DNA from: Norana najaformis
Lineage: Eukaryota; Annelida; Clitellata; Crassiclitellata; Hormogastridae
Direction: 5' to 3'
NCBI GenBank assembly: GCA_964023275.1
Contig: OZ029918.1
Coordinates: 17,960,361-18,024,360, forward strand
Length of the DNA stretch: 64,000 bases
Under the pieces are notes generated by a model. The model searched no databases, was not told the origin of the DNA, and was given only the letters and a program-made list of their open reading frames with translations. Both the position numbers and the translations under genes were made by a program. Shown here in pieces: positions 1 through 64,000 of the stretch (position 1 is the stretch's first letter; every line of letters starts with the position of its first letter).

Positions 1-317
1 TTTATATGTGAATTCACATTTTGTTTATCTTTATTACAGTAGCTATTGCATTGCAGCTTGCCTAAAAGTAAATAAAAAGGTGTAAATGAAAAACAATGTC
101 TGTAATTTTTTTTGGTCAATGCATAAACAGGATCTCAGTCAGCATTGTTGATGTGTTACAATGCCAAATGAATACTACATATAACCACGCAATAAATAGT
201 TTGCCTTGTCATGTCTTAAAAACAAACCCAAAGAAATTTAAATTAGGCCTAGATGTAGCATGAGTTTGATTTCACAATAGCTGTGAAGAATTACCGTTAT
301 ATTTAGCTCAACACTGA
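1..317. other. Unassigned AT-rich flank
   Basis: No convincing reading frame, repeat terminus or RNA gene is visible. It is the flank on the 3' side of the minus-strand CR1/L2 LINE that begins at about 318. Confidence 0.5.
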
Positions 318-3015
318 TTGTAATTGTAATTTGTAATTGTAAACGAACATTTATAAAGCGCCACTTAGGAAACAGTGGCGCTCCCGACTTGAACAAACAA
401 AAAGGATTTCAGGCGTTTGCGAGACTGGGTAGGAGAGAGACTAAGTAACTGAAGCCGCAGGTCAAGAGGAAGGCAGTTCCAGCTGGAAGGGCCAACAAAG
501 GCAAAGCTCCTGGACTGGGCAGTTGTAGTGCGGACGCGAGGGACTACCAAAAGACCACGGGTAGCTGAGCGAAGGGAGGCATGGGCAGGCAACGAGGAAA
601 CCGGAATACAAAAAGAAGTTAAGTAGGACGGAGCAGAGCCTAGAAGGCAGTTGCGCATAAGGATAAGAATCTTAAACTGGATCCGTTGACTGACAGGAAG
701 CCAATGAAGTGAATCACGAATAAAAGTAGATATATGGGCAGACTTTGGAAGACCACCGATAAGGCGTGCAGCAGCATTAAGTATAGACTGAAGCTTGGAG
801 GTGTTAATTGCAGAAAGTCCAATATAGGCAGCATTGCCAAAGTCAATCCTAGTGCAAATCAGGGCATGGACCAAAGTAGTGATCGCATGAAGAGGAAGCG
901 AGTGACGAATAGAGCGGAGTTGTCGTAGGTGGTAAAGACAAGAGCGAGAGATATTATTTACATGGTCAGTCAGAGAAAGAGTTTGATCCAGGGTGATTTC
1001 GAGGTCACGGACTGAGGAAGAGAAGTGGATATGAGAGAAATTAGAGGAAATGGAACTAAAGTCAATTTTGCCAAGCTGGACACGGCCACCTAGCCAGATA
1101 TATTGAGTCTTATCAGGATTAAGACAGAGGCGGTTAGAAGACATCCAGAGATCTAGAACAGAGGTGGCCTCAAGGATCCGCTCAACCATCAGAGTGGCTG
1201 AGGCAGCCGGGCCATGAGTAAAGGATTGAGTGTCATCAGCATATTGGTGAGATGAAACACCCAAGGGAAGAAGTATACTGGCCAGGTCAGCAGTATACAG
1301 GATATATAGAAGAGGTGCAAGTACCGAACCCTGTGGAAGACCATAGGGAATGTGAGTCCAGGCAGAGCGAGTGGGCCCAAAAATAACAGAAAGGGAGCGA
1401 TCAGAAAGAAATGAGCGAAACCAAAGAAGAGCAGAGTCAGTAAGGCCAAAGGATTTAGACAGTCGTTCTAGAAGAATGGAATGATCAACAGTGTCGAAGG
1501 CAGCACTAACGTCATAGAGAGCAAGAAGAGTGACATGGCCATGGTCAAAGGCATGAAAGATGTCAGCTAGAAGGTGGGTGATGAGTGATTCTGTCGAATG
1601 GAATTTCCTAAAACCAGATTGAAGGGGAGGCATGAGAGAATTAGATTCAAGGTATTCAACCAGTTGAAGAGAGATACATCTTTCAAGGAGCTTCGAGAGG
1701 AAGGAAAGGTTAGAAATAGGACGATAGTTAGAAGGAGAGTTAGGGTCCAGACCTTGGCGCTTGAGGGAGGGAAAGACAACTGCCCTTTTATGTGACGCTG
1801 GAATGGAACCCTGACTCATTGACGAATTACATAATAAATGTAGAAAAGGAAGAAAGTCATCAACAAATTCCTTAATTAGAAATGGAGGAAGTAGGTCAAG
1901 TTCGCATGACTTCGCGGGGGAGTCCAGTAAAAGTCGACGAAGGACATCCGGTTGAATGGTTTCCCAGCACGAGAGGTTGGCAGTTGTGGTAGGGAAGGAC
2001 GGTGGGGGTGAATCCTCAGTAGATCGACGGATCGAGTCAATCTTGGATCGCATAAAGTCCAAGTAGTAGTCTGCAGAGAACGGATGTTGAGAGTGGGAGG
2101 AGGAAGGTGAGGAACGACCTAGGACGTCAGCAAGTGATGACCAGAGGCGACGAGGGTTTCCTTTTTCTCTGTCTATCAGCGACTCCCAATACGAAGTTTC
2201 TTTGGTTCGGAAAACGGAATACATATCTCGAAGGTGATGGGTCCAGGTAAGGCGATCAGCAGGATCACGAGTGCGACGATATCGGCGCTCTAGACGTCTG
2301 GTGTTCCGACGCAAAGCGCGGCATTGGCTGTCAAAGCAAGGTCGTAGTGGTCTCGAGCGAATCCGATGTGGACGGAGAGGAAGGAGAGCATCAATGAGAG
2401 GAAGAACCGATGAGTTGAATAGGGTGAAGAGATCCTCGGTTGAGCACTCATTTAAGGAGGAGAGATCAGCGTAGATAGAGCTACTGAGGAGACCTGCACG
2501 GAAGGCTTCTCGATCAAGATTCCTCCAGCCACGAGATGAACGAAGAGCGAAGGAAGGTTGGGAGCAGAGGAAGGGAACATTGAAGAGGATGAGACCATGG
2601 TCGGAGAATGTAGGAGGTTCGACGAGGAGGTCAGTGATAGGACAGTCATCGCGAGAAATGACTACATCAAGCCATCCACCAAGTGTATGGGTTGGTTCTG
2701 AAACGTGTTGAGCTAAGCCAAACTGAGCGAGTTGGTCTAAGAAGCGAGCAGAGTCGGGTGAGGAGGGGTTCTCGAGATGGATGTTGAGGTCTCCTGTGAT
2801 GATCAGTTGGGAGTTATATGTAGAGAAGACTTCCAGGAGAGATGAGAACTCTGAGAAGAAAGCCGGAGTAAGCGGAGATGAGCCAGGTCGGTAGAGGGCG
2901 AGAATGGTGAGAGGCCCTCTAGTAGTCGAACAGGAAAGGCATAGAAGTTCATAGGTGGAGAGCAAACAGGGAGGATCGTACCTGCATCACGCACGGCAGA
3001 GGCCCATGTTGTGGT
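318..3015 (-). mobile_element. CR1/L2-type LINE, 5'-truncated, family 1
   Basis: A non-LTR retrotransposon on the minus strand. Its 3' end, at the low coordinate, reads TTACAATTACAAATTACAAT on the minus strand: a short tandem-repeat tail as in the CR1/L2 group, not poly(A). Just before the tail is a conserved 3' end (GGCGCTTTATAAATG) that recurs at about 42420 (-) and, more diverged, near 26925 (+). Two other copies of this family therefore lie in the window, at 42401-44714 and 25755-26945. The copy is 5'-truncated inside the endonuclease domain near 3015, so it could not move by itself, although its remaining frame is open. The exact 5' junction and target duplication were not resolved. Confidence 0.85.
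365..2965 (-). CDS. LINE ORF2: partial AP endonuclease plus complete reverse transcriptase
   Basis: An 866-codon open frame, the longest uninterrupted LINE frame in the window. The first 130 residues are the C-terminal half of an apurinic-type endonuclease: GDLNIHL at 58-64 and SDHG near 122. Reverse transcriptase follows, with NYRPISNLSFLSKLLER, then SAAFDTVDHS, then GLPQGSVLAPLL, and the catalytic YADD at 575-578 (nucleotides 1232-1243). The CR1/L2-type C-terminal domain comes next (LNAAARLIGGLPK, then FVGPSSWNCLP). The first ATG is only the first methionine in frame, because the true start was lost by 5' truncation. In such elements this protein nicks the target and copies its RNA there. 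No promoter is expected here; any transcription would be read-through. Confidence 0.85.
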   Translation of the reverse strand: MLSTYELLCLSCSTTRGPLTILALYRPGSSPLTPAFFSEFSSLLEVFSTYNSQLIITGDLNIHLENPSSPDSARFLDQLAQFGLAQHVSEPTHTLGGWLDVVISRDDCPITDLLVEPPTFSDHGLILFNVPFLCSQPSFALRSSRGWRNLDREAFRAGLLSSSIYADLSSLNECSTEDLFTLFNSSVLPLIDALLPLRPHRIRSRPLRPCFDSQCRALRRNTRRLERRYRRTRDPADRLTWTHHLRDMYSVFRTKETSYWESLIDREKGNPRRLWSSLADVLGRSSPSSSHSQHPFSADYYLDFMRSKIDSIRRSTEDSPPPSFPTTTANLSCWETIQPDVLRRLLLDSPAKSCELDLLPPFLIKEFVDDFLPFLHLLCNSSMSQGSIPASHKRAVVFPSLKRQGLDPNSPSNYRPISNLSFLSKLLERCISLQLVEYLESNSLMPPLQSGFRKFHSTESLITHLLADIFHAFDHGHVTLLALYDVSAAFDTVDHSILLERLSKSFGLTDSALLWFRSFLSDRSLSVIFGPTRSAWTHIPYGLPQGSVLAPLLYILYTADLASILLPLGVSSHQYADDTQSFTHGPAASATLMVERILEATSVLDLWMSSNRLCLNPDKTQYIWLGGRVQLGKIDFSSISSNFSHIHFSSSVRDLEITLDQTLSLTDHVNNISRSCLYHLRQLRSIRHSLPLHAITTLVHALICTRIDFGNAAYIGLSAINTSKLQSILNAAARLIGGLPKSAHISTFIRDSLHWLPVSQRIQFKILILMRNCLLGSAPSYLTSFCIPVSSLPAHASLRSATRGLLVVPRVRTTTAQSRSFAFVGPSSWNCLPLDLRLQLLSLSPTQSRKRLKSFLFVQVGSATVS

Positions 3016-3500
3016 ACAGCGAATTCCACATCGTCCTTGCATTCATCACAAATTAACACCAATTCGTGACGACGAAAACGAAACCCATCTTATGATGGTT
3101 GGTCATCCGAGAATGAATCTAGAGGATTTCAACGGTCCCTGAATATTCTTTGATGTCGTAAACTGCGTCGAATGCAACGAATTATGACAGCTGCCATGTT
3201 GTTTTCGTTCTCTTACTTCGTAGTAGCCCACTTACGCGTGCTAGCTAGGTCGAGTAGGGCTACTTCATGAGTTGTGCGCTACTACGTCGTCGTGCATACC
3301 GATTTAGATTCGCTGCTCCTGAGTAGGCCGAATTTACTAAATACAATAGTAGGACTTACTACGGCGTTGTGCATACGGCCTCTGGTTTGAGGTAGTTGAT
3401 TATATGTGGAATATGGCTGACCTGTTGAACTCACCTATGTAACTAATTAGTCATGTCAGTGCCATATGTGTATAAACATGTATCCAAATATGCATCAAGA
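3016..3500. other. Unassigned; possible Harbinger-like terminus
   Basis: No reading frame. The right part contains two similar stretches, near 3272-3300 and 3350-3380. The second, read on the minus strand, is GGCCGTATGCACAACGCCGT. That resembles terminal inverted repeats of PIF/Harbinger elements, which I know from general family knowledge only. No matching opposite end or 3-bp target duplication was found, so this is a weak suggestion. Confidence 0.25.
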
Positions 3501-3763
3501 CACTAAATATAGTGTCTTTCAAGAACTTCACAAAGTGTTGCACTCATGACTACAACTGACCTAAATAAGTGCATTTTAAGATGGTCAGAAAATATATATT
3601 GAACAGATTCAAAAGAAGCAATATGTAAATGTAGTGGATGGCTGTTCCACGAAGACAATCCAACACATGAGAAGGCACAGTGGTCTAGAGTTGAAGTGCA
3701 AAGTGCAGCACCTGCATTTCCCTGCAGACAGTCACCAGCCAAGCTGATGCAAGACTGGAACAC
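3500..3763 (-). pseudogene. CR1-type LINE C-terminal remnant
   Basis: On the minus strand the frame reads CAFSCVGLSSWNS, then HLHIASFESVQ and SDHLKMHLF. This matches the extreme C-terminus of CR1/L2 ORF2 proteins (pattern FxxxGPxxWNxLPxxLR ... FKxxLKxxLF). Only about 85 residues remain. The rest of the element is not adjacent, so this is an old fragment. Confidence 0.6.
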
Positions 3764-4546
3764 AGATCTCCCTGATGTGTGCTAGTGTGATGGTGACAAG
3801 TGATGCACATCCCAGCTAGAGGATCTTTAATGTAATGTGCTTTACAACAGGAATCCAGTGTGTTTCTTGCATATATTTTTATTTATGGGAATTTTCAGTT
3901 TATTGGCCCTGTTGCCCAGGCAACACATTTGAGGACTGGAACTTGCCCAACCATAACTTTGGCAGGCTTGCAGGGATTGAATCACAGTAATACAGGCACA
4001 TCAAAACAAACAAGTGAACAAGGATTTCTATTGTGCTGAACGACTGGTTGTACCATATGACTTGTATCTGGCACTGCTTATAGAGGCAGGACATGCAAAG
4101 GAAGTTCACGTGATCCACCAGAAGCACAGCCAGGTCATGGATGAGTTTTCATTCCAGTCAGGGAATCACAGCTTCATCAATTCTTTATCAGTTTTTGACT
4201 GCATCTGAAGTTTGCTCAGCTAAATATGATGCAATTTGGTTGTAGTTGATTTTAAAACATCCATTTCTGTACTTTCACTACAATGGCCCATGTTGAAGAT
4301 ACATAAGCCAGTGCATCAAACAGAGGGGATGTAGAGCACATTGAATGTTGTTGGCATACTGGTGGACTACTTACAACTCTACATGTTACTCCACAAGAGA
4401 TGAAAGACCGACACTGTTAGTGGACACCAAATAAAGACATAACTGTTGGCAATGGCTCTCCCTAGCTGATGATGTTATGTGCTGTTGGTCACTTAACAGA
4501 AATACAGCAATGTATATTTGTATGTCTTCTAGTAAAAATTAAGCTC
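3764..4546. other. Unassigned intergenic or intronic DNA
   Basis: Only short random frames; no transposon motif or exon with credible splice sites recognised. Confidence 0.4.

Positions 4547-4602
<56 letters not shown>
4547..4602. repeat. (ATT)n microsatellite
   Basis: About 18 uninterrupted ATT units. Similar ATT tails end many LINE copies in this window, so it may mark an old element tail. Confidence 0.9.
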
Positions 4603-4605
<3 letters not shown>

Positions 4606-4619
4606 TAGAAACTTCTGTT

Positions 4620-5304
4620 GTGCAAGTGTCTAGTGCACAAGGGAGCACTTGGTGGTGCACCAAATTCTCGCCACACCTTGGTGGAAAATACAGTGCCCAG
4701 CATGCAGTAAACAAAACCACTTCCAGAGACAATGTTGTAGCACCACAAATGACCAATATCACACAGGAAAAGAAACAGTACTCAGAACATGAGCAGAGCT
4801 ACACAACAAGTCCGTCAAGTACGTGAGGAAAAGAAGGAACATATGAACGGTGAAGAGACAGAGGATGAGTATGCATTTGTTCTTGAAGAAAAGAGAAAGA
4901 TGAAACAACCATATGCCTGTGTTCTTATTAATGGTTTCTCAGTTGAAATGACAATTGATTCAGGCGCCAGTGTCAATATCATAGATGAAAATATGTTCCA
5001 AACATTCCCTGATCCTCCTAATCTCAGTTTGTTGCAGACTGGAATACATTCATACACATCTAAATCACCAATAGAGATTATAGGTTCTTCTGAAACTCAA
5101 GTGAGGCATAAAAGAAATGTTGCAAACGCCATGTTTCATGTTGCCAGAGGGTCATTCCAGCTCAACTCAACCAATTTTGAGGAAGGTTCCCACCCAACCC
5201 TCTCAGAACTGGCTGAAATTTTAACCACCTGTTGGAAGGTGTATTGGATGGAAAAGCCTAAAATTTTTCTTCAGTATTTAAAATACTTTCCAAGATATCG
5301 TTGA
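4620..5304 (+). pseudogene. Gypsy-type LTR element relic: aspartic protease region
   Basis: The frame from 4789 contains ACVLINGFSVEMTIDSGASV and NIIDENMF, the flap-and-active-site pattern of a Ty3/Gypsy retrotransposon protease. DSGAS is the catalytic Asp-Ser-Gly signature. An acidic linker and a KMKQP segment precede it, as usual between Gag zinc knuckle and protease. The upstream 4620-4790 stretch may be a decayed zinc-knuckle region, since SAQGST resembles the common CPAxGxxC context, but the cysteines are lost. After residue 125 the similarity ends. No reverse transcriptase, integrase or LTR belonging to it is visible. It is unrelated in sequence to the large LTR element at 46-61 kb, whose protease site is DTGS. 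Confidence 0.65.
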
Positions 5305-6190
5305 TTCCATGACCTCACCCATTTTGCGAAACTTCAAGATATCAACTTTTTGAGAATTGGTATCTCTAAAGCTGTTGGACCAATTTAGATGATTTTTTCT
5401 TCCTATACAGTTTCTTGTGCAGATTACAAAAATATAATTATTATTATTATTGTGTGTCCTATGATTTCAGCTGTATTAAATAAATGTCGGAAGTGCCTTC
5501 ATATTCATTTTATTTCTAAATTTTGCAATATTCAGTGATCAATATCTCCACATGTACCAGGCACAATGCAATCAATTTTTGTATGTATACTGTCTATGTG
5601 GCTGGCAGAGTTTGACTTGATTACTTGTTCACTTCTGCTGGATATAGTCGGTCAAAGTTCACCATATAGTCGGTCAAAGTTTGTCAAATATGGTTGATTT
5701 TGGCATACTGATTTGCAATTAAGGGTGGCATTAACAGACTTGTTACCCTAACATTTCAATATTAAAATTGTGAAACCAGTGTGATCACTTTAAAAAAATA
5801 AGTGCAATATACCTAAGTAAACTTAATTAAAAATACAGTTAAAATAAACATTTCTTTATCATAATTAAGTGAATTTATGAACAACATTTTGTGTTAATTG
5901 GTGTACAGATGATGAAATATTCTGTGGAACTGCCAAACATCTAACAATACAAGATAATGTCATTTATGCATACAGCATCATATATTTTGAAAGTTCTTCT
6001 GTACATAAGTTGAAAAATTTGCTGTTACAGTCTTCCATACTGAATCGTCTCGCTGGTACTGGCATGCACTATTACTGTGTGCTTGAGTTGCTGGTACAAA
6101 ATGGACATTTTGGAATGGAATCCAGCATATGTCATCATGTCTTGGCCAATTCAGACGATAGCTTCCCCTCCTCTGTGTACTTGTCATGAA
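5305..6190. other. Unassigned AT-rich DNA
   Basis: No supported coding region. A short direct repeat (ATATAGTCGGTCAAAGTT) occurs twice within 45 bp near 5644-5685. The part above about 6000 may be 3' non-coding sequence of the adjacent CR1 copy (-). Confidence 0.4.
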
Positions 6191-6199
6191 TTTGACGAG

Positions 6200-7780
6200 T
6201 ATATCTTCTCCTTCCTCTGACTGGTCTGTTGTCACCCCATATTACCACGTTTGGTCATATATTGCTGCCACATATTGCCCTGGTTGATGGGTAGTGGCAT
6301 CTAGTCTGTCATCCAGTCCCAGGTCAAGATCCAGGAGTCAGGCAGTCAGACAGTCAGACAGCTCTGGTGGGTGGTGCTTGAAATTGAAGCGAGAGGGGAG
6401 ATAAGGGGAAGAGGAAGAATCAGGATAAGATTTTTAGAAAAGAAATGTTTTCAGTTTTGAGTGAAAGACCAGCGCAGAAATTGCAAGAGGTGAAGTGTTG
6501 GTGAGTTCTTACGACGAATCAGATAATTTTTCGTAATTCCGGCGGGGAGTTTATTCCAAAGGGTGGAGCAGCTATGGCTATTCAGTGATTTCCAAATTTT
6601 AAGAATGAAGTGACTGGAGGGTGAAGAAGTATTAGGACAGACAAGGAGCCGGTTGAACAGTGGTTTGATTGTAAATAACTTATGACGATAGGAGGGTTGG
6701 GAGGATTGAAGTGTGTTATAGGTAAGGGGTAGGACTTTGTACTCTATTCGTTCAGGATTTTAAGCCAGTGAAGTCATTTTTGAACAGGAGTTATGTGATG
6801 GTGTTTGGGAGATTTGGTGACAACACGAGCGAGAGCATTCTGGATGGCTTTGAGGCAGTTTATTTGAGTGATATCTATATCGAGGTAAAGTTAATTGAAT
6901 ATTCAGTTAGTGATTAGAAATCACGAAGAAATTCAGTCAGAGGGAGAGAGATGGTGGACAATAAATATTCACAAGCAATACCTGTTTGTTGCCAGAAATG
7001 AGAGTATCCAGAACCTCAACTTCGGTGCAGAGATAGGCAAAGTGAACCTATGTAGTGGTTGATATGATGTAAAAAGAAAACCAAGTCCCTACTTTTACTA
7101 CTGCATTGAGTCTCATTTAGAACAGAAAAGGTTTGGGGTATAAGATCAGAAATGAATGCAGATGTATCACTAGGTTGAAGCAAGGTCTCATTAAGAGCAA
7201 GTACTGGCAAGGAATGCTGACAAAGAAAATTTTGTAGAGCTGCAGCTTTATTTTAAAGAGAGCAAATGTTTATTTGACCAATATTCAGATTCTAAAGTCT
7301 AACGGGTCCAGGATTTATTTCAATATGACCAGCCAAAAGAAGTAACATAAGCATATACAAGGACAACCCATGACAGGTAATTGAAGACGTTTTACATGAA
7401 TTTGCATTTAACAGAGGACGAAAATTCATGTTACTGGTATACAGCAGCAGCAAATAAGTTTGAAATGAAAAAGCAGCACTAGGAACCAGGTAAAACGAAT
7501 GAGCTTGAGCCAACTTCAGAAACACACCAGACCGCAGTGGTGCTTGTGTGAACTCAACAACAGACCTGTCTCTACCTTGACAAGAAGCAGGAACAGAAAC
7601 AATGTACAGTATAAAAGCAAGCAATGTAAAGAAGCAGACATAACAGCATTCACAGAACTTGCAAAACACAAAAGCCTCAACAGTGACACAGCGAGTAAAA
7701 AAGGCGTGACCTGAATAAGAAAAGAACAGTTCTTCAGTTCATGGGCGATTCACAAACACAGACAATGAAAAGAGGGCCTG
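6200..7780 (-). mobile_element. CR1-type LINE of the 2A family, internally deleted copy
   Basis: On the minus strand, from 7780 downward, this starts with 5' sequence shared with the plus-strand copy near 38300 (both contain GAACTGAAGAACTG). The N-terminal ORF2 segment follows at 7669-7292. It has the signature AQAHSFYLVPSAAF, a hydrophobic stretch, and a 2A-like motif GHIEINPGP at 7304-7330. An endonuclease piece follows (PSDTSAFISDLIPQTFSVLN at about 7185-7127, then SGNKQVLLVNIY near 6985). At about 6930 the sequence jumps directly to the C-terminal domain (NALARVVTKSPKHHHITPVQ, then WLHWLKI). Most of the endonuclease and all reverse transcriptase motifs are missing. It is therefore a non-autonomous deletion derivative, with extra stops. 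Confidence 0.7.
7292..7669 (-). pseudogene. N-terminal ORF2 segment with variant 2A-like peptide
   Basis: A 125-codon frame ending at a stop five codons after the 2A-like motif. Compared with the plus-strand copy at 38524, the motif carries His in place of the Asp (GHIEINPGP versus GDVEINPGP). That Asp is nearly invariant in active 2A peptides, so skipping is probably weakened. The preceding LYMLMLLLLA stretch is hydrophobic, as in the other copy. Confidence 0.6.
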
Positions 7781-8100
7781 CCTTTGTTAATATGGACTTA
7801 AAACCTTAGAATTAAGAAATTATGGCTTGGAACTTGCTGTACCCATGTAGGCCACGAAATACATAAAGAAAGGTTGACCGGTGGTCACAATGCGAACGGC
7901 GCATAAATTAATACAAGAAGAAATAAATAAATAAATTGAAACTTATCTCCAAAGCAGAATAATCAGAAAATAAAATCAGAAAATAAACAGTTCACAGGCT
8001 AAATCCAAGAATTTAACAGTTAGACGATTTTATATAGAAAAACAATAACGAAGTTTGAAAGCAATGCCATGTCCTAATGGAACATTGGGAAATGCTCATT
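7781..8100. other. Unassigned, possibly LINE 5' untranslated region
   Basis: AT-rich with no clear frame. It lies upstream of the minus-strand 2A-family CR1 copy and may include its 5' leader. Confidence 0.3.
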
Positions 8101-8119
8101 TTCTGCTCATAAGCCCATG

Positions 8120-8580
8120 GCACAGTATGGCAGTAAGAGCTAAATCATATAGAAAGATGAAGAAGCAAGAATCAATGCATTTGAAGTGGTGTCTGCGGCA
8201 GATTCTTAGACTACTGTGGACTGCTACGAAGACAGATAACTGGGTCCTAGAGTTGGCAGGAGTAGAGAGGAGTCAGCTGGGATTAAGCAAAGAGGAAGCT
8301 TTCATACTTTGGACATGTGCTATAAAAGAGTGGAGACTGCCTAGAGAAAGAGGTCATCCAAGGCACAGTTCCTTGATCCAGAGCTTGGGAAAGACCCAAC
8401 ATGACATGGACAGTGGACTGAATTATCGTCTGACCAGTTATTACTGGAGACAAAGGACAGAAGCAGATGGCACAAAATTTTCCGTGGTCCACTCAGTTCT
8501 TGACTCGAGGATGGTTGAAGACAAGACAAGCCACTGAGACAGCAGTAGACAAATTCTAAGACCCTGGACACAGGTCCAGT
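8120..8580 (+). pseudogene. RTE-like LINE C-terminal remnant
   Basis: The frame from 8055 shows LKWCLRQILRLLWT, then NWVLELAGVERSQLGL. This is the C-terminal pattern of RTE-like ORF2 proteins (W-C-x-R-x-L-x-I-x-W ... N-x-x-V-L). A shifted GRGHPRHSSL stretch follows where the family has a glycine/arginine-rich RGRPR segment, then a W-R end. Frames are mixed, with at least one frameshift, and nothing upstream of the C-terminal domain remains. Confidence 0.5.
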
Positions 8581-9010
8581 GCATTACAGAACTTGCTCTT
8601 TACTTTCCATCTTATGTGGGTATCAAGTTATAGTGCTTGGTGACAGAGGCATATGTGTCCAAACAACTTGCCCAGGGTCATTACATGGAATCTGCTCAGC
8701 AGGTACAAACCTGCAATCTTTTGATTACAGGCCCAAAGTGCCAACCAAATAGAATACCATGGCACATATCTACGTATTTAGAGGAAGGTCATTCCAGGCA
8801 GGTATACTAGCCAAAAACTTAGCATGTGAGCATGTGTAGGAGACAACCAGTTAACTCAAACATAGGACACTGTAAATGTGCTTGTAATCAGAAGTTTGTT
8901 TAGTGCAGCTTCAAAGAAGCTAATCAGAGGCACTCTCTAACCTAGTCTCAATTAAGTTAAAAGTTCAGTAACTACATAAAGTTCATCCATAGGCAAAAAT
9001 GCTAAGATAA
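8581..9010. other. Unassigned DNA
   Basis: No frame or repeat I can name. Confidence 0.4.
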
Positions 9011-9640
9011 TTTGAAAAGTCACCAGTGGCAATCCTCCACACAGAGCTCAACCAATGGATTCCCATCCAGAGTAATAGTTGAAACCATGCTTGAGGACCA
9101 TGTGACATTGAGGATGAGGAATGGTGACTGGAGGTGTGGTCCACTGCTGAAGGCACACGGTTGCCTCATCGTTCAGCAGTTCCCCACAGATGGAAGAAAA
9201 TGCAGCATCTGGATATCTCTCAAAGCAAGAATTGTAATTAAAACAATATAACATCGGTGTTTAATACACAGAGCATCTACTGATGGTGCACCAAAATCAA
9301 GCTGCTGTCAAGTCAATACCCAAAAGGTCCAGTGATTCACAGAGGCAGTTAAGGGTGGGAAGCAAGAGATCTGTGCAGGGCAGGCATTCATCAAGAGATG
9401 GCCAGTTAGACATAGAACCTCTGTGAGGTTGACAAATGACACGAGTCCAGGCACTCTTCACCCTTCATTGACCAAGTCCAAGCATTCCCATTTGCGGATG
9501 GTACACATAGATCTGAAGCTTGACACCGTCCAGGTGAGAACCGTTTCCCTTTACAGGTGGATGAGTCTGGTGGATGATCATGCAACGGTTGCTCACAACA
9601 AAAACAGACAAAAACACACAAAATCTTTTTATTTTAAATA
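9010..9640 (+). repeat. Unclassified interspersed repeat, copy 1
   Basis: This stretch is similar, with small gaps, to 13560-13960. Shared landmarks in the same order are GAAAAGTCACCA near the start, GAGGAATG, CACAxGGTT, a CAGATxG(A/T)xGAAAA stretch and GAACCTCT(C/G)TGAG. No coding potential is evident. The family cannot be named. Confidence 0.4.
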
Positions 9641-9950
9641 TCTACAAAGTGATTCAGTTGCAGTCAAAGTGCAAACGTAAAAAAATTATTGAGCAAATTC
9701 AATGTGAAAATCAGCTGTTTTACAAAATGAACATGACAGACACAGACATGTAGAATTCTGTAAATCAAGTTCTGGGGTTACATAATGTTAATATTATTAC
9801 ATTTATTATTATTACTACTACTGCTGCTACTACTACAGCTGTGTTATCATTATTATTTTTTTTGCCTGAGGTATCTATGATCCCTCAGGAAGTAAAATAA
9901 TTATCCGGAAGAAAAATTATATTCTGAGATGGCGGCTAGTCTTTGCTGAT
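9641..9950. repeat. AT-rich and ATT/CTA-repeat stretch
   Basis: Low-complexity trinucleotide runs (ATT, ACT, GCT) at about 9790-9860, with otherwise AT-rich DNA. Confidence 0.5.
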
Positions 9951-11645
9951 GTCTGGCTCCTCAAAAGTCCCCCAGAAGGCAATAAAATTAAAAAGCTAAA
10001 TTGTGGAGGCAACACGTTGGAAAAGAAAAGCGGTCTCCCTTAGGTCTCCAGAAACCTTGGTCAAATGTCAACCCAGATTGGTTAAGAACTCCAGGTCCTG
10101 TAAATTTATCAGGCCAAGGGTCTTGAAGGCCAAAGGGATGAACTGATAGGAAGCCGATAAATCGGTATATTTGGTGACCTTCTGCTGAGCAGCCAACTCT
10201 GCCGCAAGGGTCTTGAAGGCCAAAGGGATGAACTGATAGGAAGCCGATAAATCGGTATATTTGGTGACCTTCCGCTGAGCAGCCAACTCTGCCGCTGTGC
10301 CTGCATTCGTGGCTGTGTGAGGCAAGTAAGAATCGGCCGAAGTGTCGACAACAGTAACATCCCAGACCATAGACCTGCCCGCCTGCCAGGGAATGAGAGT
10401 AGCGCCATCTGGGCGTTTACTGTTGGATCTTGGAAGTCCAACTGGTTCTGTAGAAGAAGGGAAACCCGCTTTCACTGAAGCTAGCCAGATTAGGTCACTT
10501 AGAGCTGCGTGTCTGGCAGTCCTGCTGGGCCCAAGACAACAAGCCATATCATGAGAACCATCAGTCAAGGCCATTGAACCACAAGGGCACCTATGAGTGG
10601 TGCAACTCTCGGCACCGAGGCGCAAACTCATGGCCAATCCTACTGCCTCATCTCCGAGTCTTAGACCACAGGCACTTATTGGAAGGGCAAACAACCAGTT
10701 ACCAGAATGAGGTGAAGCCACCGCCATGACCCGCATTTGTCAGTCCCAGATCCGACCTGGATGGATGCCTGGAGAGGCATGGTACCTGCTGCTGAGGCCA
10801 AAAAGGCTGGAAGTGCCAGTGAGGTTGCACGTCTAATACCCAGTCCACCATCCTTAACTGCGAGCGAGGCCTGAAGCCCCGTATATGTCCGACAAAGCCA
10901 AATTCAAGGTGCTCGAGAGGCTCCCTTGCAGTACAAGATAAAAAATGCTCAAGCACAGGTGGTCAATACAAGGGGTGCATCTGAGGGTGTGAAGCAAAGT
11001 AGGTGAGCTGAGAGAGCAGTAAAGAAGGACGAGGGCATCATGCCTACCAATAGATGCGAGATGCCGACCCTGAGTCCTGAAACTCTGGCCTCCAGAACAG
11101 ATCTGAGGTTCCCCAAGAGATAACTGTACTCCCAGGAGGCAGGCATCATCTGGTAATGTTGCTGAAAAGCGGTTTAGTGGATCCAGGAGAGTGGGGTGTT
11201 GAGCTTGTGAAATGACCTCGCATTTTGTGATGTTCAAAGTCAGACCATGGCACCAGCTTCTGACACGATAACACCGACATCCTCTGCCACAACAGAGGTC
11301 TTGCCGCCCAAAGTTAGGTCATCAAGATAACCCAGCACCAGGGAAGAGAACAGACGTAAAAGCAGTGGTAGCAATCAGGCAAAATCGGAGGGGACTCAAA
11401 GGGTCTCCCTGCTGAGGGCGAGTTTGTGATAAGATGGAAAAGTTGCCAAATTTTAATATTAAAGGTGTTCCAAAAGCAAGATGACAGTATGGGTATAGTT
11501 CAGGGACCAGATTCGCCACCGCTTCCAACATAGGTCTACGATTAAGGCTGTTAAATGCATTGCTAAAGTCAAGCTTCACTAACACTGAATCTTGTAGCAA
11601 GCAAGCAAGAAAACGACGGGTGGCATGAACCACCACTTCACAGCC
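9950..11645 (-). pseudogene. LINE with restriction-like endonuclease (R2/HERO-like), 5'-truncated relic
   Basis: On the minus strand this begins with a reverse transcriptase core: VLVKLDFSNAFNSLNR, then PQQGDPLSPL, then the catalytic YLDD at about 11312-11329. The downstream half is a Cys/His cluster (CTTHRCPCG) followed by RHAALSDLI, KRPDGATLIPW and WDVTVVDT, then KVTKY. A zinc knuckle followed by RH, PD, D and K motifs matches the restriction-like endonuclease of R2/HERO/NeSL-type LINEs, not the AP endonuclease of the other LINEs here. The C-terminal tail (FLFQRVAS) extends to about 9950. The frame is broken in several places between RT and endonuclease. A 90-bp tandem duplication lies at 10116-10295. 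Assignment to the RLE type is an inference from motif order. Confidence 0.65.
10116..10295 (-). repeat. 90-bp in-frame tandem duplication inside the RLE LINE
   Basis: Units 10116-10205 and 10206-10295 match except for one base by eye (CTTCTGCT versus CTTCCGCT). The duplication adds 30 residues including KVTKYTDL and leaves the frame open. Confidence 0.9.
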
Positions 11646-11648
11646 GCC

Positions 11649-11677
11649 AGTAACAACAACAATAATAATATTATTGC

Positions 11678-11726
<49 letters not shown>

Positions 11727-11745
11727 AATATTATTATTATTATTA
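11649..11745. repeat. (ATT)n/(AAT)n microsatellite
   Basis: AAC/AAT units followed by a long ATT run, briefly inverted (ATTATTAATAATATT), at the 5' side of the minus-strand RLE LINE relic. Confidence 0.85.
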
Positions 11746-12005
11746 ATGTGTAGTACAATGCTTAAAGATAATGTACTTCTGGGGTATGATTGGAGTTACT
11801 TGACACTTTATGCAATTCTATCGATATTGTGATGAAGTTTGTAGCAGTAACTCCAGTTGGATAAGAACTGTGAAGGTCATTGCTTGTTGGGTCAGACATA
11901 CTTATAGATTTCTTGGACAGATTATATATATGAAAACTAGACTTATTTCCTGTGTATGTTATCATTTTTAGGGTGAAGCATTCATTTTCATCTTGCTGCT
12001 TTTAG
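11746..12005 (+). other. Intron of the Ig-domain gene, 3' end
   Basis: Non-coding DNA ending in a pyrimidine-rich tract and AG acceptor (TTGCTGCTTTTAG, AG at 12004-12005) directly before the Ig exon. Confidence 0.6.
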
Positions 12006-12145
12006 AAAAGAAGATAGAATATCATTTTGTGCAGAAGTTGCCAGCAAGGTCTACAGTCAAAGAGAAGCAGAACCTCATCTTAGAATGCATGTTGTCTGAT
12101 CCACGACCAATGGTCATCTGGAGTAAAAATGGTGAAACAGTTGAG
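12006..12145 (+). CDS. Ig I-set domain exon, first half (titin/obscurin-like host gene)
   Basis: A 140-bp exon with acceptor AG at 12004-12005 and donor GT at 12146-12147. It reads from the second base of a split codon (entering phase 1) through FVQKLPARSTVKEKQNLILE, then CMLSDPRPMVIWSKNG, ending ETVE at a codon boundary. The Cys of strand B, the Pro-rich turn and the invariant Trp of strand C are all visible, as in I-set domains of giant muscle or adhesion proteins. The donor context (GAG|GTTTAT) is weak, but splicing here joins in register to the next exon and gives a domain of exactly normal size. The gene presumably continues on both sides of the window with introns filled by transposons. 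Confidence 0.75.
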
Positions 12146-12960
12146 GTTTATACCAAGCAAAAACTCGTGTTAAGCTCGATGTTTTCTTGACTTCTATAAT
12201 ATTGGCAATTAATCCTTTATCTTTTAGTGCTAGCACTATAAATGATAAAAAGTTTGCTGCTGCCAGCTGGATCAATAATATCACATGCCATATATAGGCG
12301 CTTTTGTAGTAAAAAATTACAAAAAATCAAAACTTTGAACTTGCTATATCTGCACAAAGACTATAATAAAAATTATTTGTAAGTTGTTTTGTAGGTTTTT
12401 CAGTTTTGTGAAAACAAATTTTTGGAACCCCGTTTCTTTCCAAACTGTGTCATATTCTAAATATAACCTAATATATATATTTCTTAATTTCAAATTTCAA
12501 ATCTTTGTGATATCATCCATCTGAAAATTCACTAAAGATTTCAGACATTACTTTGTGAGATTGGCAGAACTGCAGAATTGGAGGTTATGGAGACTCTAGC
12601 TCTTGATTTTTAATAAATTCTATCTGATTATGAAAATTCTTTGACAGTTTTATTTAGTATTTAAATCTAACACAAATGTTGTCATTCTTTTCATGTGGCC
12701 TAATTGTGTTAGCAAGAGTGTTCAGATATATGTTTTGTTGCACAGCTGGTATATTTTCTGCCTTTAGCTACAGGTCATGGTAGTTTATTGTAGTAATGTG
12801 GCACATGGGTGTTTGAGGTAAAATTGTTTTAATCTTAGCATTTTCCAGCTGGGCATGATGTTGGTATCACATACTGCACAATGTAAAGATGGTGTGCTTT
12901 TGCATGCTCACTGGATATGGCATATACTGTATTTGTACAATATAATTATTTTTTATTTAG
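12146..12960 (+). other. Phase-0 intron splitting the Ig domain
   Basis: An 815-bp AT-rich intron between two halves of one Ig domain. It starts GT (12146) and ends TTTTTTATTTAG (AG at 12959-12960). No element recognised inside. Confidence 0.65.
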
Positions 12961-13102
12961 GATACTCCTGAGATGTTTGAAATTTCAAGAAGAGAGAATC
13001 GATGTATCTTACAGATGAAGAACGTTAAGCGAGACCTAGATGGTGCAGAATTTTCCTGTGAAGTCTATGGAGACAAAACTGCTTGCAGAATAACTGTTGA
13101 AG
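12961..13102 (+). CDS. Ig I-set domain exon, second half
   Basis: A 142-bp exon with acceptor AG at 12959-12960 and a consensus donor (GAAG|GTAAGTAT, GT at 13103-13104). It reads DTPEMFEISRRENRCILQMK, then NVKRDLDGAEFSCEVYG, then RITVEG. The D-x-G-x-(Y/F)-x-C signature of strand F is present, with Phe in place of the usual Tyr. Together with the exon at 12006-12145 it makes 94 residues with both outer boundaries in phase 1. That 1-1 symmetry allows Ig domains to be duplicated as modules. It is the only convincing host coding sequence in the window. The closest families I can name are titin, obscurin/UNC-89 and twitchin; which one cannot be decided from one domain. Confidence 0.8.
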
Positions 13103-13290
13103 GTAAGTATAACAGTTTGTCTCTTGCTTTGATCACAAAGCAAGAGAGAATTAATATCTATAAATGTCAGCTTCAGCAGTTGAATGGTGGCTGCAACCAG
13201 CTGTTAAATTCTGTTCAAATGCCTCCTGTGTCTGATTCACACAGTCCTCCTGTTTTTGCATGACATTTTTATGTATGTGTTTATATAATT
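13103..13290 (+). other. Intron of the Ig-domain gene, 5' part
   Basis: Non-coding continuation after the consensus donor. No further Ig exon was recognised downstream in the window. Confidence 0.5.
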
Positions 13291-13530
13291 GAAAATTTGT
13301 ATAGCACCCTCTTGAAGGCATTTCTCACTCATTTACACCTCTTGAAGGCACTTCTCACTAGTCTAAGGGATTGTAAAGTTCATTACATGGAATACCCTCC
13401 CGCTTAATCTGCATGTCCTTCTAATGAGGGATGCTAGATACACTTTTCACCCACAGTGTTCTCTTTTACTGGATATACTACTTGAAGGGGCACTATATAA
13501 ATGTTCTGAATGAATTAATGAATTAAGAAC
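13290..13530 (+). repeat. CR1/L2-like LINE 3' end
   Basis: This ends with GGGGCACTATATAAATG and a short repeat TGAATTAATGAATT, the usual style of CR1/L2 3' tails (xGCxCTATATAAATG followed by short repeats). The preceding 200 bp contain no open frame. Motif-level similarity only. Confidence 0.4.
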
Positions 13531-13559
13531 AGCTCATATGTAAGCAAATAATGCTCAAA

Positions 13560-13960
13560 TAACTGGAAAAGTCACCAATAGCTGACTCTCACGCACATGC
13601 AGAACCCCACCATGTTCATCCATGGTGAACAGTTGACACCGTTGAGATGTCCTTGTTGCATTTAGGTTGAGGAATGATGTATGCCGAATGAAGGGTTCAC
13701 AGCACATGGTTACGTTCACTGATTGGGACACTGGGCAGATAGTGGAAAACGTGGTGTCTTGATATACCTCAGGTCACCTGGTCTATGCAGGAGAAGTGTT
13801 TGTGAGTAGTCAACTGATTGGTGTCTGAACCTCTCTGAGATGGACGGTTGATGCCACTTCAAATACTCTGTCTTGCTCTTGAATCACAGACTCCAAGATA
13901 TCCCAGTTGCTTCCTAGGGCTCAACACTGTAAGTCTGGAGGGACTAGTAATGAAAGGCAG
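13560..13960 (+). repeat. Unclassified interspersed repeat, copy 2
   Basis: A diverged, shorter relative of 9010-9640, with landmarks in the same order and orientation. Confidence 0.4.
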
Positions 13961-14384
13961 AAAGGAGTGCTCATTCTATAGACATGATAGGTTGGACAGG
14001 CCTGTTTGTATTTAACTATGTATTCTACAGGAAACTGACAAAGTAGGTTTCAAAATTTTGTTTGAAAAGGTGCACACAGCACCATTTGAGCCATGGAATT
14101 TTGGATATGTTAAAAACAGTTTAAGAACTGGTATTCCTACGATAGTGAATTGGCATAATCAAATGCAGACAAAAGAGCAGGCTGTGGTATATGATAGGTC
14201 TTTGTTCTGTGTTTGTTCTAAGCCATCCTGGTATGAGGAATTGCATTGATGTAATAGCTACAAGATTTACAAATAATTGTTATGTCGGGTTGAATTGTGG
14301 TGGCATCTTAAAAAAGGGGTAAACTGTAATGAGCAAAAACTGCAAGGAAGTATCCTTCAGCAAGAAAGTAGTAGACTGTTGGGC
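13961..14384. other. Unassigned intronic DNA
   Basis: No supported exon or element. The open frame at 14058-14249 has no recognisable family. Confidence 0.4.
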
Positions 14385-14645
14385 CTAAAACCTCACAGCA
14401 TTCTTTATAAAGGGTGGTAGGAATGAAGTCCAAAGCACACTGTTATCAGTAAATGAGAAAATGAAATAACAGATCTCAACCAGAGCTGTTAGTTGGAGTA
14501 AGCTAAGAACCAGTGGATGTGAGCCAGGGTATGATAAGCCATTGAAAGGACAATTGGAAAACTTGAGTTTGAGAGCCAATACTTTGTTTGAGAAGCACAA
14601 AAACCTGTCAGCAAGAAATGAGTGTGGTGCAGATCTGGGTAACAC
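14385..14645 (-). pseudogene. CR1-type LINE fragment (2A family), reverse transcriptase N-terminal part
   Basis: On the minus strand LQLTALVEICYFIFSFTDNS, then SFLPPFIKNAV, aligns residue by residue with the plus-strand 2A-family copy near 39850 (FQPTTLAEVCRLIFSSPSEI ... SFLKECFDV). About 85 residues survive. Confidence 0.55.
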
Positions 14646-15089
14646 AGTAAAAGCCCAGTAACATGCAAATGTTGGAAGTCAAGCTTTCAGAAGCACATGT
14701 TACTCTGAAATATTAGCCTTTATGTATAAGAATATAGCCTATTGGGTTTGTATACGTGCATGTATTTTCAGCATTCTTGTTTAAAAAATATAAATACAAA
14801 CGTCTAACTAATATCAAGCTAAATTAAAGTCATCAAACTTTTTAAAATTCAATTTAAATGATAAATGCTTATGCATTACCATTAAAAGCACATGACAAAA
14901 AATAGTTTTAAGTTAGTTTCATGACAAATGTCCACAGTGATACAGATTACAGAATGAACTATACATTACTTAATATATAAAAAGTTCACATGAATATCGA
15001 GTTCTTAAATTCAGAGATCTAGACACAACAAAAATAAGTAAAAAAGTAGAGAAAATAACTGAAGTGGAAGAGGCAGGAAAAAACAGAGA
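14646..15089. other. Unassigned AT-rich DNA
   Basis: No frame or terminus recognised before the RTE-like LINE segment that follows. Confidence 0.35.
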
Positions 15090-15457
15090 TTCTCAAACTT
15101 TGTTTGCATACTGAAGGAACTTTCAGGAAAATTCAGGAAACAGGAATGCAGACCCTTTCAATAATAAAGATCAATGGACAGATGACAAAAACTGCATGGA
15201 AAACACAGGCACTGGAGAGCACATTTTGAAAGTATACTAAACTGTCTGGAACCAGCAACATAACTTGGAGGCATGGACTGGGAAGAGGAAGTTAAGGAGA
15301 TTTAAACAAAAAAGAGATACAAAAGGCAATTGAGAAAAGATGGAATAAAAGCCAGAATGATTAAATACTAGGGTGAGATGATGATAAGACAGCTGAGAAA
15401 GTTGTGAAACAACGTATCAACAGTGGGCACAGTTCTGATGGCATGGAGAGATGGCAT
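15090..15457 (+). pseudogene. RTE-like LINE, segment 1 of 3 (linker to start of RT)
   Basis: Decayed frames give FESILNCLEPA, then KEIQKAIEK, then LMAWRDGI, the linker-and-RT-entry pattern of RTE-like ORF2 proteins (FxxxLNxPEP ... AIxKxK ... WRxGxIV). The reading stops at 15457 where a solo LTR begins. It resumes in register at 19070 once the LTR and one GGCAT copy are removed (WRDG, then IIILIP). Confidence 0.65.
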
Positions 15458-16130
15458 TGTGGCACTTCCTAAACTTTGTATCCTAGATGATTCAAAGGTG
15501 CTATATAGATGGCTACAAATGCTTGAGTAGCGCCATGGTACAATATACATCTCATGTTGATTGCATCTAACTCAAACATCTGTTCATTCATATGACTAAT
15601 CTAATGTTTAGGCTTGTTCATGTATAGTCACAGAGTTACGTTTTGGTTACATATATTAACAAGTTATTATCCACAAATATACATGACATAAAATGCATTT
15701 CAAAAGTACTTAGTTTCCTTATCTAAGGCCAACTATTCACTAGACTTAATAGACAATTTATTTGACTTCCCTTCCCACTTGAAGATCTGTCTTGGAATTC
15801 TATTTCTCTTCCAGTCCCTTGGATGAATGTTTACAGTTTGGATTCTGAAGTGTTACCGTGCATTTTTCCTTTGTCTTTCGATTCGATTCGAATATGGCAA
15901 TGCCAGCAGAAGACTCCACTTGCACACAGTACATGAAACAACTGATGATCGTTCCTTCATAGTCGTTTCTTGTGATCAGTTTACTGACCCTTCAACTTCG
16001 TTCGATGACAGTTACACCAATAGTACTTAACTTTTGATAAGTTAAACGAGTATAGTTCAACGACCTCGCATTGCGATGAAGATTCACAGTTCCTTCCGCC
16101 ATTGTCTTTGGCTATGGATTACTTTCACAA

Positions 16131-17438
16131 TGTGGCACTTCCTACTCTTTGTATCCAAGATGATGCAAAGATGCTATATAAATAGCTACAAACACTTGAG
16201 TAGCACCAGGCTACAACATAGATCTCATATTGATTGCATATAACTCAAGGATCTGTATATTTATATGACTAGTCTAATCTCTTGGCTCATTCATATATAG
16301 TCACAGAATTGGGTTTTGATTACATTTAATATCAAGTTATTCTTCATAAATGTACATGACAACCATGAAGTTTGAAATGCTGAGCTACCTCACCTAAGGC
16401 GAGCTAATCTGTAAACTATATAGAAAGTTTATTAGACTTCCCTTCCCACTTGAAGATCTGTCTTGGAGTTCAATTTTCTTCCAGTCCCTTGGTTGAAAGT
16501 TCACAGTTTGGATTCCGAAGTGAAACTGTGCACTTTTCCTTTGGCTTTCACTGCAATTCGAATATGATGACGCCAGCAGACGGCTTCTTCTCAAACACAG
16601 TACTCAACGATTGAAGATTAATCCTTTGTAATCATTTCTCATGATCAGTTCACTGACCCTCCTACTTCATTCGATGACAGTTACACCGATTATTCGTAAC
16701 TTTTGATAAGTTAAACGAGTATAGTTCAACGACTTTGCTTTGCGATGAAGATTTGCAGTTCCTACAGCCACTTCTTGGCTACAGATTACATCCACGGTTC
16801 GACTTTCAACCGATTCAACGAACTTTCGATCAGTGAGTCATTGGGCTTACTTTGTCGCAATTAAGACTCAGTTATCCACAAGTTACACAGCAATTAGTTA
16901 CTCTTAAATCACTGGAAAACTCGACTTTTCCACACGAGTAATGTGAAGGTAGTTCAAACGGTCTTAACACCTAAGTTGCTCAACTAAAGACTGCTGGTTT
17001 TAAATGTTCTTTCATTTAAATACCCGTCATAGATCGTCTGCTCGAAGCGTGAAGTATATATACATCATCCGTAGCGAAAACATGATCACCCAATCTGGTT
17101 TCCATGTTAAACATCTGTTTTTGAAATCAGTGGCATCCTTCAGTTCTGCAGATTCACTGTCTATAGTTTCCCCATTGAACGTTTGACTTGCATAGAAATG
17201 CTCAGTCAATATAACTTAAACGCCCAGCTAAACTAACTAAAATCTAACCATTTACCTAAGCTGGCCATGTAATAATAATAAAAATCCTACCTACACTATA
17301 GATGGCTGGCTAATCTTAAGTCTATAATCTCAATAAGCTACTCTACCTTATCTGTACATTAAACTCAACATTAATAAGCATGTACACAGAATACAAGACA
17401 ATACTAATCAAATGCGCAATAAATGGAGGTTCGCTACA
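16131..17438 (+). repeat. Second solo LTR of family X nested in the first
   Basis: A complete 1308-bp LTR from TGTGGCACTTCC to GGTTCGCTACA. It is flanked by CACAA (16126-16130) and CACAG (17439-17443), a 5-bp target duplication with one mismatch. Deleting it rejoins the outer LTR at exactly the place where the inner LTR is continuous (outer TTTCACAGTTCGATTT, inner ATCCACGGTTCGACTT). Confidence 0.85.
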
Positions 17439-18037
17439 CACAGTTCGATTTACAACCGATTAAACTATTTTCGATCGGTGAGTCCTTCAACTAACTCTGT
17501 CGCAATTAAGACTCGTGAATAAGACTCAAATATTCACGAGTTACACAGTAATTAATTACCCTTAAATTACTGGAAAAACTCGTTTTTCACGTGAGAATTG
17601 TGATAGCAGTCCATACAGTCTTATCGCCTTTGTGGCACATCATAAGACTGCTGGATTTCAATGTTCTTTCCTTTAAGTACCCTTCACAGATCATCTGCTC
17701 GAAGCGTGACATGGACATTGCACTCGGCGAAAACACGATCACCTGATCTAGTTTCCATGGTAAACAGTCTTTTGGAAAATCAATGGCGTCCTTCTATTCT
17801 GCCGATTCACTGTCCAATGTATCCCCATTGAACATTTGACTTGCACAGAAACGCTCAGTCATTACAATATAAACACCCGACTACACTAACTAAAATCTAA
17901 TTATTTACCTAAGCCGGCCATTTATTAATAATAAAAACCTACCTGCTCTATAGCTGGCCGGCTAATCTTAAGTCTAAAATCTTAACCAGCTACCCTATCT
18001 AGCCTGTGCCCTAAACTTAACGTTAATAAGTATGTAC

Positions 18038-18995
18038 AGTGCAATTCACTTAAGACGAAAATGGATAGGATAAAATATCGCTTAGTACGAAATGAGAACT
18101 TAGTCCGTGCCGATGTAAATCAATAATAACGTTAAATTATTCTCTTAAGACAAAACTGATAAGACAAAAAGATCGGTTATTACGAAAATTATTTTCGGTC
18201 CCGTGCATTTATTTCAGTGCTAAGTCTGTCGCATAAGACGAAATGTTGACTGAAACACAACAGCTGCAGCTTGCAGTAAGGTTTCAGGTTAGCATTTCCG
18301 TATACACGCCTAGTCAAAATGCGTTGGTGCATGAGACTTTTATAGCTGTCTACAGTAATGTGTCCATTTCATTCGTGGGTATATTTTGTCTGACAACAAA
18401 GGACATTAAGCTAGTCATGTGGCACATTTATGGTAGTGAGATATGTAACCACAGTGGAAGTGCCCTACTGCTAGACGCATTAGACAGTTTAAGTATCTTT
18501 GACTAGTCTAGCCAGCTTAGTGCCTGCTGTTATCAGACATATGTAACTTTCATAGCTCTTCTCAAGTAGCCTAATATCCTCGTTGACAAGTCTTTGCCGA
18601 ATGGAGAAGACATTGGTCAATGGTCAGAATCTCCTAAGCGCCCTGCAAACTACAAAGGCATCCGCCGCAAATCAATCAGCACATACATTTACATGTATTG
18701 TACCCTCGTTCAAAGGCTTCTCTCTGTCCGAGACCGATTCGGATTTGCTGTCGAAATAGCGTCGTAATAGAATGTATCGGCCTTAGCCCTTCCATAAAAC
18801 CTTAAAATACCCCTCTCTTGCTGCTTCATCGTGAAACTGACACTCGCGTCTAAAAATGGCCGCTAAAGTGCTTAGCCTACCTTGATGATTTACAGTTATG
18901 CATCATTTGCTGCTGCCTAGTTAGTCATGCAGCCATAACGCATTTTTCGCTGGCATGCTGACTTACGTTTGCCTAATGGTTAATAAGAAATTCGG
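18038..18995. mobile_element. 958-bp insertion in the outer LTR, flanked by a 15-bp direct repeat
   Basis: The direct repeat TTAATAAGTATGTAC lies at 18023-18037 and 18996-19010. The insert starts AGTGCAATTCACTTAAGACG and carries further TAAGAC-AAA motifs within its first 200 bp. That start resembles pogo/Tigger-type termini, but the opposite end lacks a matching inverted copy, and a 15-bp duplication does not fit a TA-targeting transposon. No coding region recognised. Class undecided. Confidence 0.5.
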
Positions 18996-19069
18996 TTAAT
19001 AAGTATGTACATGTACACAGAACACAAGATAATACTAATCAAATGTGCGTTAAATGGAGGTTCGCTACA

Positions 19070-19834
19070 GGCATCATCATTCTCATCCCTTAAAAAGGAG
19101 GTTTGAAAGAATGCTCAAATTGGAGAGGCATTATTTTATTTATTGTCTATTCCTGGAGAGACCATGGCCACAGTTGCTGAATAGTATGAGAATTGCTGTA
19201 GACAAAACACTGAGATGGGAACAAGTGGAATTTAGACCAGGCCGATCCTGCTGCAAACAAATGTTCACACTTAGACAGATAACTGAGAAGACTCTGATGT
19301 GGGAGACTCCTGTATTGATTAACTTCATTAATTTCAAAAAAGTCTTCAACAGTGTTCACAGAGAGTTGCTGTGGAAGATAACGAAGAACTATAGAATTCC
19401 AACAAAGATAATTGACATCACCAAGAGCTTTTATGATGGCATGTGTTGAGATATTGAGGAGAGGTGGGTGAGTGATTTCAGGTTGTAACTGAAGTGCGTC
19501 AGGGATGTGTTTTGTGACTGATGATTTTTGCCCTGGTTGTGGATTGGGTGATGGCGAGAGTGACAGAGGGCAAACAACACTCGACTGAAATGGATAAAAC
19601 AGTGATAGGTTAAGAGACCTGGATTTGATGGATGACATCACTCTGCTGGGCAGCACTTGGAAAAGTATGACAGAACTAACGTCTAAATCCCAGGAGGAGG
19701 CAGTGAAGGTGAGACTCACTATCAATCCCAAAAGGATCAAGATCATGAAGACAGGAAAATGGAATGAAATGGACAAGGTCATGATCGATGACTGTAATAT
19801 TCTCCTACTTCTTATTGCTGCAAACTCTTATTGA
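19070..19834 (+). pseudogene. RTE-like LINE, segment 2 of 3 (reverse transcriptase core)
   Basis: Continues segment 1: FRPGRSCCKQMFTLRQI, then INFINFKKVFNSVHRELLWK, then IIDITKSFYDGMC, clear reverse transcriptase motifs (palm motif with F-x-K-V-F-N-S). After a stop at 19447-19449 the frame continues in pieces to about 19800 (ADD-box region degraded; TINPKRIKIMKTGKW corresponds to the lysine-rich NxxKTKxM region). The similarity fades at about 19800-19834. Confidence 0.7.
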
Positions 19835-20002
19835 GTAAGAATAATAATGAGAATGTGAGTCAAGCAGTGACCTACTGCTGGATTGTTTCTAGGTTACCAA
19901 AACTTACATACATTGATCAGTATTTGAATGTGTGTATTTCTTTGATAGGCAATATTTCCATTGAGCTTTTCCAGTTAATATAAAAGTTTGAACGTCTGTA
20001 AC

Positions 20003-21552
20003 TGTAGACTGAATCTATGTATATATTCTCGTCATGTGTAGCAATTTTAATTGAATTTACTGTATGTATTTTGGACGCATCTGCGTGTGTATTAGTATAA
20101 GATTTCGAGTTGACTTACGTGATTACTTACTTAAAAGTTCGGATTTAGTCGCTTTTACTAATAAAAATAGCGTGGCCAGCACAGATGATAAAAATCTGTT
20201 AAGTTTGAGGAAAATAAGATGATTGTTTGAACTTATTTTATGGGCAATCAACATGGATGTCAATGGATTAATTTGATCACAATTTGCCATAGTTTGTAAG
20301 TCAATTCTGACTACGTTTTCGAACTGATGCTTGGATTGCCAACCAATCACGAATTTACGGTGTTGGATTTTTGACCAATGGCGTCGTATCTCTGCACAAA
20401 GTCGTTAGCCAATGAGGTGGCGCCGTAGCCATGACTCCTTATCGTGAGTAACGAAGCAGACGAATCTTTGATAGGAGATAAAGGAATCAACACAGAAAGA
20501 ACGGTAGAAATGGCAGACGACAATCTCGGCCAATCGCGAGGTGACAGCAATGCCGAATCTTTAATACGAAAACCGTTGTAGAGAGTCAGTTCACGGCTGG
20601 ATGTTGGACGGGAAAGGTCCTTGTCGCAATCTAGTGTAACTCCGAGAAAAGTTAGTCAGTTTTGGACTATTGTTGAGTCGAACTGCGGTCTCGTTTTATG
20701 GGCTGATGATAGCTCATGTTACAGGTGATCAGTCTGTGTTTTATGGTGAAAGGACATAGTTTATGTCGAGAAACTAGTCTGACAATCTTGGATTTAGTCC
20801 ATGAAACAGTGAAAATTCGGACTTATCTATGTAAGCTAATAGTCAGTAAAGATGCATATCTTTGACTGCACCATATAACGGTATATCATCGAGGAGTCGC
20901 ACCTTTGGACGATTATGAACATGTTGCATGATGACAAAGATTCCTTTCCTTGGTCTGCAAGGAGCAAGGTGCAAGTGCCGAATTTGTAAGACAGAGAACC
21001 GTCTGGTCTACGAGATATGTCGACATGCTGAGGGAAGTCGTTCGCTAGAGTCAAGAATTGGTGAGTGACAATTTGTCCCATCTTCGTGGAGACATAAAGA
21101 CAGAGGTCACAAAGTAAAACAATTAACAGACTTCTTCAAAGAGTCAAGATACGTGGGATAAAAATGGCCTTCAAATCCTGTGGGTGGTTAGAACTATAGG
21201 TATAGGATTTGTTAAGAAGCTGGCCTTAATTAAGGAATAATTAAGACTTTGATATTGCAATATATTGATTGATTTTCAACAAGTGACTTTGGTTACTTTA
21301 TTCAGTCAGATGTCATTGTACATAATGGTTGTGGAAACAACGAGCCATTGTATCATCATTACAATTTCCACAAGATATTACACGCTGACTTAAGTCAGAC
21401 CTATATTTATCATATTAGGTGACTAACCTCGAGTAGTGTGTATATCTCCTTACTTGTCTAGCAAGCAAGCAAGGACCAGCATGTAATGTAAAGTGACTGT
21501 AACAGATAGTCATACGAATACCTAGACATGAGAGAGTAAGATAGGGGTTACA
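20003..21552 (+). mobile_element. Solo LTR related to the 46-61 kb element, TSD GTAAC
   Basis: A 1550-bp LTR beginning TGTAGACTGAATCTATG and ending AGGGGTTACA, with perfect 5-bp duplications GTAAC at 19998-20002 and 21553-21557. It aligns along its length, with many substitutions, to the 1529-bp LTRs at 46110, 53013 and 59916. It is therefore an older or different subfamily member reduced to a solo LTR. A cluster of CCAAT boxes is conserved (20343, 20375, 20409). Confidence 0.9.
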
Positions 21553-21800
21553 GTAACAACTTACATACATGCAAGTCACACTGTCAATCACTTAACACAT
21601 TGGCTGCGTGCCAATTTTTTTTCTAGGCACGGCTAATATAGGCCAAGAAACAAAAATTGTGGAAATTTTTATTTATTCTTTGTTGACATCCTTTTGTTCA
21701 AAGAATCAAAAATAACTGTTCCTTTTATGTGTTTATCTTACTGTTTCACTGAAGGTCATCTAGAAATCACGTTCAATGTGATACTTTTTGAAACATAGTA

Positions 21801-22088
21801 CTATACATGGTGTACTACTATGTTATATGTAGTACTAGGCTCTGGGGGGCAAGTTTCACAAAAATAATGAGTTTCTTTGCGCTCTCTATGCTTGCTACAA
21901 GCAACACACTTCCTACAAGGTCCTGCTTCGGTTGCAGTTGCTTGGATAACATACAGATAGTGCTGTCCACTGAGTCTGAATAGGTCCGAAGCCTTGTGAT
22001 GCTTGAAGGCCGTTGATGGTGTGGCTCTCTGGTCGATCTTGGCTTCACAGCCGAGACCAAGTAATATTCTGGCGCCTAGTTCCTCCAA
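21801..22088 (-). pseudogene. piggyBac transposase C-terminal cysteine-rich domain
   Basis: The minus-strand frame ends GPCRKCVACSKHRERKETHY, then FCETCPPEPS. The C-x2-C-x2-C ... C-x2-C pattern (RKCVAC, then CETC), with KETHY between, is the RING-like Cys-rich DNA-binding domain at the end of PGBD4-type piggyBac transposases. The expected last His/Cys ligands after CPP are changed (STTYNIVVHHV). About 95 residues remain out of some 600 typical for the family. Confidence 0.7.
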
Positions 22089-22209
22089 GCTTCTTGTAGA
22101 GAAGTTATGCCCCCGCTACAGCCATGCAAGTCATCTGTAGGACCATCTTTCTGTACCACGTCAATGACTTTCTCAGTGGTGTGTAACAAGACTGAAAATT
22201 AGTGCATAA

Positions 22210-22630
22210 ATGGTCCATTCAGTCTTTGGTATATATGCAGTATAAGTGGCTATAGACTAGAGAGTGTCCAAAATAATCGTATATGCATTCGGTAGGTGGC
22301 AGCACTTGTCCAGTAGTTCTGCTAAGCGGCAGGAAATAGTATGCAATGTCGAACTGCCTATAAATAGTGCAGATACCAGAGGGACGTGTATACACGTCCG
22401 TAAGGCTAAAAATCAGTTCCTTTGGTCCATTCAGTCTTCAGCACATATGTGATATACCATGCCCTAGAGAGTGTCCAAAATAATCATATATGTATTCAGT
22501 AGGTGACAGAACATGTCCATTATTAATACCAAGCGGCAGGAAATATTACTGGGACGCTGAACTGACTAGAAAAAGTTGATACCTAAGGGACGTGTTTACA
22601 CATCCGTAGCGTCTCAGCTATACAATTGTG
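22210..22630. repeat. About 212-bp tandem duplication in the piggyBac 5' region
   Basis: Two diverged units, each beginning TGGTCCATTCAGTCTT (about 22210 and 22422). Each contains GAGAGTGTCCAAAATAATC and AAGCGGCAGGAAATA, and each ends in a GGGACGTGTxTACACxTCCGTA palindrome. Subterminal repeats are typical binding sites for piggyBac transposases (general knowledge). Confidence 0.7.
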
Positions 22631-22667
22631 CGAGGTGTTAACACGTCGCTTGCGTCCAAAATGTTAA

Positions 22668-23185
22668 GCCTATCTAACCTTACCTAGGCCAGCATTGATT
22701 AGCACATATCAAAATACTATTGCTAATTACCCTTCCTTCATAGGCTGGCAAGTTTCAGGTTCTTTCTTAGGTTAGGCTGTAAATTGCAGATGACATGCCT
22801 TGATGCACTTTTCCCTCGCTTTCCTTATAGATGGCATCTGTTAAAGAATGTCCACAGATACCTAATTCTTGGTGAACTGGTTCTGCTAATTTCTGCTGTT
22901 TCTTTTGCTATTTATACCACAGTTTCGTCAATCGAAAAGTCAACTATGGAGCCAACTAAAATTAACCTTCTCAGTTGCAACACTGCACTCGAATAAGTCC
23001 CTAACTTACAAAGCTCACAGCAGTCTCTGTAGTTAACATCTCACTTTATGACAACCACAGTTCATCGACAAAGATTTCTTTCACAGTTATTCGCTAACTG
23101 CTTTGACTCAATGTCTTAACAAATCATCATATGTCGAATTACAACTGCCTATCTCACAGTTTTTGACCAAAGATCTGGACTGATT
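22668..23185. other. Unassigned DNA
   Basis: No named element. The frame at 22784-22996 has no recognisable family. Confidence 0.35.
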
Positions 23186-23645
23186 GTAACCCCTCTATCT
23201 TTCTCTGTCGTGTCTAGGTATTGGTGACTATTGTTACAGTCACTTACTTACTAAATGGTCCTTACTAGTTTGCTTAGCAAGTAAGTAGATATACACACTA
23301 ATCGGGGTTCAGTCACCTAATAGGATAAATATAGGTTTGACTTAAATTAGCATGTTAGATCTTGTGGAAATTGTAATGATGCTACAATAGCTCATTGTTT
23401 CCACAACCATATTAGACAATGATATATGATTGAATAAAGCAATTCAAAGTCACTTGTTGAATCAATCAATATATTATAATGTCAAAGTCTTAATTAAACC
23501 TTAATTAAGGCCAGCTTCTTAACCAAAGCCTAATCCTATTTCCCTAACCATGCACAACTTTGATGGCCATAGTACTCTTGTTTCTTGACTCAGATGAAGT
23601 CTTTAACTGACTCACTGTATGATCTCAGTCTCTTTATCTCCACAA
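23186..23645 (-). repeat. Fragment of the Gmr1-like LTR family (3' third)
   Basis: On the minus strand this ends with the same terminus (GGGGTTACA, at 23186). It contains landmarks of the LTRs at 46-61 kb, such as GCTGGCCTTAATTAAGG, a run near TTGATTGATT, and the ACTTCATCxGAGTCA segment. Only about 460 bp are present. It meets the LINE segment at 23640. Confidence 0.7.
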
Positions 23646-24050
23646 AGGAATGGATGAAAAGGAGAATCACTACAATGACAAGGAGGCTGAGGTCGTGGAT
23701 GATTTCTGCTACCTCAGTAGCTTAATATCAAAATACAGCAGCTGTGAGAGGGAGATAAAGATGCACAGAGGAAAAGCAAATGCTGCTTTTGGGAGACTTG
23801 AAAAGATATGGAAGAACAGTGGATGCTGTGTGAGGACCAAGATTCGGCTGTATGAAGCCACAGTATTAAGCACATTGCTTAATGGATTGGAAACTTGGCC
23901 AATGACAATGGACACAAGAAAAGACTTGGATGACTGGAGATGTTGTGGTTCGAAGAAGGAAGACTGGCGGTTGACAGAGATGAATAGAGATGTCTGCTTG
24001 ATGTGCAGACCTGCACAGGAAGTACTAAGTAAGTACAGATAGCTGGGATA
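23640..24050 (+). pseudogene. RTE-like LINE, segment 3 of 3 (post-RT domain)
   Basis: The frame reads EVVDDFCYLSSLISKYSSCE, then IKMHRGKANAAFGRLEKIWK, then TKIRLYEATVLSTLLNGLET, the region after the RT core in RTE-like proteins. Position and style fit a continuation of the LINE broken at about 19834. The join is not exact, so this could also be a second copy of the same family. Confidence 0.6.
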
Positions 24051-24137
24051 AGGTAAGTCTTCAAGTTGTTTGTGATGCAAAATAAGAGAAAAAGTCCTGG
24101 TGGGATTGAGCATTAATGGAATGCATAAGTCAGAAAG

Positions 24138-24509
24138 TCAGCTCAATGCTAGACCAAAAATGCTTTGTATACAAGAACACCAACTTGAAAATGCATCCAA
24201 ACTAGAAAAGATAACCAATGTAAGTGTAAAGACTAATTCTGTAACTGGAGACTTTGAAGGAAGCTGGAGCACAAATCTAGCAGCTGCGTACAGCATCAAC
24301 TGTAATGAATCATAAAGGCAATGAAGAAGAGACTGGAGTATTGAATTGCAACAGTCCAGGCATAACAGGATGAATGAATAGTTAAAGGCATGGGCAGCAT
24401 CGTGAATTAAAGATCGACAAATGGGTCGAAGTTTGTTCAGGCAAAAGTAATAAGATTGTGGTACATTGGCAGCACGATATTCCAATGACAACCTGGAATC
24501 AAAAGTCAC
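24138..24509 (-). pseudogene. CR1-type LINE C-terminal fragment
   Basis: The minus-strand frame shows YFCLNKLRPICRSLIHDAAH, then LDCCNSILQSL, then LMLYAAARFVLQLPSKSPVT, the CR1/L2 C-terminal domain pattern (xLRxIRxxL ... DYCNSxL ... NAAARL). Isolated fragment. Confidence 0.6.
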
Positions 24510-24950
24510 ACCTCGGTCACGAATTTAATTAATGAACATAATAGAGTGTTAAAATGTTGAATTTTGAACAGGAAGCAAAAAAAGCAAAAAATATAAGCAG
24601 AAGAAACATATGGATTGATATGATTTATGGATTAAATTATATAAAAATTGGGCATACAGAGTGAGTTATTTTAAAATAAAATACCTCTTGGAAATAAATT
24701 TAGAACATACTGAGGAATGTGGTAACTTATTTATACTCATTTTGGGATCAAGATGGGATCACAAAACTTGGGCATTAAAAGAGATTACATTATTAGAACC
24801 AATAAATACCCCACTTTGGTTTAGCCTAGATTACCATTAACCCTGCATTATGCATGGAAATTGGTTTTACTTGGCAGCCACCATGGATTGTAATGTAACA
24901 ACAACAATTTATACAGGATTTATAGTATCGTTAGTAGAGAAGACTTCTAG
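24510..24950. other. Unassigned AT-rich DNA
   Basis: No supported coding region or terminus. Confidence 0.4.
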
Positions 24951-24954
24951 GAGG

Positions 24955-25298
24955 CTTTACAGTGTCAGTTGTCCACACAAGTACAGAGTTATATAACAAG
25001 ATAGAATTTCAGTTGTCTTTTGATAGCATGAACACTTTTGGCCTCCTGAGTAGATGCCAGAAGGCTACTTCATACACATGGGCCAGTGATCCGAAGGACC
25101 AATCACTCATTTTAGTCTTAGTTGCTGTCACAAATACATCAGCAGATTTGGACGATCACAGCTGCGTAGATTAAGGTTATCAGATAGTAGCTTTGTGAGG
25201 TCTGCGACATAGCATGGTGCACGGTTATGGAGATACTTGTATACAAGAAGGCAAAGTTTGACCCAGATGTGCTTGCCAATAATGAGGCAAGGATACAG
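24955..25298 (-). pseudogene. CR1-type LINE C-terminal fragment
   Basis: On the minus strand VKLCLLVYKYLHNRAPCYVA, then LTKLLSDNLNLRS, corresponds to the FKxxLLVYKxLHxxAPxYLxDLL stretch near the end of CR1 ORF2. Interrupted by stops upstream and downstream. Confidence 0.55.
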
Positions 25299-25575
25299 TC
25301 TAATAGGTGTGTTGATTTTCAATTTCTTGTTGTGTTTTACATAAATTTTGTCACTTCAATGGTTAAATTTTCATTTCTGATCTTAAAATTTATATTTTCT
25401 GACCAGTTTGTCTCTTTTTTCACTATTTCAGATAAGTTTAAATTATTTATTTCTTTGTATCAATTTTCACACTTAGTGCATGGACATCGGCTGACCTGTT
25501 TCATGTTTCATGACCTGGATGGGCACAGAAAGATCCCAACAATAATTTTATGATTTTTAGGTCCGTGTGGTATGC
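25299..25575 (+). repeat. 5' end of the 2A-family CR1 LINE
   Basis: Non-coding sequence that matches 37965-38250 with many small changes, including ATTTCAGATAAGTTTAAATT against CTTGTCAGATAAGTTTTAAT, then GGACATCG and TTTCTAGGTCC. The other copy continues into the 2A-bearing ORF; this copy stops near 25575. Confidence 0.6.
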
Positions 25576-25754
25576 ACAATTGACCTACTTCACTTCACCT
25601 CCTTTAATAAGTTTAATCTGATAAAGGGCTACAATCTGCTCTATAATATTGTATGCACCAGGACTGGGTGAGTGATACAGACAATGATCATTTGCTGCAG
25701 TTCACAAAAATCCAAGTACCTACCCTACCATATTCATGTGACCCTTCTCGCTCT

Positions 25755-26945
25755 CTTTGATATTAGTGCTGCTTTCGACACTGTCGATCACAATATTCTC
25801 CTGAAGTGCCTTGAGAGGTCATTCGGCATCTGTGGCCCTGTTCTTTCATAGTTCTCATTTTCTATCTGGCCACTCTCAATCTGTCGTTTTTGGCTCTACA
25901 CGCTTCAGGTGGTCCCTGGTAACAATGGGTCTTCCACAGGGCTCAGTCTTGGCTCCTCTCCTTTTCATTCTCTACATCTGACCTGATCTCATCCTGTCCT
26001 CAATGGGGTGGTGTCCCACCAATATGCTGACGACACCCAGGCTTACACTGATGGCCCGGCCACTGAGGCGGTCTCACTGGTTCAGAGAGTACTTGAGGTA
26101 TCGGTGACTCTTGAGGTTTGGCTGAAATCTAATCGCCTTTGCCTAAATCCTAACAAGACCCAATTTATCTGGCTTGGCAGTTCTGTCCAACAATCTTTCA
26201 AAGATTGATAAGATGAGCTTATCTTTATCTTTCCCCAATGTCTCCTTTTCCTCTTCAGTATGCAACCTGGGAGTGACTCTGGACCAAGAGCTCACACTGC
26301 GGAAGCACATAAAGAACGTCTGTCGCTCTTGCTTTTACCATCTACGGCAAATTTGCACCATACGATGCTCCATCACGACCCAATCCACAACTACCCTGGT
26401 CCATGCATTCATCTGCTCGAGAACTGATTTTGGCAATGCTGCCCTCATAGGCCTAGGATCCTTTTACACTGCACAACTCCAGTCTGTCTTGAATGCTGCG
26501 GCTCGCCTGATTGGTGGCATTCCTAAGTTTGGCCACATTTCTTCATTTATGCTGGAACAACTGCATTGACTCCCAATACAGGAGCACATTCTCTTCAAAA
26601 TCTTGACCCTCGTGCTGAACTATCTTGTTGGCTGTGCTCCACTTTATCTAAGGGAGCTCTGCATCCCCCTCTCTTCTATTCCTGGCTGCAGACCACTGCG
26701 TTCGTCAGTTCAGGGCAATCTCTCCATCCCTCTAGCTCAAACTGCCACTGATCAGCATCTTTCCCTTTGCTATTGCTGGCCCTGCCTCTTGGAATGACCT
26801 ACAGGAGCTTCTCTCCCTCTCCCTCTTCTGTAAGCGCTTGAAGACCATATTATTCCCCAGTTCTGGGACGACGGGCCAGGAGCGCCTCTGATGAGGCTAC
26901 CTTGAAGCGTTGCTTTACAGTTTTACGATTACAATACTCACTATT
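25755..26945 (+). pseudogene. CR1/L2-type LINE, family 1 (plus-strand copy)
   Basis: The frames show ISAAFDTVDHNILLKCLERS, then a shifted GLPQGSVLAP, then YADDTQAYTDG (from about 26020), then LSFPNVSFSSSVCNLGVTL and LNAAARLIGGIPKFG. The order and wording match the 866-residue protein at 365-2965, with several frameshifts. The 3' end near 26930 (GCTTTACAGTTTTACGATTA) is a mutated form of that family's end. 5'-truncated within the reverse transcriptase. Confidence 0.75.
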
Positions 26946-26954
26946 GAGTAACAT

Positions 26955-27200
26955 TTGGGCTCAAATTTGTCAAATGATGACTGTCTCATTTATAAGATTT
27001 TAACTTCCAAAAAATATAATAGTTTTCAAAGCATTTCCAATCAAATATTAAACTTAGGTTCATTATATTATATTTAATCTATCTTACCTAAGGACAGCAA
27101 TTAACTAGACTATAGAAATGTGAGTTAATTATACATCCCTCCCCGATGAATGTAAATTTTCTCCGATTTCGGCTTCAGCCCTTTAGGCATTGGATGTCTC
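26955..27200 (+). repeat. Fragment of LTR family X
   Basis: The stretch CTTACCTAAGGACAGCAATT and the following CCCTCCCCGATGAATGTAAA align with the LTR part at 15718-15840 (CTTATCTAAGGCCAACTATT). Neither LTR end is preserved. Confidence 0.4.
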
Positions 27201-27204
27201 TAAT

Positions 27205-27965
27205 ATCCCTATTGCAGTCTGGATACCAAAAATTTAATTAAACAGAATTTCCCCTTCTTGCTGTTCATAATGACATGACGTGTCAAGGGTAGGGTGACAG
27301 CACTTATTCTTCTTGATTTAGCTGCTGCTTTTGATACTGTGGGTCATTTTTATCTTTTGCATCATCTCCAGCATGGGTTTGGAGTTTCTGGTCCTGTCCT
27401 GCACTGGTTTGCTATGCACTCAGTCTGTATATTTGAATGGTAATTATTTGTCTGGTGCCTTGTTGACATTGTTACAGTCGAGGGTTTTGATCAGTGACAT
27501 AACAATAAAAAAGACAGTAGCAACGGGAAAGTGAAGAGTTTTAGATGGACCTCAGAAAGGGGGAGGTTTTGTTGTTGTGTTGAGAAGTTCAGTTGTGAAA
27601 AGAGTCAAGTCACTTTGAGATTGATGTTTTATTAAAGTTAAAAGAAATTGAACTGGTATTTGACATAACAACATGATATCCAGCTTGGTTCTGTGCTTGA
27701 ATCTGTTATGTTTAAACTATACACCACACCGTTAGGTACGGCACTTAATTATCATTCACTAGGATATCAGATCTAAGAGGCTGATGCTCAAATTTACATT
27801 TTGATCGAAGGTTTTTCTTATATCTCAACTATGCAGCTGTTGTCCATTGCCTTTGAAGAGGTGCAGTTTTGGATGGTGGCTAAAAAATGCCTCATTAACC
27901 CTTGGAAAACTGAATATTTGCTACTGGGCATTCCACAGCAACTTAAGAAGTTTCAGTGTTATTTC
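27205..27965 (+). pseudogene. CR1-type LINE RT fragment (2A family), interrupted
   Basis: Decayed frames show FPLLAVHNDMTC, then LAAAFDTVGH in a shifted frame, then SVYLNGNYLSGAL. After a short insert come QLGSVLESVMFKLYTTPLGT, LINPWKTEYLLLGIPQQLKK and related RT motifs. The first part matches the wording of the 2A-family copy near 40200 (SALLAVHNDIMC). An insert of about 170 bp sits at about 27505-27660 between copies of TGACATAACAA. Confidence 0.6.
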
Positions 27966-28150
27966 TGCATTTATTAGGCGCCACTATATAATGACTTAGC
28001 ATCAATCGATGGCGCCGAACAATTGTGAGTTAAGGACTTGCTCAAGGTCCCCCCTACACAGTAACCGTCTCGGAGGAGGCTTGAACTCGTACTCTCCGCG
28101 TTACAAACCAAGCACTCTATCCAACAGGCTACAGTGCCCCAGTGGCTTAA
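27966..28150 (-). mobile_element. tRNA-derived SINE
   Basis: On the minus strand the head begins near 28150 with GGGGCACTGTAGCCTGTTGG. An A-box-like TAGCCTGTTGG (about 28121-28131) is followed 34 bp later by a B-box-like GAGTTCAAGCC (28078-28088), the internal RNA polymerase III promoter arrangement. The downstream body contains GACCTTGAGCAAGTCCTTAA, very like the conserved tail segment shared by many SINEs and L2-type LINEs. The end is near GGCGCCTAATAAATG. It does not fold as a functional tRNA, so it is not annotated as one. Confidence 0.6.
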
Positions 28151-28384
28151 ATCTTTCAAACTGGGTGACACACACTGGTTGGATTGGCTGTGGTTTGTGA
28201 TTGGCTGTTGTTTTTGGTTCTACTATGCCTCTCACCAACTAAGTAACTGGTATTTGTAAGTTGTCATACATGCATATTCACTGAGAAGCCCGTTGGGGAC
28301 ATGTGATTATTTTCATTTATCTAGTGTGCACTAGATAATATCTGGTGTGCGCTAGATAGCTAAAAATAAAATCTATGTAGTAAG
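28151..28384. other. Unassigned DNA
   Basis: Contains a duplicated palindrome-like 21-bp unit (ATCTAGTGTGCACTAGAT, then ATCTGGTGTGCGCTAGAT) near 28318-28357. No gene recognised. Confidence 0.4.
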
Positions 28385-28399
28385 GTGGACGTGAAGACA

Positions 28400-29745
28400 A
28401 GTGATGAGCTGCGATTGTTATTAACAAGTGTTTATATTAGTAATTTTAACTATCGAGGAATTAGTCTGCTAAGCATTCCGGGAAAAGTGTACACACGGAT
28501 ACTGCAGCAGCGTCTGAGGAGGTATGTCGAGGAGGTGGTGGCTGAGGAACAGGCGGGATTCAGGGCTGGAAGAGGCACAATAGACCAATTATTCATAATC
28601 CGGCAGCTGGCAGAGAAATATCATGGAAGAAACAGAACATTGTAAAACAACTTCGTCGACTTCAGACAGGCATTCGACAGCATGTGGCAACAAGGCCTGT
28701 GGCAGGTGCTGAGAAACTATGGAATTCCAGAAGAACTAGTGGTACAGTTAGAGAATCTTTACAGCAAGTCGATGAGTGCAATCAGTGGATGGAGAATTGA
28801 CAGAGTGGTTTAAGGTCACGGTAGGTGTAAGACAAGGGTGTGGCCTGTCACCAAATCTGTTCAACCTACTTCTGGAGGCAGTGATGAGCTTGGCACTGAG
28901 GTCTGCTGAGGCCGGGGTCGCAGTGAACGGACAATTGCTGAACAACTTGCGTTTTGCTGATGATGTGGACTCGACTGTGGAGTCGCCAGAGCATATACAG
29001 GAGCTGACACACAGGATTCATGATGCCAGTAAACGATTTGGGCTTAAAATAAATGTGCAGAAAACCAAAACAATGACCATTGGAAAACAACACAAGGAGC
29101 TGAGGGTGAAATAGATAACGAAGAGCTGGAACAGGTTACAGAGTTCGTGTACTTGGGAGGATTAATAACAGAAGATGGCCAATGTACAAAAGATATAAAA
29201 CGGAGGATTAGTCTGGCATTGGCAGTGTTTGGTAGATTGAGCAAAATGTGGAAAACACACAGCATATCAGCAAAGACAAAGATAAAACTGTATGAGGCAC
29301 TTGTCATCTCTGTGCTGCTGTATGGATCAGAGTGCTGGTGCATACGGAAGGAGGATGAAAGGAGACAACTGGTGGCAGAAATGAGCTGGCTAAGAAGAAT
29401 ACTGGGCAGAAGCAGACGTGATAAGATCCGCAATGAGGTGACCTGCAGGGAGCTGGGACAGGAAAAGACATTGGTGGACAGGATTAGAGAAAGAAGACTG
29501 ACTTGGTTTGGGCACATAACGAGGATGGACAGCGGAAGACTACCACTCTATGGCCATGTGGAGGGAACACGAAGTCGAGGAAGGCAGACAAAGACATGGA
29601 TGGACAGTGTGAAGGAAGATCTGGAAATCAAGGGATTGGACATGAGAACGGCCATTCATACAATCAAGGATAGAACAAAGTGGAGGCGTCTTGTTCAGAC
29701 CTCATCATCGGCACACGCCTGAGAAAAAGAAGAAAGAAGAAGATA
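28400..29745 (+). pseudogene. RTE-like LINE, 5'-truncated, largely open in two frames
   Basis: Reverse transcriptase motifs appear in order: NYRGISLLSIPGKVYTRILQ, then AEEQAGFRAGRGTIDQLF, then FVDFRQAFDS after a stop at about 28645. Next come GVRQGCGLSPNLFNLLLEAV and LRFADDVDSTVES in the frame 28776-29114. From 29147 to 29722 a clean 191-codon frame carries the post-RT domain: VYLGGLITEDGQ, then LLYGSECWC, then RILGRSR, then RLTWFGHITRMD. The 3' end is AAGAAGAAGATATTAGTTAT, similar to the tail of the LINE at 40820 (-). The element has one internal stop and one frameshift and lacks its endonuclease. Clade within the RTE-like/AP-endonuclease group not decided. Confidence 0.75.
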
Positions 29746-29779
29746 TTAGTTATTTAAACATGACGGTTAATACATACTA

Positions 29780-29940
29780 ATGGACAGCAGAAGTGCTTTG
29801 ATAAAATGCAGTCATTTTATCTGTACACATTTCGGTTATATCGTGAAGTACACGGATATTTTGGCAGCATTGTCTATGCATCATGGAATAAGTATTAGCC
29901 TGCAGCATCTAAAGTGTGTTTTAAGGCCCCTTAACTGTAG
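29780..29940 (+). pseudogene. Integrase-core transposon gene, N-terminal helix-turn-helix part
   Basis: The frame reads FGYIVKYTDILAALSMHHGI, then SISLQHLKCVLRPLNC. This resembles the N-terminal helix-turn-helix domain (GxxYxxIxxxLxxxHGIxISxxxLKRxLRxLxL) of a widespread animal family usually labelled integrase core domain protein, probably an IS3-like DNA transposon. It stops at 29940 where an RTE LINE is inserted. The frame resumes in register at 33258, after the second AACTGTAG copy, with RQCLESD and IVSFIEQQMA. Confidence 0.6.
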
Positions 29941-32900
29941 TCTGCTAAGGTTCATCAGTCACTATAGCTTGCCTATAGTAAAACAGGGAGGAGACCCGAC
30001 CGACGTATCCTTTGATCGTAGACTTGGAACCGACCTGGGCTGATGAATCAAAGTCCTCCGTGCCCACCTTCACGTGGTGCAGACTGTTAGTACCCTTTTC
30101 ATTATGAGAAGGGGAACGAACGGGCACGGCAGGCAAAACCAGGGGAAGGCAATGGCAAACCACCCCTGTGAAAGTGCCAAGAAAACCGTCATGAGAAAAG
30201 ACAATTCATGCAAAACAATAGTCGCAGATGGTGAGACTCCCAGGCTGGAGAGCGACTTAACAGCTACTGGGAAAGAGCGAGATGGAGAGTCAAGAGCAAT
30301 CCGGTCTAATGAAGCAACGGGACCAAAGCCGAAAGGACGTCCAGAGGCGGATCGCACCAGAAAGCAAAGACTCAACCTGAGCTGCAAGAAGAAGATGAAG
30401 ATAGGCACGTGGAATGTGCATAGTATGCAGAGCGGAAAGATGGATGTCATACAGAGAGAGATGAAGCGACTCGAAATATCAGTCATGGGAGTAAGCGAGA
30501 CAAGGTGGAAAGGACAAGGACATTTTAATTGGAATGGCTATAAGATAATAATGTCAGGGCAGGAGGAAAAAGGAAGAAATGGGGTGGCAATCATGTGTGA
30601 TCAGACAAGTGCAAATGCAATAATGGGATATGACACGGTGAGTGACAGAATACTGAGCGTAAGATTTCGGGGAAGGAAGGTTAACATAACAATTGTACAG
30701 GTGTACGCACCAACATCGATAGCAAAAGAAGAAGAGCATGAAAAGTTCTACACTGAGCTGCAAAGTACAATAGATAGAATCCCTAAGGGAGATGTAATAA
30801 TGGTCATTGGTGACTTCAATGCGAAGGTGGGAAAATACGTCGGAGTAGCAGGGGACACGATTGGAGGTCATGGACTAGGAGAACAAAATGAGGCAGGAGA
30901 AAGATTAGTAGAGTTTTGCGATGGGAACAACTTGGGAATAATGAATACATAGTTTGAACAGCTAAAAAGAAGACTGTACACTTGGACGTCACCAGATGGG
31001 AAACATCGGAATCAGATAGATTACATACTGATAAACAAAAGATGGAAAAGCACGATAAGGGATGTAAGAACGAGACCAGGCGCGGATTGTGGAACTGATC
31101 ATGAATTATTAGTGGCAACAGTGCAAACGAAATTGAAGAAATTGAAAAAAGGAGAAAGACCGAACACGTATGACTGCAAAGGAATTACACCGGAATACAG
31201 AACGGAAATAAGGAATAGGTTTGAAATATTAGAGAGGGACGAGACGATGATAGATGAGGACACGAACCACCTGTGGGAGAAGGTGAAGGGAATAATACTA
31301 GAAACTGCTGAGAAACACATTCCGAAGAAAAAGAAAGTCACAACAACTCCGTGGCTCTCGAAGGATGCTATCAACATAGCTGTAGAAAGAAAGGAGGCAA
31401 AAAAAGAAGGAGACAAAAACAAGGTACGAGAAATGAATAGAGCATTCCAAAAGCAAGCACGTATAGACAAAGAAAAACATCTAAATGCAATGTGCAAGGA
31501 AATGGAGGAAGAGGGAAAGAAAGGAAGAACTAAAGAAATGTTTTCAAAAGTGAGGGAAATAACGAGAAAATTCACACCAAGAATGGGATCAATGAGGTCA
31601 AGGGATGGACACATAATCGCAGACGAAGAGGAAATGAAGAACAGATGGAAAGAATACACAGAGGAGCTGTACAGTGAAGATAGGAGAGTAATGAAAGAAC
31701 GAATCGATACATCAGAACATGAAAAGGAACCGGACGTTTTGGAAGCAGAGGTGGAATGGGCAATTAGACAACTGAAGGACAATAAAGCACCGGGTCCGGA
31801 TGGGATACCCATAGAAATGGTAAAAGCAGGAGATGGCGCAATGACAAAGACAATAACAAAAATGTGCAATATCATATGGACAACCGGAAAATGGCCAGAG
31901 GATTGGAAGAGCTCAATCTTTATCCCTATATTCAAAAAAGGAGATGCGAGAGAGTGTGAAAACTACAGGACCATAGCAATGATATCGCACATAAGTAAAA
32001 TACTACTTAAAATAATACATAAAAGAATGGAGAACATAATAGAGAGGGAGCTTCCAGATAACCAAGCAGGATTTAGGAAATCCCACGGAACTCGTGATCA
32101 TATCGCCAACATGTGGTGGATAATGGAGAGACAAAAGAAGTATGGACAAAAATTATACATATGCTTCATTGACTATAGTAAGGCATTCGATTGCATTGAT
32201 CATGAGTTGATGTGGAAAACCTTAATAGAAATGGGAATACCAAGGCACTTGATACAACTTCTTAAGGGATTGTACGAAGAACAGACTGCGGTAATAAGAA
32301 CTGAATTTGGAGATACTGAAAGAATCAAAATAAAGAAAGGAGTGAGGCAGGGATGCATTCTGTCCCCATTTTGACCTATATGCAGAAAGGATAATGAGGA
32401 TGGCGGAAATGGATGGAGCAAAAGAGGGAGTAAAGATAGCGGGAAGAACACTGAATAATCTGAGATACGCAGATGACACAACACTATTAGCAGGTAAAAA
32501 AACAGATCTGGTAGAACTGATAAGAAGGCTGAAGAGAGAGAGCGAGAAAGCAGGACTATACTTCAATATAAAGAAAACGAAGATCATGACAACAGCTGAG
32601 GAGGGCAGTTTTATGGTGGATGGAGAGGAATTAGAGACGGTAACAAGCTTTACATTCTTGGGATCAGTAGTAGAAAGAGAAGGAAAGTGCGATATGGAAA
32701 TAAACCGAAGGGTGGCGATTGGAAAAGCCGCAATGAATGGACTAGAAAAAATATGGAAAGACAAACATGTGAGCACAGACACGAAAAAAAGATTGGTGAG
32801 GGCCTTGATTATACCAACAGTAACATACGGCAGTGAGACGTGGACAATGACCAAGAAAACAGAGAAAAAAATCAATGCTTGTGAAATGTGGATATGGAGG

Positions 32901-33249
32901 AAGATGCTGAGAACATCATGGACGGAGAAAAGGACTAATGAATGGGTACGCAAGGCGATTGGAATTGAGCAAGATGAGACGTTACAACAAACAGTGCTAA
33001 AATCAAAGCTGAGGTTCTTTGGACATGTTATGAGATCAGATGGATTGGAAAAAGAAATGATGCTGGCGTGTGGAGAGGGAAAGAGAAAACAAGGGAGACC
33101 AAGGAAAAAATGGATGGACAAGATACACGAAGCAACTGGAATGAACTTGGCACAACTAAGGGACGCGACATTGGAAAGAAAGAAATGGAGAAGATTGATC
33201 ATGACGGTCGCTAGAGCTCAAAGAGCTGACAGCACAAGGTGACAAGGTG
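29941..33249 (+). mobile_element. RTE (BovB-like) LINE, full length, TSD AACTGTAG
   Basis: A complete-looking 3.3-kb element flanked by AACTGTAG at 29933-29940 and 33250-33257. The 5' leader (AAAACAGGGAGG near 29980; AAGGCAATGGCAAACCACC at about 30147) is shared with the minus-strand copy at 34638-37952. The single ORF covers AP endonuclease (GTWNVHSMQSGKMDVIQREM, then VYAPTS, then IGDFNAKVG), a linker, RT (APGPDGIPIEM, then QAGFRKSHGTRDH, then GVRQGCILSP, YADD at 32466-32477) and a post-RT domain ending near 33242. It is broken by a TAG at 30950-30952 and a small deletion/frameshift at about 32370. Most of the frame is otherwise open, so the element is young but inactive. The 3' end is a short repeat (ACAAGGTGACAAGGTG), as usual for RTE elements. 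Confidence 0.9.
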
Positions 33250-34340
33250 AACTGTAGCCGCCAGTGTTTAGAGAGTGATACGACAAGTATTGTTTCATTC
33301 ATTGAGCAGCAAATGGCATCCAAGTCAGTTGCATGGTTACCAGTGGAGGCACCAGAAATGCCTGCTTAATAATTTGCACTGTAGTAGAGAAACGGTTGAA
33401 ATAATTTGTTCAGTGCTTGACTCCAATGGTGTGGAATTGCAGTGAAAGCGCCGTTTTGATACAGTCTACTACAGCAAAGGTCCCAATTTCGTATGGTGCT
33501 GATGGTTATGCCAAGCTGAAGCCATATGGAATTTGTGTCAGTGAGTGCATTGATGGGTATGCCAGGATCTTAATGTGGACAAGACCAACAATGATCCACA
33601 CATAATTGCAGGATACTTCCTTGAAACAATTCTTGGGAACCAAGGTTGCCCAAGAACTCTTGAGAAGTGACTTTGGCACAGAGAATGTTATAATGCAAGA
33701 ATGTCATTCAGCAATTCTTCCACAGAGATGATAATAGTATTTCTCAAAAGCTACTTAGAAGGAGCAAATAGAGAAAACGAGATATTAGAGTCTTGGTGGG
33801 ATATTCTTCATCGTAAGTGTGCCAACTACTGGATGAATTTTTTTTAGCTAACTGATGAATACTGGTTCATTTGATATGAGTTTCTTGGACAAATTTCCAA
33901 TTCAGTTTGTCTTCATGGGCATAGTTAGGTATGTCAAAAGAATCCTGTCAAGAGTAGTCTGCTTTTTTCATTATAGAAGGTTCAATATTGTAAACTATAA
34001 GGCTGTTATATGTTGATTACTAAATTACGGGAACAAGGGATAGAAGACAGAATATTATCTTGTGGGTTATTTCTTATTGAGAGATTAAATTGTAATCTTT
34101 ATTTAGATAATTACATTAGTGACGATGTTGAACACATTTGGCTTTTGTGAAAGACGTTGCTGTACATTCGCTTCAAACAAGTCTAGCCCAACTCATTGTT
34201 TCCTGTGTGTTATCCAAATGCCAAACACAATCCACCATAGTCCTTTACTAGTCTTTGTGAGTGCTGTCGGTCTATAGTACATTATTGACCCAGCACTAAA
34301 TTCTGACAGGCTTCCTTGGAACAATGATTTAGGTAGATGT
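33250..34340 (+). pseudogene. Integrase-core transposon gene, catalytic part (continuation)
   Basis: Downstream of the RTE insertion the fragments QLHGYQWRHQKCLLNNLHCS, then ETVEIICSVLDSNGVEL, then YYSKGPNFVWC appear in successive frames. Further fragments are LKPYGICVSECIDGYARI, NNDPHIIAGYF, NRENEILESWWDILH and IQFVFMGIV. The pattern G-P-N-x-x-W ... KPYGI..xxxxDGxxR ... NNDPxxIAxYF ... E.WW..L is that of the integrase-like DDE core of the family whose N-terminal part lies at 29780-29940. At least two frameshifts and several stops make it a pseudogene. It is probably a DNA-transposon relic, though a domesticated host gene copy is not excluded. Confidence 0.6.
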
Positions 34341-34625
34341 AATTAATGCAATTTTTATCATGCACTGTTTAGATCATATCTAGTCTGCAGTAAGTAGCTA
34401 TTTAATGCGTACTGTACTAGATATTTTCTAATTCCCATCTGTCATCAAAAGTCCAAACACCATGAACCAAGTATGAAGATTTGAGTTTACAATTATGAAA
34501 ATTTTATTGCATATTACCATAAACTTTTGCCTATTTGATCAGGTACATGTACTCCAACTGCTTGACTCCGAATGCATATGCATTTAACCTATTCATCTGG
34601 TACTCAAATCAGTGCGTAATATTAA
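34341..34625. other. Unassigned DNA between the two RTE copies
   Basis: AT-rich with no frame; separates the relic integrase gene from the minus-strand RTE element. Confidence 0.4.
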
Positions 34626-34637
34626 GGCAGGGAGACA

Positions 34638-37600
34638 CCTTTACACCTTGTGCCGTCGGTTCCTGGAACCCTAGCAACCGCCATGACCAGCCTTCTCCAT
34701 TCTCTTCTGTCCATTGCCACATCCCTCAGCTGCGCAAGATTCATTGCCGTCCTTCTCTGCACCTCCTCCATCCATCTAGTTCTCGGTCGTCCTCTTCTCC
34801 TCGTCCCCTCTCCACACGCCAACATCATCGCTTTCTCCAGTCCATCAGCGTGCATCACATGTCCAAAGTACATCATCTTCTGCCTGCTGGCTCTTTGATT
34901 CAAAGTCAGATCACCTCTTAGATCACCTATCTCCTGTAGTACTGACTCATTTGTTCTCTTTTCCCTCCACGATATCCTCAGGAGTTTACTCCATATCCAC
35001 ATTTCACATGCTGCGATTTTATCCTCCAAGCCTTTCGTTTTTGTCCATGCCTCGCTTCCATATAATATTATGGGGAAGATCATAGCTTTGACAAGTCCTG
35101 TCTTTGTCTTCATGCTCACGTGTCTGTCCTTCCATATCTTTTCCATTCCTTGCATTGCAGTTTTGCCTAGTGCGATTCTCCTTCTCACCTCTCCATTGCA
35201 CCTGCCCTCTCTCTCTATTAATGATCCCAGAAATGAGAAACTTGTTACAACCTCTATGTTTTCTCCATCCATCTCAAAAGTATCCCATTCTGCCGTCGTC
35301 ATGATCTTAGTCTTTTTGATGTTGAAGTATAGCCCTGCCTTTTCACTTTCCCTCTTTAGTCGACGTATAAGTTCAACAAGATCATCCTTTTTCCCTGCTA
35401 TAAGTGTTGTATCATCTGCGTATCTTAAGTTGTTTAATATCCTCCCTGCTATCCTCACTCCTTCCTCCGCCCCATCCAATTCCACCATCCGCATTATTCT
35501 TTCTGCATACAGGTTGAACAGAGTCGGAGATAGTATGCAACCCTGTCTCACCCCCTTCCCAATTCTAATTTTCTCAGTGTCTCCATGTTCTGTCCTGATT
35601 ACTGCCTCTTGATTCTCCTATAGGCTCTTGAGAAGCATGATGAGATGCCTTGGTATTCCCATCTCTTCTAAGGTTTTCCACATTAGTGAATGATTTATAC
35701 AATCAAAGGCTTTGCTGTAATCTATGAAACATAGGTGTACCTCCTGCCCATATTCTAGTTGCCTCTCCATCAGCCATCTTACATTCGCAATATGATCTCA
35801 TGTTCCCCGCGCCTTCCTAAAGCCTGCTTGATTTACTGGCAGCTCTACTTCCACTGTACTCTCCATCCTTTTGTGTATTATCTTGAGCAATATCTTACTT
35901 GTGTGTGAGATCAATGCAATGGTGCGATAGTTATCGCATTCTTTGGCATCTCCTTTCTTGAAGATGGGTATGAAAATAGAGCTCCTCCAATCTCTCGGCC
36001 ATTCTCCTGTATTCCATATCTGATTGCATAATGTCGTTATGCACTCTTTCATTTCTTCCCCTCCTGCTTTGATCATCTCTATTGGTATCCCGTCTGTCCC
36101 CGGTGCTTTGTTGTCCTTGAGTTGCTGTATGGCCCATTCAACTTCACTCTTCATTATTGCTGGTTCTCGTTCGAAGGTTGTCTGGTCTATCTGTTCTTCT
36201 TTAACTCGCGAGTCCTTGGTGTACAGTTTCTCAGTGTATTCCCTCCATCTCTCTTTAACTTCCTCCCCCTCCCTGATCACGTTGCCTTCTTTGCTTCTTA
36301 GTGCTCCCATTCGCGGTGTGAATTTTCCAGTTAGTGTCTTCACCTTTGCAAACATGTCTCTTGTTCTTCCCCTTCTTCCATCTTCTTCCATCTCTATGCA
36401 CGTTTTGGCTAGATAATCTTCTTTGCTTTTCCGCGCCAGCTTTTGAAATTCCTTGTCCAGGGCCCTTACTTCTGCTTTCTTCCCTGCAGATCTCGCTTTC
36501 CTCCTTGCTTCTGCGACCTTTACTGCCATGTCTGATAACCATGGTGATGTCTTCTTTCTCTGCTTCTTTGGTATGAATTCCTCCCCTCCTTCGTGTATTA
36601 TTGTCTTCATTTCCTCCCACATATCATCCGCATTTGTTTCTTCGTCCAGTCTCAAAGCCTCAAAACGGTTTTCCGTCGCAATTCTATATTCTGACGCTAC
36701 ATCTCTGCAGTCATATCCCAACATATGCTCCCCACGTTTCAGTCTTTTAAGTTTTATTCTCAGAGTGGCCACCAACAGTTCATGATCTGTTCCACAGTCT
36801 GCTCCTGGTCTTGTCCTTACGTCCCTTACCGAACTTTTCCATCTCTGCTTCACCAGCATATAGTCTATCTGATTTCTGTATTTTCCATCTGGCGACGTCC
36901 ACGTGTATAATCTTCTTTTTGGCTGCTCAAACCATGTATTTGTGATCCTCAGCTCGTTGGCATCGCAAAAGTCCACCAGCCTTGTCCCTGCTTCATTTCG
37001 CTCTCCAAGTCCATTTTTTCCAGCCGATGCTGATCCTTTAACATTGCTCTGTCCCACCTTAGCATTGAAATCTCCAATGATCATCAAGACGTCTCCTTTA
37101 GGCACATTGTCTAATGTCTCCTGTAGTCCGCTGTAAAAGCGATCATGCTCTTCTTCCTCCGCCACCGATGTTGGTGCGTATATTTGTACGACAGTCATGT
37201 TGATTTCCTTTCCTCTAAATCTGACACTCATGATTCGGTCATTTACCGTGTCGTAACCCATTATCACCGCCGAGCTGCCCTTGTCACATATCGTCGCCAC
37301 TCCATTCCTCCTTCCTTCAACCGATCCAGACATTATTACCCTGTGATCCCCTGATGCAAAGTGCCCTTGGCCCTTCCATCTCGTCTCACTCAGTCCTACT
37401 ATTGCCAAACCCAGCCTCACCATTTCTCCTTTTATCACTTCCAGCTTTCCCAGTTGCATGCTTCTCACGTTCCAAGTGCCCATCTTCATCTGCATCCCAC
37501 AGCTCAGGTTGAGTCGTTTGTCCCTGATCCTATCCGCCGCTGAACTTCCTTGCGGGTTTGGTTCAGTCGCTTCATCTCTTCTAAGGCCTCCCGACTCACC

Positions 37601-37952
37601 ATATCGCTCTTCTCCAGTAGCTATTGAGTCGTCCTCAGGCCTGGAGGCTCCACCATTGACGACTATCTTTAGATCATGAATTATGCTTGTCATGACAGTT
37701 TTCTTGGCAAAAAACAGAGGTGGTTTGCCGTTGCCTTCCTCTGGTTTGCCTGCCGTGCCCGTTCATTCCTCTCTTATAATATAAGAGAGTACTAACAGTT
37801 CGCCCCACGAGAAGGTGGGCACGGCGGACTTTAGTCCGCTCGCCCAGGTCGGGTTCGAGTCTACGCTCATAGAGTCGTCGGTCAAATCACCTCCCTGTTT
37901 TACTCCCTTGGAGTATACTCCATGTGAGTGGCGAGTCGGACCTTCGTGAACC
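34638..37952 (-). mobile_element. RTE (BovB-like) LINE, full length, TSD GGCAGGGAGACA
   Basis: A 3.3-kb copy of the same family as 29941-33249 in the opposite orientation. It is flanked by a perfect 12-bp duplication, GGCAGGGAGACA, at 34626-34637 and 37953-37964. The minus-strand ORF from 37693 holds the AP endonuclease (GTWNVRSMQLGKLEVIKGEM, then IGDFNAKVGQ), the linker and the first half of RT. It is stopped by TGA at 35798-35800 and TAG at 35618-35620, both in the same frame. The rest (35551-34622) includes GVRQGCILSPTLFNLYAERI, YADD at 35411-35422 and the post-RT domain. With only two nonsense changes in about 1000 codons it is the better-preserved copy. Its 5' leader is longer than in the plus-strand copy. 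Confidence 0.9.
35798..37693 (-). pseudogene. RTE ORF: endonuclease and first half of RT
   Basis: A 631-codon open stretch. AP endonuclease occupies about residues 75-310: GTWNVRSM at the start, ETRWKGQGHF, APTSVAEEEEH, GDFNAKVG, then DYMLVKQRW and CGTDHELLVA. A charged linker reaches about residue 470, and RT begins with KAPGTDGIPIEM and IPIFKKGDAKECDNYRTIAL. It ends QAGFRKARGT at the TGA. The reading frame continues after the stop, so this is one nonsense mutation in the original single ORF. Confidence 0.85.
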
Positions 37953-38523
37953 GGCAGGGAGACAGTCTACCAGATATGTTGTTTTTAAATTTATCAGCCT
38001 TCGTTACATTAATTTTGTCTTTTTAAACAGCTATATAATCATTTATGATTTTAAATTTTTATTTTCCAGCTAGTATTTTCCTTTCTGTCTCACTTGTCAG
38101 ATAAGTTTTAATTATTCATTTCTTCTTTGTATCTATTTTGGTGTCATTGTGTGCGGACATCGTGTGACCTGTGTTTTCTGTTTTATTACCTGATGGCACA
38201 GTGGAATTCCAACCAAAATGTTGTAATTGTTTATGGTTTCTAGGTCCACACTAATACTGGCTGGCCTTCTTTTAATTTTCTGTGTTCTTGAGTCCTCCAT
38301 GAACTGAAGAACTGCTCTTCTGTTACTTAGGTCATGCCTATTATCTACTGTGCTTAGTTTCCTTGTGTCTTTAACTTCCGTCTCTTACTCTGGCTACCTC
38401 ATTAAGTAGCCCGCTTTTGTACTTTATTTAGTTCATTATAAACTCCTCCTTAGCAAATCTGATGGAAATAGGTCTGCTGCTAGATTTACTCATGCATCGC
38501 TACGGTCTGTTCTGTTTTGGAAC

Positions 38524-39192
38524 TTGGCTCAAGCCCATTCATTTTATCTTATTCCTGGTACTGCTGCATTTTCAGCTCACTCATATATCCTACTGCTATC
38601 TAATATCAGTAACATTAAGTTCCGCCCTGGGTTGATTGTAATTTCACACAGAACATCTGTTGCACGTCATGTATTGCCTATGTATTTGTTTTTGTTGCTT
38701 CTTTTGGCTGGTGATGTTGAAATAAATCCTGGACCAGTTAGATTTCAGAGTTTGGATATCAGTCAGTTAAATATTTGTGCCCTTCATAATAAAGCTGCTG
38801 ACCTAAACAATTTCCTTTGTGAGCATTCCTTGCACACACTTACCCTTACTGAGACCAGGCTTCATCCTAGTGACACACCTGGATTCATTTCTGACCTTAC
38901 TCCCCCAACTTTCTCTATGCTGAATGAACCTCGGTGCAGTGGTAATGGTGGTGGGCTTGCCTTTCTTTTTAAGTCATATCTGCCACTGAAAAAATTCACT
39001 CTGTCTGTTCTTGCACCCAAGTCATTTGAAGTCCTGGCTGCTACTGTCATTTCGGGCAATAAACAGGTATTGCTTGTAAATATTTATCGTCCACCATCCT
39101 TCTCTTTGACTGATTTTCTTAATGAATTCCAGACACTACTTGAATATTTGATTTCCAACCCCTCTGAAATAGTTATTATGGGTGACTTTTAA
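38524..39192 (+). pseudogene. LINE ORF2 N-terminus with 2A-like peptide and AP endonuclease
   Basis: A 222-codon frame. Residues 1-62 include a hydrophobic stretch (MYLFLLLLLA). The 2A-like motif G-D-V-E-I-N-P-G-P follows at residues 63-71 (38710-38736), then VRFQSLDISQLNICALHNKA, where the endonuclease begins, TLTETRLHPSDTPGF and VNIYRPPSFSLTDFL. In 2A peptides the ribosome skips the bond between the last Gly and Pro. This would release a short hydrophobic leader of 70 residues from the endonuclease/RT protein. The start codon is uncertain because upstream frames are closed; the first in-frame residue is an AUG-like codon choice by the reading frame only. The frame breaks at GDF. Confidence 0.75.
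38710..38736 (+). promoter_or_regulatory. 2A-like ribosome-skipping motif
   Basis: Encodes GDVEINPGP, a full match to the D-(V/I)-E-x-N-P-G-P consensus. A Leu-rich helix precedes it and PVRF follows. The skip would occur between codons 38731-38733 and 38734-38736. Confidence 0.75.
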
Positions 39193-40320
39193 TATTCTTC
39201 TTGATGTAACTTGACGTAACATTGTTCTTCATCATTTCTTGATATGTTGGAAGGGTTTGACATGAAACAACTTGTTACCTTTCCTACACATAATAAAGGC
39301 CACACCTTGGATGTCTTGATAACTCGTTCTGATTCGAATTCCCTTCATTCTGTCACTCCTGTTGAGTCCTATCTATCAGATCATGTTGCAATTTTTTTAA
39401 ATTTGACTTCCCATTTAAACCACCCCCAAATTACAAAACTCTTAAATTTCATCCTTGGCACAAAATTGATCTAAATAAGCTGAAGAATGATATCTTAACA
39501 TCTCCATTGTGGTGAGCTCCTGCACAAACATCTAATGAGCTAGCTATATAGTTCCAGCCTACTTTAACTGAGCTTCTTGACAGGCAAATTCCTTTTAGAA
39601 CCATGAGAGTGATAGAATGCACACCACAGCCTTGGTTCAACTCTGCCATTTCTGAAGCTAAATGTTGCAGAAGTCAGTTAGTGCGTTGGTGGATGGCTTT
39701 GCTGCGTTCTCTGCTACCTAAGACCTAGACAGTGAATTTTTGACCTTTTATGCTGATAAGATTTCAGGTATTAGGCTGAAATTTTTTGGTTATTCGGTAT
39801 CTGATAAATTTCTTCATCCTAGTTTTTTTCCTCCATTCTTAGATTACTTTCAGCCAACAACTCTTGCAGAGGTTTGCAGACTCATATTTTCTTCACCTAG
39901 CGAAATCCATCTCATTGACACCATTCCTACATCTTTTCTGAAAGAATGCTTTGATGTCCTGGGTCTGACCATTACATCAATTATCAATTTCTCATTGCTT
40001 GAAGGATCCTTCCCATCTGCTTTTGCTCATGCCATAGTTCATCCTCTGCTAAAGAAACCTTCTACTGACCTGGGTGACCTGTCTAATTTCAGACCCATCT
40101 CAACTTTAAATTTTGTATCTAAAATTCTTCAAGGGGGAGTTTTGAATTGTATGCAAACCCACCTATCTTCCAACTTGCTAATCTCTCCATTTCAGTCCAC
40201 TTACTGGAAGTTTCATTCAACAGAATCTGCACTTCTTGCTGTTCATAATGATATCATGTGCTCCATGGATAAGGGTAAGGATATCAAGGACTTTAAGATC
40301 ATGCGGTTAGTGAACTAGTT

Positions 40321-40815
40321 TTAAGAAGCTGCATGTTTGAAAGTATGACAAACTCAACAGTTTCTGAAAAGAAGGGACAAGGCCAAAATGAACTTTAGGT
40401 TAAACAGGCATGGCAATATATTTTATTGACTGCAAGTCTTGCACACAGTTTTGACCTGCTCACAGAAGTTTATTGGAATCAGTTTACATAAGAACAGAAA
40501 CTCAGGGAAGACATGACGAATATCCATCAACAAAATTCATATGAAATCCTGGACCAACAAACAGCATAAATACTGTTTGAAAGGAAACGTTATAAATAAT
40601 GTCATCAATCATTTATGCAACACAGATGCATTGCAATGACATGAGTTTCACAACTAACTGTAGGTCTACACAGAAGAAATGCTGTAAATACTTAATGAAG
40701 AAAACAACTAACTGTACACAGAAGAAATGCTGTTGATACTTCATAAAGAAAGGAAAGTGTGGTACAGCTGGTCCTTTCTGTGGCATATAAGAATTGTTAC
40801 AACATTCTTCAAGTT
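40321..40815. other. Unassigned DNA with a short tandem duplication
   Basis: Two diverged copies of an approximately 57-bp unit (CAACTAACTGTA, then CACAGAAGAAATGCTGT) lie at about 40650-40760. No coding region recognised. Confidence 0.4.
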
Positions 40816-40819
40816 TAAA

Positions 40820-42400
40820 TAAATACCTTCTTCTTCAAGTTCTCTGTCCCCGGGCTGTTTCGAACGTCCAATAGCACCATTCCTGATGTTGTTGGGACTC
40901 CTCCTTCAGTTTACCATCTTTTTCCACCATCGTCCAGTCTAGTAGCATTTGTCTAGCATTTCCTTTTCTTTTCTTCCATTCTCCCCTCTTTGATATTTCT
41001 CAGAAGGAAATCACCTCTCAGTATGTGTCCAATCTATTTCCTCTGTCTTGTCCTTGTTGCCATCAAAGATCTTTTCTTCTCCACCTCTTGAAGCACCTCT
41101 TTGCTTGTTTTATGCTCTGTCAGCTAACCTTCTCCATCCTGCATCATACCCATTAACTCAACAGCTCCAGTCTTCTGAAGTCTTCTTTTCTGATGGTCCA
41201 TGTTTTCGATCCATATAAGACCATGCTCCATATCAATGTTTTAACCATTCTTTTCTTTAGGTCCCCATTCAGTCCTCTCATTAAGTTTTTCCTCTTCATA
41301 AAAGTGTCTTTTCCCATCGATATCCTTTTTATTTTGTTATGACATTTTGCGTCTGTTGTAATCATAAGTAGCAGAACTGCCTGCCCTGTTCCAACTGAAC
41401 ATGATTTGCTATTATTCTTGCTGTTGTTTCTTCTTTTCTGTTTATCTTCATCACATTTGTCTCTTTTATGTTTATTTTCATACCATATTCTGTTGAAATT
41501 AGGTTCAGGTGGTCCATCGTCTTTTGTAGACCTTCTTGTTTATTTGCCTGCATTGCCTGGTCATATGCAAATCTCAGCACCTTCACCAGTCTTCCTCCTA
41601 CTTTTATTCCCTCTTCCATATTTTCTAGTGCCTCTCATATAAGTTCTTCAATACAGATGTTAAACAGTAGTGGTGATAGTGGGCATCCTTGTCTTACTCT
41701 TCTAACAATTGTTCCCGGTTCCGAATATTTGCCTTCTAGTCTTATTCTAACCTGGCCCATATACATATTTCCAATGAGTCTTCTATCTTACAGTCAATTG
41801 CCAGTTTCCTGAGTGCATGCATAAGTTTTTTCCAGTCTACTCTGTCATATGCCTTCTCATAGTCCATAAAACATACATAAACATCTTGATCATGTTTAAA
41901 GCTTCTGTCTGTCATTACCCTTAGTGCTCCAATGGCATCGCTTGTACCTCTACCCTTCCTGAATCTGAACTGGTCTTCTCCAAAATACTCGGTCCCTTCT
42001 GTCTTGGATTGTACTCTTTTTATGATGATCTTTAGTATAATCTTGGAAGCATACGCAAGTAGGCTGATTGTTTGTTGATCAATGCAAGTCATTGCATTGT
42101 TCTTATTTTTCATCGGGATCATGATGGAATGTAAGAAGTTCTGCGGCCATACCCCAGTGTTGTATATGTCCTGGCACAGCCACTGCTTTCCCCCCAAATT
42201 TTTGAGTATCTCTGCCGGGATGTTGTGAATTCCCCCACCTTGTTATTTTTCATTTCATTGATGGCTGCCAGTACCTCACTTTCAGCACATCTGGTCCTAC
42301 ATCCTCCCCATCCTCCAGGGGGGAGTCCTGATTAAGATGTTCTCGCTCTGGTAGAGGCCCTCTATATATTCAATCTACCATCTTCTGATATCATTGGAGT
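40820..42400 (-). pseudogene. RTE-like LINE, 3' part (RT and post-RT), split by a CR1 insertion
   Basis: On the minus strand, after the CR1 insert, the sequence continues IEYIEGLYQSENI, then HNIPAEILKNLG, then TGVWPQNFLHSIMIPM. Next are EDQFRFRKGRGTSDAIGALR and VCFMDYEKAYDRVDWKKLM. A frameshifted middle and FAYD (the ADD motif altered to AYD) follow, then MKINIKETNVMKI and WSMVLYGSKTWTIRKEDF. The end near 40820 is GAAGAAGAAGGTATTTATTT, like the tail of the LINE at 29745. Several stops and frameshifts are present. Confidence 0.7.
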
Positions 42401-44714
42401 CTTGTAATTGTAATCTGACATTTATAAAGCGCCACTTCAAGAGTAGACTCATCAGAGGCACTCCCGACCCAACCAGTGAGACCACTGTCAAATAATACAG
42501 ACTTCAGGCGCTTGCGAAACTGCAGAAGGGACAAACTGAGGAACTCGAGACGCAGCTCTCGGGAAAGGCGATTCCAGCTATTAGGTCCAACATAGGCAAA
42601 GCTTCGAGACTGAGGTGTAGCAGTGAGCATACAAGGGACAGTCAGGAGTCCAAGGGAGGCTGACCGCAGAGTGCTACGGCCTGGAACCATAGAGACTGAA
42701 ATGCAGTAGCCCCAAAGGTTTGATGGAGCAGAGCCAACGAGACAATTGTGCATTAGGGTTAGGATCTTGAACTGGATATGCTGCTGAATGGGGCAAGTTA
42801 TATGGCCATACCTGAGGGTGCCTCCAGTAAGACGGGCAGCAGCACTGAGAACAGACTGAAGCTTGGAAATATTGGCGAGAGTCCGGCAAAGATAGCGTTA
42901 CCAAAGTCCACCCTGGTGCAGATAAGGGCGTGAATTAGAGTAGCAACGGCATGAAAAGAGAGGGAGCGCGGATGGTACAAAGCTGATGAAGGTGGTAAAA
43001 CCATGAGCGGGAGACATTGTTGACATGATCGGTCAAGGAGAGTTCCTGGTCCTGGACAACCCCAAGATCACGGACTTTGGAACAGGATTGAATGTCCGGA
43101 AACCTCTGGCATAAGGATAAGGTATCGATCTTAGCAAGCTGAGCATGACCACCAAGCCAGATGAACTGGGTCGTACTACAGTTCAATTGGAGGCAATCAA
43201 AGGACATCCAGAGATTAAGGGCAGATGATGAGTCAAGAATCCTCTCAATCAGAGAGGGAGCCACATCCTCTGGGTGTCGTCTGCATACTGATGGACAGCA
43301 ACACCCATGGGAATGAGAACCTGTGCCAGGTTGGCAGTATACAGAATGTAAAAGAGAGGGGCCAGGATAGAACCCTGAGGAAGGCCAAAAGGTATAAGGG
43401 ACCAGTCGGAACATGTGGGACCAAAGATAACAGATTGAGAGCAGTCTAAGAGGTATGACTGAAACCAAAGAAGGGCAGTATCAGTACTGCCAAAAGATTT
43501 TTCTAGACACTCCAAAAGGATAGAGTGATCCACAGTGTCAAAAGCAGCGTTAATATTATAGAGGGCAAGAAGAGTAACCTGTCCACAATCAAAAGCTCCA
43601 AAGACGTCGGCCAGGAGAAGTGTAATAAGTGATTCAGTAGAATGGAACTTCCTAAATCCGGATTGAAGAGGAGGCGTGAGGGAGACTCAAGGTAGTCAAC
43701 CAGTTGGACAGACACACATCTTTCAAGAAGCTTAGAGAGGAAGGAAAGGTTAGAGATAGGTCGGTAGTTAGAGATATCACTGGGGTCAAGAACCTGGCGC
43801 TTGAGAGAGGGAAAGACCACAGCACGTTTGTGAGAAGCTGGGAGTGAACTCTGACCCAGGGAGGTATTACAAAGCAAGTGTAAGAACGGAATTAAGTCAT
43901 CTATAAAAGCCTTGATTAAAAATGGTGGTAATAAGTCCAGTTCACAGGACTTAGCAGGTGACTCCAGCAGGACCCGATGTAGGACGTCCAAAGGCAGAGG
44001 CTTCCATCATGAAAGCCTAAATGACGTAGGAGGAAAGGAAGGAGGAGGAGAACCATCTGTAGATTGGTGGGTCAAGTCGATCTTCCCATGCATGTAGTCA
44101 AGATAGTTGTTCACCATGAACAAAGGCTGGGCCAGAGAGTTAGAAGCAGTAGAACAGCCGAGGACACCGGAGAGTGAAGATCAGAGCCGACGCGGATTGC
44201 TCCTCTCCCGCTCTATCAACGACCAGTATGCCATTTCTTTAGCTCGAAACTCCTGGTGCATTAAGCGAAGATGATTTATCCAGTAGAGATGATCAGCAGG
44301 ATCACATATTTGTCGATATCTTCATTCATGCCACCTGATGTCATGACGTAGAGTGCAGCAGGATTGGTCAAACCAAGTGCCAATGGTCTCCGATGGGCTC
44401 ACTGCGGATGAAGCGGAAGGAGGCCTTCGACGAGGAGGCAAACTGAAGAGTCAAAGAGCTCGTCAGATGAGCGACCAGCGAGGGAGGAGAGGTCCCTGCA
44501 GAGAGGACTATTGTTCAGACCAGCACTGAATGCCTCATGGTCTAAGCTGTTCCAACCATGTACAAGCTGAAGCATGTATGTTGGCTGGGTACATAGAAGA
44601 GGAACCTTGTATAGATGAAGTCCATGATCTGAGAGAGCTGGAGGTTCGACTATGACATCCGAGATGTTACAGTTGTCGCAGTGATGATGACATCAAGCCA
44701 GCCGCCCAGCACAT
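42401..44714 (-). mobile_element. CR1/L2-type LINE, family 1, inserted in the RTE-like LINE
   Basis: A minus-strand copy of the family at 318-3015. It begins at 44714 inside the endonuclease (GGWLDV, matching the other copy) and runs through RT: LLPPFLIKAFIDDLIPFLHL, then NYRPISNLSFLSKLLERCVS, then GLPQGSILAPLFYILYTANL and YADDTQ. The C-terminal domain ends in WNRLSRELRLEFLSLSLLQF, and the 3' end is GGCGCTTTATAAATGTCAGA. Frameshifts split the ORF into at least four pieces. It is bounded by GAGT at 42397-42400 and 44715-44718. Removing the insert and one GAGT lets the RTE-like frame read on (KIYS, then NDIRRW). Confidence 0.85.
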
Positions 44715-44718
44715 GAGT

Positions 44719-45140
44719 AGATCTTAGAATTCTTGTCTTCTACTGCTATTCCACTTCCTCTGGTCAACCCTTTTGTCATCTTCTTCACTTTCCCATACAC
44801 TTGATCATATCTTCCCGTATTTTTGTAATTCTTCCAAATCTTTACATTGCTCTTCTCAACACTTTTCTCTTGCCTTCTCTGTTGTTCTTTGTAGTTTGTT
44901 ATTTTATCTCCTATATTCCTTGTTAGCTTTCTCCATACTCTGATGTTTCCATTTTCACCTCTCTTCCATAGCCTGAAGCATTTCTGTCGTAATCCATGGC
45001 TCTTGAAGGGATGGTCCTTTTGATATCCCACAGTTTCCAGTGTTTCCTTAGTAACAATTTCCTTCAGCCCTTTCCATCTTTTTTCTGTCATAAAATTGTG
45101 CGCTGACAATAATGATACACAGCGATGCACAAACACTACA
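44719..45140 (-). pseudogene. RTE-like LINE, 5' part (endonuclease-RT linker)
   Basis: The minus-strand frame reads RWKGLKEIVTKETLETVGYQ, then YDQVYGKVKKMTKGL, then IAVEDKNSKI, the linker region upstream of RT in this LINE type. It ends where the CR1 insert begins and continues at 42400. The AP endonuclease itself is missing. Confidence 0.65.
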
Positions 45141-45440
45141 CTACAAGGTTGTTACATGCTATTAGAGGCAAGGCTTATACTCTTACTTCACGTGGGGGGG
45201 TTAGATCTGGAAGGTCGTCATCCATTTCTTGCAGGTTTTGTTGGTAGAAATGGATGGACAGCTGGTCTGCACAACCCTCTTAGACATGAAGAAGAGGTGA
45301 AGAAGCCTTACTTTGTTTGCTTAATAGGCATCCTTCACTGTGACACTGCAATCTAATAGAGTGCAGTCAAAATGTACAATTTCCTTTCTTGGATTCCCAT
45401 ATGGGAAGAACAGATCTTTTGTATATGTCAGTATTGTAGT
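45141..45440. other. Unassigned DNA
   Basis: No named element; lies between the minus-strand RTE-like LINE and the start of the plus-strand CR1-type LINE. Confidence 0.35.
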
Positions 45441-46109
45441 CATGTCACAGTTTCCCACAACAACCAGGTTTCAAGTACCTCCCCAACTTTTCTCAAAAAC
45501 TTGTCAGAATTCACACGCACTTTGGCTATAGTCTTGCTTGTTCATTCAGATCTGTTTACTGCACCTGCAAGCACTACAGACGATTTTGCTGAACAGCTCA
45601 AAAGAACTATGTCACTCACACTAGATAAAGTCGCCTCTGTTCACACCTGTTATTGGTGATCTTCTAAACCTATAACAAGGTGGTTTTCCTCAGAAACAAT
45701 AAAGGCTAAGAGAGAACGTCATGGACTAGAGCGAACATGGAAAAGTTCAGACCTAGAAGAGGACAGACAGTGCCACCTCACAAACAAGCTCATAAATTAC
45801 TCTAAGAGCTCATTACTGCAGCCAGCTGAAAAGTGCTTAATCCGCTCACAACCAATGGCGCATCTCCCAGTAATCTTGTGCATTCAAAGGATGCTGTCAT
45901 TTGCCTATGTCAGAACAAGAGAACCTGAAACTATGTCCTGACTTTGCTTAATTTTTGCTGACAAAATTAACAATCTGAAATGTCAGATTGCTCAGTGTAT
46001 TACTTATCTAATTTGGAGTGACTTTCTGCTTGACTCTGACTTCTCTGGTACTGCCTTTAATGACATTCCACCTGTCACATACTTTGAAGTCCTGTCTCTT
46101 CTTAATCAC
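45440..46109 (+). pseudogene. CR1-type LINE (family 3), segment 1: end of endonuclease and linker
   Basis: A frame around 45560-45660 (FAEQLKRTMSLTLDKVASV) is followed by WFSSETIKAKRERHGLERTW in another frame, the linker between endonuclease and RT in CR1-type proteins. From about 45955 the frame FADKINNLKCQI, then PPVTYFEVLSLLNH, leads to the edge of the LTR insertion at 46109. The frame continues at 61450 with IVPKCSPVNFIPTS. Confidence 0.65.
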
Positions 46110-47638
46110 TGTAGACTGAATCTATATATGTTCTCGCTATGTTAATCAATTTTAGTTGATTTTGCTATTGTATGAACTATGCATATAATTGACATGGTTT
46201 TGCGTATGTTAGAATAAGCGTTTGTGTTGACTAACGCGATTACTCACTTAAGATACATGGCCGGCTTAGGGCGTTTAAACTAACCAAAATAGCAAGGCCA
46301 GCATAGGCTCTAAAAATATACTAATTACGGGGAACAATGAATGGGTTTCTGAACCATTTTTACGGGGGATCAACGCGGATGTTGATAGATTGTTTTATTC
46401 GCAATCTGCAAAAGTTTGCGAGTCATTTCGAAGGAGATTTCAAACCGATGCTTCGATTGCCAGCCAATCGGGATTTTACTTGGGGGATTTTCAGCCAATG
46501 GCGGCACGTTGCCATTGGAAGTAGCCAGCCAATAGGGGGGCGCAGTGGACGTAACTCCTTATCATTAGTAAACAAGGAGCAGACGATTCTCTCAACGAAG
46601 GACGCTGAAATCACTGCGAATGTGGGTGAAAGATGCAGACGACACTTTCGGCCAACCGTTTGACGATGTCGATTCGCGGTGAAAACCGTTGAAGAAGTTC
46701 AGTTCACGGCTGGATTTTGGGCAGGAAGGTCCTAGTTACAATTCAGCGTGACTCCGAGAAATAAGTGATCAGTTGCAGACTTGTCAAGTCGAACTGTATT
46801 CTCGATTAATGAGCATACACAGGCTCATGTGTTACGGGTTCTTCACCTGTGTTTCGGTTGCGAACTGACAAAGTGTTCAGCAAAAAACTAACGTCTGGAA
46901 GTTTGGATTAATTCCATGTAATTGCTTCGAAACGGACTTAGCGGCGCGAGTTGAAAGTCTTCGACTCTACTGTGCAACCACATCCCGTCAAGGAACATTC
47001 CTTCGGACGATAACGATCGAATTGCGTGGATTCTCATCCTTGAACAGCAAGGAATTCGCTCCAAATACCTTCTACGAAAGACTCTTATCCAATGGTCTAC
47101 GAGGTATGTCGGCGTGGTGAAAAGAATCGTTTGTGCAGAGACAGCTAGTGGTGAGTGACAATCTTATCCAACTACGTCCATGCAAGCTCACTGCAACCTA
47201 CAGTGAAACTGTTCAGACTTCATCAGAGTCAGTACACAGGGGAAAATGGCCATCCAAGCTTGTGGGTGGGTAGTGTTAAAGATCTAGGCTTGATAAGAAG
47301 CTGGCCTTAATTAAGCATTAATTAAGTCATTGAACTATATATAATACATTGATTGATTTGCAACAATTGACTTTGTTCATTCTTATTCAATCAGACATTG
47401 TAATACAAGATGGTAGTGGAAAGATACGAGCTATTGTAATAACATTACAATTTCCGCTAGATATTGCATGTTGATTCGAGTCTGACATATAATTATCATA
47501 TCAGGAGACAAAACCCCAATTAACATGTATATCTACCTACAGCCTAAACAAGCTTGTAGGTACCATGAGGTAATGTAAAGTGACTGCCATCTATAGTCAC
47601 TAGATCTAGACAAAGGAGCATTTAGAAAGGGGGTTACA
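46110..47638 (+). repeat. Left LTR (LTR1)
   Basis: Starts TGTAGACTGAATC and ends GGGGTTACA. It contains CCAAT boxes at 46464, 46495 and 46529 and an inverted one at 46514. It differs by eye from LTR2 only at 46493 (A; G in LTR2 and LTR3). A 108-codon frame inside (46337-46663) is probably not coding, because it is not kept in the related solo LTR at 20003. Confidence 0.92.
46464..46533 (+). promoter_or_regulatory. CCAAT-box cluster in the LTR
   Basis: CCAAT at 46464-46468, 46495-46499 and 46529-46533 and inverted ATTGG at 46514-46518. The three direct boxes keep almost the same spacing in the diverged solo LTR (20343, 20375, 20409). This suggests NF-Y-type sites in the U3 promoter. It repeats in LTR2 and LTR3. 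Confidence 0.55.
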
Positions 47639-47975
47639 TCTATTTGGGAGCTCGTCGTCCGGGATAGAACTTGCATCTATTTGGAGACCGACTGGGATAG
47701 AACTTGCCTATATTGAGGTCTCATTGTCCACAGACAACTGGGAGTTCGAATTCAGGAATAGAATCCTTGGATTATTCTGGATTGGATGGTTGGTTGAGAA
47801 AACTAAATCATCGGATTTGTATGACGTGTAGAATAAACGTCATTAACAAGTGCATGTGATTGCATAAATACTGAGGTCAAAGCCCAGTAGTTGTAATTGT
47901 TGAGAAGAGTAGAGAATTATATAGTGCCACCAGTGCCTATATTGAATATTAAGGAAACAATCCTTAACATACAGA
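47639..47975 (+). promoter_or_regulatory. Leader with candidate tRNA primer-binding site
   Basis: A stretch TGGGAGCTCGTCGTCCGGGA at 47645-47664 resembles a primer-binding site for tRNA-Pro with a three-base insertion. It lies within an imperfect direct repeat (47637-47673 and 47674-47706). The gag start is at 47976. The same leader occurs at 54542-54878. Confidence 0.45.
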
Positions 47976-50900
47976 ATGGCTGCAGAATTGCAAAAACTTG
48001 TGAAGGTAGCCATGGACCTCGGATATAAGGATGAGGAACTAAGGAGGTATGTTGAACAGAGACAGGAGGAGAAGAAACGACAGGAGGAGAAGGAGATAGA
48101 ACGAGAAGACAAGAGGAGGCAAGAAGCTCTAGAGGACAAGAGGAGGCAAGAAGGGCTCGAGCGAGAGGAAAAGAAAAGACAAGAAGAGCTTGAGCATAAG
48201 AAAAGACAAGAAGAGCTAGAGCATAAGAAAAGGCAAGAAGAGCTTGAACGAGAGAAAAAGCAAGAAGAGCTTGAACGAGAGGAAAGGAGAAGGCAAGAAG
48301 AGAGAGAAGATAAGAGACGTCAAGAAGATCTCGAGATGGAACGGAGTAGGATGGAATATGAATTCAGGCTGCGTGAGTTAGAGGCACGAACAGCAGTTGA
48401 AGTGCAAAGAGCTGAGAGTCGTGAGTCAATACATCAGGAACCAGTGGTAGCTGCAAACAGACCAAACCACAACTCTAAGTTTGTTCGAATGCCAGTTTTC
48501 AGTGAAGACAAAGACTGTCTTGATGCTTATCTACTGAGATTTGAGAGGACATGTCAAGCATTTGAAGTACCAGAAGAGATTTGGGCAATAACCTTAGCCA
48601 GATCGTTAAATGGCAAGGCACTGGAAGTGTACCAGAGACTACCTGTGGAGAGTTCGCAGAACTATGAGGTTCTTAAGCAGGAACTTCTGAAGAGATTCAG
48701 GTTGACAGAAGGAGGATACCGGAAGAAATATAAGCAGAGTCAAATGGAGACAGGAGAGACGCCTCTTCAGTATATTGAAAGACTTAAGAGGTACCTTCAT
48801 CAATGGATGTTGATGGCAGGATTTGAACAGACGTTTGAGGATTTGCAAACGATGTTGTTGAGAGATCAGTTCTTCGTGACCTGCGGAAAAGACCTGAGAG
48901 TATTTCTCAAAGAGAAAGGTAAGCTTAGCTTATCACAGATGGTGGAATGTGCACAGGCCTACTTGGATGCACATGATATGGAACATGGCAAGGGAAATGG
49001 TGGAGAGAAACCTAAGAACCACCAATTTAATAAGTCTGATAAGAAAGGCAATTTCGAAAGTCAGAACAAAGCCCAAGCTAAAGTTCAAACAGGAGGATGG
49101 AATGGAAGCAAGGGTCCATTCAGACAAGAGTTCAAGTCGGGTTGGAACTTCGACAGGAGAACCAAACCTGTTAATAACGAAGGGACTAGTCAACAGGGTT
49201 GTTGGACCTGTGGATCTCTGAACCACAGAAGAAATGCATGTCCCAAGAATAACCGAAGTGACCGAGTTCACACGGTGGCATGTATACACAATGAAAACAC
49301 GATGGCGTGCGAAGAGCATGAACAATCAATACGGAATATTGATGAAACAGAAGTCAAGATTGCCTTCTGTAAATGTCAAAAGACACTGGACAGGAATCAG
49401 TTGTCGAAAAGAGATGAGGTTAAGAAACCTGAAACCAGTGTGGTGAAAGGTAACTTCACTGGGAAGGCTTTAGTCAATGGGAGGTTAGTTGACTGTCTGT
49501 ACGACACAGGGTCAACGTGCTATGTGGTGAAATCTAATTTGGTGAATCCTACGCAGTATACAGGACGTAAAGTGAATTGTAAGCTGGCAGATGGATCATC
49601 AAAACCGTTCAGAACAGCATACATAGATGTCAAAGACATATATTATGTTGGCAGGGTTGAAGCAGTTGTGATGGACAATCCTGTGAGTGACTTAATCATA
49701 GGAGTTGTTACTGGCAAACCCAGATTGGAAAATAAACAAGAGAACAGCGGTCAAACGAGTGATTCAGCTGCACAAGTTTGCCAATTGAGCAATATGATAA
49801 GTGGGCAGAATGCCAATATTTGTTCAGGTCAAGCGAGGGGAGGAGGAAAACCGTTGGCTGTAAGCAGTGTTGAGCCTAGCTGTGGCCAAGGTAATGACGT
49901 AACAGTAAGAAATGACGTCGATGATTTGAATTCGCATGCAATAGCCGACGAAGGTCGAGGTCATTTGATAGCAGCGTGTGAAACACGTGCACAGGTTAAG
50001 CAAAGCCCTGAAATGAAGAAACTGAAATCTTTAAAGATCACTAGTTTACCAGATGTGAAACTTAGTGTGGAAGAAATCAGTAACTTGCAGAAGCTAGATG
50101 AAACTCTGACAAAATGTTGGAAGAGTTTGCACGAGTCTAATTCCAGTGAAGGTAGACGGAATCATGAGTACGAAGTGAAAAAGGGATTGCTGTACAAGCA
50201 TGGCAAAGAGGTAATGAGTAACCAAGTCAGCTATAAGCTAGTGGTACCAAAGACTCTGAGAGACACAGTGATGACAGTTGGACACAATGCCTTGTTGTCA
50301 GCTCACATGGGAGTAAAGAAGACCACGTTGAAAGTCAGTCAAGAGTTTTACTGGCCGGGATTAAATCAGGATGTGAAAAGATTTGTCATGAGTTGTGACT
50401 TATGTCAAAGGTTTGCGGGAAAAGATTCTGTAAGCAGAGCACCATTGGGACATTTGCCACTAATCGATGTTCCATTCAGAATGATCTCTGTGGATTTGAT
50501 CGGACCGATCGAACCTAGATCTAGCAAAAGCAATCGGTATGTGTTGACAATCATTGACATGAGTACCAGATATCCTGAGGCAGTACCGTTGAGAGGGATT
50601 ACCACAGAGGAAGTGGCTGAAGCTCTATTCGAAGTATATTGCCGAATGGGAATTCCTGAGAGGATCCATACAGATCGTGGAAGCCAGTTCACATCTGACA
50701 TGATGGCGGAAGTCAATAAATTGTTATTGATCCGACACACATTAACTAGTCCTTACCATGCCATGGGTAATGGATGTGTCGAGAGGCTTAATGGCACCAT
50801 TAAGACTGCTCTAAAGAAATTGATTGTGGAACAACCCAAGGAATGGGATCGTTTCCTTGCGCCTTTGTTGTTTGCACTGAGAGATGCTGTCCATGAAAGC

Positions 50901-51644
50901 CATGGATTCAGTTCTTTTGAGCTGATGTTCGGGAGGAGTTGTCGAGGAGTTGTGAAAATCCTGAGAGAGTTGTGGACAAAAGAAGAAGTTGATGAGGAAG
51001 TGAAGGATGCATACAACTATGTGTTAGATTTGAGAGAAAGGATTGAGGAGACCTGTAAGATTGCACAAAGCGAAATAGAAAAGTCGCAAAGCAAGAACAA
51101 GAAGTATTATGACAAGAAGTCGAGGATGAGAAAATTTGAGATTGGTGACAAGGTATTTCTGTTGATACCTGTCAAGACCAATAAATTAATGGTTCAGTGG
51201 GAAGGACCGTATGTAATCCAAGATCGAATTGGAGATTATGATTATCGGGTTGAGATAGCACCAGATAAGGTGAAAACGTATCATGTGAACATGCTCAAGA
51301 AATATTATGAGCGTGATGCCGTGAGAGCCAATGATATGATAGAAGAAGAGGAAATGGTGGCATCAGTAGTCACAGTCGTGAGGGATGAATCAGAAGGTGA
51401 GAATGAAGAAGAGTTGTTATCTATGTACAACAGTGTTCAGAAGGAGACATACCGACATGTTGACATTAACCCTGAACTTGAAGGAGTGAAGAGGAAGGAG
51501 TTAGAGGAACTGTTGCATGAGTTCCGTGACATTTTCTCTGATGTGCCTGGAAGGACAGATGTAGTCGAGCATGACATAAAGCTGACTAGTAATGAACCAG
51601 TAAGATCTAAGGCTTATCCGACACCTTATGGTTTACGGAAATAG
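47976..51644 (+). CDS. Gag-protease-integrase polyprotein, first unit
   Basis: 1222 codons. Residues about 20-145 are a charged coiled coil with 9-residue KKRQEELEH-type repeats. About 165-335 is a capsid-like Gag domain of the type related to SCAN (YLLRFERTCQAF, then WAITLARSLNGKALEVYQRL). A CCHC zinc knuckle is at 409-422 (CWTCGSLNHRRNAC). The protease active site DTGS is at 510-513. The integrase HHCC finger is at H770, H777, C807, C810, and the DDE core at D840, D900, E936 (35 residues between the last two). A GPY/F-like region (VQWEGPYVI) lies near 1075. The frame runs on into the start of RT (SKAYPTPYGLRK) and stops at UAG 51642-51644. It acts in cytoplasmic particles and, for integrase, in nuclear insertion. 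The chosen start is the first ATG after the leader. Confidence 0.92.
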   Translation: MAAELQKLVKVAMDLGYKDEELRRYVEQRQEEKKRQEEKEIEREDKRRQEALEDKRRQEGLEREEKKRQEELEHKKRQEELEHKKRQEELEREKKQEELEREERRRQEEREDKRRQEDLEMERSRMEYEFRLRELEARTAVEVQRAESRESIHQEPVVAANRPNHNSKFVRMPVFSEDKDCLDAYLLRFERTCQAFEVPEEIWAITLARSLNGKALEVYQRLPVESSQNYEVLKQELLKRFRLTEGGYRKKYKQSQMETGETPLQYIERLKRYLHQWMLMAGFEQTFEDLQTMLLRDQFFVTCGKDLRVFLKEKGKLSLSQMVECAQAYLDAHDMEHGKGNGGEKPKNHQFNKSDKKGNFESQNKAQAKVQTGGWNGSKGPFRQEFKSGWNFDRRTKPVNNEGTSQQGCWTCGSLNHRRNACPKNNRSDRVHTVACIHNENTMACEEHEQSIRNIDETEVKIAFCKCQKTLDRNQLSKRDEVKKPETSVVKGNFTGKALVNGRLVDCLYDTGSTCYVVKSNLVNPTQYTGRKVNCKLADGSSKPFRTAYIDVKDIYYVGRVEAVVMDNPVSDLIIGVVTGKPRLENKQENSGQTSDSAAQVCQLSNMISGQNANICSGQARGGGKPLAVSSVEPSCGQGNDVTVRNDVDDLNSHAIADEGRGHLIAACETRAQVKQSPEMKKLKSLKITSLPDVKLSVEEISNLQKLDETLTKCWKSLHESNSSEGRRNHEYEVKKGLLYKHGKEVMSNQVSYKLVVPKTLRDTVMTVGHNALLSAHMGVKKTTLKVSQEFYWPGLNQDVKRFVMSCDLCQRFAGKDSVSRAPLGHLPLIDVPFRMISVDLIGPIEPRSSKSNRYVLTIIDMSTRYPEAVPLRGITTEEVAEALFEVYCRMGIPERIHTDRGSQFTSDMMAEVNKLLLIRHTLTSPYHAMGNGCVERLNGTIKTALKKLIVEQPKEWDRFLAPLLFALRDAVHESHGFSSFELMFGRSCRGVVKILRELWTKEEVDEEVKDAYNYVLDLRERIEETCKIAQSEIEKSQSKNKKYYDKKSRMRKFEIGDKVFLLIPVKTNKLMVQWEGPYVIQDRIGDYDYRVEIAPDKVKTYHVNMLKKYYERDAVRANDMIEEEEMVASVVTVVRDESEGENEEELLSMYNSVQKETYRHVDINPELEGVKRKELEELLHEFRDIFSDVPGRTDVVEHDIKLTSNEPVRSKAYPTPYGLRK

Positions 51645-51656
51645 GTAGACCAGGAG

Positions 51657-52853
51657 TTGGAAGCAATGTTGAAGAATGGGATCATAGAAAGATCTGATTC
51701 AGCATATGCTGCGCCTTTGGTTGTTGTGAAGAAGGCTGATGGGTCGAATCGATTGTGTTGCAACTACAAAGAGTTGAACAAGATAACAATATTTGATCCA
51801 GAACCGATGATGTCGAACGATGACGTCTTCAATAAGCTGAGTGGAAGTCAGATATACAGCAAGTTTGATTTCTGCAAAGGATATTGGCAAATACCAATGA
51901 GGGAGGAAGTCAAGGATTTGACCACTTTCATTTGTGACAAAGGGTTGTATCGATTCAAGGTTATGCCGTTTGGATTGGTCAACAGTGCTTCAAGTTACAA
52001 CCGTATGATCAGGAAGATACTTGAAGGGTCAACAAACCTTGAGAGCTATGTTGACGATATTTTGGCTCATACTAAAGGTTGGAAACATCACCTTAGTGTT
52101 TTGAGGGAATTCTTTACCAGAGTCAGGAGAGCGAAATTGATGTTGAAGCCCAAGAAGTGTAGTGTTGGGTACTTGAAAATAGATTTTCTGGGACACACCA
52201 TAGAAGGTGATATGATTAGCCCGAAGGCTGAGTCAGTTCACAAGATTGCAGGATTGCCAATTCCTAAGACTAAGAAGCAAGTGCGTAGTTTCCTTGGAGC
52301 AGTGAATTACTATCGTCGATTCATACCAAAGTGTGCAGAGAAAATGAAACCACTGACTGACTTAACAAGGAAAAATGAGAGAAATGTGGTTGAATGGACA
52401 CCTGAACTTGAAAGGTCATTCAAGGAACTTAAAGAAGCGTTGACAGGAGCTCCAATATTGAGATTGCCTGATTTAGAAAGAGAGTTTGTGCTTCAGACAG
52501 ATGCTTCAGATAGTGGCATAGGAGCTGTCTTGATGCAGGAAATTGAGGGAATCAAACACCCAGTGGCATATGCAAGTAGGAAGCTAGTACCTCGAGAGAG
52601 AAAGTATTCTGTTGAGGAGAAAGAATGTTTGGCCATGGTGTGGGGTGTGCGGAAGTTCGAGAGATATTTGTTTGGATGGGAGTTTGTGGTGGAGACAGAT
52701 CATTGTGGACTCCAATACCTTAAGACAGGGAAAATAACCAATGCTAGAGTGATGAGGTGGTACTTAGCCTTGCAGAATTATAATTTCAAGGTGAGGTATA
52801 TAAAGGGATCTGAGAATGTAATTGCAGATTACCTTAGTAGAAGTTTAGAGTAA
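51657..52853 (+). CDS. Reverse transcriptase-RNase H, first unit
   Basis: 398 codons from the first ATG, in the same frame as the upstream ORF and separated from it only by the UAG at 51642-51644. RT motifs: NRLCCNYKELNK, KFDFCKGYWQI (catalytic D71), MPFGLVNSASSYNRM and YVDD at 131-134 (52047-52058). RNase H follows with LQTDASDSGIGAVL (D282), an EEKECLAMVW segment, VETDHCGLQYL (D348) and a final NVIADYLSR. All catalytic residues are present. Its first ATG lies inside the conserved N-terminal part of RT, so by itself the ORF lacks the very start of the domain. Production would need read-through of the UAG or reinitiation. Confidence 0.9.
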   Translation: MEAMLKNGIIERSDSAYAAPLVVVKKADGSNRLCCNYKELNKITIFDPEPMMSNDDVFNKLSGSQIYSKFDFCKGYWQIPMREEVKDLTTFICDKGLYRFKVMPFGLVNSASSYNRMIRKILEGSTNLESYVDDILAHTKGWKHHLSVLREFFTRVRRAKLMLKPKKCSVGYLKIDFLGHTIEGDMISPKAESVHKIAGLPIPKTKKQVRSFLGAVNYYRRFIPKCAEKMKPLTDLTRKNERNVVEWTPELERSFKELKEALTGAPILRLPDLEREFVLQTDASDSGIGAVLMQEIEGIKHPVAYASRKLVPRERKYSVEEKECLAMVWGVRKFERYLFGWEFVVETDHCGLQYLKTGKITNARVMRWYLALQNYNFKVRYIKGSENVIADYLSRSLE

Positions 52854-53012
52854 GTAAGAGATTAAGTAATAAGTCTGTAAGATAAGTTAGTTGTAGAAGA
52901 ATGTAGATAGTGTTTGATTGGTATAATTAAGTGTGTGATTGCTACATGCGAGAAATATTATGTGATTCGTTTGTTAAAAATTTATGCTAAATTTTCCTGA
53001 GTAGGAGAGTGT
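52854..53012 (+). promoter_or_regulatory. 3' untranslated end with weak polypurine tract
   Basis: Non-coding, ending GAGTAGGAGAGTGT directly before LTR2. This is the position of the plus-strand primer in LTR elements, although the tract is only moderately purine-rich. The same sequence lies at 59757-59915. Confidence 0.5.
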
Positions 53013-54541
53013 TGTAGACTGAATCTATATATGTTCTCGCTATGTTAATCAATTTTAGTTGATTTTGCTATTGTATGAACTATGCATATAATTGACATGG
53101 TTTTGCGTATGTTAGAATAAGCGTTTGTGTTGACTAACGCGATTACTCACTTAAGATACATGGCCGGCTTAGGGCGTTTAAACTAACCAAAATAGCAAGG
53201 CCAGCATAGGCTCTAAAAATATACTAATTACGGGGAACAATGAATGGGTTTCTGAACCATTTTTACGGGGGATCAACGCGGATGTTGATAGATTGTTTTA
53301 TTCGCAATCTGCAAAAGTTTGCGAGTCATTTCGAAGGAGATTTCAAACCGATGCTTCGATTGCCAGCCAATCGGGATTTTACTTGGGGGATTTTCGGCCA
53401 ATGGCGGCACGTTGCCATTGGAAGTAGCCAGCCAATAGGGGGGCGCAGTGGACGTAACTCCTTATCATTAGTAAACAAGGAGCAGACGATTCTCTCAACG
53501 AAGGACGCTGAAATCACTGCGAATGTGGGTGAAAGATGCAGACGACACTTTCGGCCAACCGTTTGACGATGTCGATTCGCGGTGAAAACCGTTGAAGAAG
53601 TTCAGTTCACGGCTGGATTTTGGGCAGGAAGGTCCTAGTTACAATTCAGCGTGACTCCGAGAAATAAGTGATCAGTTGCAGACTTGTCAAGTCGAACTGT
53701 ATTCTCGATTAATGAGCATACACAGGCTCATGTGTTACGGGTTCTTCACCTGTGTTTCGGTTGCGAACTGACAAAGTGTTCAGCAAAAAACTAACGTCTG
53801 GAAGTTTGGATTAATTCCATGTAATTGCTTCGAAACGGACTTAGCGGCGCGAGTTGAAAGTCTTCGACTCTACTGTGCAACCACATCCCGTCAAGGAACA
53901 TTCCTTCGGACGATAACGATCGAATTGCGTGGATTCTCATCCTTGAACAGCAAGGAATTCGCTCCAAATACCTTCTACGAAAGACTCTTATCCAATGGTC
54001 TACGAGGTATGTCGGCGTGGTGAAAAGAATCGTTTGTGCAGAGACAGCTAGTGGTGAGTGACAATCTTATCCAACTACGTCCATGCAAGCTCACTGCAAC
54101 CTACAGTGAAACTGTTCAGACTTCATCAGAGTCAGTACACAGGGGAAAATGGCCATCCAAGCTTGTGGGTGGGTAGTGTTAAAGATCTAGGCTTGATAAG
54201 AAGCTGGCCTTAATTAAGCATTAATTAAGTCATTGAACTATATATAATACATTGATTGATTTGCAACAATTGACTTTGTTCATTCTTATTCAATCAGACA
54301 TTGTAATACAAGATGGTAGTGGAAAGATACGAGCTATTGTAATAACATTACAATTTCCGCTAGATATTGCATGTTGATTCGAGTCTGACATATAATTATC
54401 ATATCAGGAGACAAAACCCCAATTAACATGTATATCTACCTACAGCCTAAACAAGCTTGTAGGTACCATGAGGTAATGTAAAGTGACTGCCATCTATAGT
54501 CACTAGATCTAGACAAAGGAGCATTTAGAAAGGGGGTTACA
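53013..54541 (+). repeat. Middle LTR (LTR2), mosaic
   Basis: 1529 bp. It has G at 53396 like LTR3 (LTR1 has A), but at 53787, 53798, 53883, 54141 and 54380 it has the LTR1 bases and not those of LTR3. A switch from LTR3-like to LTR1-like thus lies between 53396 and 53787. Confidence 0.9.
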
Positions 54542-54878
54542 TCTATTTGGGAGCTCGTCGTCCGGGATAGAACTTGCATCTATTTGGAGACCGACTGGGA
54601 TAGAACTTGCCTATATTGAGGTCTCATTGTCCACAGACAACTGGGAGTTCGAATTCAGGAATAGAATCCTTGGATTATTCTGGATTGGATGGTTGGTTGA
54701 GAAAACTAAATCATCGGATTTGTATGACGTGTAGAATAAACGTCATTAACAAGTGCATGTGATTGCATAAATACTGAGGTCAAAGCCCAGTAGTTGTAAT
54801 TGTTGAGAAGAGTAGAGAATTATATAGTGCCACCAGTGCCTATATTGAATATTAAGGAAACAATCCTTAACATACAGA
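54542..54878 (+). promoter_or_regulatory. Leader and candidate primer-binding site, second unit
   Basis: Copy of 47639-47975, no difference seen. Confidence 0.45.
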
Positions 54879-57800
54879 ATGGCTGCAGAATTGCAAAAAC
54901 TTGTGAAGGTAGCCATGGACCTCGGATATAAGGATGAGGAACTAAGGAGGTATGTTGAACAGAGACAGGAGGAGAAGAAACGACAGGAGGAGAAGGAGAT
55001 AGAACGAGAAGACAAGAGGAGGCAAGAAGCTCTAGAGGACAAGAGGAGGCAAGAAGGGCTCGAGCGAGAGGAAAAGAAAAGACAAGAAGAGCTTGAGCAT
55101 AAGAAAAGACAAGAAGAGCTAGAGCATAAGAAAAGGCAAGAAGAGCTTGAACGAGAGAAAAAGCAAGAAGAGCTTGAACGAGAGGAAAGGAGAAGGCAAG
55201 AAGAGAGAGAAGATAAGAGACGTCAAGAAGATCTCGAGATGGAACGGAGTAGGATGGAATATGAATTCAGGCTGCGTGAGTTAGAGGCACGAACAGCAGT
55301 TGAAGTGCAAAGAGCTGAGAGTCGTGAGTCAATACATCAGGAACCAGTGGTAGCTGCAAACAGACCAAACCACAACTCTAAGTTTGTTCGAATGCCAGTT
55401 TTCAGTGAAGACAAAGACTGTCTTGATGCTTATCTACTGAGATTTGAGAGGACATGTCAAGCATTTGAAGTACCAGAAGAGATTTGGGCAATAACCTTAG
55501 CCAGATCGTTAAATGGCAAGGCACTGGAAGTGTACCAGAGACTACCTGTGGAGAGTTCGCAGAACTATGAGGTTCTTAAGCAGGAACTTCTGAAGAGATT
55601 CAGGTTGACAGAAGGAGGATACCGGAAGAAATATAAGCAGAGTCAAATGGAGACAGGAGAGACGCCTCTTCAGTATATTGAAAGACTTAAGAGGTACCTT
55701 CATCAATGGATGTTGATGGCAGGATTTGAACAGACGTTTGAGGATTTGCAAACGATGTTGTTGAGAGATCAGTTCTTCGTGACCTGCGGAAAAGACCTGA
55801 GAGTATTTCTCAAAGAGAAAGGTAAGCTTAGCTTATCACAGATGGTGGAATGTGCACAGGCCTACTTGGATGCACATGATATGGAACATGGCAAGGGAAA
55901 TGGTGGAGAGAAACCTAAGAACCACCAATTTAATAAGTCTGATAAGAAAGGCAATTTCGAAAGTCAGAACAAAGCCCAAGCTAAAGTTCAAACAGGAGGA
56001 TGGAATGGAAGCAAGGGTCCATTCAGACAAGAGTTCAAGTCGGGTTGGAACTTCGACAGGAGAACCAAACCTGTTAATAACGAAGGGACTAGTCAACAGG
56101 GTTGTTGGACCTGTGGATCTCTGAACCACAGAAGAAATGCATGTCCCAAGAATAACCGAAGTGACCGAGTTCACACGGTGGCATGTATACACAATGAAAA
56201 CACGATGGCGTGCGAAGAGCATGAACAATCAATACGGAATATTGATGAAACAGAAGTCAAGATTGCCTTCTGTAAATGTCAAAAGACACTGGACAGGAAT
56301 CAGTTGTCGAAAAGAGATGAGGTTAAGAAACCTGAAACCAGTGTGGTGAAAGGTAACTTCACTGGGAAGGCTTTAGTCAATGGGAGGTTAGTTGACTGTC
56401 TGTACGACACAGGGTCAACGTGCTATGTGGTGAAATCTAATTTGGTGAATCCTACGCAGTATACAGGACGTAAAGTGAATTGTAAGCTGGCAGATGGATC
56501 ATCAAAACCGTTCAGAACAGCATACATAGATGTCAAAGACATATATTATGTTGGCAGGGTTGAAGCAGTTGTGATGGACAATCCTGTGAGTGACTTAATC
56601 ATAGGAGTTGTTACTGGCAAACCCAGATTGGAAAATAAACAAGAGAACAGCGGTCAAACGAGTGATTCAGCTGCACAAGTTTGCCAATTGAGCAATATGA
56701 TAAGTGGGCAGAATGCCAATATTTGTTCAGGTCAAGCGAGGGGAGGAGGAAAACCGTTGGCTGTAAGCAGTGTTGAGCCTAGCTGTGGCCAAGGTAATGA
56801 CGTAACAGTAAGAAATGACGTCGATGATTTGAATTCGCATGCAATAGCCGACGAAGGTCGAGGTCATTTGATAGCAGCGTGTGAAACACGTGCACAGGTT
56901 AAGCAAAGCCCTGAAATGAAGAAACTGAAATCTTTAAAGATCACTAGTTTACCAGATGTGAAACTTAGTGTGGAAGAAATCAGTAACTTGCAGAAGCTAG
57001 ATGAAACTCTGACAAAATGTTGGAAGAGTTTGCACGAGTCTAATTCCAGTGAAGGTAGACGGAATCATGAGTACGAAGTGAAAAAGGGATTGCTGTACAA
57101 GCATGGCAAAGAGGTAATGAGTAACCAAGTCAGCTATAAGCTAGTGGTACCAAAGACTCTGAGAGACACAGTGATGACAGTTGGACACAATGCCTTGTTG
57201 TCAGCTCACATGGGAGTAAAGAAGACCACGTTGAAAGTCAGTCAAGAGTTTTACTGGCCGGGATTAAATCAGGATGTGAAAAGATTTGTCATGAGTTGTG
57301 ACTTATGTCAAAGGTTTGCGGGAAAAGATTCTGTAAGCAGAGCACCATTGGGACATTTGCCACTAATCGATGTTCCATTCAGAATGATCTCTGTGGATTT
57401 GATCGGACCGATCGAACCTAGATCTAGCAAAAGCAATCGGTATGTGTTGACAATCATTGACATGAGTACCAGATATCCTGAGGCAGTACCGTTGAGAGGG
57501 ATTACCACAGAGGAAGTGGCTGAAGCTCTATTCGAAGTATATTGCCGAATGGGAATTCCTGAGAGGATCCATACAGATCGTGGAAGCCAGTTCACATCTG
57601 ACATGATGGCGGAAGTCAATAAATTGTTATTGATCCGACACACATTAACTAGTCCTTACCATGCCATGGGTAATGGATGTGTCGAGAGGCTTAATGGCAC
57701 CATTAAGACTGCTCTAAAGAAATTGATTGTGGAACAACCCAAGGAATGGGATCGTTTCCTTGCGCCTTTGTTGTTTGCACTGAGAGATGCTGTCCATGAA

Positions 57801-58547
57801 AGCCATGGATTCAGTTCTTTTGAGCTGATGTTCGGGAGGAGTTGTCGAGGAGTTGTGAAAATCCTGAGAGAGTTGTGGACAAAAGAAGAAGTTGATGAGG
57901 AAGTGAAGGATGCATACAACTATGTGTTAGATTTGAGAGAAAGGATTGAGGAGACCTGTAAGATTGCACAAAGCGAAATAGAAAAGTCGCAAAGCAAGAA
58001 CAAGAAGTATTATGACAAGAAGTCGAGGATGAGAAAATTTGAGATTGGTGACAAGGTATTTCTGTTGATACCTGTCAAGACCAATAAATTAATGGTTCAG
58101 TGGGAAGGACCGTATGTAATCCAAGATCGAATTGGAGATTATGATTATCGGGTTGAGATAGCACCAGATAAGGTGAAAACGTATCATGTGAACATGCTCA
58201 AGAAATATTATGAGCGTGATGCCGTGAGAGCCAATGATATGATAGAAGAAGAGGAAATGGTGGCATCAGTAGTCACAGTCGTGAGGGATGAATCAGAAGG
58301 TGAGAATGAAGAAGAGTTGTTATCTATGTACAACAGTGTTCAGAAGGAGACATACCGACATGTTGACATTAACCCTGAACTTGAAGGAGTGAAGAGGAAG
58401 GAGTTAGAGGAACTGTTGCATGAGTTCCGTGACATTTTCTCTGATGTGCCTGGAAGGACAGATGTAGTCGAGCATGACATAAAGCTGACTAGTAATGAAC
58501 CAGTAAGATCTAAGGCTTATCCGACACCTTATGGTTTACGGAAATAG
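54879..58547 (+). CDS. Gag-protease-integrase polyprotein, second unit
   Basis: Its 1222-residue translation is identical to that of 47976-51644, 6903 bp upstream. It has the same domains and the same UAG, here at 58545-58547. Identity of both bodies, against six scattered differences among the LTRs, means the duplication is more recent than the original insertion, or that the bodies were homogenised. Confidence 0.92.
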   Translation: MAAELQKLVKVAMDLGYKDEELRRYVEQRQEEKKRQEEKEIEREDKRRQEALEDKRRQEGLEREEKKRQEELEHKKRQEELEHKKRQEELEREKKQEELEREERRRQEEREDKRRQEDLEMERSRMEYEFRLRELEARTAVEVQRAESRESIHQEPVVAANRPNHNSKFVRMPVFSEDKDCLDAYLLRFERTCQAFEVPEEIWAITLARSLNGKALEVYQRLPVESSQNYEVLKQELLKRFRLTEGGYRKKYKQSQMETGETPLQYIERLKRYLHQWMLMAGFEQTFEDLQTMLLRDQFFVTCGKDLRVFLKEKGKLSLSQMVECAQAYLDAHDMEHGKGNGGEKPKNHQFNKSDKKGNFESQNKAQAKVQTGGWNGSKGPFRQEFKSGWNFDRRTKPVNNEGTSQQGCWTCGSLNHRRNACPKNNRSDRVHTVACIHNENTMACEEHEQSIRNIDETEVKIAFCKCQKTLDRNQLSKRDEVKKPETSVVKGNFTGKALVNGRLVDCLYDTGSTCYVVKSNLVNPTQYTGRKVNCKLADGSSKPFRTAYIDVKDIYYVGRVEAVVMDNPVSDLIIGVVTGKPRLENKQENSGQTSDSAAQVCQLSNMISGQNANICSGQARGGGKPLAVSSVEPSCGQGNDVTVRNDVDDLNSHAIADEGRGHLIAACETRAQVKQSPEMKKLKSLKITSLPDVKLSVEEISNLQKLDETLTKCWKSLHESNSSEGRRNHEYEVKKGLLYKHGKEVMSNQVSYKLVVPKTLRDTVMTVGHNALLSAHMGVKKTTLKVSQEFYWPGLNQDVKRFVMSCDLCQRFAGKDSVSRAPLGHLPLIDVPFRMISVDLIGPIEPRSSKSNRYVLTIIDMSTRYPEAVPLRGITTEEVAEALFEVYCRMGIPERIHTDRGSQFTSDMMAEVNKLLLIRHTLTSPYHAMGNGCVERLNGTIKTALKKLIVEQPKEWDRFLAPLLFALRDAVHESHGFSSFELMFGRSCRGVVKILRELWTKEEVDEEVKDAYNYVLDLRERIEETCKIAQSEIEKSQSKNKKYYDKKSRMRKFEIGDKVFLLIPVKTNKLMVQWEGPYVIQDRIGDYDYRVEIAPDKVKTYHVNMLKKYYERDAVRANDMIEEEEMVASVVTVVRDESEGENEEELLSMYNSVQKETYRHVDINPELEGVKRKELEELLHEFRDIFSDVPGRTDVVEHDIKLTSNEPVRSKAYPTPYGLRK

Positions 58548-58559
58548 GTAGACCAGGAG

Positions 58560-59756
58560 TTGGAAGCAATGTTGAAGAATGGGATCATAGAAAGATCTGA
58601 TTCAGCATATGCTGCGCCTTTGGTTGTTGTGAAGAAGGCTGATGGGTCGAATCGATTGTGTTGCAACTACAAAGAGTTGAACAAGATAACAATATTTGAT
58701 CCAGAACCGATGATGTCGAACGATGACGTCTTCAATAAGCTGAGTGGAAGTCAGATATACAGCAAGTTTGATTTCTGCAAAGGATATTGGCAAATACCAA
58801 TGAGGGAGGAAGTCAAGGATTTGACCACTTTCATTTGTGACAAAGGGTTGTATCGATTCAAGGTTATGCCGTTTGGATTGGTCAACAGTGCTTCAAGTTA
58901 CAACCGTATGATCAGGAAGATACTTGAAGGGTCAACAAACCTTGAGAGCTATGTTGACGATATTTTGGCTCATACTAAAGGTTGGAAACATCACCTTAGT
59001 GTTTTGAGGGAATTCTTTACCAGAGTCAGGAGAGCGAAATTGATGTTGAAGCCCAAGAAGTGTAGTGTTGGGTACTTGAAAATAGATTTTCTGGGACACA
59101 CCATAGAAGGTGATATGATTAGCCCGAAGGCTGAGTCAGTTCACAAGATTGCAGGATTGCCAATTCCTAAGACTAAGAAGCAAGTGCGTAGTTTCCTTGG
59201 AGCAGTGAATTACTATCGTCGATTCATACCAAAGTGTGCAGAGAAAATGAAACCACTGACTGACTTAACAAGGAAAAATGAGAGAAATGTGGTTGAATGG
59301 ACACCTGAACTTGAAAGGTCATTCAAGGAACTTAAAGAAGCGTTGACAGGAGCTCCAATATTGAGATTGCCTGATTTAGAAAGAGAGTTTGTGCTTCAGA
59401 CAGATGCTTCAGATAGTGGCATAGGAGCTGTCTTGATGCAGGAAATTGAGGGAATCAAACACCCAGTGGCATATGCAAGTAGGAAGCTAGTACCTCGAGA
59501 GAGAAAGTATTCTGTTGAGGAGAAAGAATGTTTGGCCATGGTGTGGGGTGTGCGGAAGTTCGAGAGATATTTGTTTGGATGGGAGTTTGTGGTGGAGACA
59601 GATCATTGTGGACTCCAATACCTTAAGACAGGGAAAATAACCAATGCTAGAGTGATGAGGTGGTACTTAGCCTTGCAGAATTATAATTTCAAGGTGAGGT
59701 ATATAAAGGGATCTGAGAATGTAATTGCAGATTACCTTAGTAGAAGTTTAGAGTAA
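58560..59756 (+). CDS. Reverse transcriptase-RNase H, second unit
   Basis: Its 398-residue translation is identical to that of 51657-52853, with the YVDD box at 58950-58961. It follows the same in-frame UAG. Being complete in catalytic residues, the RT/RNase H portion of both units looks intact apart from the stop that separates it from integrase. Confidence 0.9.
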   Translation: MEAMLKNGIIERSDSAYAAPLVVVKKADGSNRLCCNYKELNKITIFDPEPMMSNDDVFNKLSGSQIYSKFDFCKGYWQIPMREEVKDLTTFICDKGLYRFKVMPFGLVNSASSYNRMIRKILEGSTNLESYVDDILAHTKGWKHHLSVLREFFTRVRRAKLMLKPKKCSVGYLKIDFLGHTIEGDMISPKAESVHKIAGLPIPKTKKQVRSFLGAVNYYRRFIPKCAEKMKPLTDLTRKNERNVVEWTPELERSFKELKEALTGAPILRLPDLEREFVLQTDASDSGIGAVLMQEIEGIKHPVAYASRKLVPRERKYSVEEKECLAMVWGVRKFERYLFGWEFVVETDHCGLQYLKTGKITNARVMRWYLALQNYNFKVRYIKGSENVIADYLSRSLE

Positions 59757-59915
59757 GTAAGAGATTAAGTAATAAGTCTGTAAGATAAGTTAGTTGTAGA
59801 AGAATGTAGATAGTGTTTGATTGGTATAATTAAGTGTGTGATTGCTACATGCGAGAAATATTATGTGATTCGTTTGTTAAAAATTTATGCTAAATTTTCC
59901 TGAGTAGGAGAGTGT

Positions 59916-61444
59916 TGTAGACTGAATCTATATATGTTCTCGCTATGTTAATCAATTTTAGTTGATTTTGCTATTGTATGAACTATGCATATAATTGACA
60001 TGGTTTTGCGTATGTTAGAATAAGCGTTTGTGTTGACTAACGCGATTACTCACTTAAGATACATGGCCGGCTTAGGGCGTTTAAACTAACCAAAATAGCA
60101 AGGCCAGCATAGGCTCTAAAAATATACTAATTACGGGGAACAATGAATGGGTTTCTGAACCATTTTTACGGGGGATCAACGCGGATGTTGATAGATTGTT
60201 TTATTCGCAATCTGCAAAAGTTTGCGAGTCATTTCGAAGGAGATTTCAAACCGATGCTTCGATTGCCAGCCAATCGGGATTTTACTTGGGGGATTTTCGG
60301 CCAATGGCGGCACGTTGCCATTGGAAGTAGCCAGCCAATAGGGGGGCGCAGTGGACGTAACTCCTTATCATTAGTAAACAAGGAGCAGACGATTCTCTCA
60401 ACGAAGGACGCTGAAATCACTGCGAATGTGGGTGAAAGATGCAGACGACACTTTCGGCCAACCGTTTGACGATGTCGATTCGCGGTGAAAACCGTTGAAG
60501 AAGTTCAGTTCACGGCTGGATTTTGGGCAGGAAGGTCCTAGTTACAATTCAGCGTGACTCCGAGAAATAAGTGATCAGTTGCAGACTTGTCAAGTCGAAC
60601 TGTATTCTCGATTAATGAGCATACACAGGCTCATGTGTTACGGGTTCTTCACCTGTGTTTCGGTTGCGAACTGACAAAGTGTTCAGCAAGAAACTAACGT
60701 TTGGAAGTTTGGATTAATTCCATGTAATTGCTTCGAAACGGACTTAGCGGCGCGAGTTGAAAGTCTTCGACTCTACTGTGCAACCGCATCCCGTCAAGGA
60801 ACATTCCTTCGGACGATAACGATCGAATTGCGTGGATTCTCATCCTTGAACAGCAAGGAATTCGCTCCAAATACCTTCTACGAAAGACTCTTATCCAATG
60901 GTCTACGAGGTATGTCGGCGTGGTGAAAAGAATCGTTTGTGCAGAGACAGCTAGTGGTGAGTGACAATCTTATCCAACTACGTCCATGCAAGCTCACTGC
61001 AACCTACAGTGAAACTGTTCAGACTTCATCAGAGTCAGTACACGGGGGAAAATGGCCATCCAAGCTTGTGGGTGGGTAGTGTTAAAGATCTAGGCTTGAT
61101 AAGAAGCTGGCCTTAATTAAGCATTAATTAAGTCATTGAACTATATATAATACATTGATTGATTTGCAACAATTGACTTTGTTCATTCTTATTCAATCAG
61201 ACATTGTAATACAAGATGGTAGTGGAAAGATACGAGCTATTGTAATAACATTACAATTTCCGCTAGATATTGCATGTTGATTTGAGTCTGACATATAATT
61301 ATCATATCAGGAGACAAAACCCCAATTAACATGTATATCTACCTACAGCCTAAACAAGCTTGTAGGTACCATGAGGTAATGTAAAGTGACTGCCATCTAT
61401 AGTCACTAGATCTAGACAAAGGAGCATTTAGAAAGGGGGTTACA
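59916..61444 (+). repeat. Right LTR (LTR3)
   Basis: 1529 bp ending GGGGTTACA at 61444. It has five bases not shared with LTR1 or LTR2: G at 60690, T at 60701, G at 60786, G at 61044, T at 61283. It shares G at 60299 with LTR2. LTR1 and LTR3, the two original ends, differ at six of 1529 positions by eye (about 0.4%), indicating a young insertion. Confidence 0.9.
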
Positions 61445-62331
61445 ATCACATTGTTCCTAAGTGCTCTCCAGTGAACTTCATACCAACATCACTCATTGTC
61501 TCTTGCTCTGATGTTTTCTCACATCTGATCGCACACTTGGCCAACTTATCTTTTGCTGAAGGCTGTTTTCCATCATGTTTTAAATCAGCATTAGTTACAC
61601 CTTTACTTTAAAAAGCTGAACCTAGACACCAACAACCTCTCAAATTTTAGACCAATCTCCAATCTCAATAACATTTCTAAGATTCTTGAACGTCTCTTCC
61701 TTGCATGGGTTACTTCATCTCTTAACGTCAGTCCTTACCAATCAGCTTACAGTGAAGGCTACTCAACTGAAACTGCTTACCTTCACACACTGGACAACAT
61801 CTTTTCATCTATCGGTACTGGACAGGAATGCTTTTCAGCATACCGCGACCTTAGTGCTGTTTCTGACACTGTCGACCACCATCTGCTTCTTTCTAGAATC
61901 AGTAAAAGCTTTGGTGTGTCTGGGACTGCCTTAAACTGGCTAGCTTCTTACCTCTGCAATCGGTCTCAGCAAGTGGGCATAGGTTCTGCTCGGTCTAAAC
62001 CTTCTTTCTGCACTGCTGGTGTTCCACAGGGATCTGTCCTTGCCCCCTTATTATTCACAATCTTCACTTCACCAGTCAGCCGCATAGCCAACCACTTTGG
62101 AGTCCAGCTACAGCAGTATGCTGATGACACTCAGCTTTAAATTGATTGCTCTGTCACCCACTGATCAGTCTGACAAAGCAAAGCTTGAAGAGTGTCTCTC
62201 TTCTATTCATGAGTGGTTTTGTTTCAGTGGTTTGGCCATAAATCCTGATAAATCTGATAAGTCAATTAAAAGAGGTAATTTAATTTCTTCCCTCCCGTTG
62301 ATGAGCTCTTGTCTTTCCAGGTCTCAGTCCT
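61445..62331 (+). pseudogene. CR1-type LINE (family 3), segment 2: RT core
   Basis: Resumes the LINE broken at 46109: IVPKCSPVNFIPTS, then LSFAEGCFPSCFKSALVTPL, a shifted NNLSNFRPISNLNNISKILE, then YRDLSAVSDTVDHHLLLSRI. Next are GVPQGSVLAPLLFTIFTS, YADDTQL and WFCFSGLAINPDKSD. Frames change at several points. The similarity appears to run to about 62331, where an LTR-like block begins. The last part of the element reappears after it at 63901. Confidence 0.75.
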
Positions 62332-63900
62332 TGTGAAGAATCGTTGATCGCGAGGTATCGTTCTCAAAGAAGTGTGATTTAACAAAGTCCATCTCCAGGC
62401 AAATGCTGAGAATATGCATCCGTAAGCAGACGATGGATATTCGCCAGTTTCTTTATTGAAACTTTCCAACTTTATTTCACGAAAGTTCAAAGTAATTCCA
62501 GTTCACTCCAACCACTGAACGATGATATGTACAAGGCGTTCCTTTATTTTACTGTCAAAGTGCAATCACATGTTGCAGTTCACTTAACTTTATCAATAAT
62601 AATAATAATAAGACAATTTATATAGCGTCATAGCACAGCCGAGGCCGAAGAAAAGGGCGCTGTTACTGTACATGAGTTTAAAAATCAATTGCAGTCATGA
62701 GATACCTTAAAAAGATGTCTTGAGTCGTGATTTGAATGTATCCAGGGATGGGGCATTAGTCACATAGTCAGGAAGACTGTTCCATGCAGGGGGTCCGGCG
62801 ATAGTGAAGGAACGTTCGCTGAACTTCATGGCAGACAGAGGGACATGCAGTTGGTTCCTCGACGAAGACCATAGCCGATATGTGTTCTGGTTGTCGGCTG
62901 TTCGAATACAGAAGTCGGATATATAGTCTGGTAAAGACCATTAAGAGCGTTGTATGTGATTAGGCACACTTTGTAGGTGATCCACTGAGGAATGCGCAGG
63001 TTGTCGTGCAGCAGATCAGTGACGTGATTGAATGGTGTCTGACCATAGATGAGGCAGGCAGCAGAGTTTAGCACTGACTGTATCCGCTCTAGCTGACAAG
63101 TTGGCAGACCTGCCAGTAGGCTATTGCAGTAGTCAACCTTGAGGCTGACGAAGCTGTTGACCAAACTGACAGCGGTTGAGGTGGGAATGAATCTGTGGAT
63201 CGATTTAATGCGAAGTTTTGTTGACACAAACACAATCCTTTGCGTGGATCACGAGTTTCTCAGTCCGATATGACTATCGCCACTTCCAAATAAGGTAGTC
63301 CCAGTTCCTGTCGAAGTACCTACACACTAAGGAAACTCCTTACACGAATGACGATCGAAGTTAGGGAACGTTCGATCTCAAACACACATGCACGCAAAAC
63401 ACAGAGGTTTTCGAAGGTGTTTCTTCACGTCTATACCAACATGCACCAATGAACGTATCTCACTGACTGAACTCAGGAAACCTCTTCTTATACCGTAAAA
63501 GTTCGTTTGGTGTTCAATGGCCGCCAACCATCTTCGTTGATCTGCGCATGACCATTGTCAACCGTCCGTCTCAATCGTCATCTGCTCATGACATCAGCAA
63601 ATGTTCAATTTTCAGATCTGCTCTGTCATATCAGATTAATCCTTTGTGAAATCGTCATGTAGGCTATAATCTGCCGTGCTGACATGGCATAGTCCCATAT
63701 GATTTATTCCTACTTAAGTTGGCCATTTCTATAGTCTAGCTATTACTCTTATATGTTGGCCTGTCTACCAAACTATACTAACTACAGCCTCTACACACAA
63801 ATCTACTGCTACAAACAAACTACACTAAACTACTATAAACTAACTAAGTAAACTGTTCTCAGCTTAGAAACGTGAATTAAAGGGAGGATCGCTAAACTCA
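62332..63900. repeat. LTR-like block (family Y) splitting the CR1 LINE
   Basis: The block interrupts the CR1 frame and ends near AGGGAGGATCGCTAAACTCA, which resembles the end of LTR family X (GGAGGTTCGCTACA). It has no coding region apart from an inserted CR1 fragment at about 62594-63233. No clear target duplication was found and the exact ends are uncertain. Confidence 0.4.
62594..63233 (-). pseudogene. CR1-type LINE C-terminal fragment with (ATT)n tail
   Basis: The minus-strand frame from 63233 reads STAVSLVNSFVSLKVDYCNS, then LLAGLPTCQLERIQSVLNSA, then FNHVTDLLHDNLRIPQWITY and YNALNGLYQTIYP, the CR1 C-terminal domain. A shifted RTPCMEQSS, corresponding to the PxxWNSLP motif, follows. The 3' end is CGCTATATAAATTGTC followed by ATT repeats at 62594-62610. 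Strongly 5'-truncated, as normal for LINEs. Confidence 0.75.
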
Positions 63901-64000
63901 TATTTCGACCTCAGATAACAACCTCTGCTAATCTTGTTTGTATCATCTCTGGGCATTACATCACATCAGGTCTGCTCTTACCAAAGACATGGCACAAACT
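63901..64000 (+). pseudogene. CR1-type LINE (family 3), segment 3: C-terminal domain start
   Basis: The frame reads CLYHLWALHHIRSALTKDMA before the window ends, the xxxYHLRxLRHIRxxLT motif of the CR1 C-terminal domain. It is the expected continuation of segment 2, with perhaps 15-20 residues missing at the join. Confidence 0.6.

Follow-up and report, generated by a model that had tools for sequence, protein, structure and literature searches.

Recent doubling of a Ty3/gypsy-type element around a common middle LTR in Norana najaformis, with unequal LTR–LTR recombination after insertion as its probable origin

How does an LTR retrotransposon come to stand in a genome as two head-to-tail copies with one LTR in common? 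The question is raised by a locus in the Norana najaformis genome (608 Mb, 17 contigs). We analyzed a stretch of 64,000 nucleotides of this genome (C6:17960361-18024360, contig OZ029918.1), hereafter called the window. Three LTRs and two internal regions alternate on the + strand at 46110-61444 of the window in the order LTR–int–LTR–int–LTR. The LTRs align without gaps and are spaced at exactly 6903 bp, and the two internal regions have no difference from each other. The parts of the array are as follows, where LTR offsets are 1-based and derived states are those obtained by the polarization described later.

46105..46109, no strand: left target-site duplication (TSD), ATCAC, from flank comparison and paralogous host repeats
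46110..47638, + strand: LTR1, the outer left LTR, 1529 bp, derived at offsets 384, 775, and 1368 (alignment and polarization)
47639..53012, + strand: internal region 1, 5374 bp, identical to internal region 2
53013..54541, + strand: LTR2, the middle, shared LTR, 1529 bp, derived at 775 and 1368 and ancestral at 384, 786, 871, and 1129 (alignment and polarization)
54542..59915, + strand: internal region 2, 5374 bp (alignment)
59916..61444, + strand: LTR3, the outer right LTR, 1529 bp, derived at 786, 871, and 1129 (alignment and polarization)
61445..61449, no strand: right TSD, ATCAC, from flank comparison and paralogous host repeats

The 5-bp repeat ATCAC is found on both outer sides of the array. 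LTR2 has internal sequence at either end and no target duplication, so that a single TSD lies outside the array. The host site is a dispersed repeat, which makes up the inner 576 bp of the left flank, and this flank has 42 other matches (74-86% identity) among the matches listed. Five paralogous copies fetched from these 42 are continuous across the site and carry the target once, though one has three extra bases beside the site and another has small differences. The array thus goes back to one insertion. In a left-flank search of this one assembly, the window locus had no second copy among the best 40 of 182 candidates. The window LTR had no match in plasmids, as expected, and scans of the window with Rfam (gathering threshold) and for tRNAs gave nothing. 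Elsewhere in the window, long frames at 365-2986 (− strand), 29048-33242, 34622-37762 (− strand), and 38410-40318 resemble, by eye, non-LTR retrotransposon endonuclease/RT.

Judging from its coding content, the element is predicted to be of the Ty3/gypsy type with the order gag-PR-INT-RT-RH. Its open reading frames are as follows.

47976..51644, + strand: ORF of 1222 aa with a gag-like part, a protease-like motif, and integrase, which stops in frame upstream of RT
51657..52853, + strand: ORF of 398 aa with reverse transcriptase and RNase H (Pfam)
54879..58547, + strand: second copy of the 1222-aa ORF, with the same stop
58560..59756, + strand: second copy of the RT/RNase H ORF

Pfam detects Integrase_H2C2 and rve in the upstream ORF and RVT_1 and RT_RNaseH in the downstream ORF, and gives no match for the gag or protease parts of the 1222-aa ORF, where a CX2CX4HX4C knuckle and a DTGS protease-like motif were recognized by eye from the translation. 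The integrase domain thus lies upstream of RT, as it does in the Gmr1 clade of Ty3/gypsy according to the available parts of two studies (PMC8220671, PMC6238403), and the likeness is one of domain order. The in-frame stop that separates integrase from RT is present in both window copies (51642-51644 and 58545-58547). In a second array, located on C16, both copies lack this stop, and their frame is broken further upstream, alike in both. A stop common to both window internal regions and absent from C16 fits copying at the DNA level.

The N-terminal part of gag (48088-48335 and 54991-55238) contains a degenerate tandem repeat with periods of 27, 54, 60, and 87 bp, which encodes a lysine-, glutamate-, glutamine-, and arginine-rich stretch and aligns with the copies on C16, C11, and C3 only in broken pieces. 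The segment after the LTR (47639-47665 and 54542-54568) resembles what we take to be a tRNA-Pro primer-binding site with a small insertion. A 108-aa ORF in the LTR was rejected as coding: it contains a stop in 31 of 37 other copies and is shifted in 2 of 37, and its variable sites are spread evenly over codon positions 1, 2, and 3 (36/34/38 in the 37 copies, truncated ones included).

Candidate promoter signals in the LTR, given here for LTR2, have putative functions.

53367..53452, + strand: three CCAAT motifs (offsets 355, 386, and 420) and a GC-rich box, possible promoter
54239..54248, + strand: TATA-like stretch (offset 1227 on), possible promoter

The CCAAT motifs and the GC-rich box together occupy offsets 355-440, and further, shorter TATA-like matches are found at offsets 14, 75, and 1379. 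With several candidate promoters, the LTR sequence allows more than one U3/R boundary. LTR2 has an observed/expected CpG ratio of 0.99; the internal region reaches 0.55, and the window as a whole 0.53.

The positions at which the three LTRs differ should be noted, since the original prediction read them as a crossover point. The six differing sites are where it had put them, its 0-based offsets being 384, 775, 786, 871, 1129, and 1368 in 1-based numbering. The states in the left, middle, and right LTRs are A/G/G at 384, A/A/G at 775, C/C/T at 786, A/A/G at 871, A/A/G at 1129, and C/C/T at 1368, all of them transitions. LTR2 has the right-LTR base at the first site and the left-LTR bases at the other five, as predicted, and the LTR1 base is not seen in LTR2 at 0-based offset 383 in the gap-free alignment of the three LTRs as assembled.

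The differences were polarized with 37 other genomic LTR copies, i.e., the best 40 of 348 candidates minus the three of the window, a set that is biased toward close copies; at least two more full-length copies, found with the C16 LTR, lie outside it (C11:18073017 and C13:26912631). All 37 copies have G at 384, G at 775, C at 786, and A at 871, whereas 1129 is A in 30, G in 6, and a gap in 1, and 1368 is T in 33, C in 2, G in 1, and a gap in 1. Each outer LTR is thereby assigned three derived states. Derived 775 and 1368, two of the five right-hand sites, are common to LTR1 and LTR2 and absent from LTR3, while 384 is private to LTR1 and 786, 871, and 1129 are private to LTR3. LTR2 has no private change. 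It keeps the ancestral base at 384 and shares no derived site with LTR3. A reading of four of the six differences as CpG decay was dropped after polarizing, because only the 384 change is a CpG loss.

A related family is represented at 20003-21512 by a nearly complete LTR (67% identical), about 22-26 kb upstream of the array together with a neighboring opposite-strand (−) LTR fragment (75%) at 23211-23619. Polarizing by these two in-window relatives alone was abandoned, as they are too distant. At 384, 775, and 1368, the 67% relative agrees with the 37 copies; at 786, 871, and 1129, however, its base is that of LTR3, which counts against the history proposed below; where the two conflict, the polarity was taken from the 37 close copies.

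What the mosaic can carry is therefore less than the matching bases alone suggest, since after polarization 2 of 6 sites link LTR2 to a donor. The derived states at 775 and 1368 make descent of the right part of LTR2 from LTR1 well supported, judging from the alignment. The left arm depends on one site, a caveat that the original prediction itself had made and that holds: the pattern is real but statistically thin. A single odd site among six is leftmost by chance in 1 of 6 cases, and 5 of 64 random state patterns give a single switch with the right polarity. In an enumeration of exchange points, none yields the observed states through an exchange of the opposite polarity.

The relative timing of the doubling is clearer. 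The two 5374-bp internal regions have 0 differences, compared with 6 in the 1529-bp LTRs, and are thus more alike than the outer LTRs. Internal regions split since insertion should have accumulated about 21 differences. Identical internal regions between diverged LTRs indicate that the doubling is recent, that is, much younger than the LTR divergence.

These observations are best explained by unequal LTR–LTR recombination after insertion, as the original prediction proposed, to which we assign a probability of roughly 0.72. One Ty3/gypsy-type element would have been inserted once with a 5-bp target duplication, and its two LTRs would then have diverged at six sites by three changes each. More recently, the 3′ LTR of one chromatid would have paired with the 5′ LTR of its partner, presumably a sister chromatid or a nearly identical homologue, and a crossover inside the LTR would have given LTR1-int-LTR2-int-LTR3. 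The LTR2 expected from such an event is 3′-LTR-like on its left and 5′-LTR-like on its right. The right side has this character, whereas no derived site ties LTR2 to LTR3, so that the left arm is without positive support. In this respect, and in that the polarity is not unique to crossing-over, the prediction has to be corrected.

The rest of the family bears on how readily such LTRs recombine. Among the 37 other LTR places, internal sequence adjoins the LTR in nine and is absent from the fetched flanks (at least 700 bp) in 28. Twenty of these 28 are of full length, with an exact 5-bp TSD in 15, a 4-of-5 match in 3, and no match in 2. With the internal 3′ end as query, seven loci among the best 40 of 48 candidates match more than 700 of its 1013 bases with an identity of 93% or higher: one each on C3, C6, C11, C12, and C16 and two on C8. 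The C6 and C16 loci are arrays. C3 and C11 carry single elements; the two LTRs of the former have 0 differences, and those of the latter are separated by 6 substitutions and a one-base gap. The C16 locus (C16:376869-392087) is a second three-LTR array, whose internal regions have 0 differences in 5322 positions. Its LTR1 and LTR2 are the same, and its LTR3 differs at offset 1510 only, where the derived base is common to LTR1 and LTR2, the same right-side kinship as in the window array. This second array is in keeping with active LTR recombination, as are the many solo LTRs of the genome, and such recombination looks common for this family.

The C16 array also has a solo twin. A solo LTR at C16:678655-680181, just under 300 kb from the array, is surrounded by the same flanks, which recur as blast pieces of 94-99% over most of the 8 kb fetched per side, and its TSD, CACCG/GACCG, is imperfect in the same way. 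Array and solo LTR appear to go back to a single insertion in a segment that exists twice, now tandem in one copy and solo in the other. A retained haplotype of 300 kb is unlikely, because the next full-length match to a 1.5-kb query from C16:430 kb is only 75% among the scored places. The outer LTRs of the array differ from each other at 1 of 1525 sites and from the solo LTR at 13-14 of 1518, and the flanks of array and solo LTR have 0.9-4.2% mismatches (0-8% in 500-column steps). Judging from these counts, one crossing-over in an aging element would not explain outer LTRs so alike, which is a point against a simple form of unequal exchange. If the insertion is older than the segment duplication, the array LTRs must have been homogenized since, which could be achieved by repeated rounds of expansion and contraction, by conversion, or by regrowth from a donor. 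No donor was found among the matches listed: the next long match to the internal 3′ end (1009 bp) is 96%, an exact 109-bp piece of this end is present on C13, and the LTR nearest to the array LTRs is the solo twin (98%). We regard it as a tentative and rather doubtful idea that tandem and solo forms interconvert repeatedly and so homogenize the outer LTRs, or that cDNA rebuilds an array where a solo LTR stands; the near-identical array LTRs beside a solo twin would then be a trace of this interconversion, and LTR divergence would misdate such insertions.

Returning to unequal exchange in the window, the first explanation to be weighed against it is an assembly artifact, in which an LTR-int cycle was walked twice or two haplotypes were joined at the LTR. 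The exact identity of the internal regions here and on C16 would be accounted for in this way, and the array, known as assembled sequence, is about 15.3 kb long, which is near long-read length. However, such a fault needs a bubble choice as well to give distinct outer LTRs and a middle mixture of the right polarity. The window contains no N, and two separate arrays occur in the genome. Similar arrays are also described in plants (PMC11899658), and a human locus is listed (PMC3228705), in the available parts of these sources. We consider an artifact unlikely.

A copy made through cDNA is a further route to the same layout. During reverse transcription, an LTR receives its U3 from the 3′ LTR and its R-U5 from the 5′ LTR. 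Ty1-type cDNA recombination in yeast produces multimers that are tandem elements sharing LTRs, as the window copies do, though those multimers are cDNA-made and the window array is only compatible with that. At this locus, the resident element would have been transcribed and reverse-transcribed, and a one-LTR circle would have recombined with the resident copy. The observed states are obtained whether the exchange falls in LTR1, the internal region, or LTR3, so that the polarity which the original prediction took as the signature of crossing-over fits crossing-over but is predicted by the reverse-transcription route as well. When every boundary and exchange point is enumerated, this route works only with a U3/R boundary at 384-774. 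The CCAAT motifs and the GC-rich box could set the start there. A transcript that begins below the TATA-like stretch at offset 1227 would exclude the route. The available part of a rice study (PMC11899658) cites, for yeast, an integration into elements already in place that does not depend on integrase. On the other hand, the resident has to be its own donor, although other copies of the family differ from it by 3-7%, and the same need for a self-donor arises at the C16 array, where the nearest other internal 3′ end is the 96% match given above. The stop before RT in both window copies further means that the enzyme would have to act in trans. The self-donor requirement and this stop make the cDNA route less likely, and we judge it decidedly unlikely. 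We infer that the join was made by crossing-over rather than by cDNA recombination or an assembly fault.

Given unequal exchange, its position depends on the age of the 384 change.

53396..53787, + strand: interval between diagnostic offsets 384 and 775, the conditional exchange zone, where the exchange lies if the 384 change is older than the doubling

The right limit of this interval, which the original prediction gave as the crossover region, stands, as the derived bases at 775 and 1368 place the exchange, if one occurred, firmly left of offset 775 (53787). The left limit does not stand unless 384 predates the doubling, since the 384 change is private to LTR1 and the left part of LTR2 comes from LTR3 only in that case. 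Should the change have arisen in LTR1 after the doubling, there would be no visible mosaic and the exchange could lie anywhere left of 775. This case is a sub-case of unequal exchange and is counted within its 0.72. It is in keeping with A at 384 in 0 of 37 other copies and with the CpG-to-CpA nature of the change, but the internal regions have no difference and LTR2 has no private change. The absence of internal differences makes post-doubling changes rare in a two-epoch Poisson model, so that 384 is probably older. With unequal exchange assumed, the exchange point uniform over the LTR, and three priors, the model gives 0.91-0.98 for a change older than the doubling and 0.02-0.09 for a later one, and CpG hypermutability at 384 would scale both cases alike. 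A late 384 change is thus improbable, and the exchange is likely to lie within offsets 384-774 (53396 to 53787).

Insertion of the array ready-made as a dimer, from a read-through transcript or concatemer, would fit the single outer TSD and is named as a possible origin of rice tandems in the available part of that study (PMC11899658), but we regard it as very improbable, because LTR1 and LTR2 share derived states absent from LTR3 and the probability of all six differences falling in the LTRs and none in the internal regions is P = 0.0007 at equal rates. This value becomes 0.0095, 0.031, and 0.10 if the LTRs mutate 2, 3, and 5 times faster, respectively, and the LTR is richer in CpG, which weakens the support that the counts lend to unequal exchange.

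A tandem array with a common middle LTR is a known kind of event. In the available part of the rice study (PMC11899658), tandem LTR-retrotransposons of rice and other plants have the layout LTR-int-LTR-int-LTR and a single 5-nt TSD, and one rice locus exists as tandem, single element, and solo LTR; the tandem is read there as one insertion, not two. The window array has the same layout and a single 5-nt TSD. It differs in its animal host and in that the internal-versus-LTR counts favor recombination after insertion, whereas the rice authors could not separate this from ready-made insertion. For the HERV-K HML-2 locus at 7p22.1, the available part of another source (PMC3228705) lists a provirus, a tandem-repeat, and a solo-LTR form; this locus is likewise tandem, but is a human endogenous retrovirus and not gypsy. 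A limited literature search gave no mention of a mosaic LTR among the papers listed. What the present locus has in addition is a clear relative timing. The formation of tandem LTR elements was left open in the rice study (PMC11899658, available part), and this locus offers a test usable elsewhere, namely the comparison of internal with outer-LTR differences together with a polarized middle LTR.
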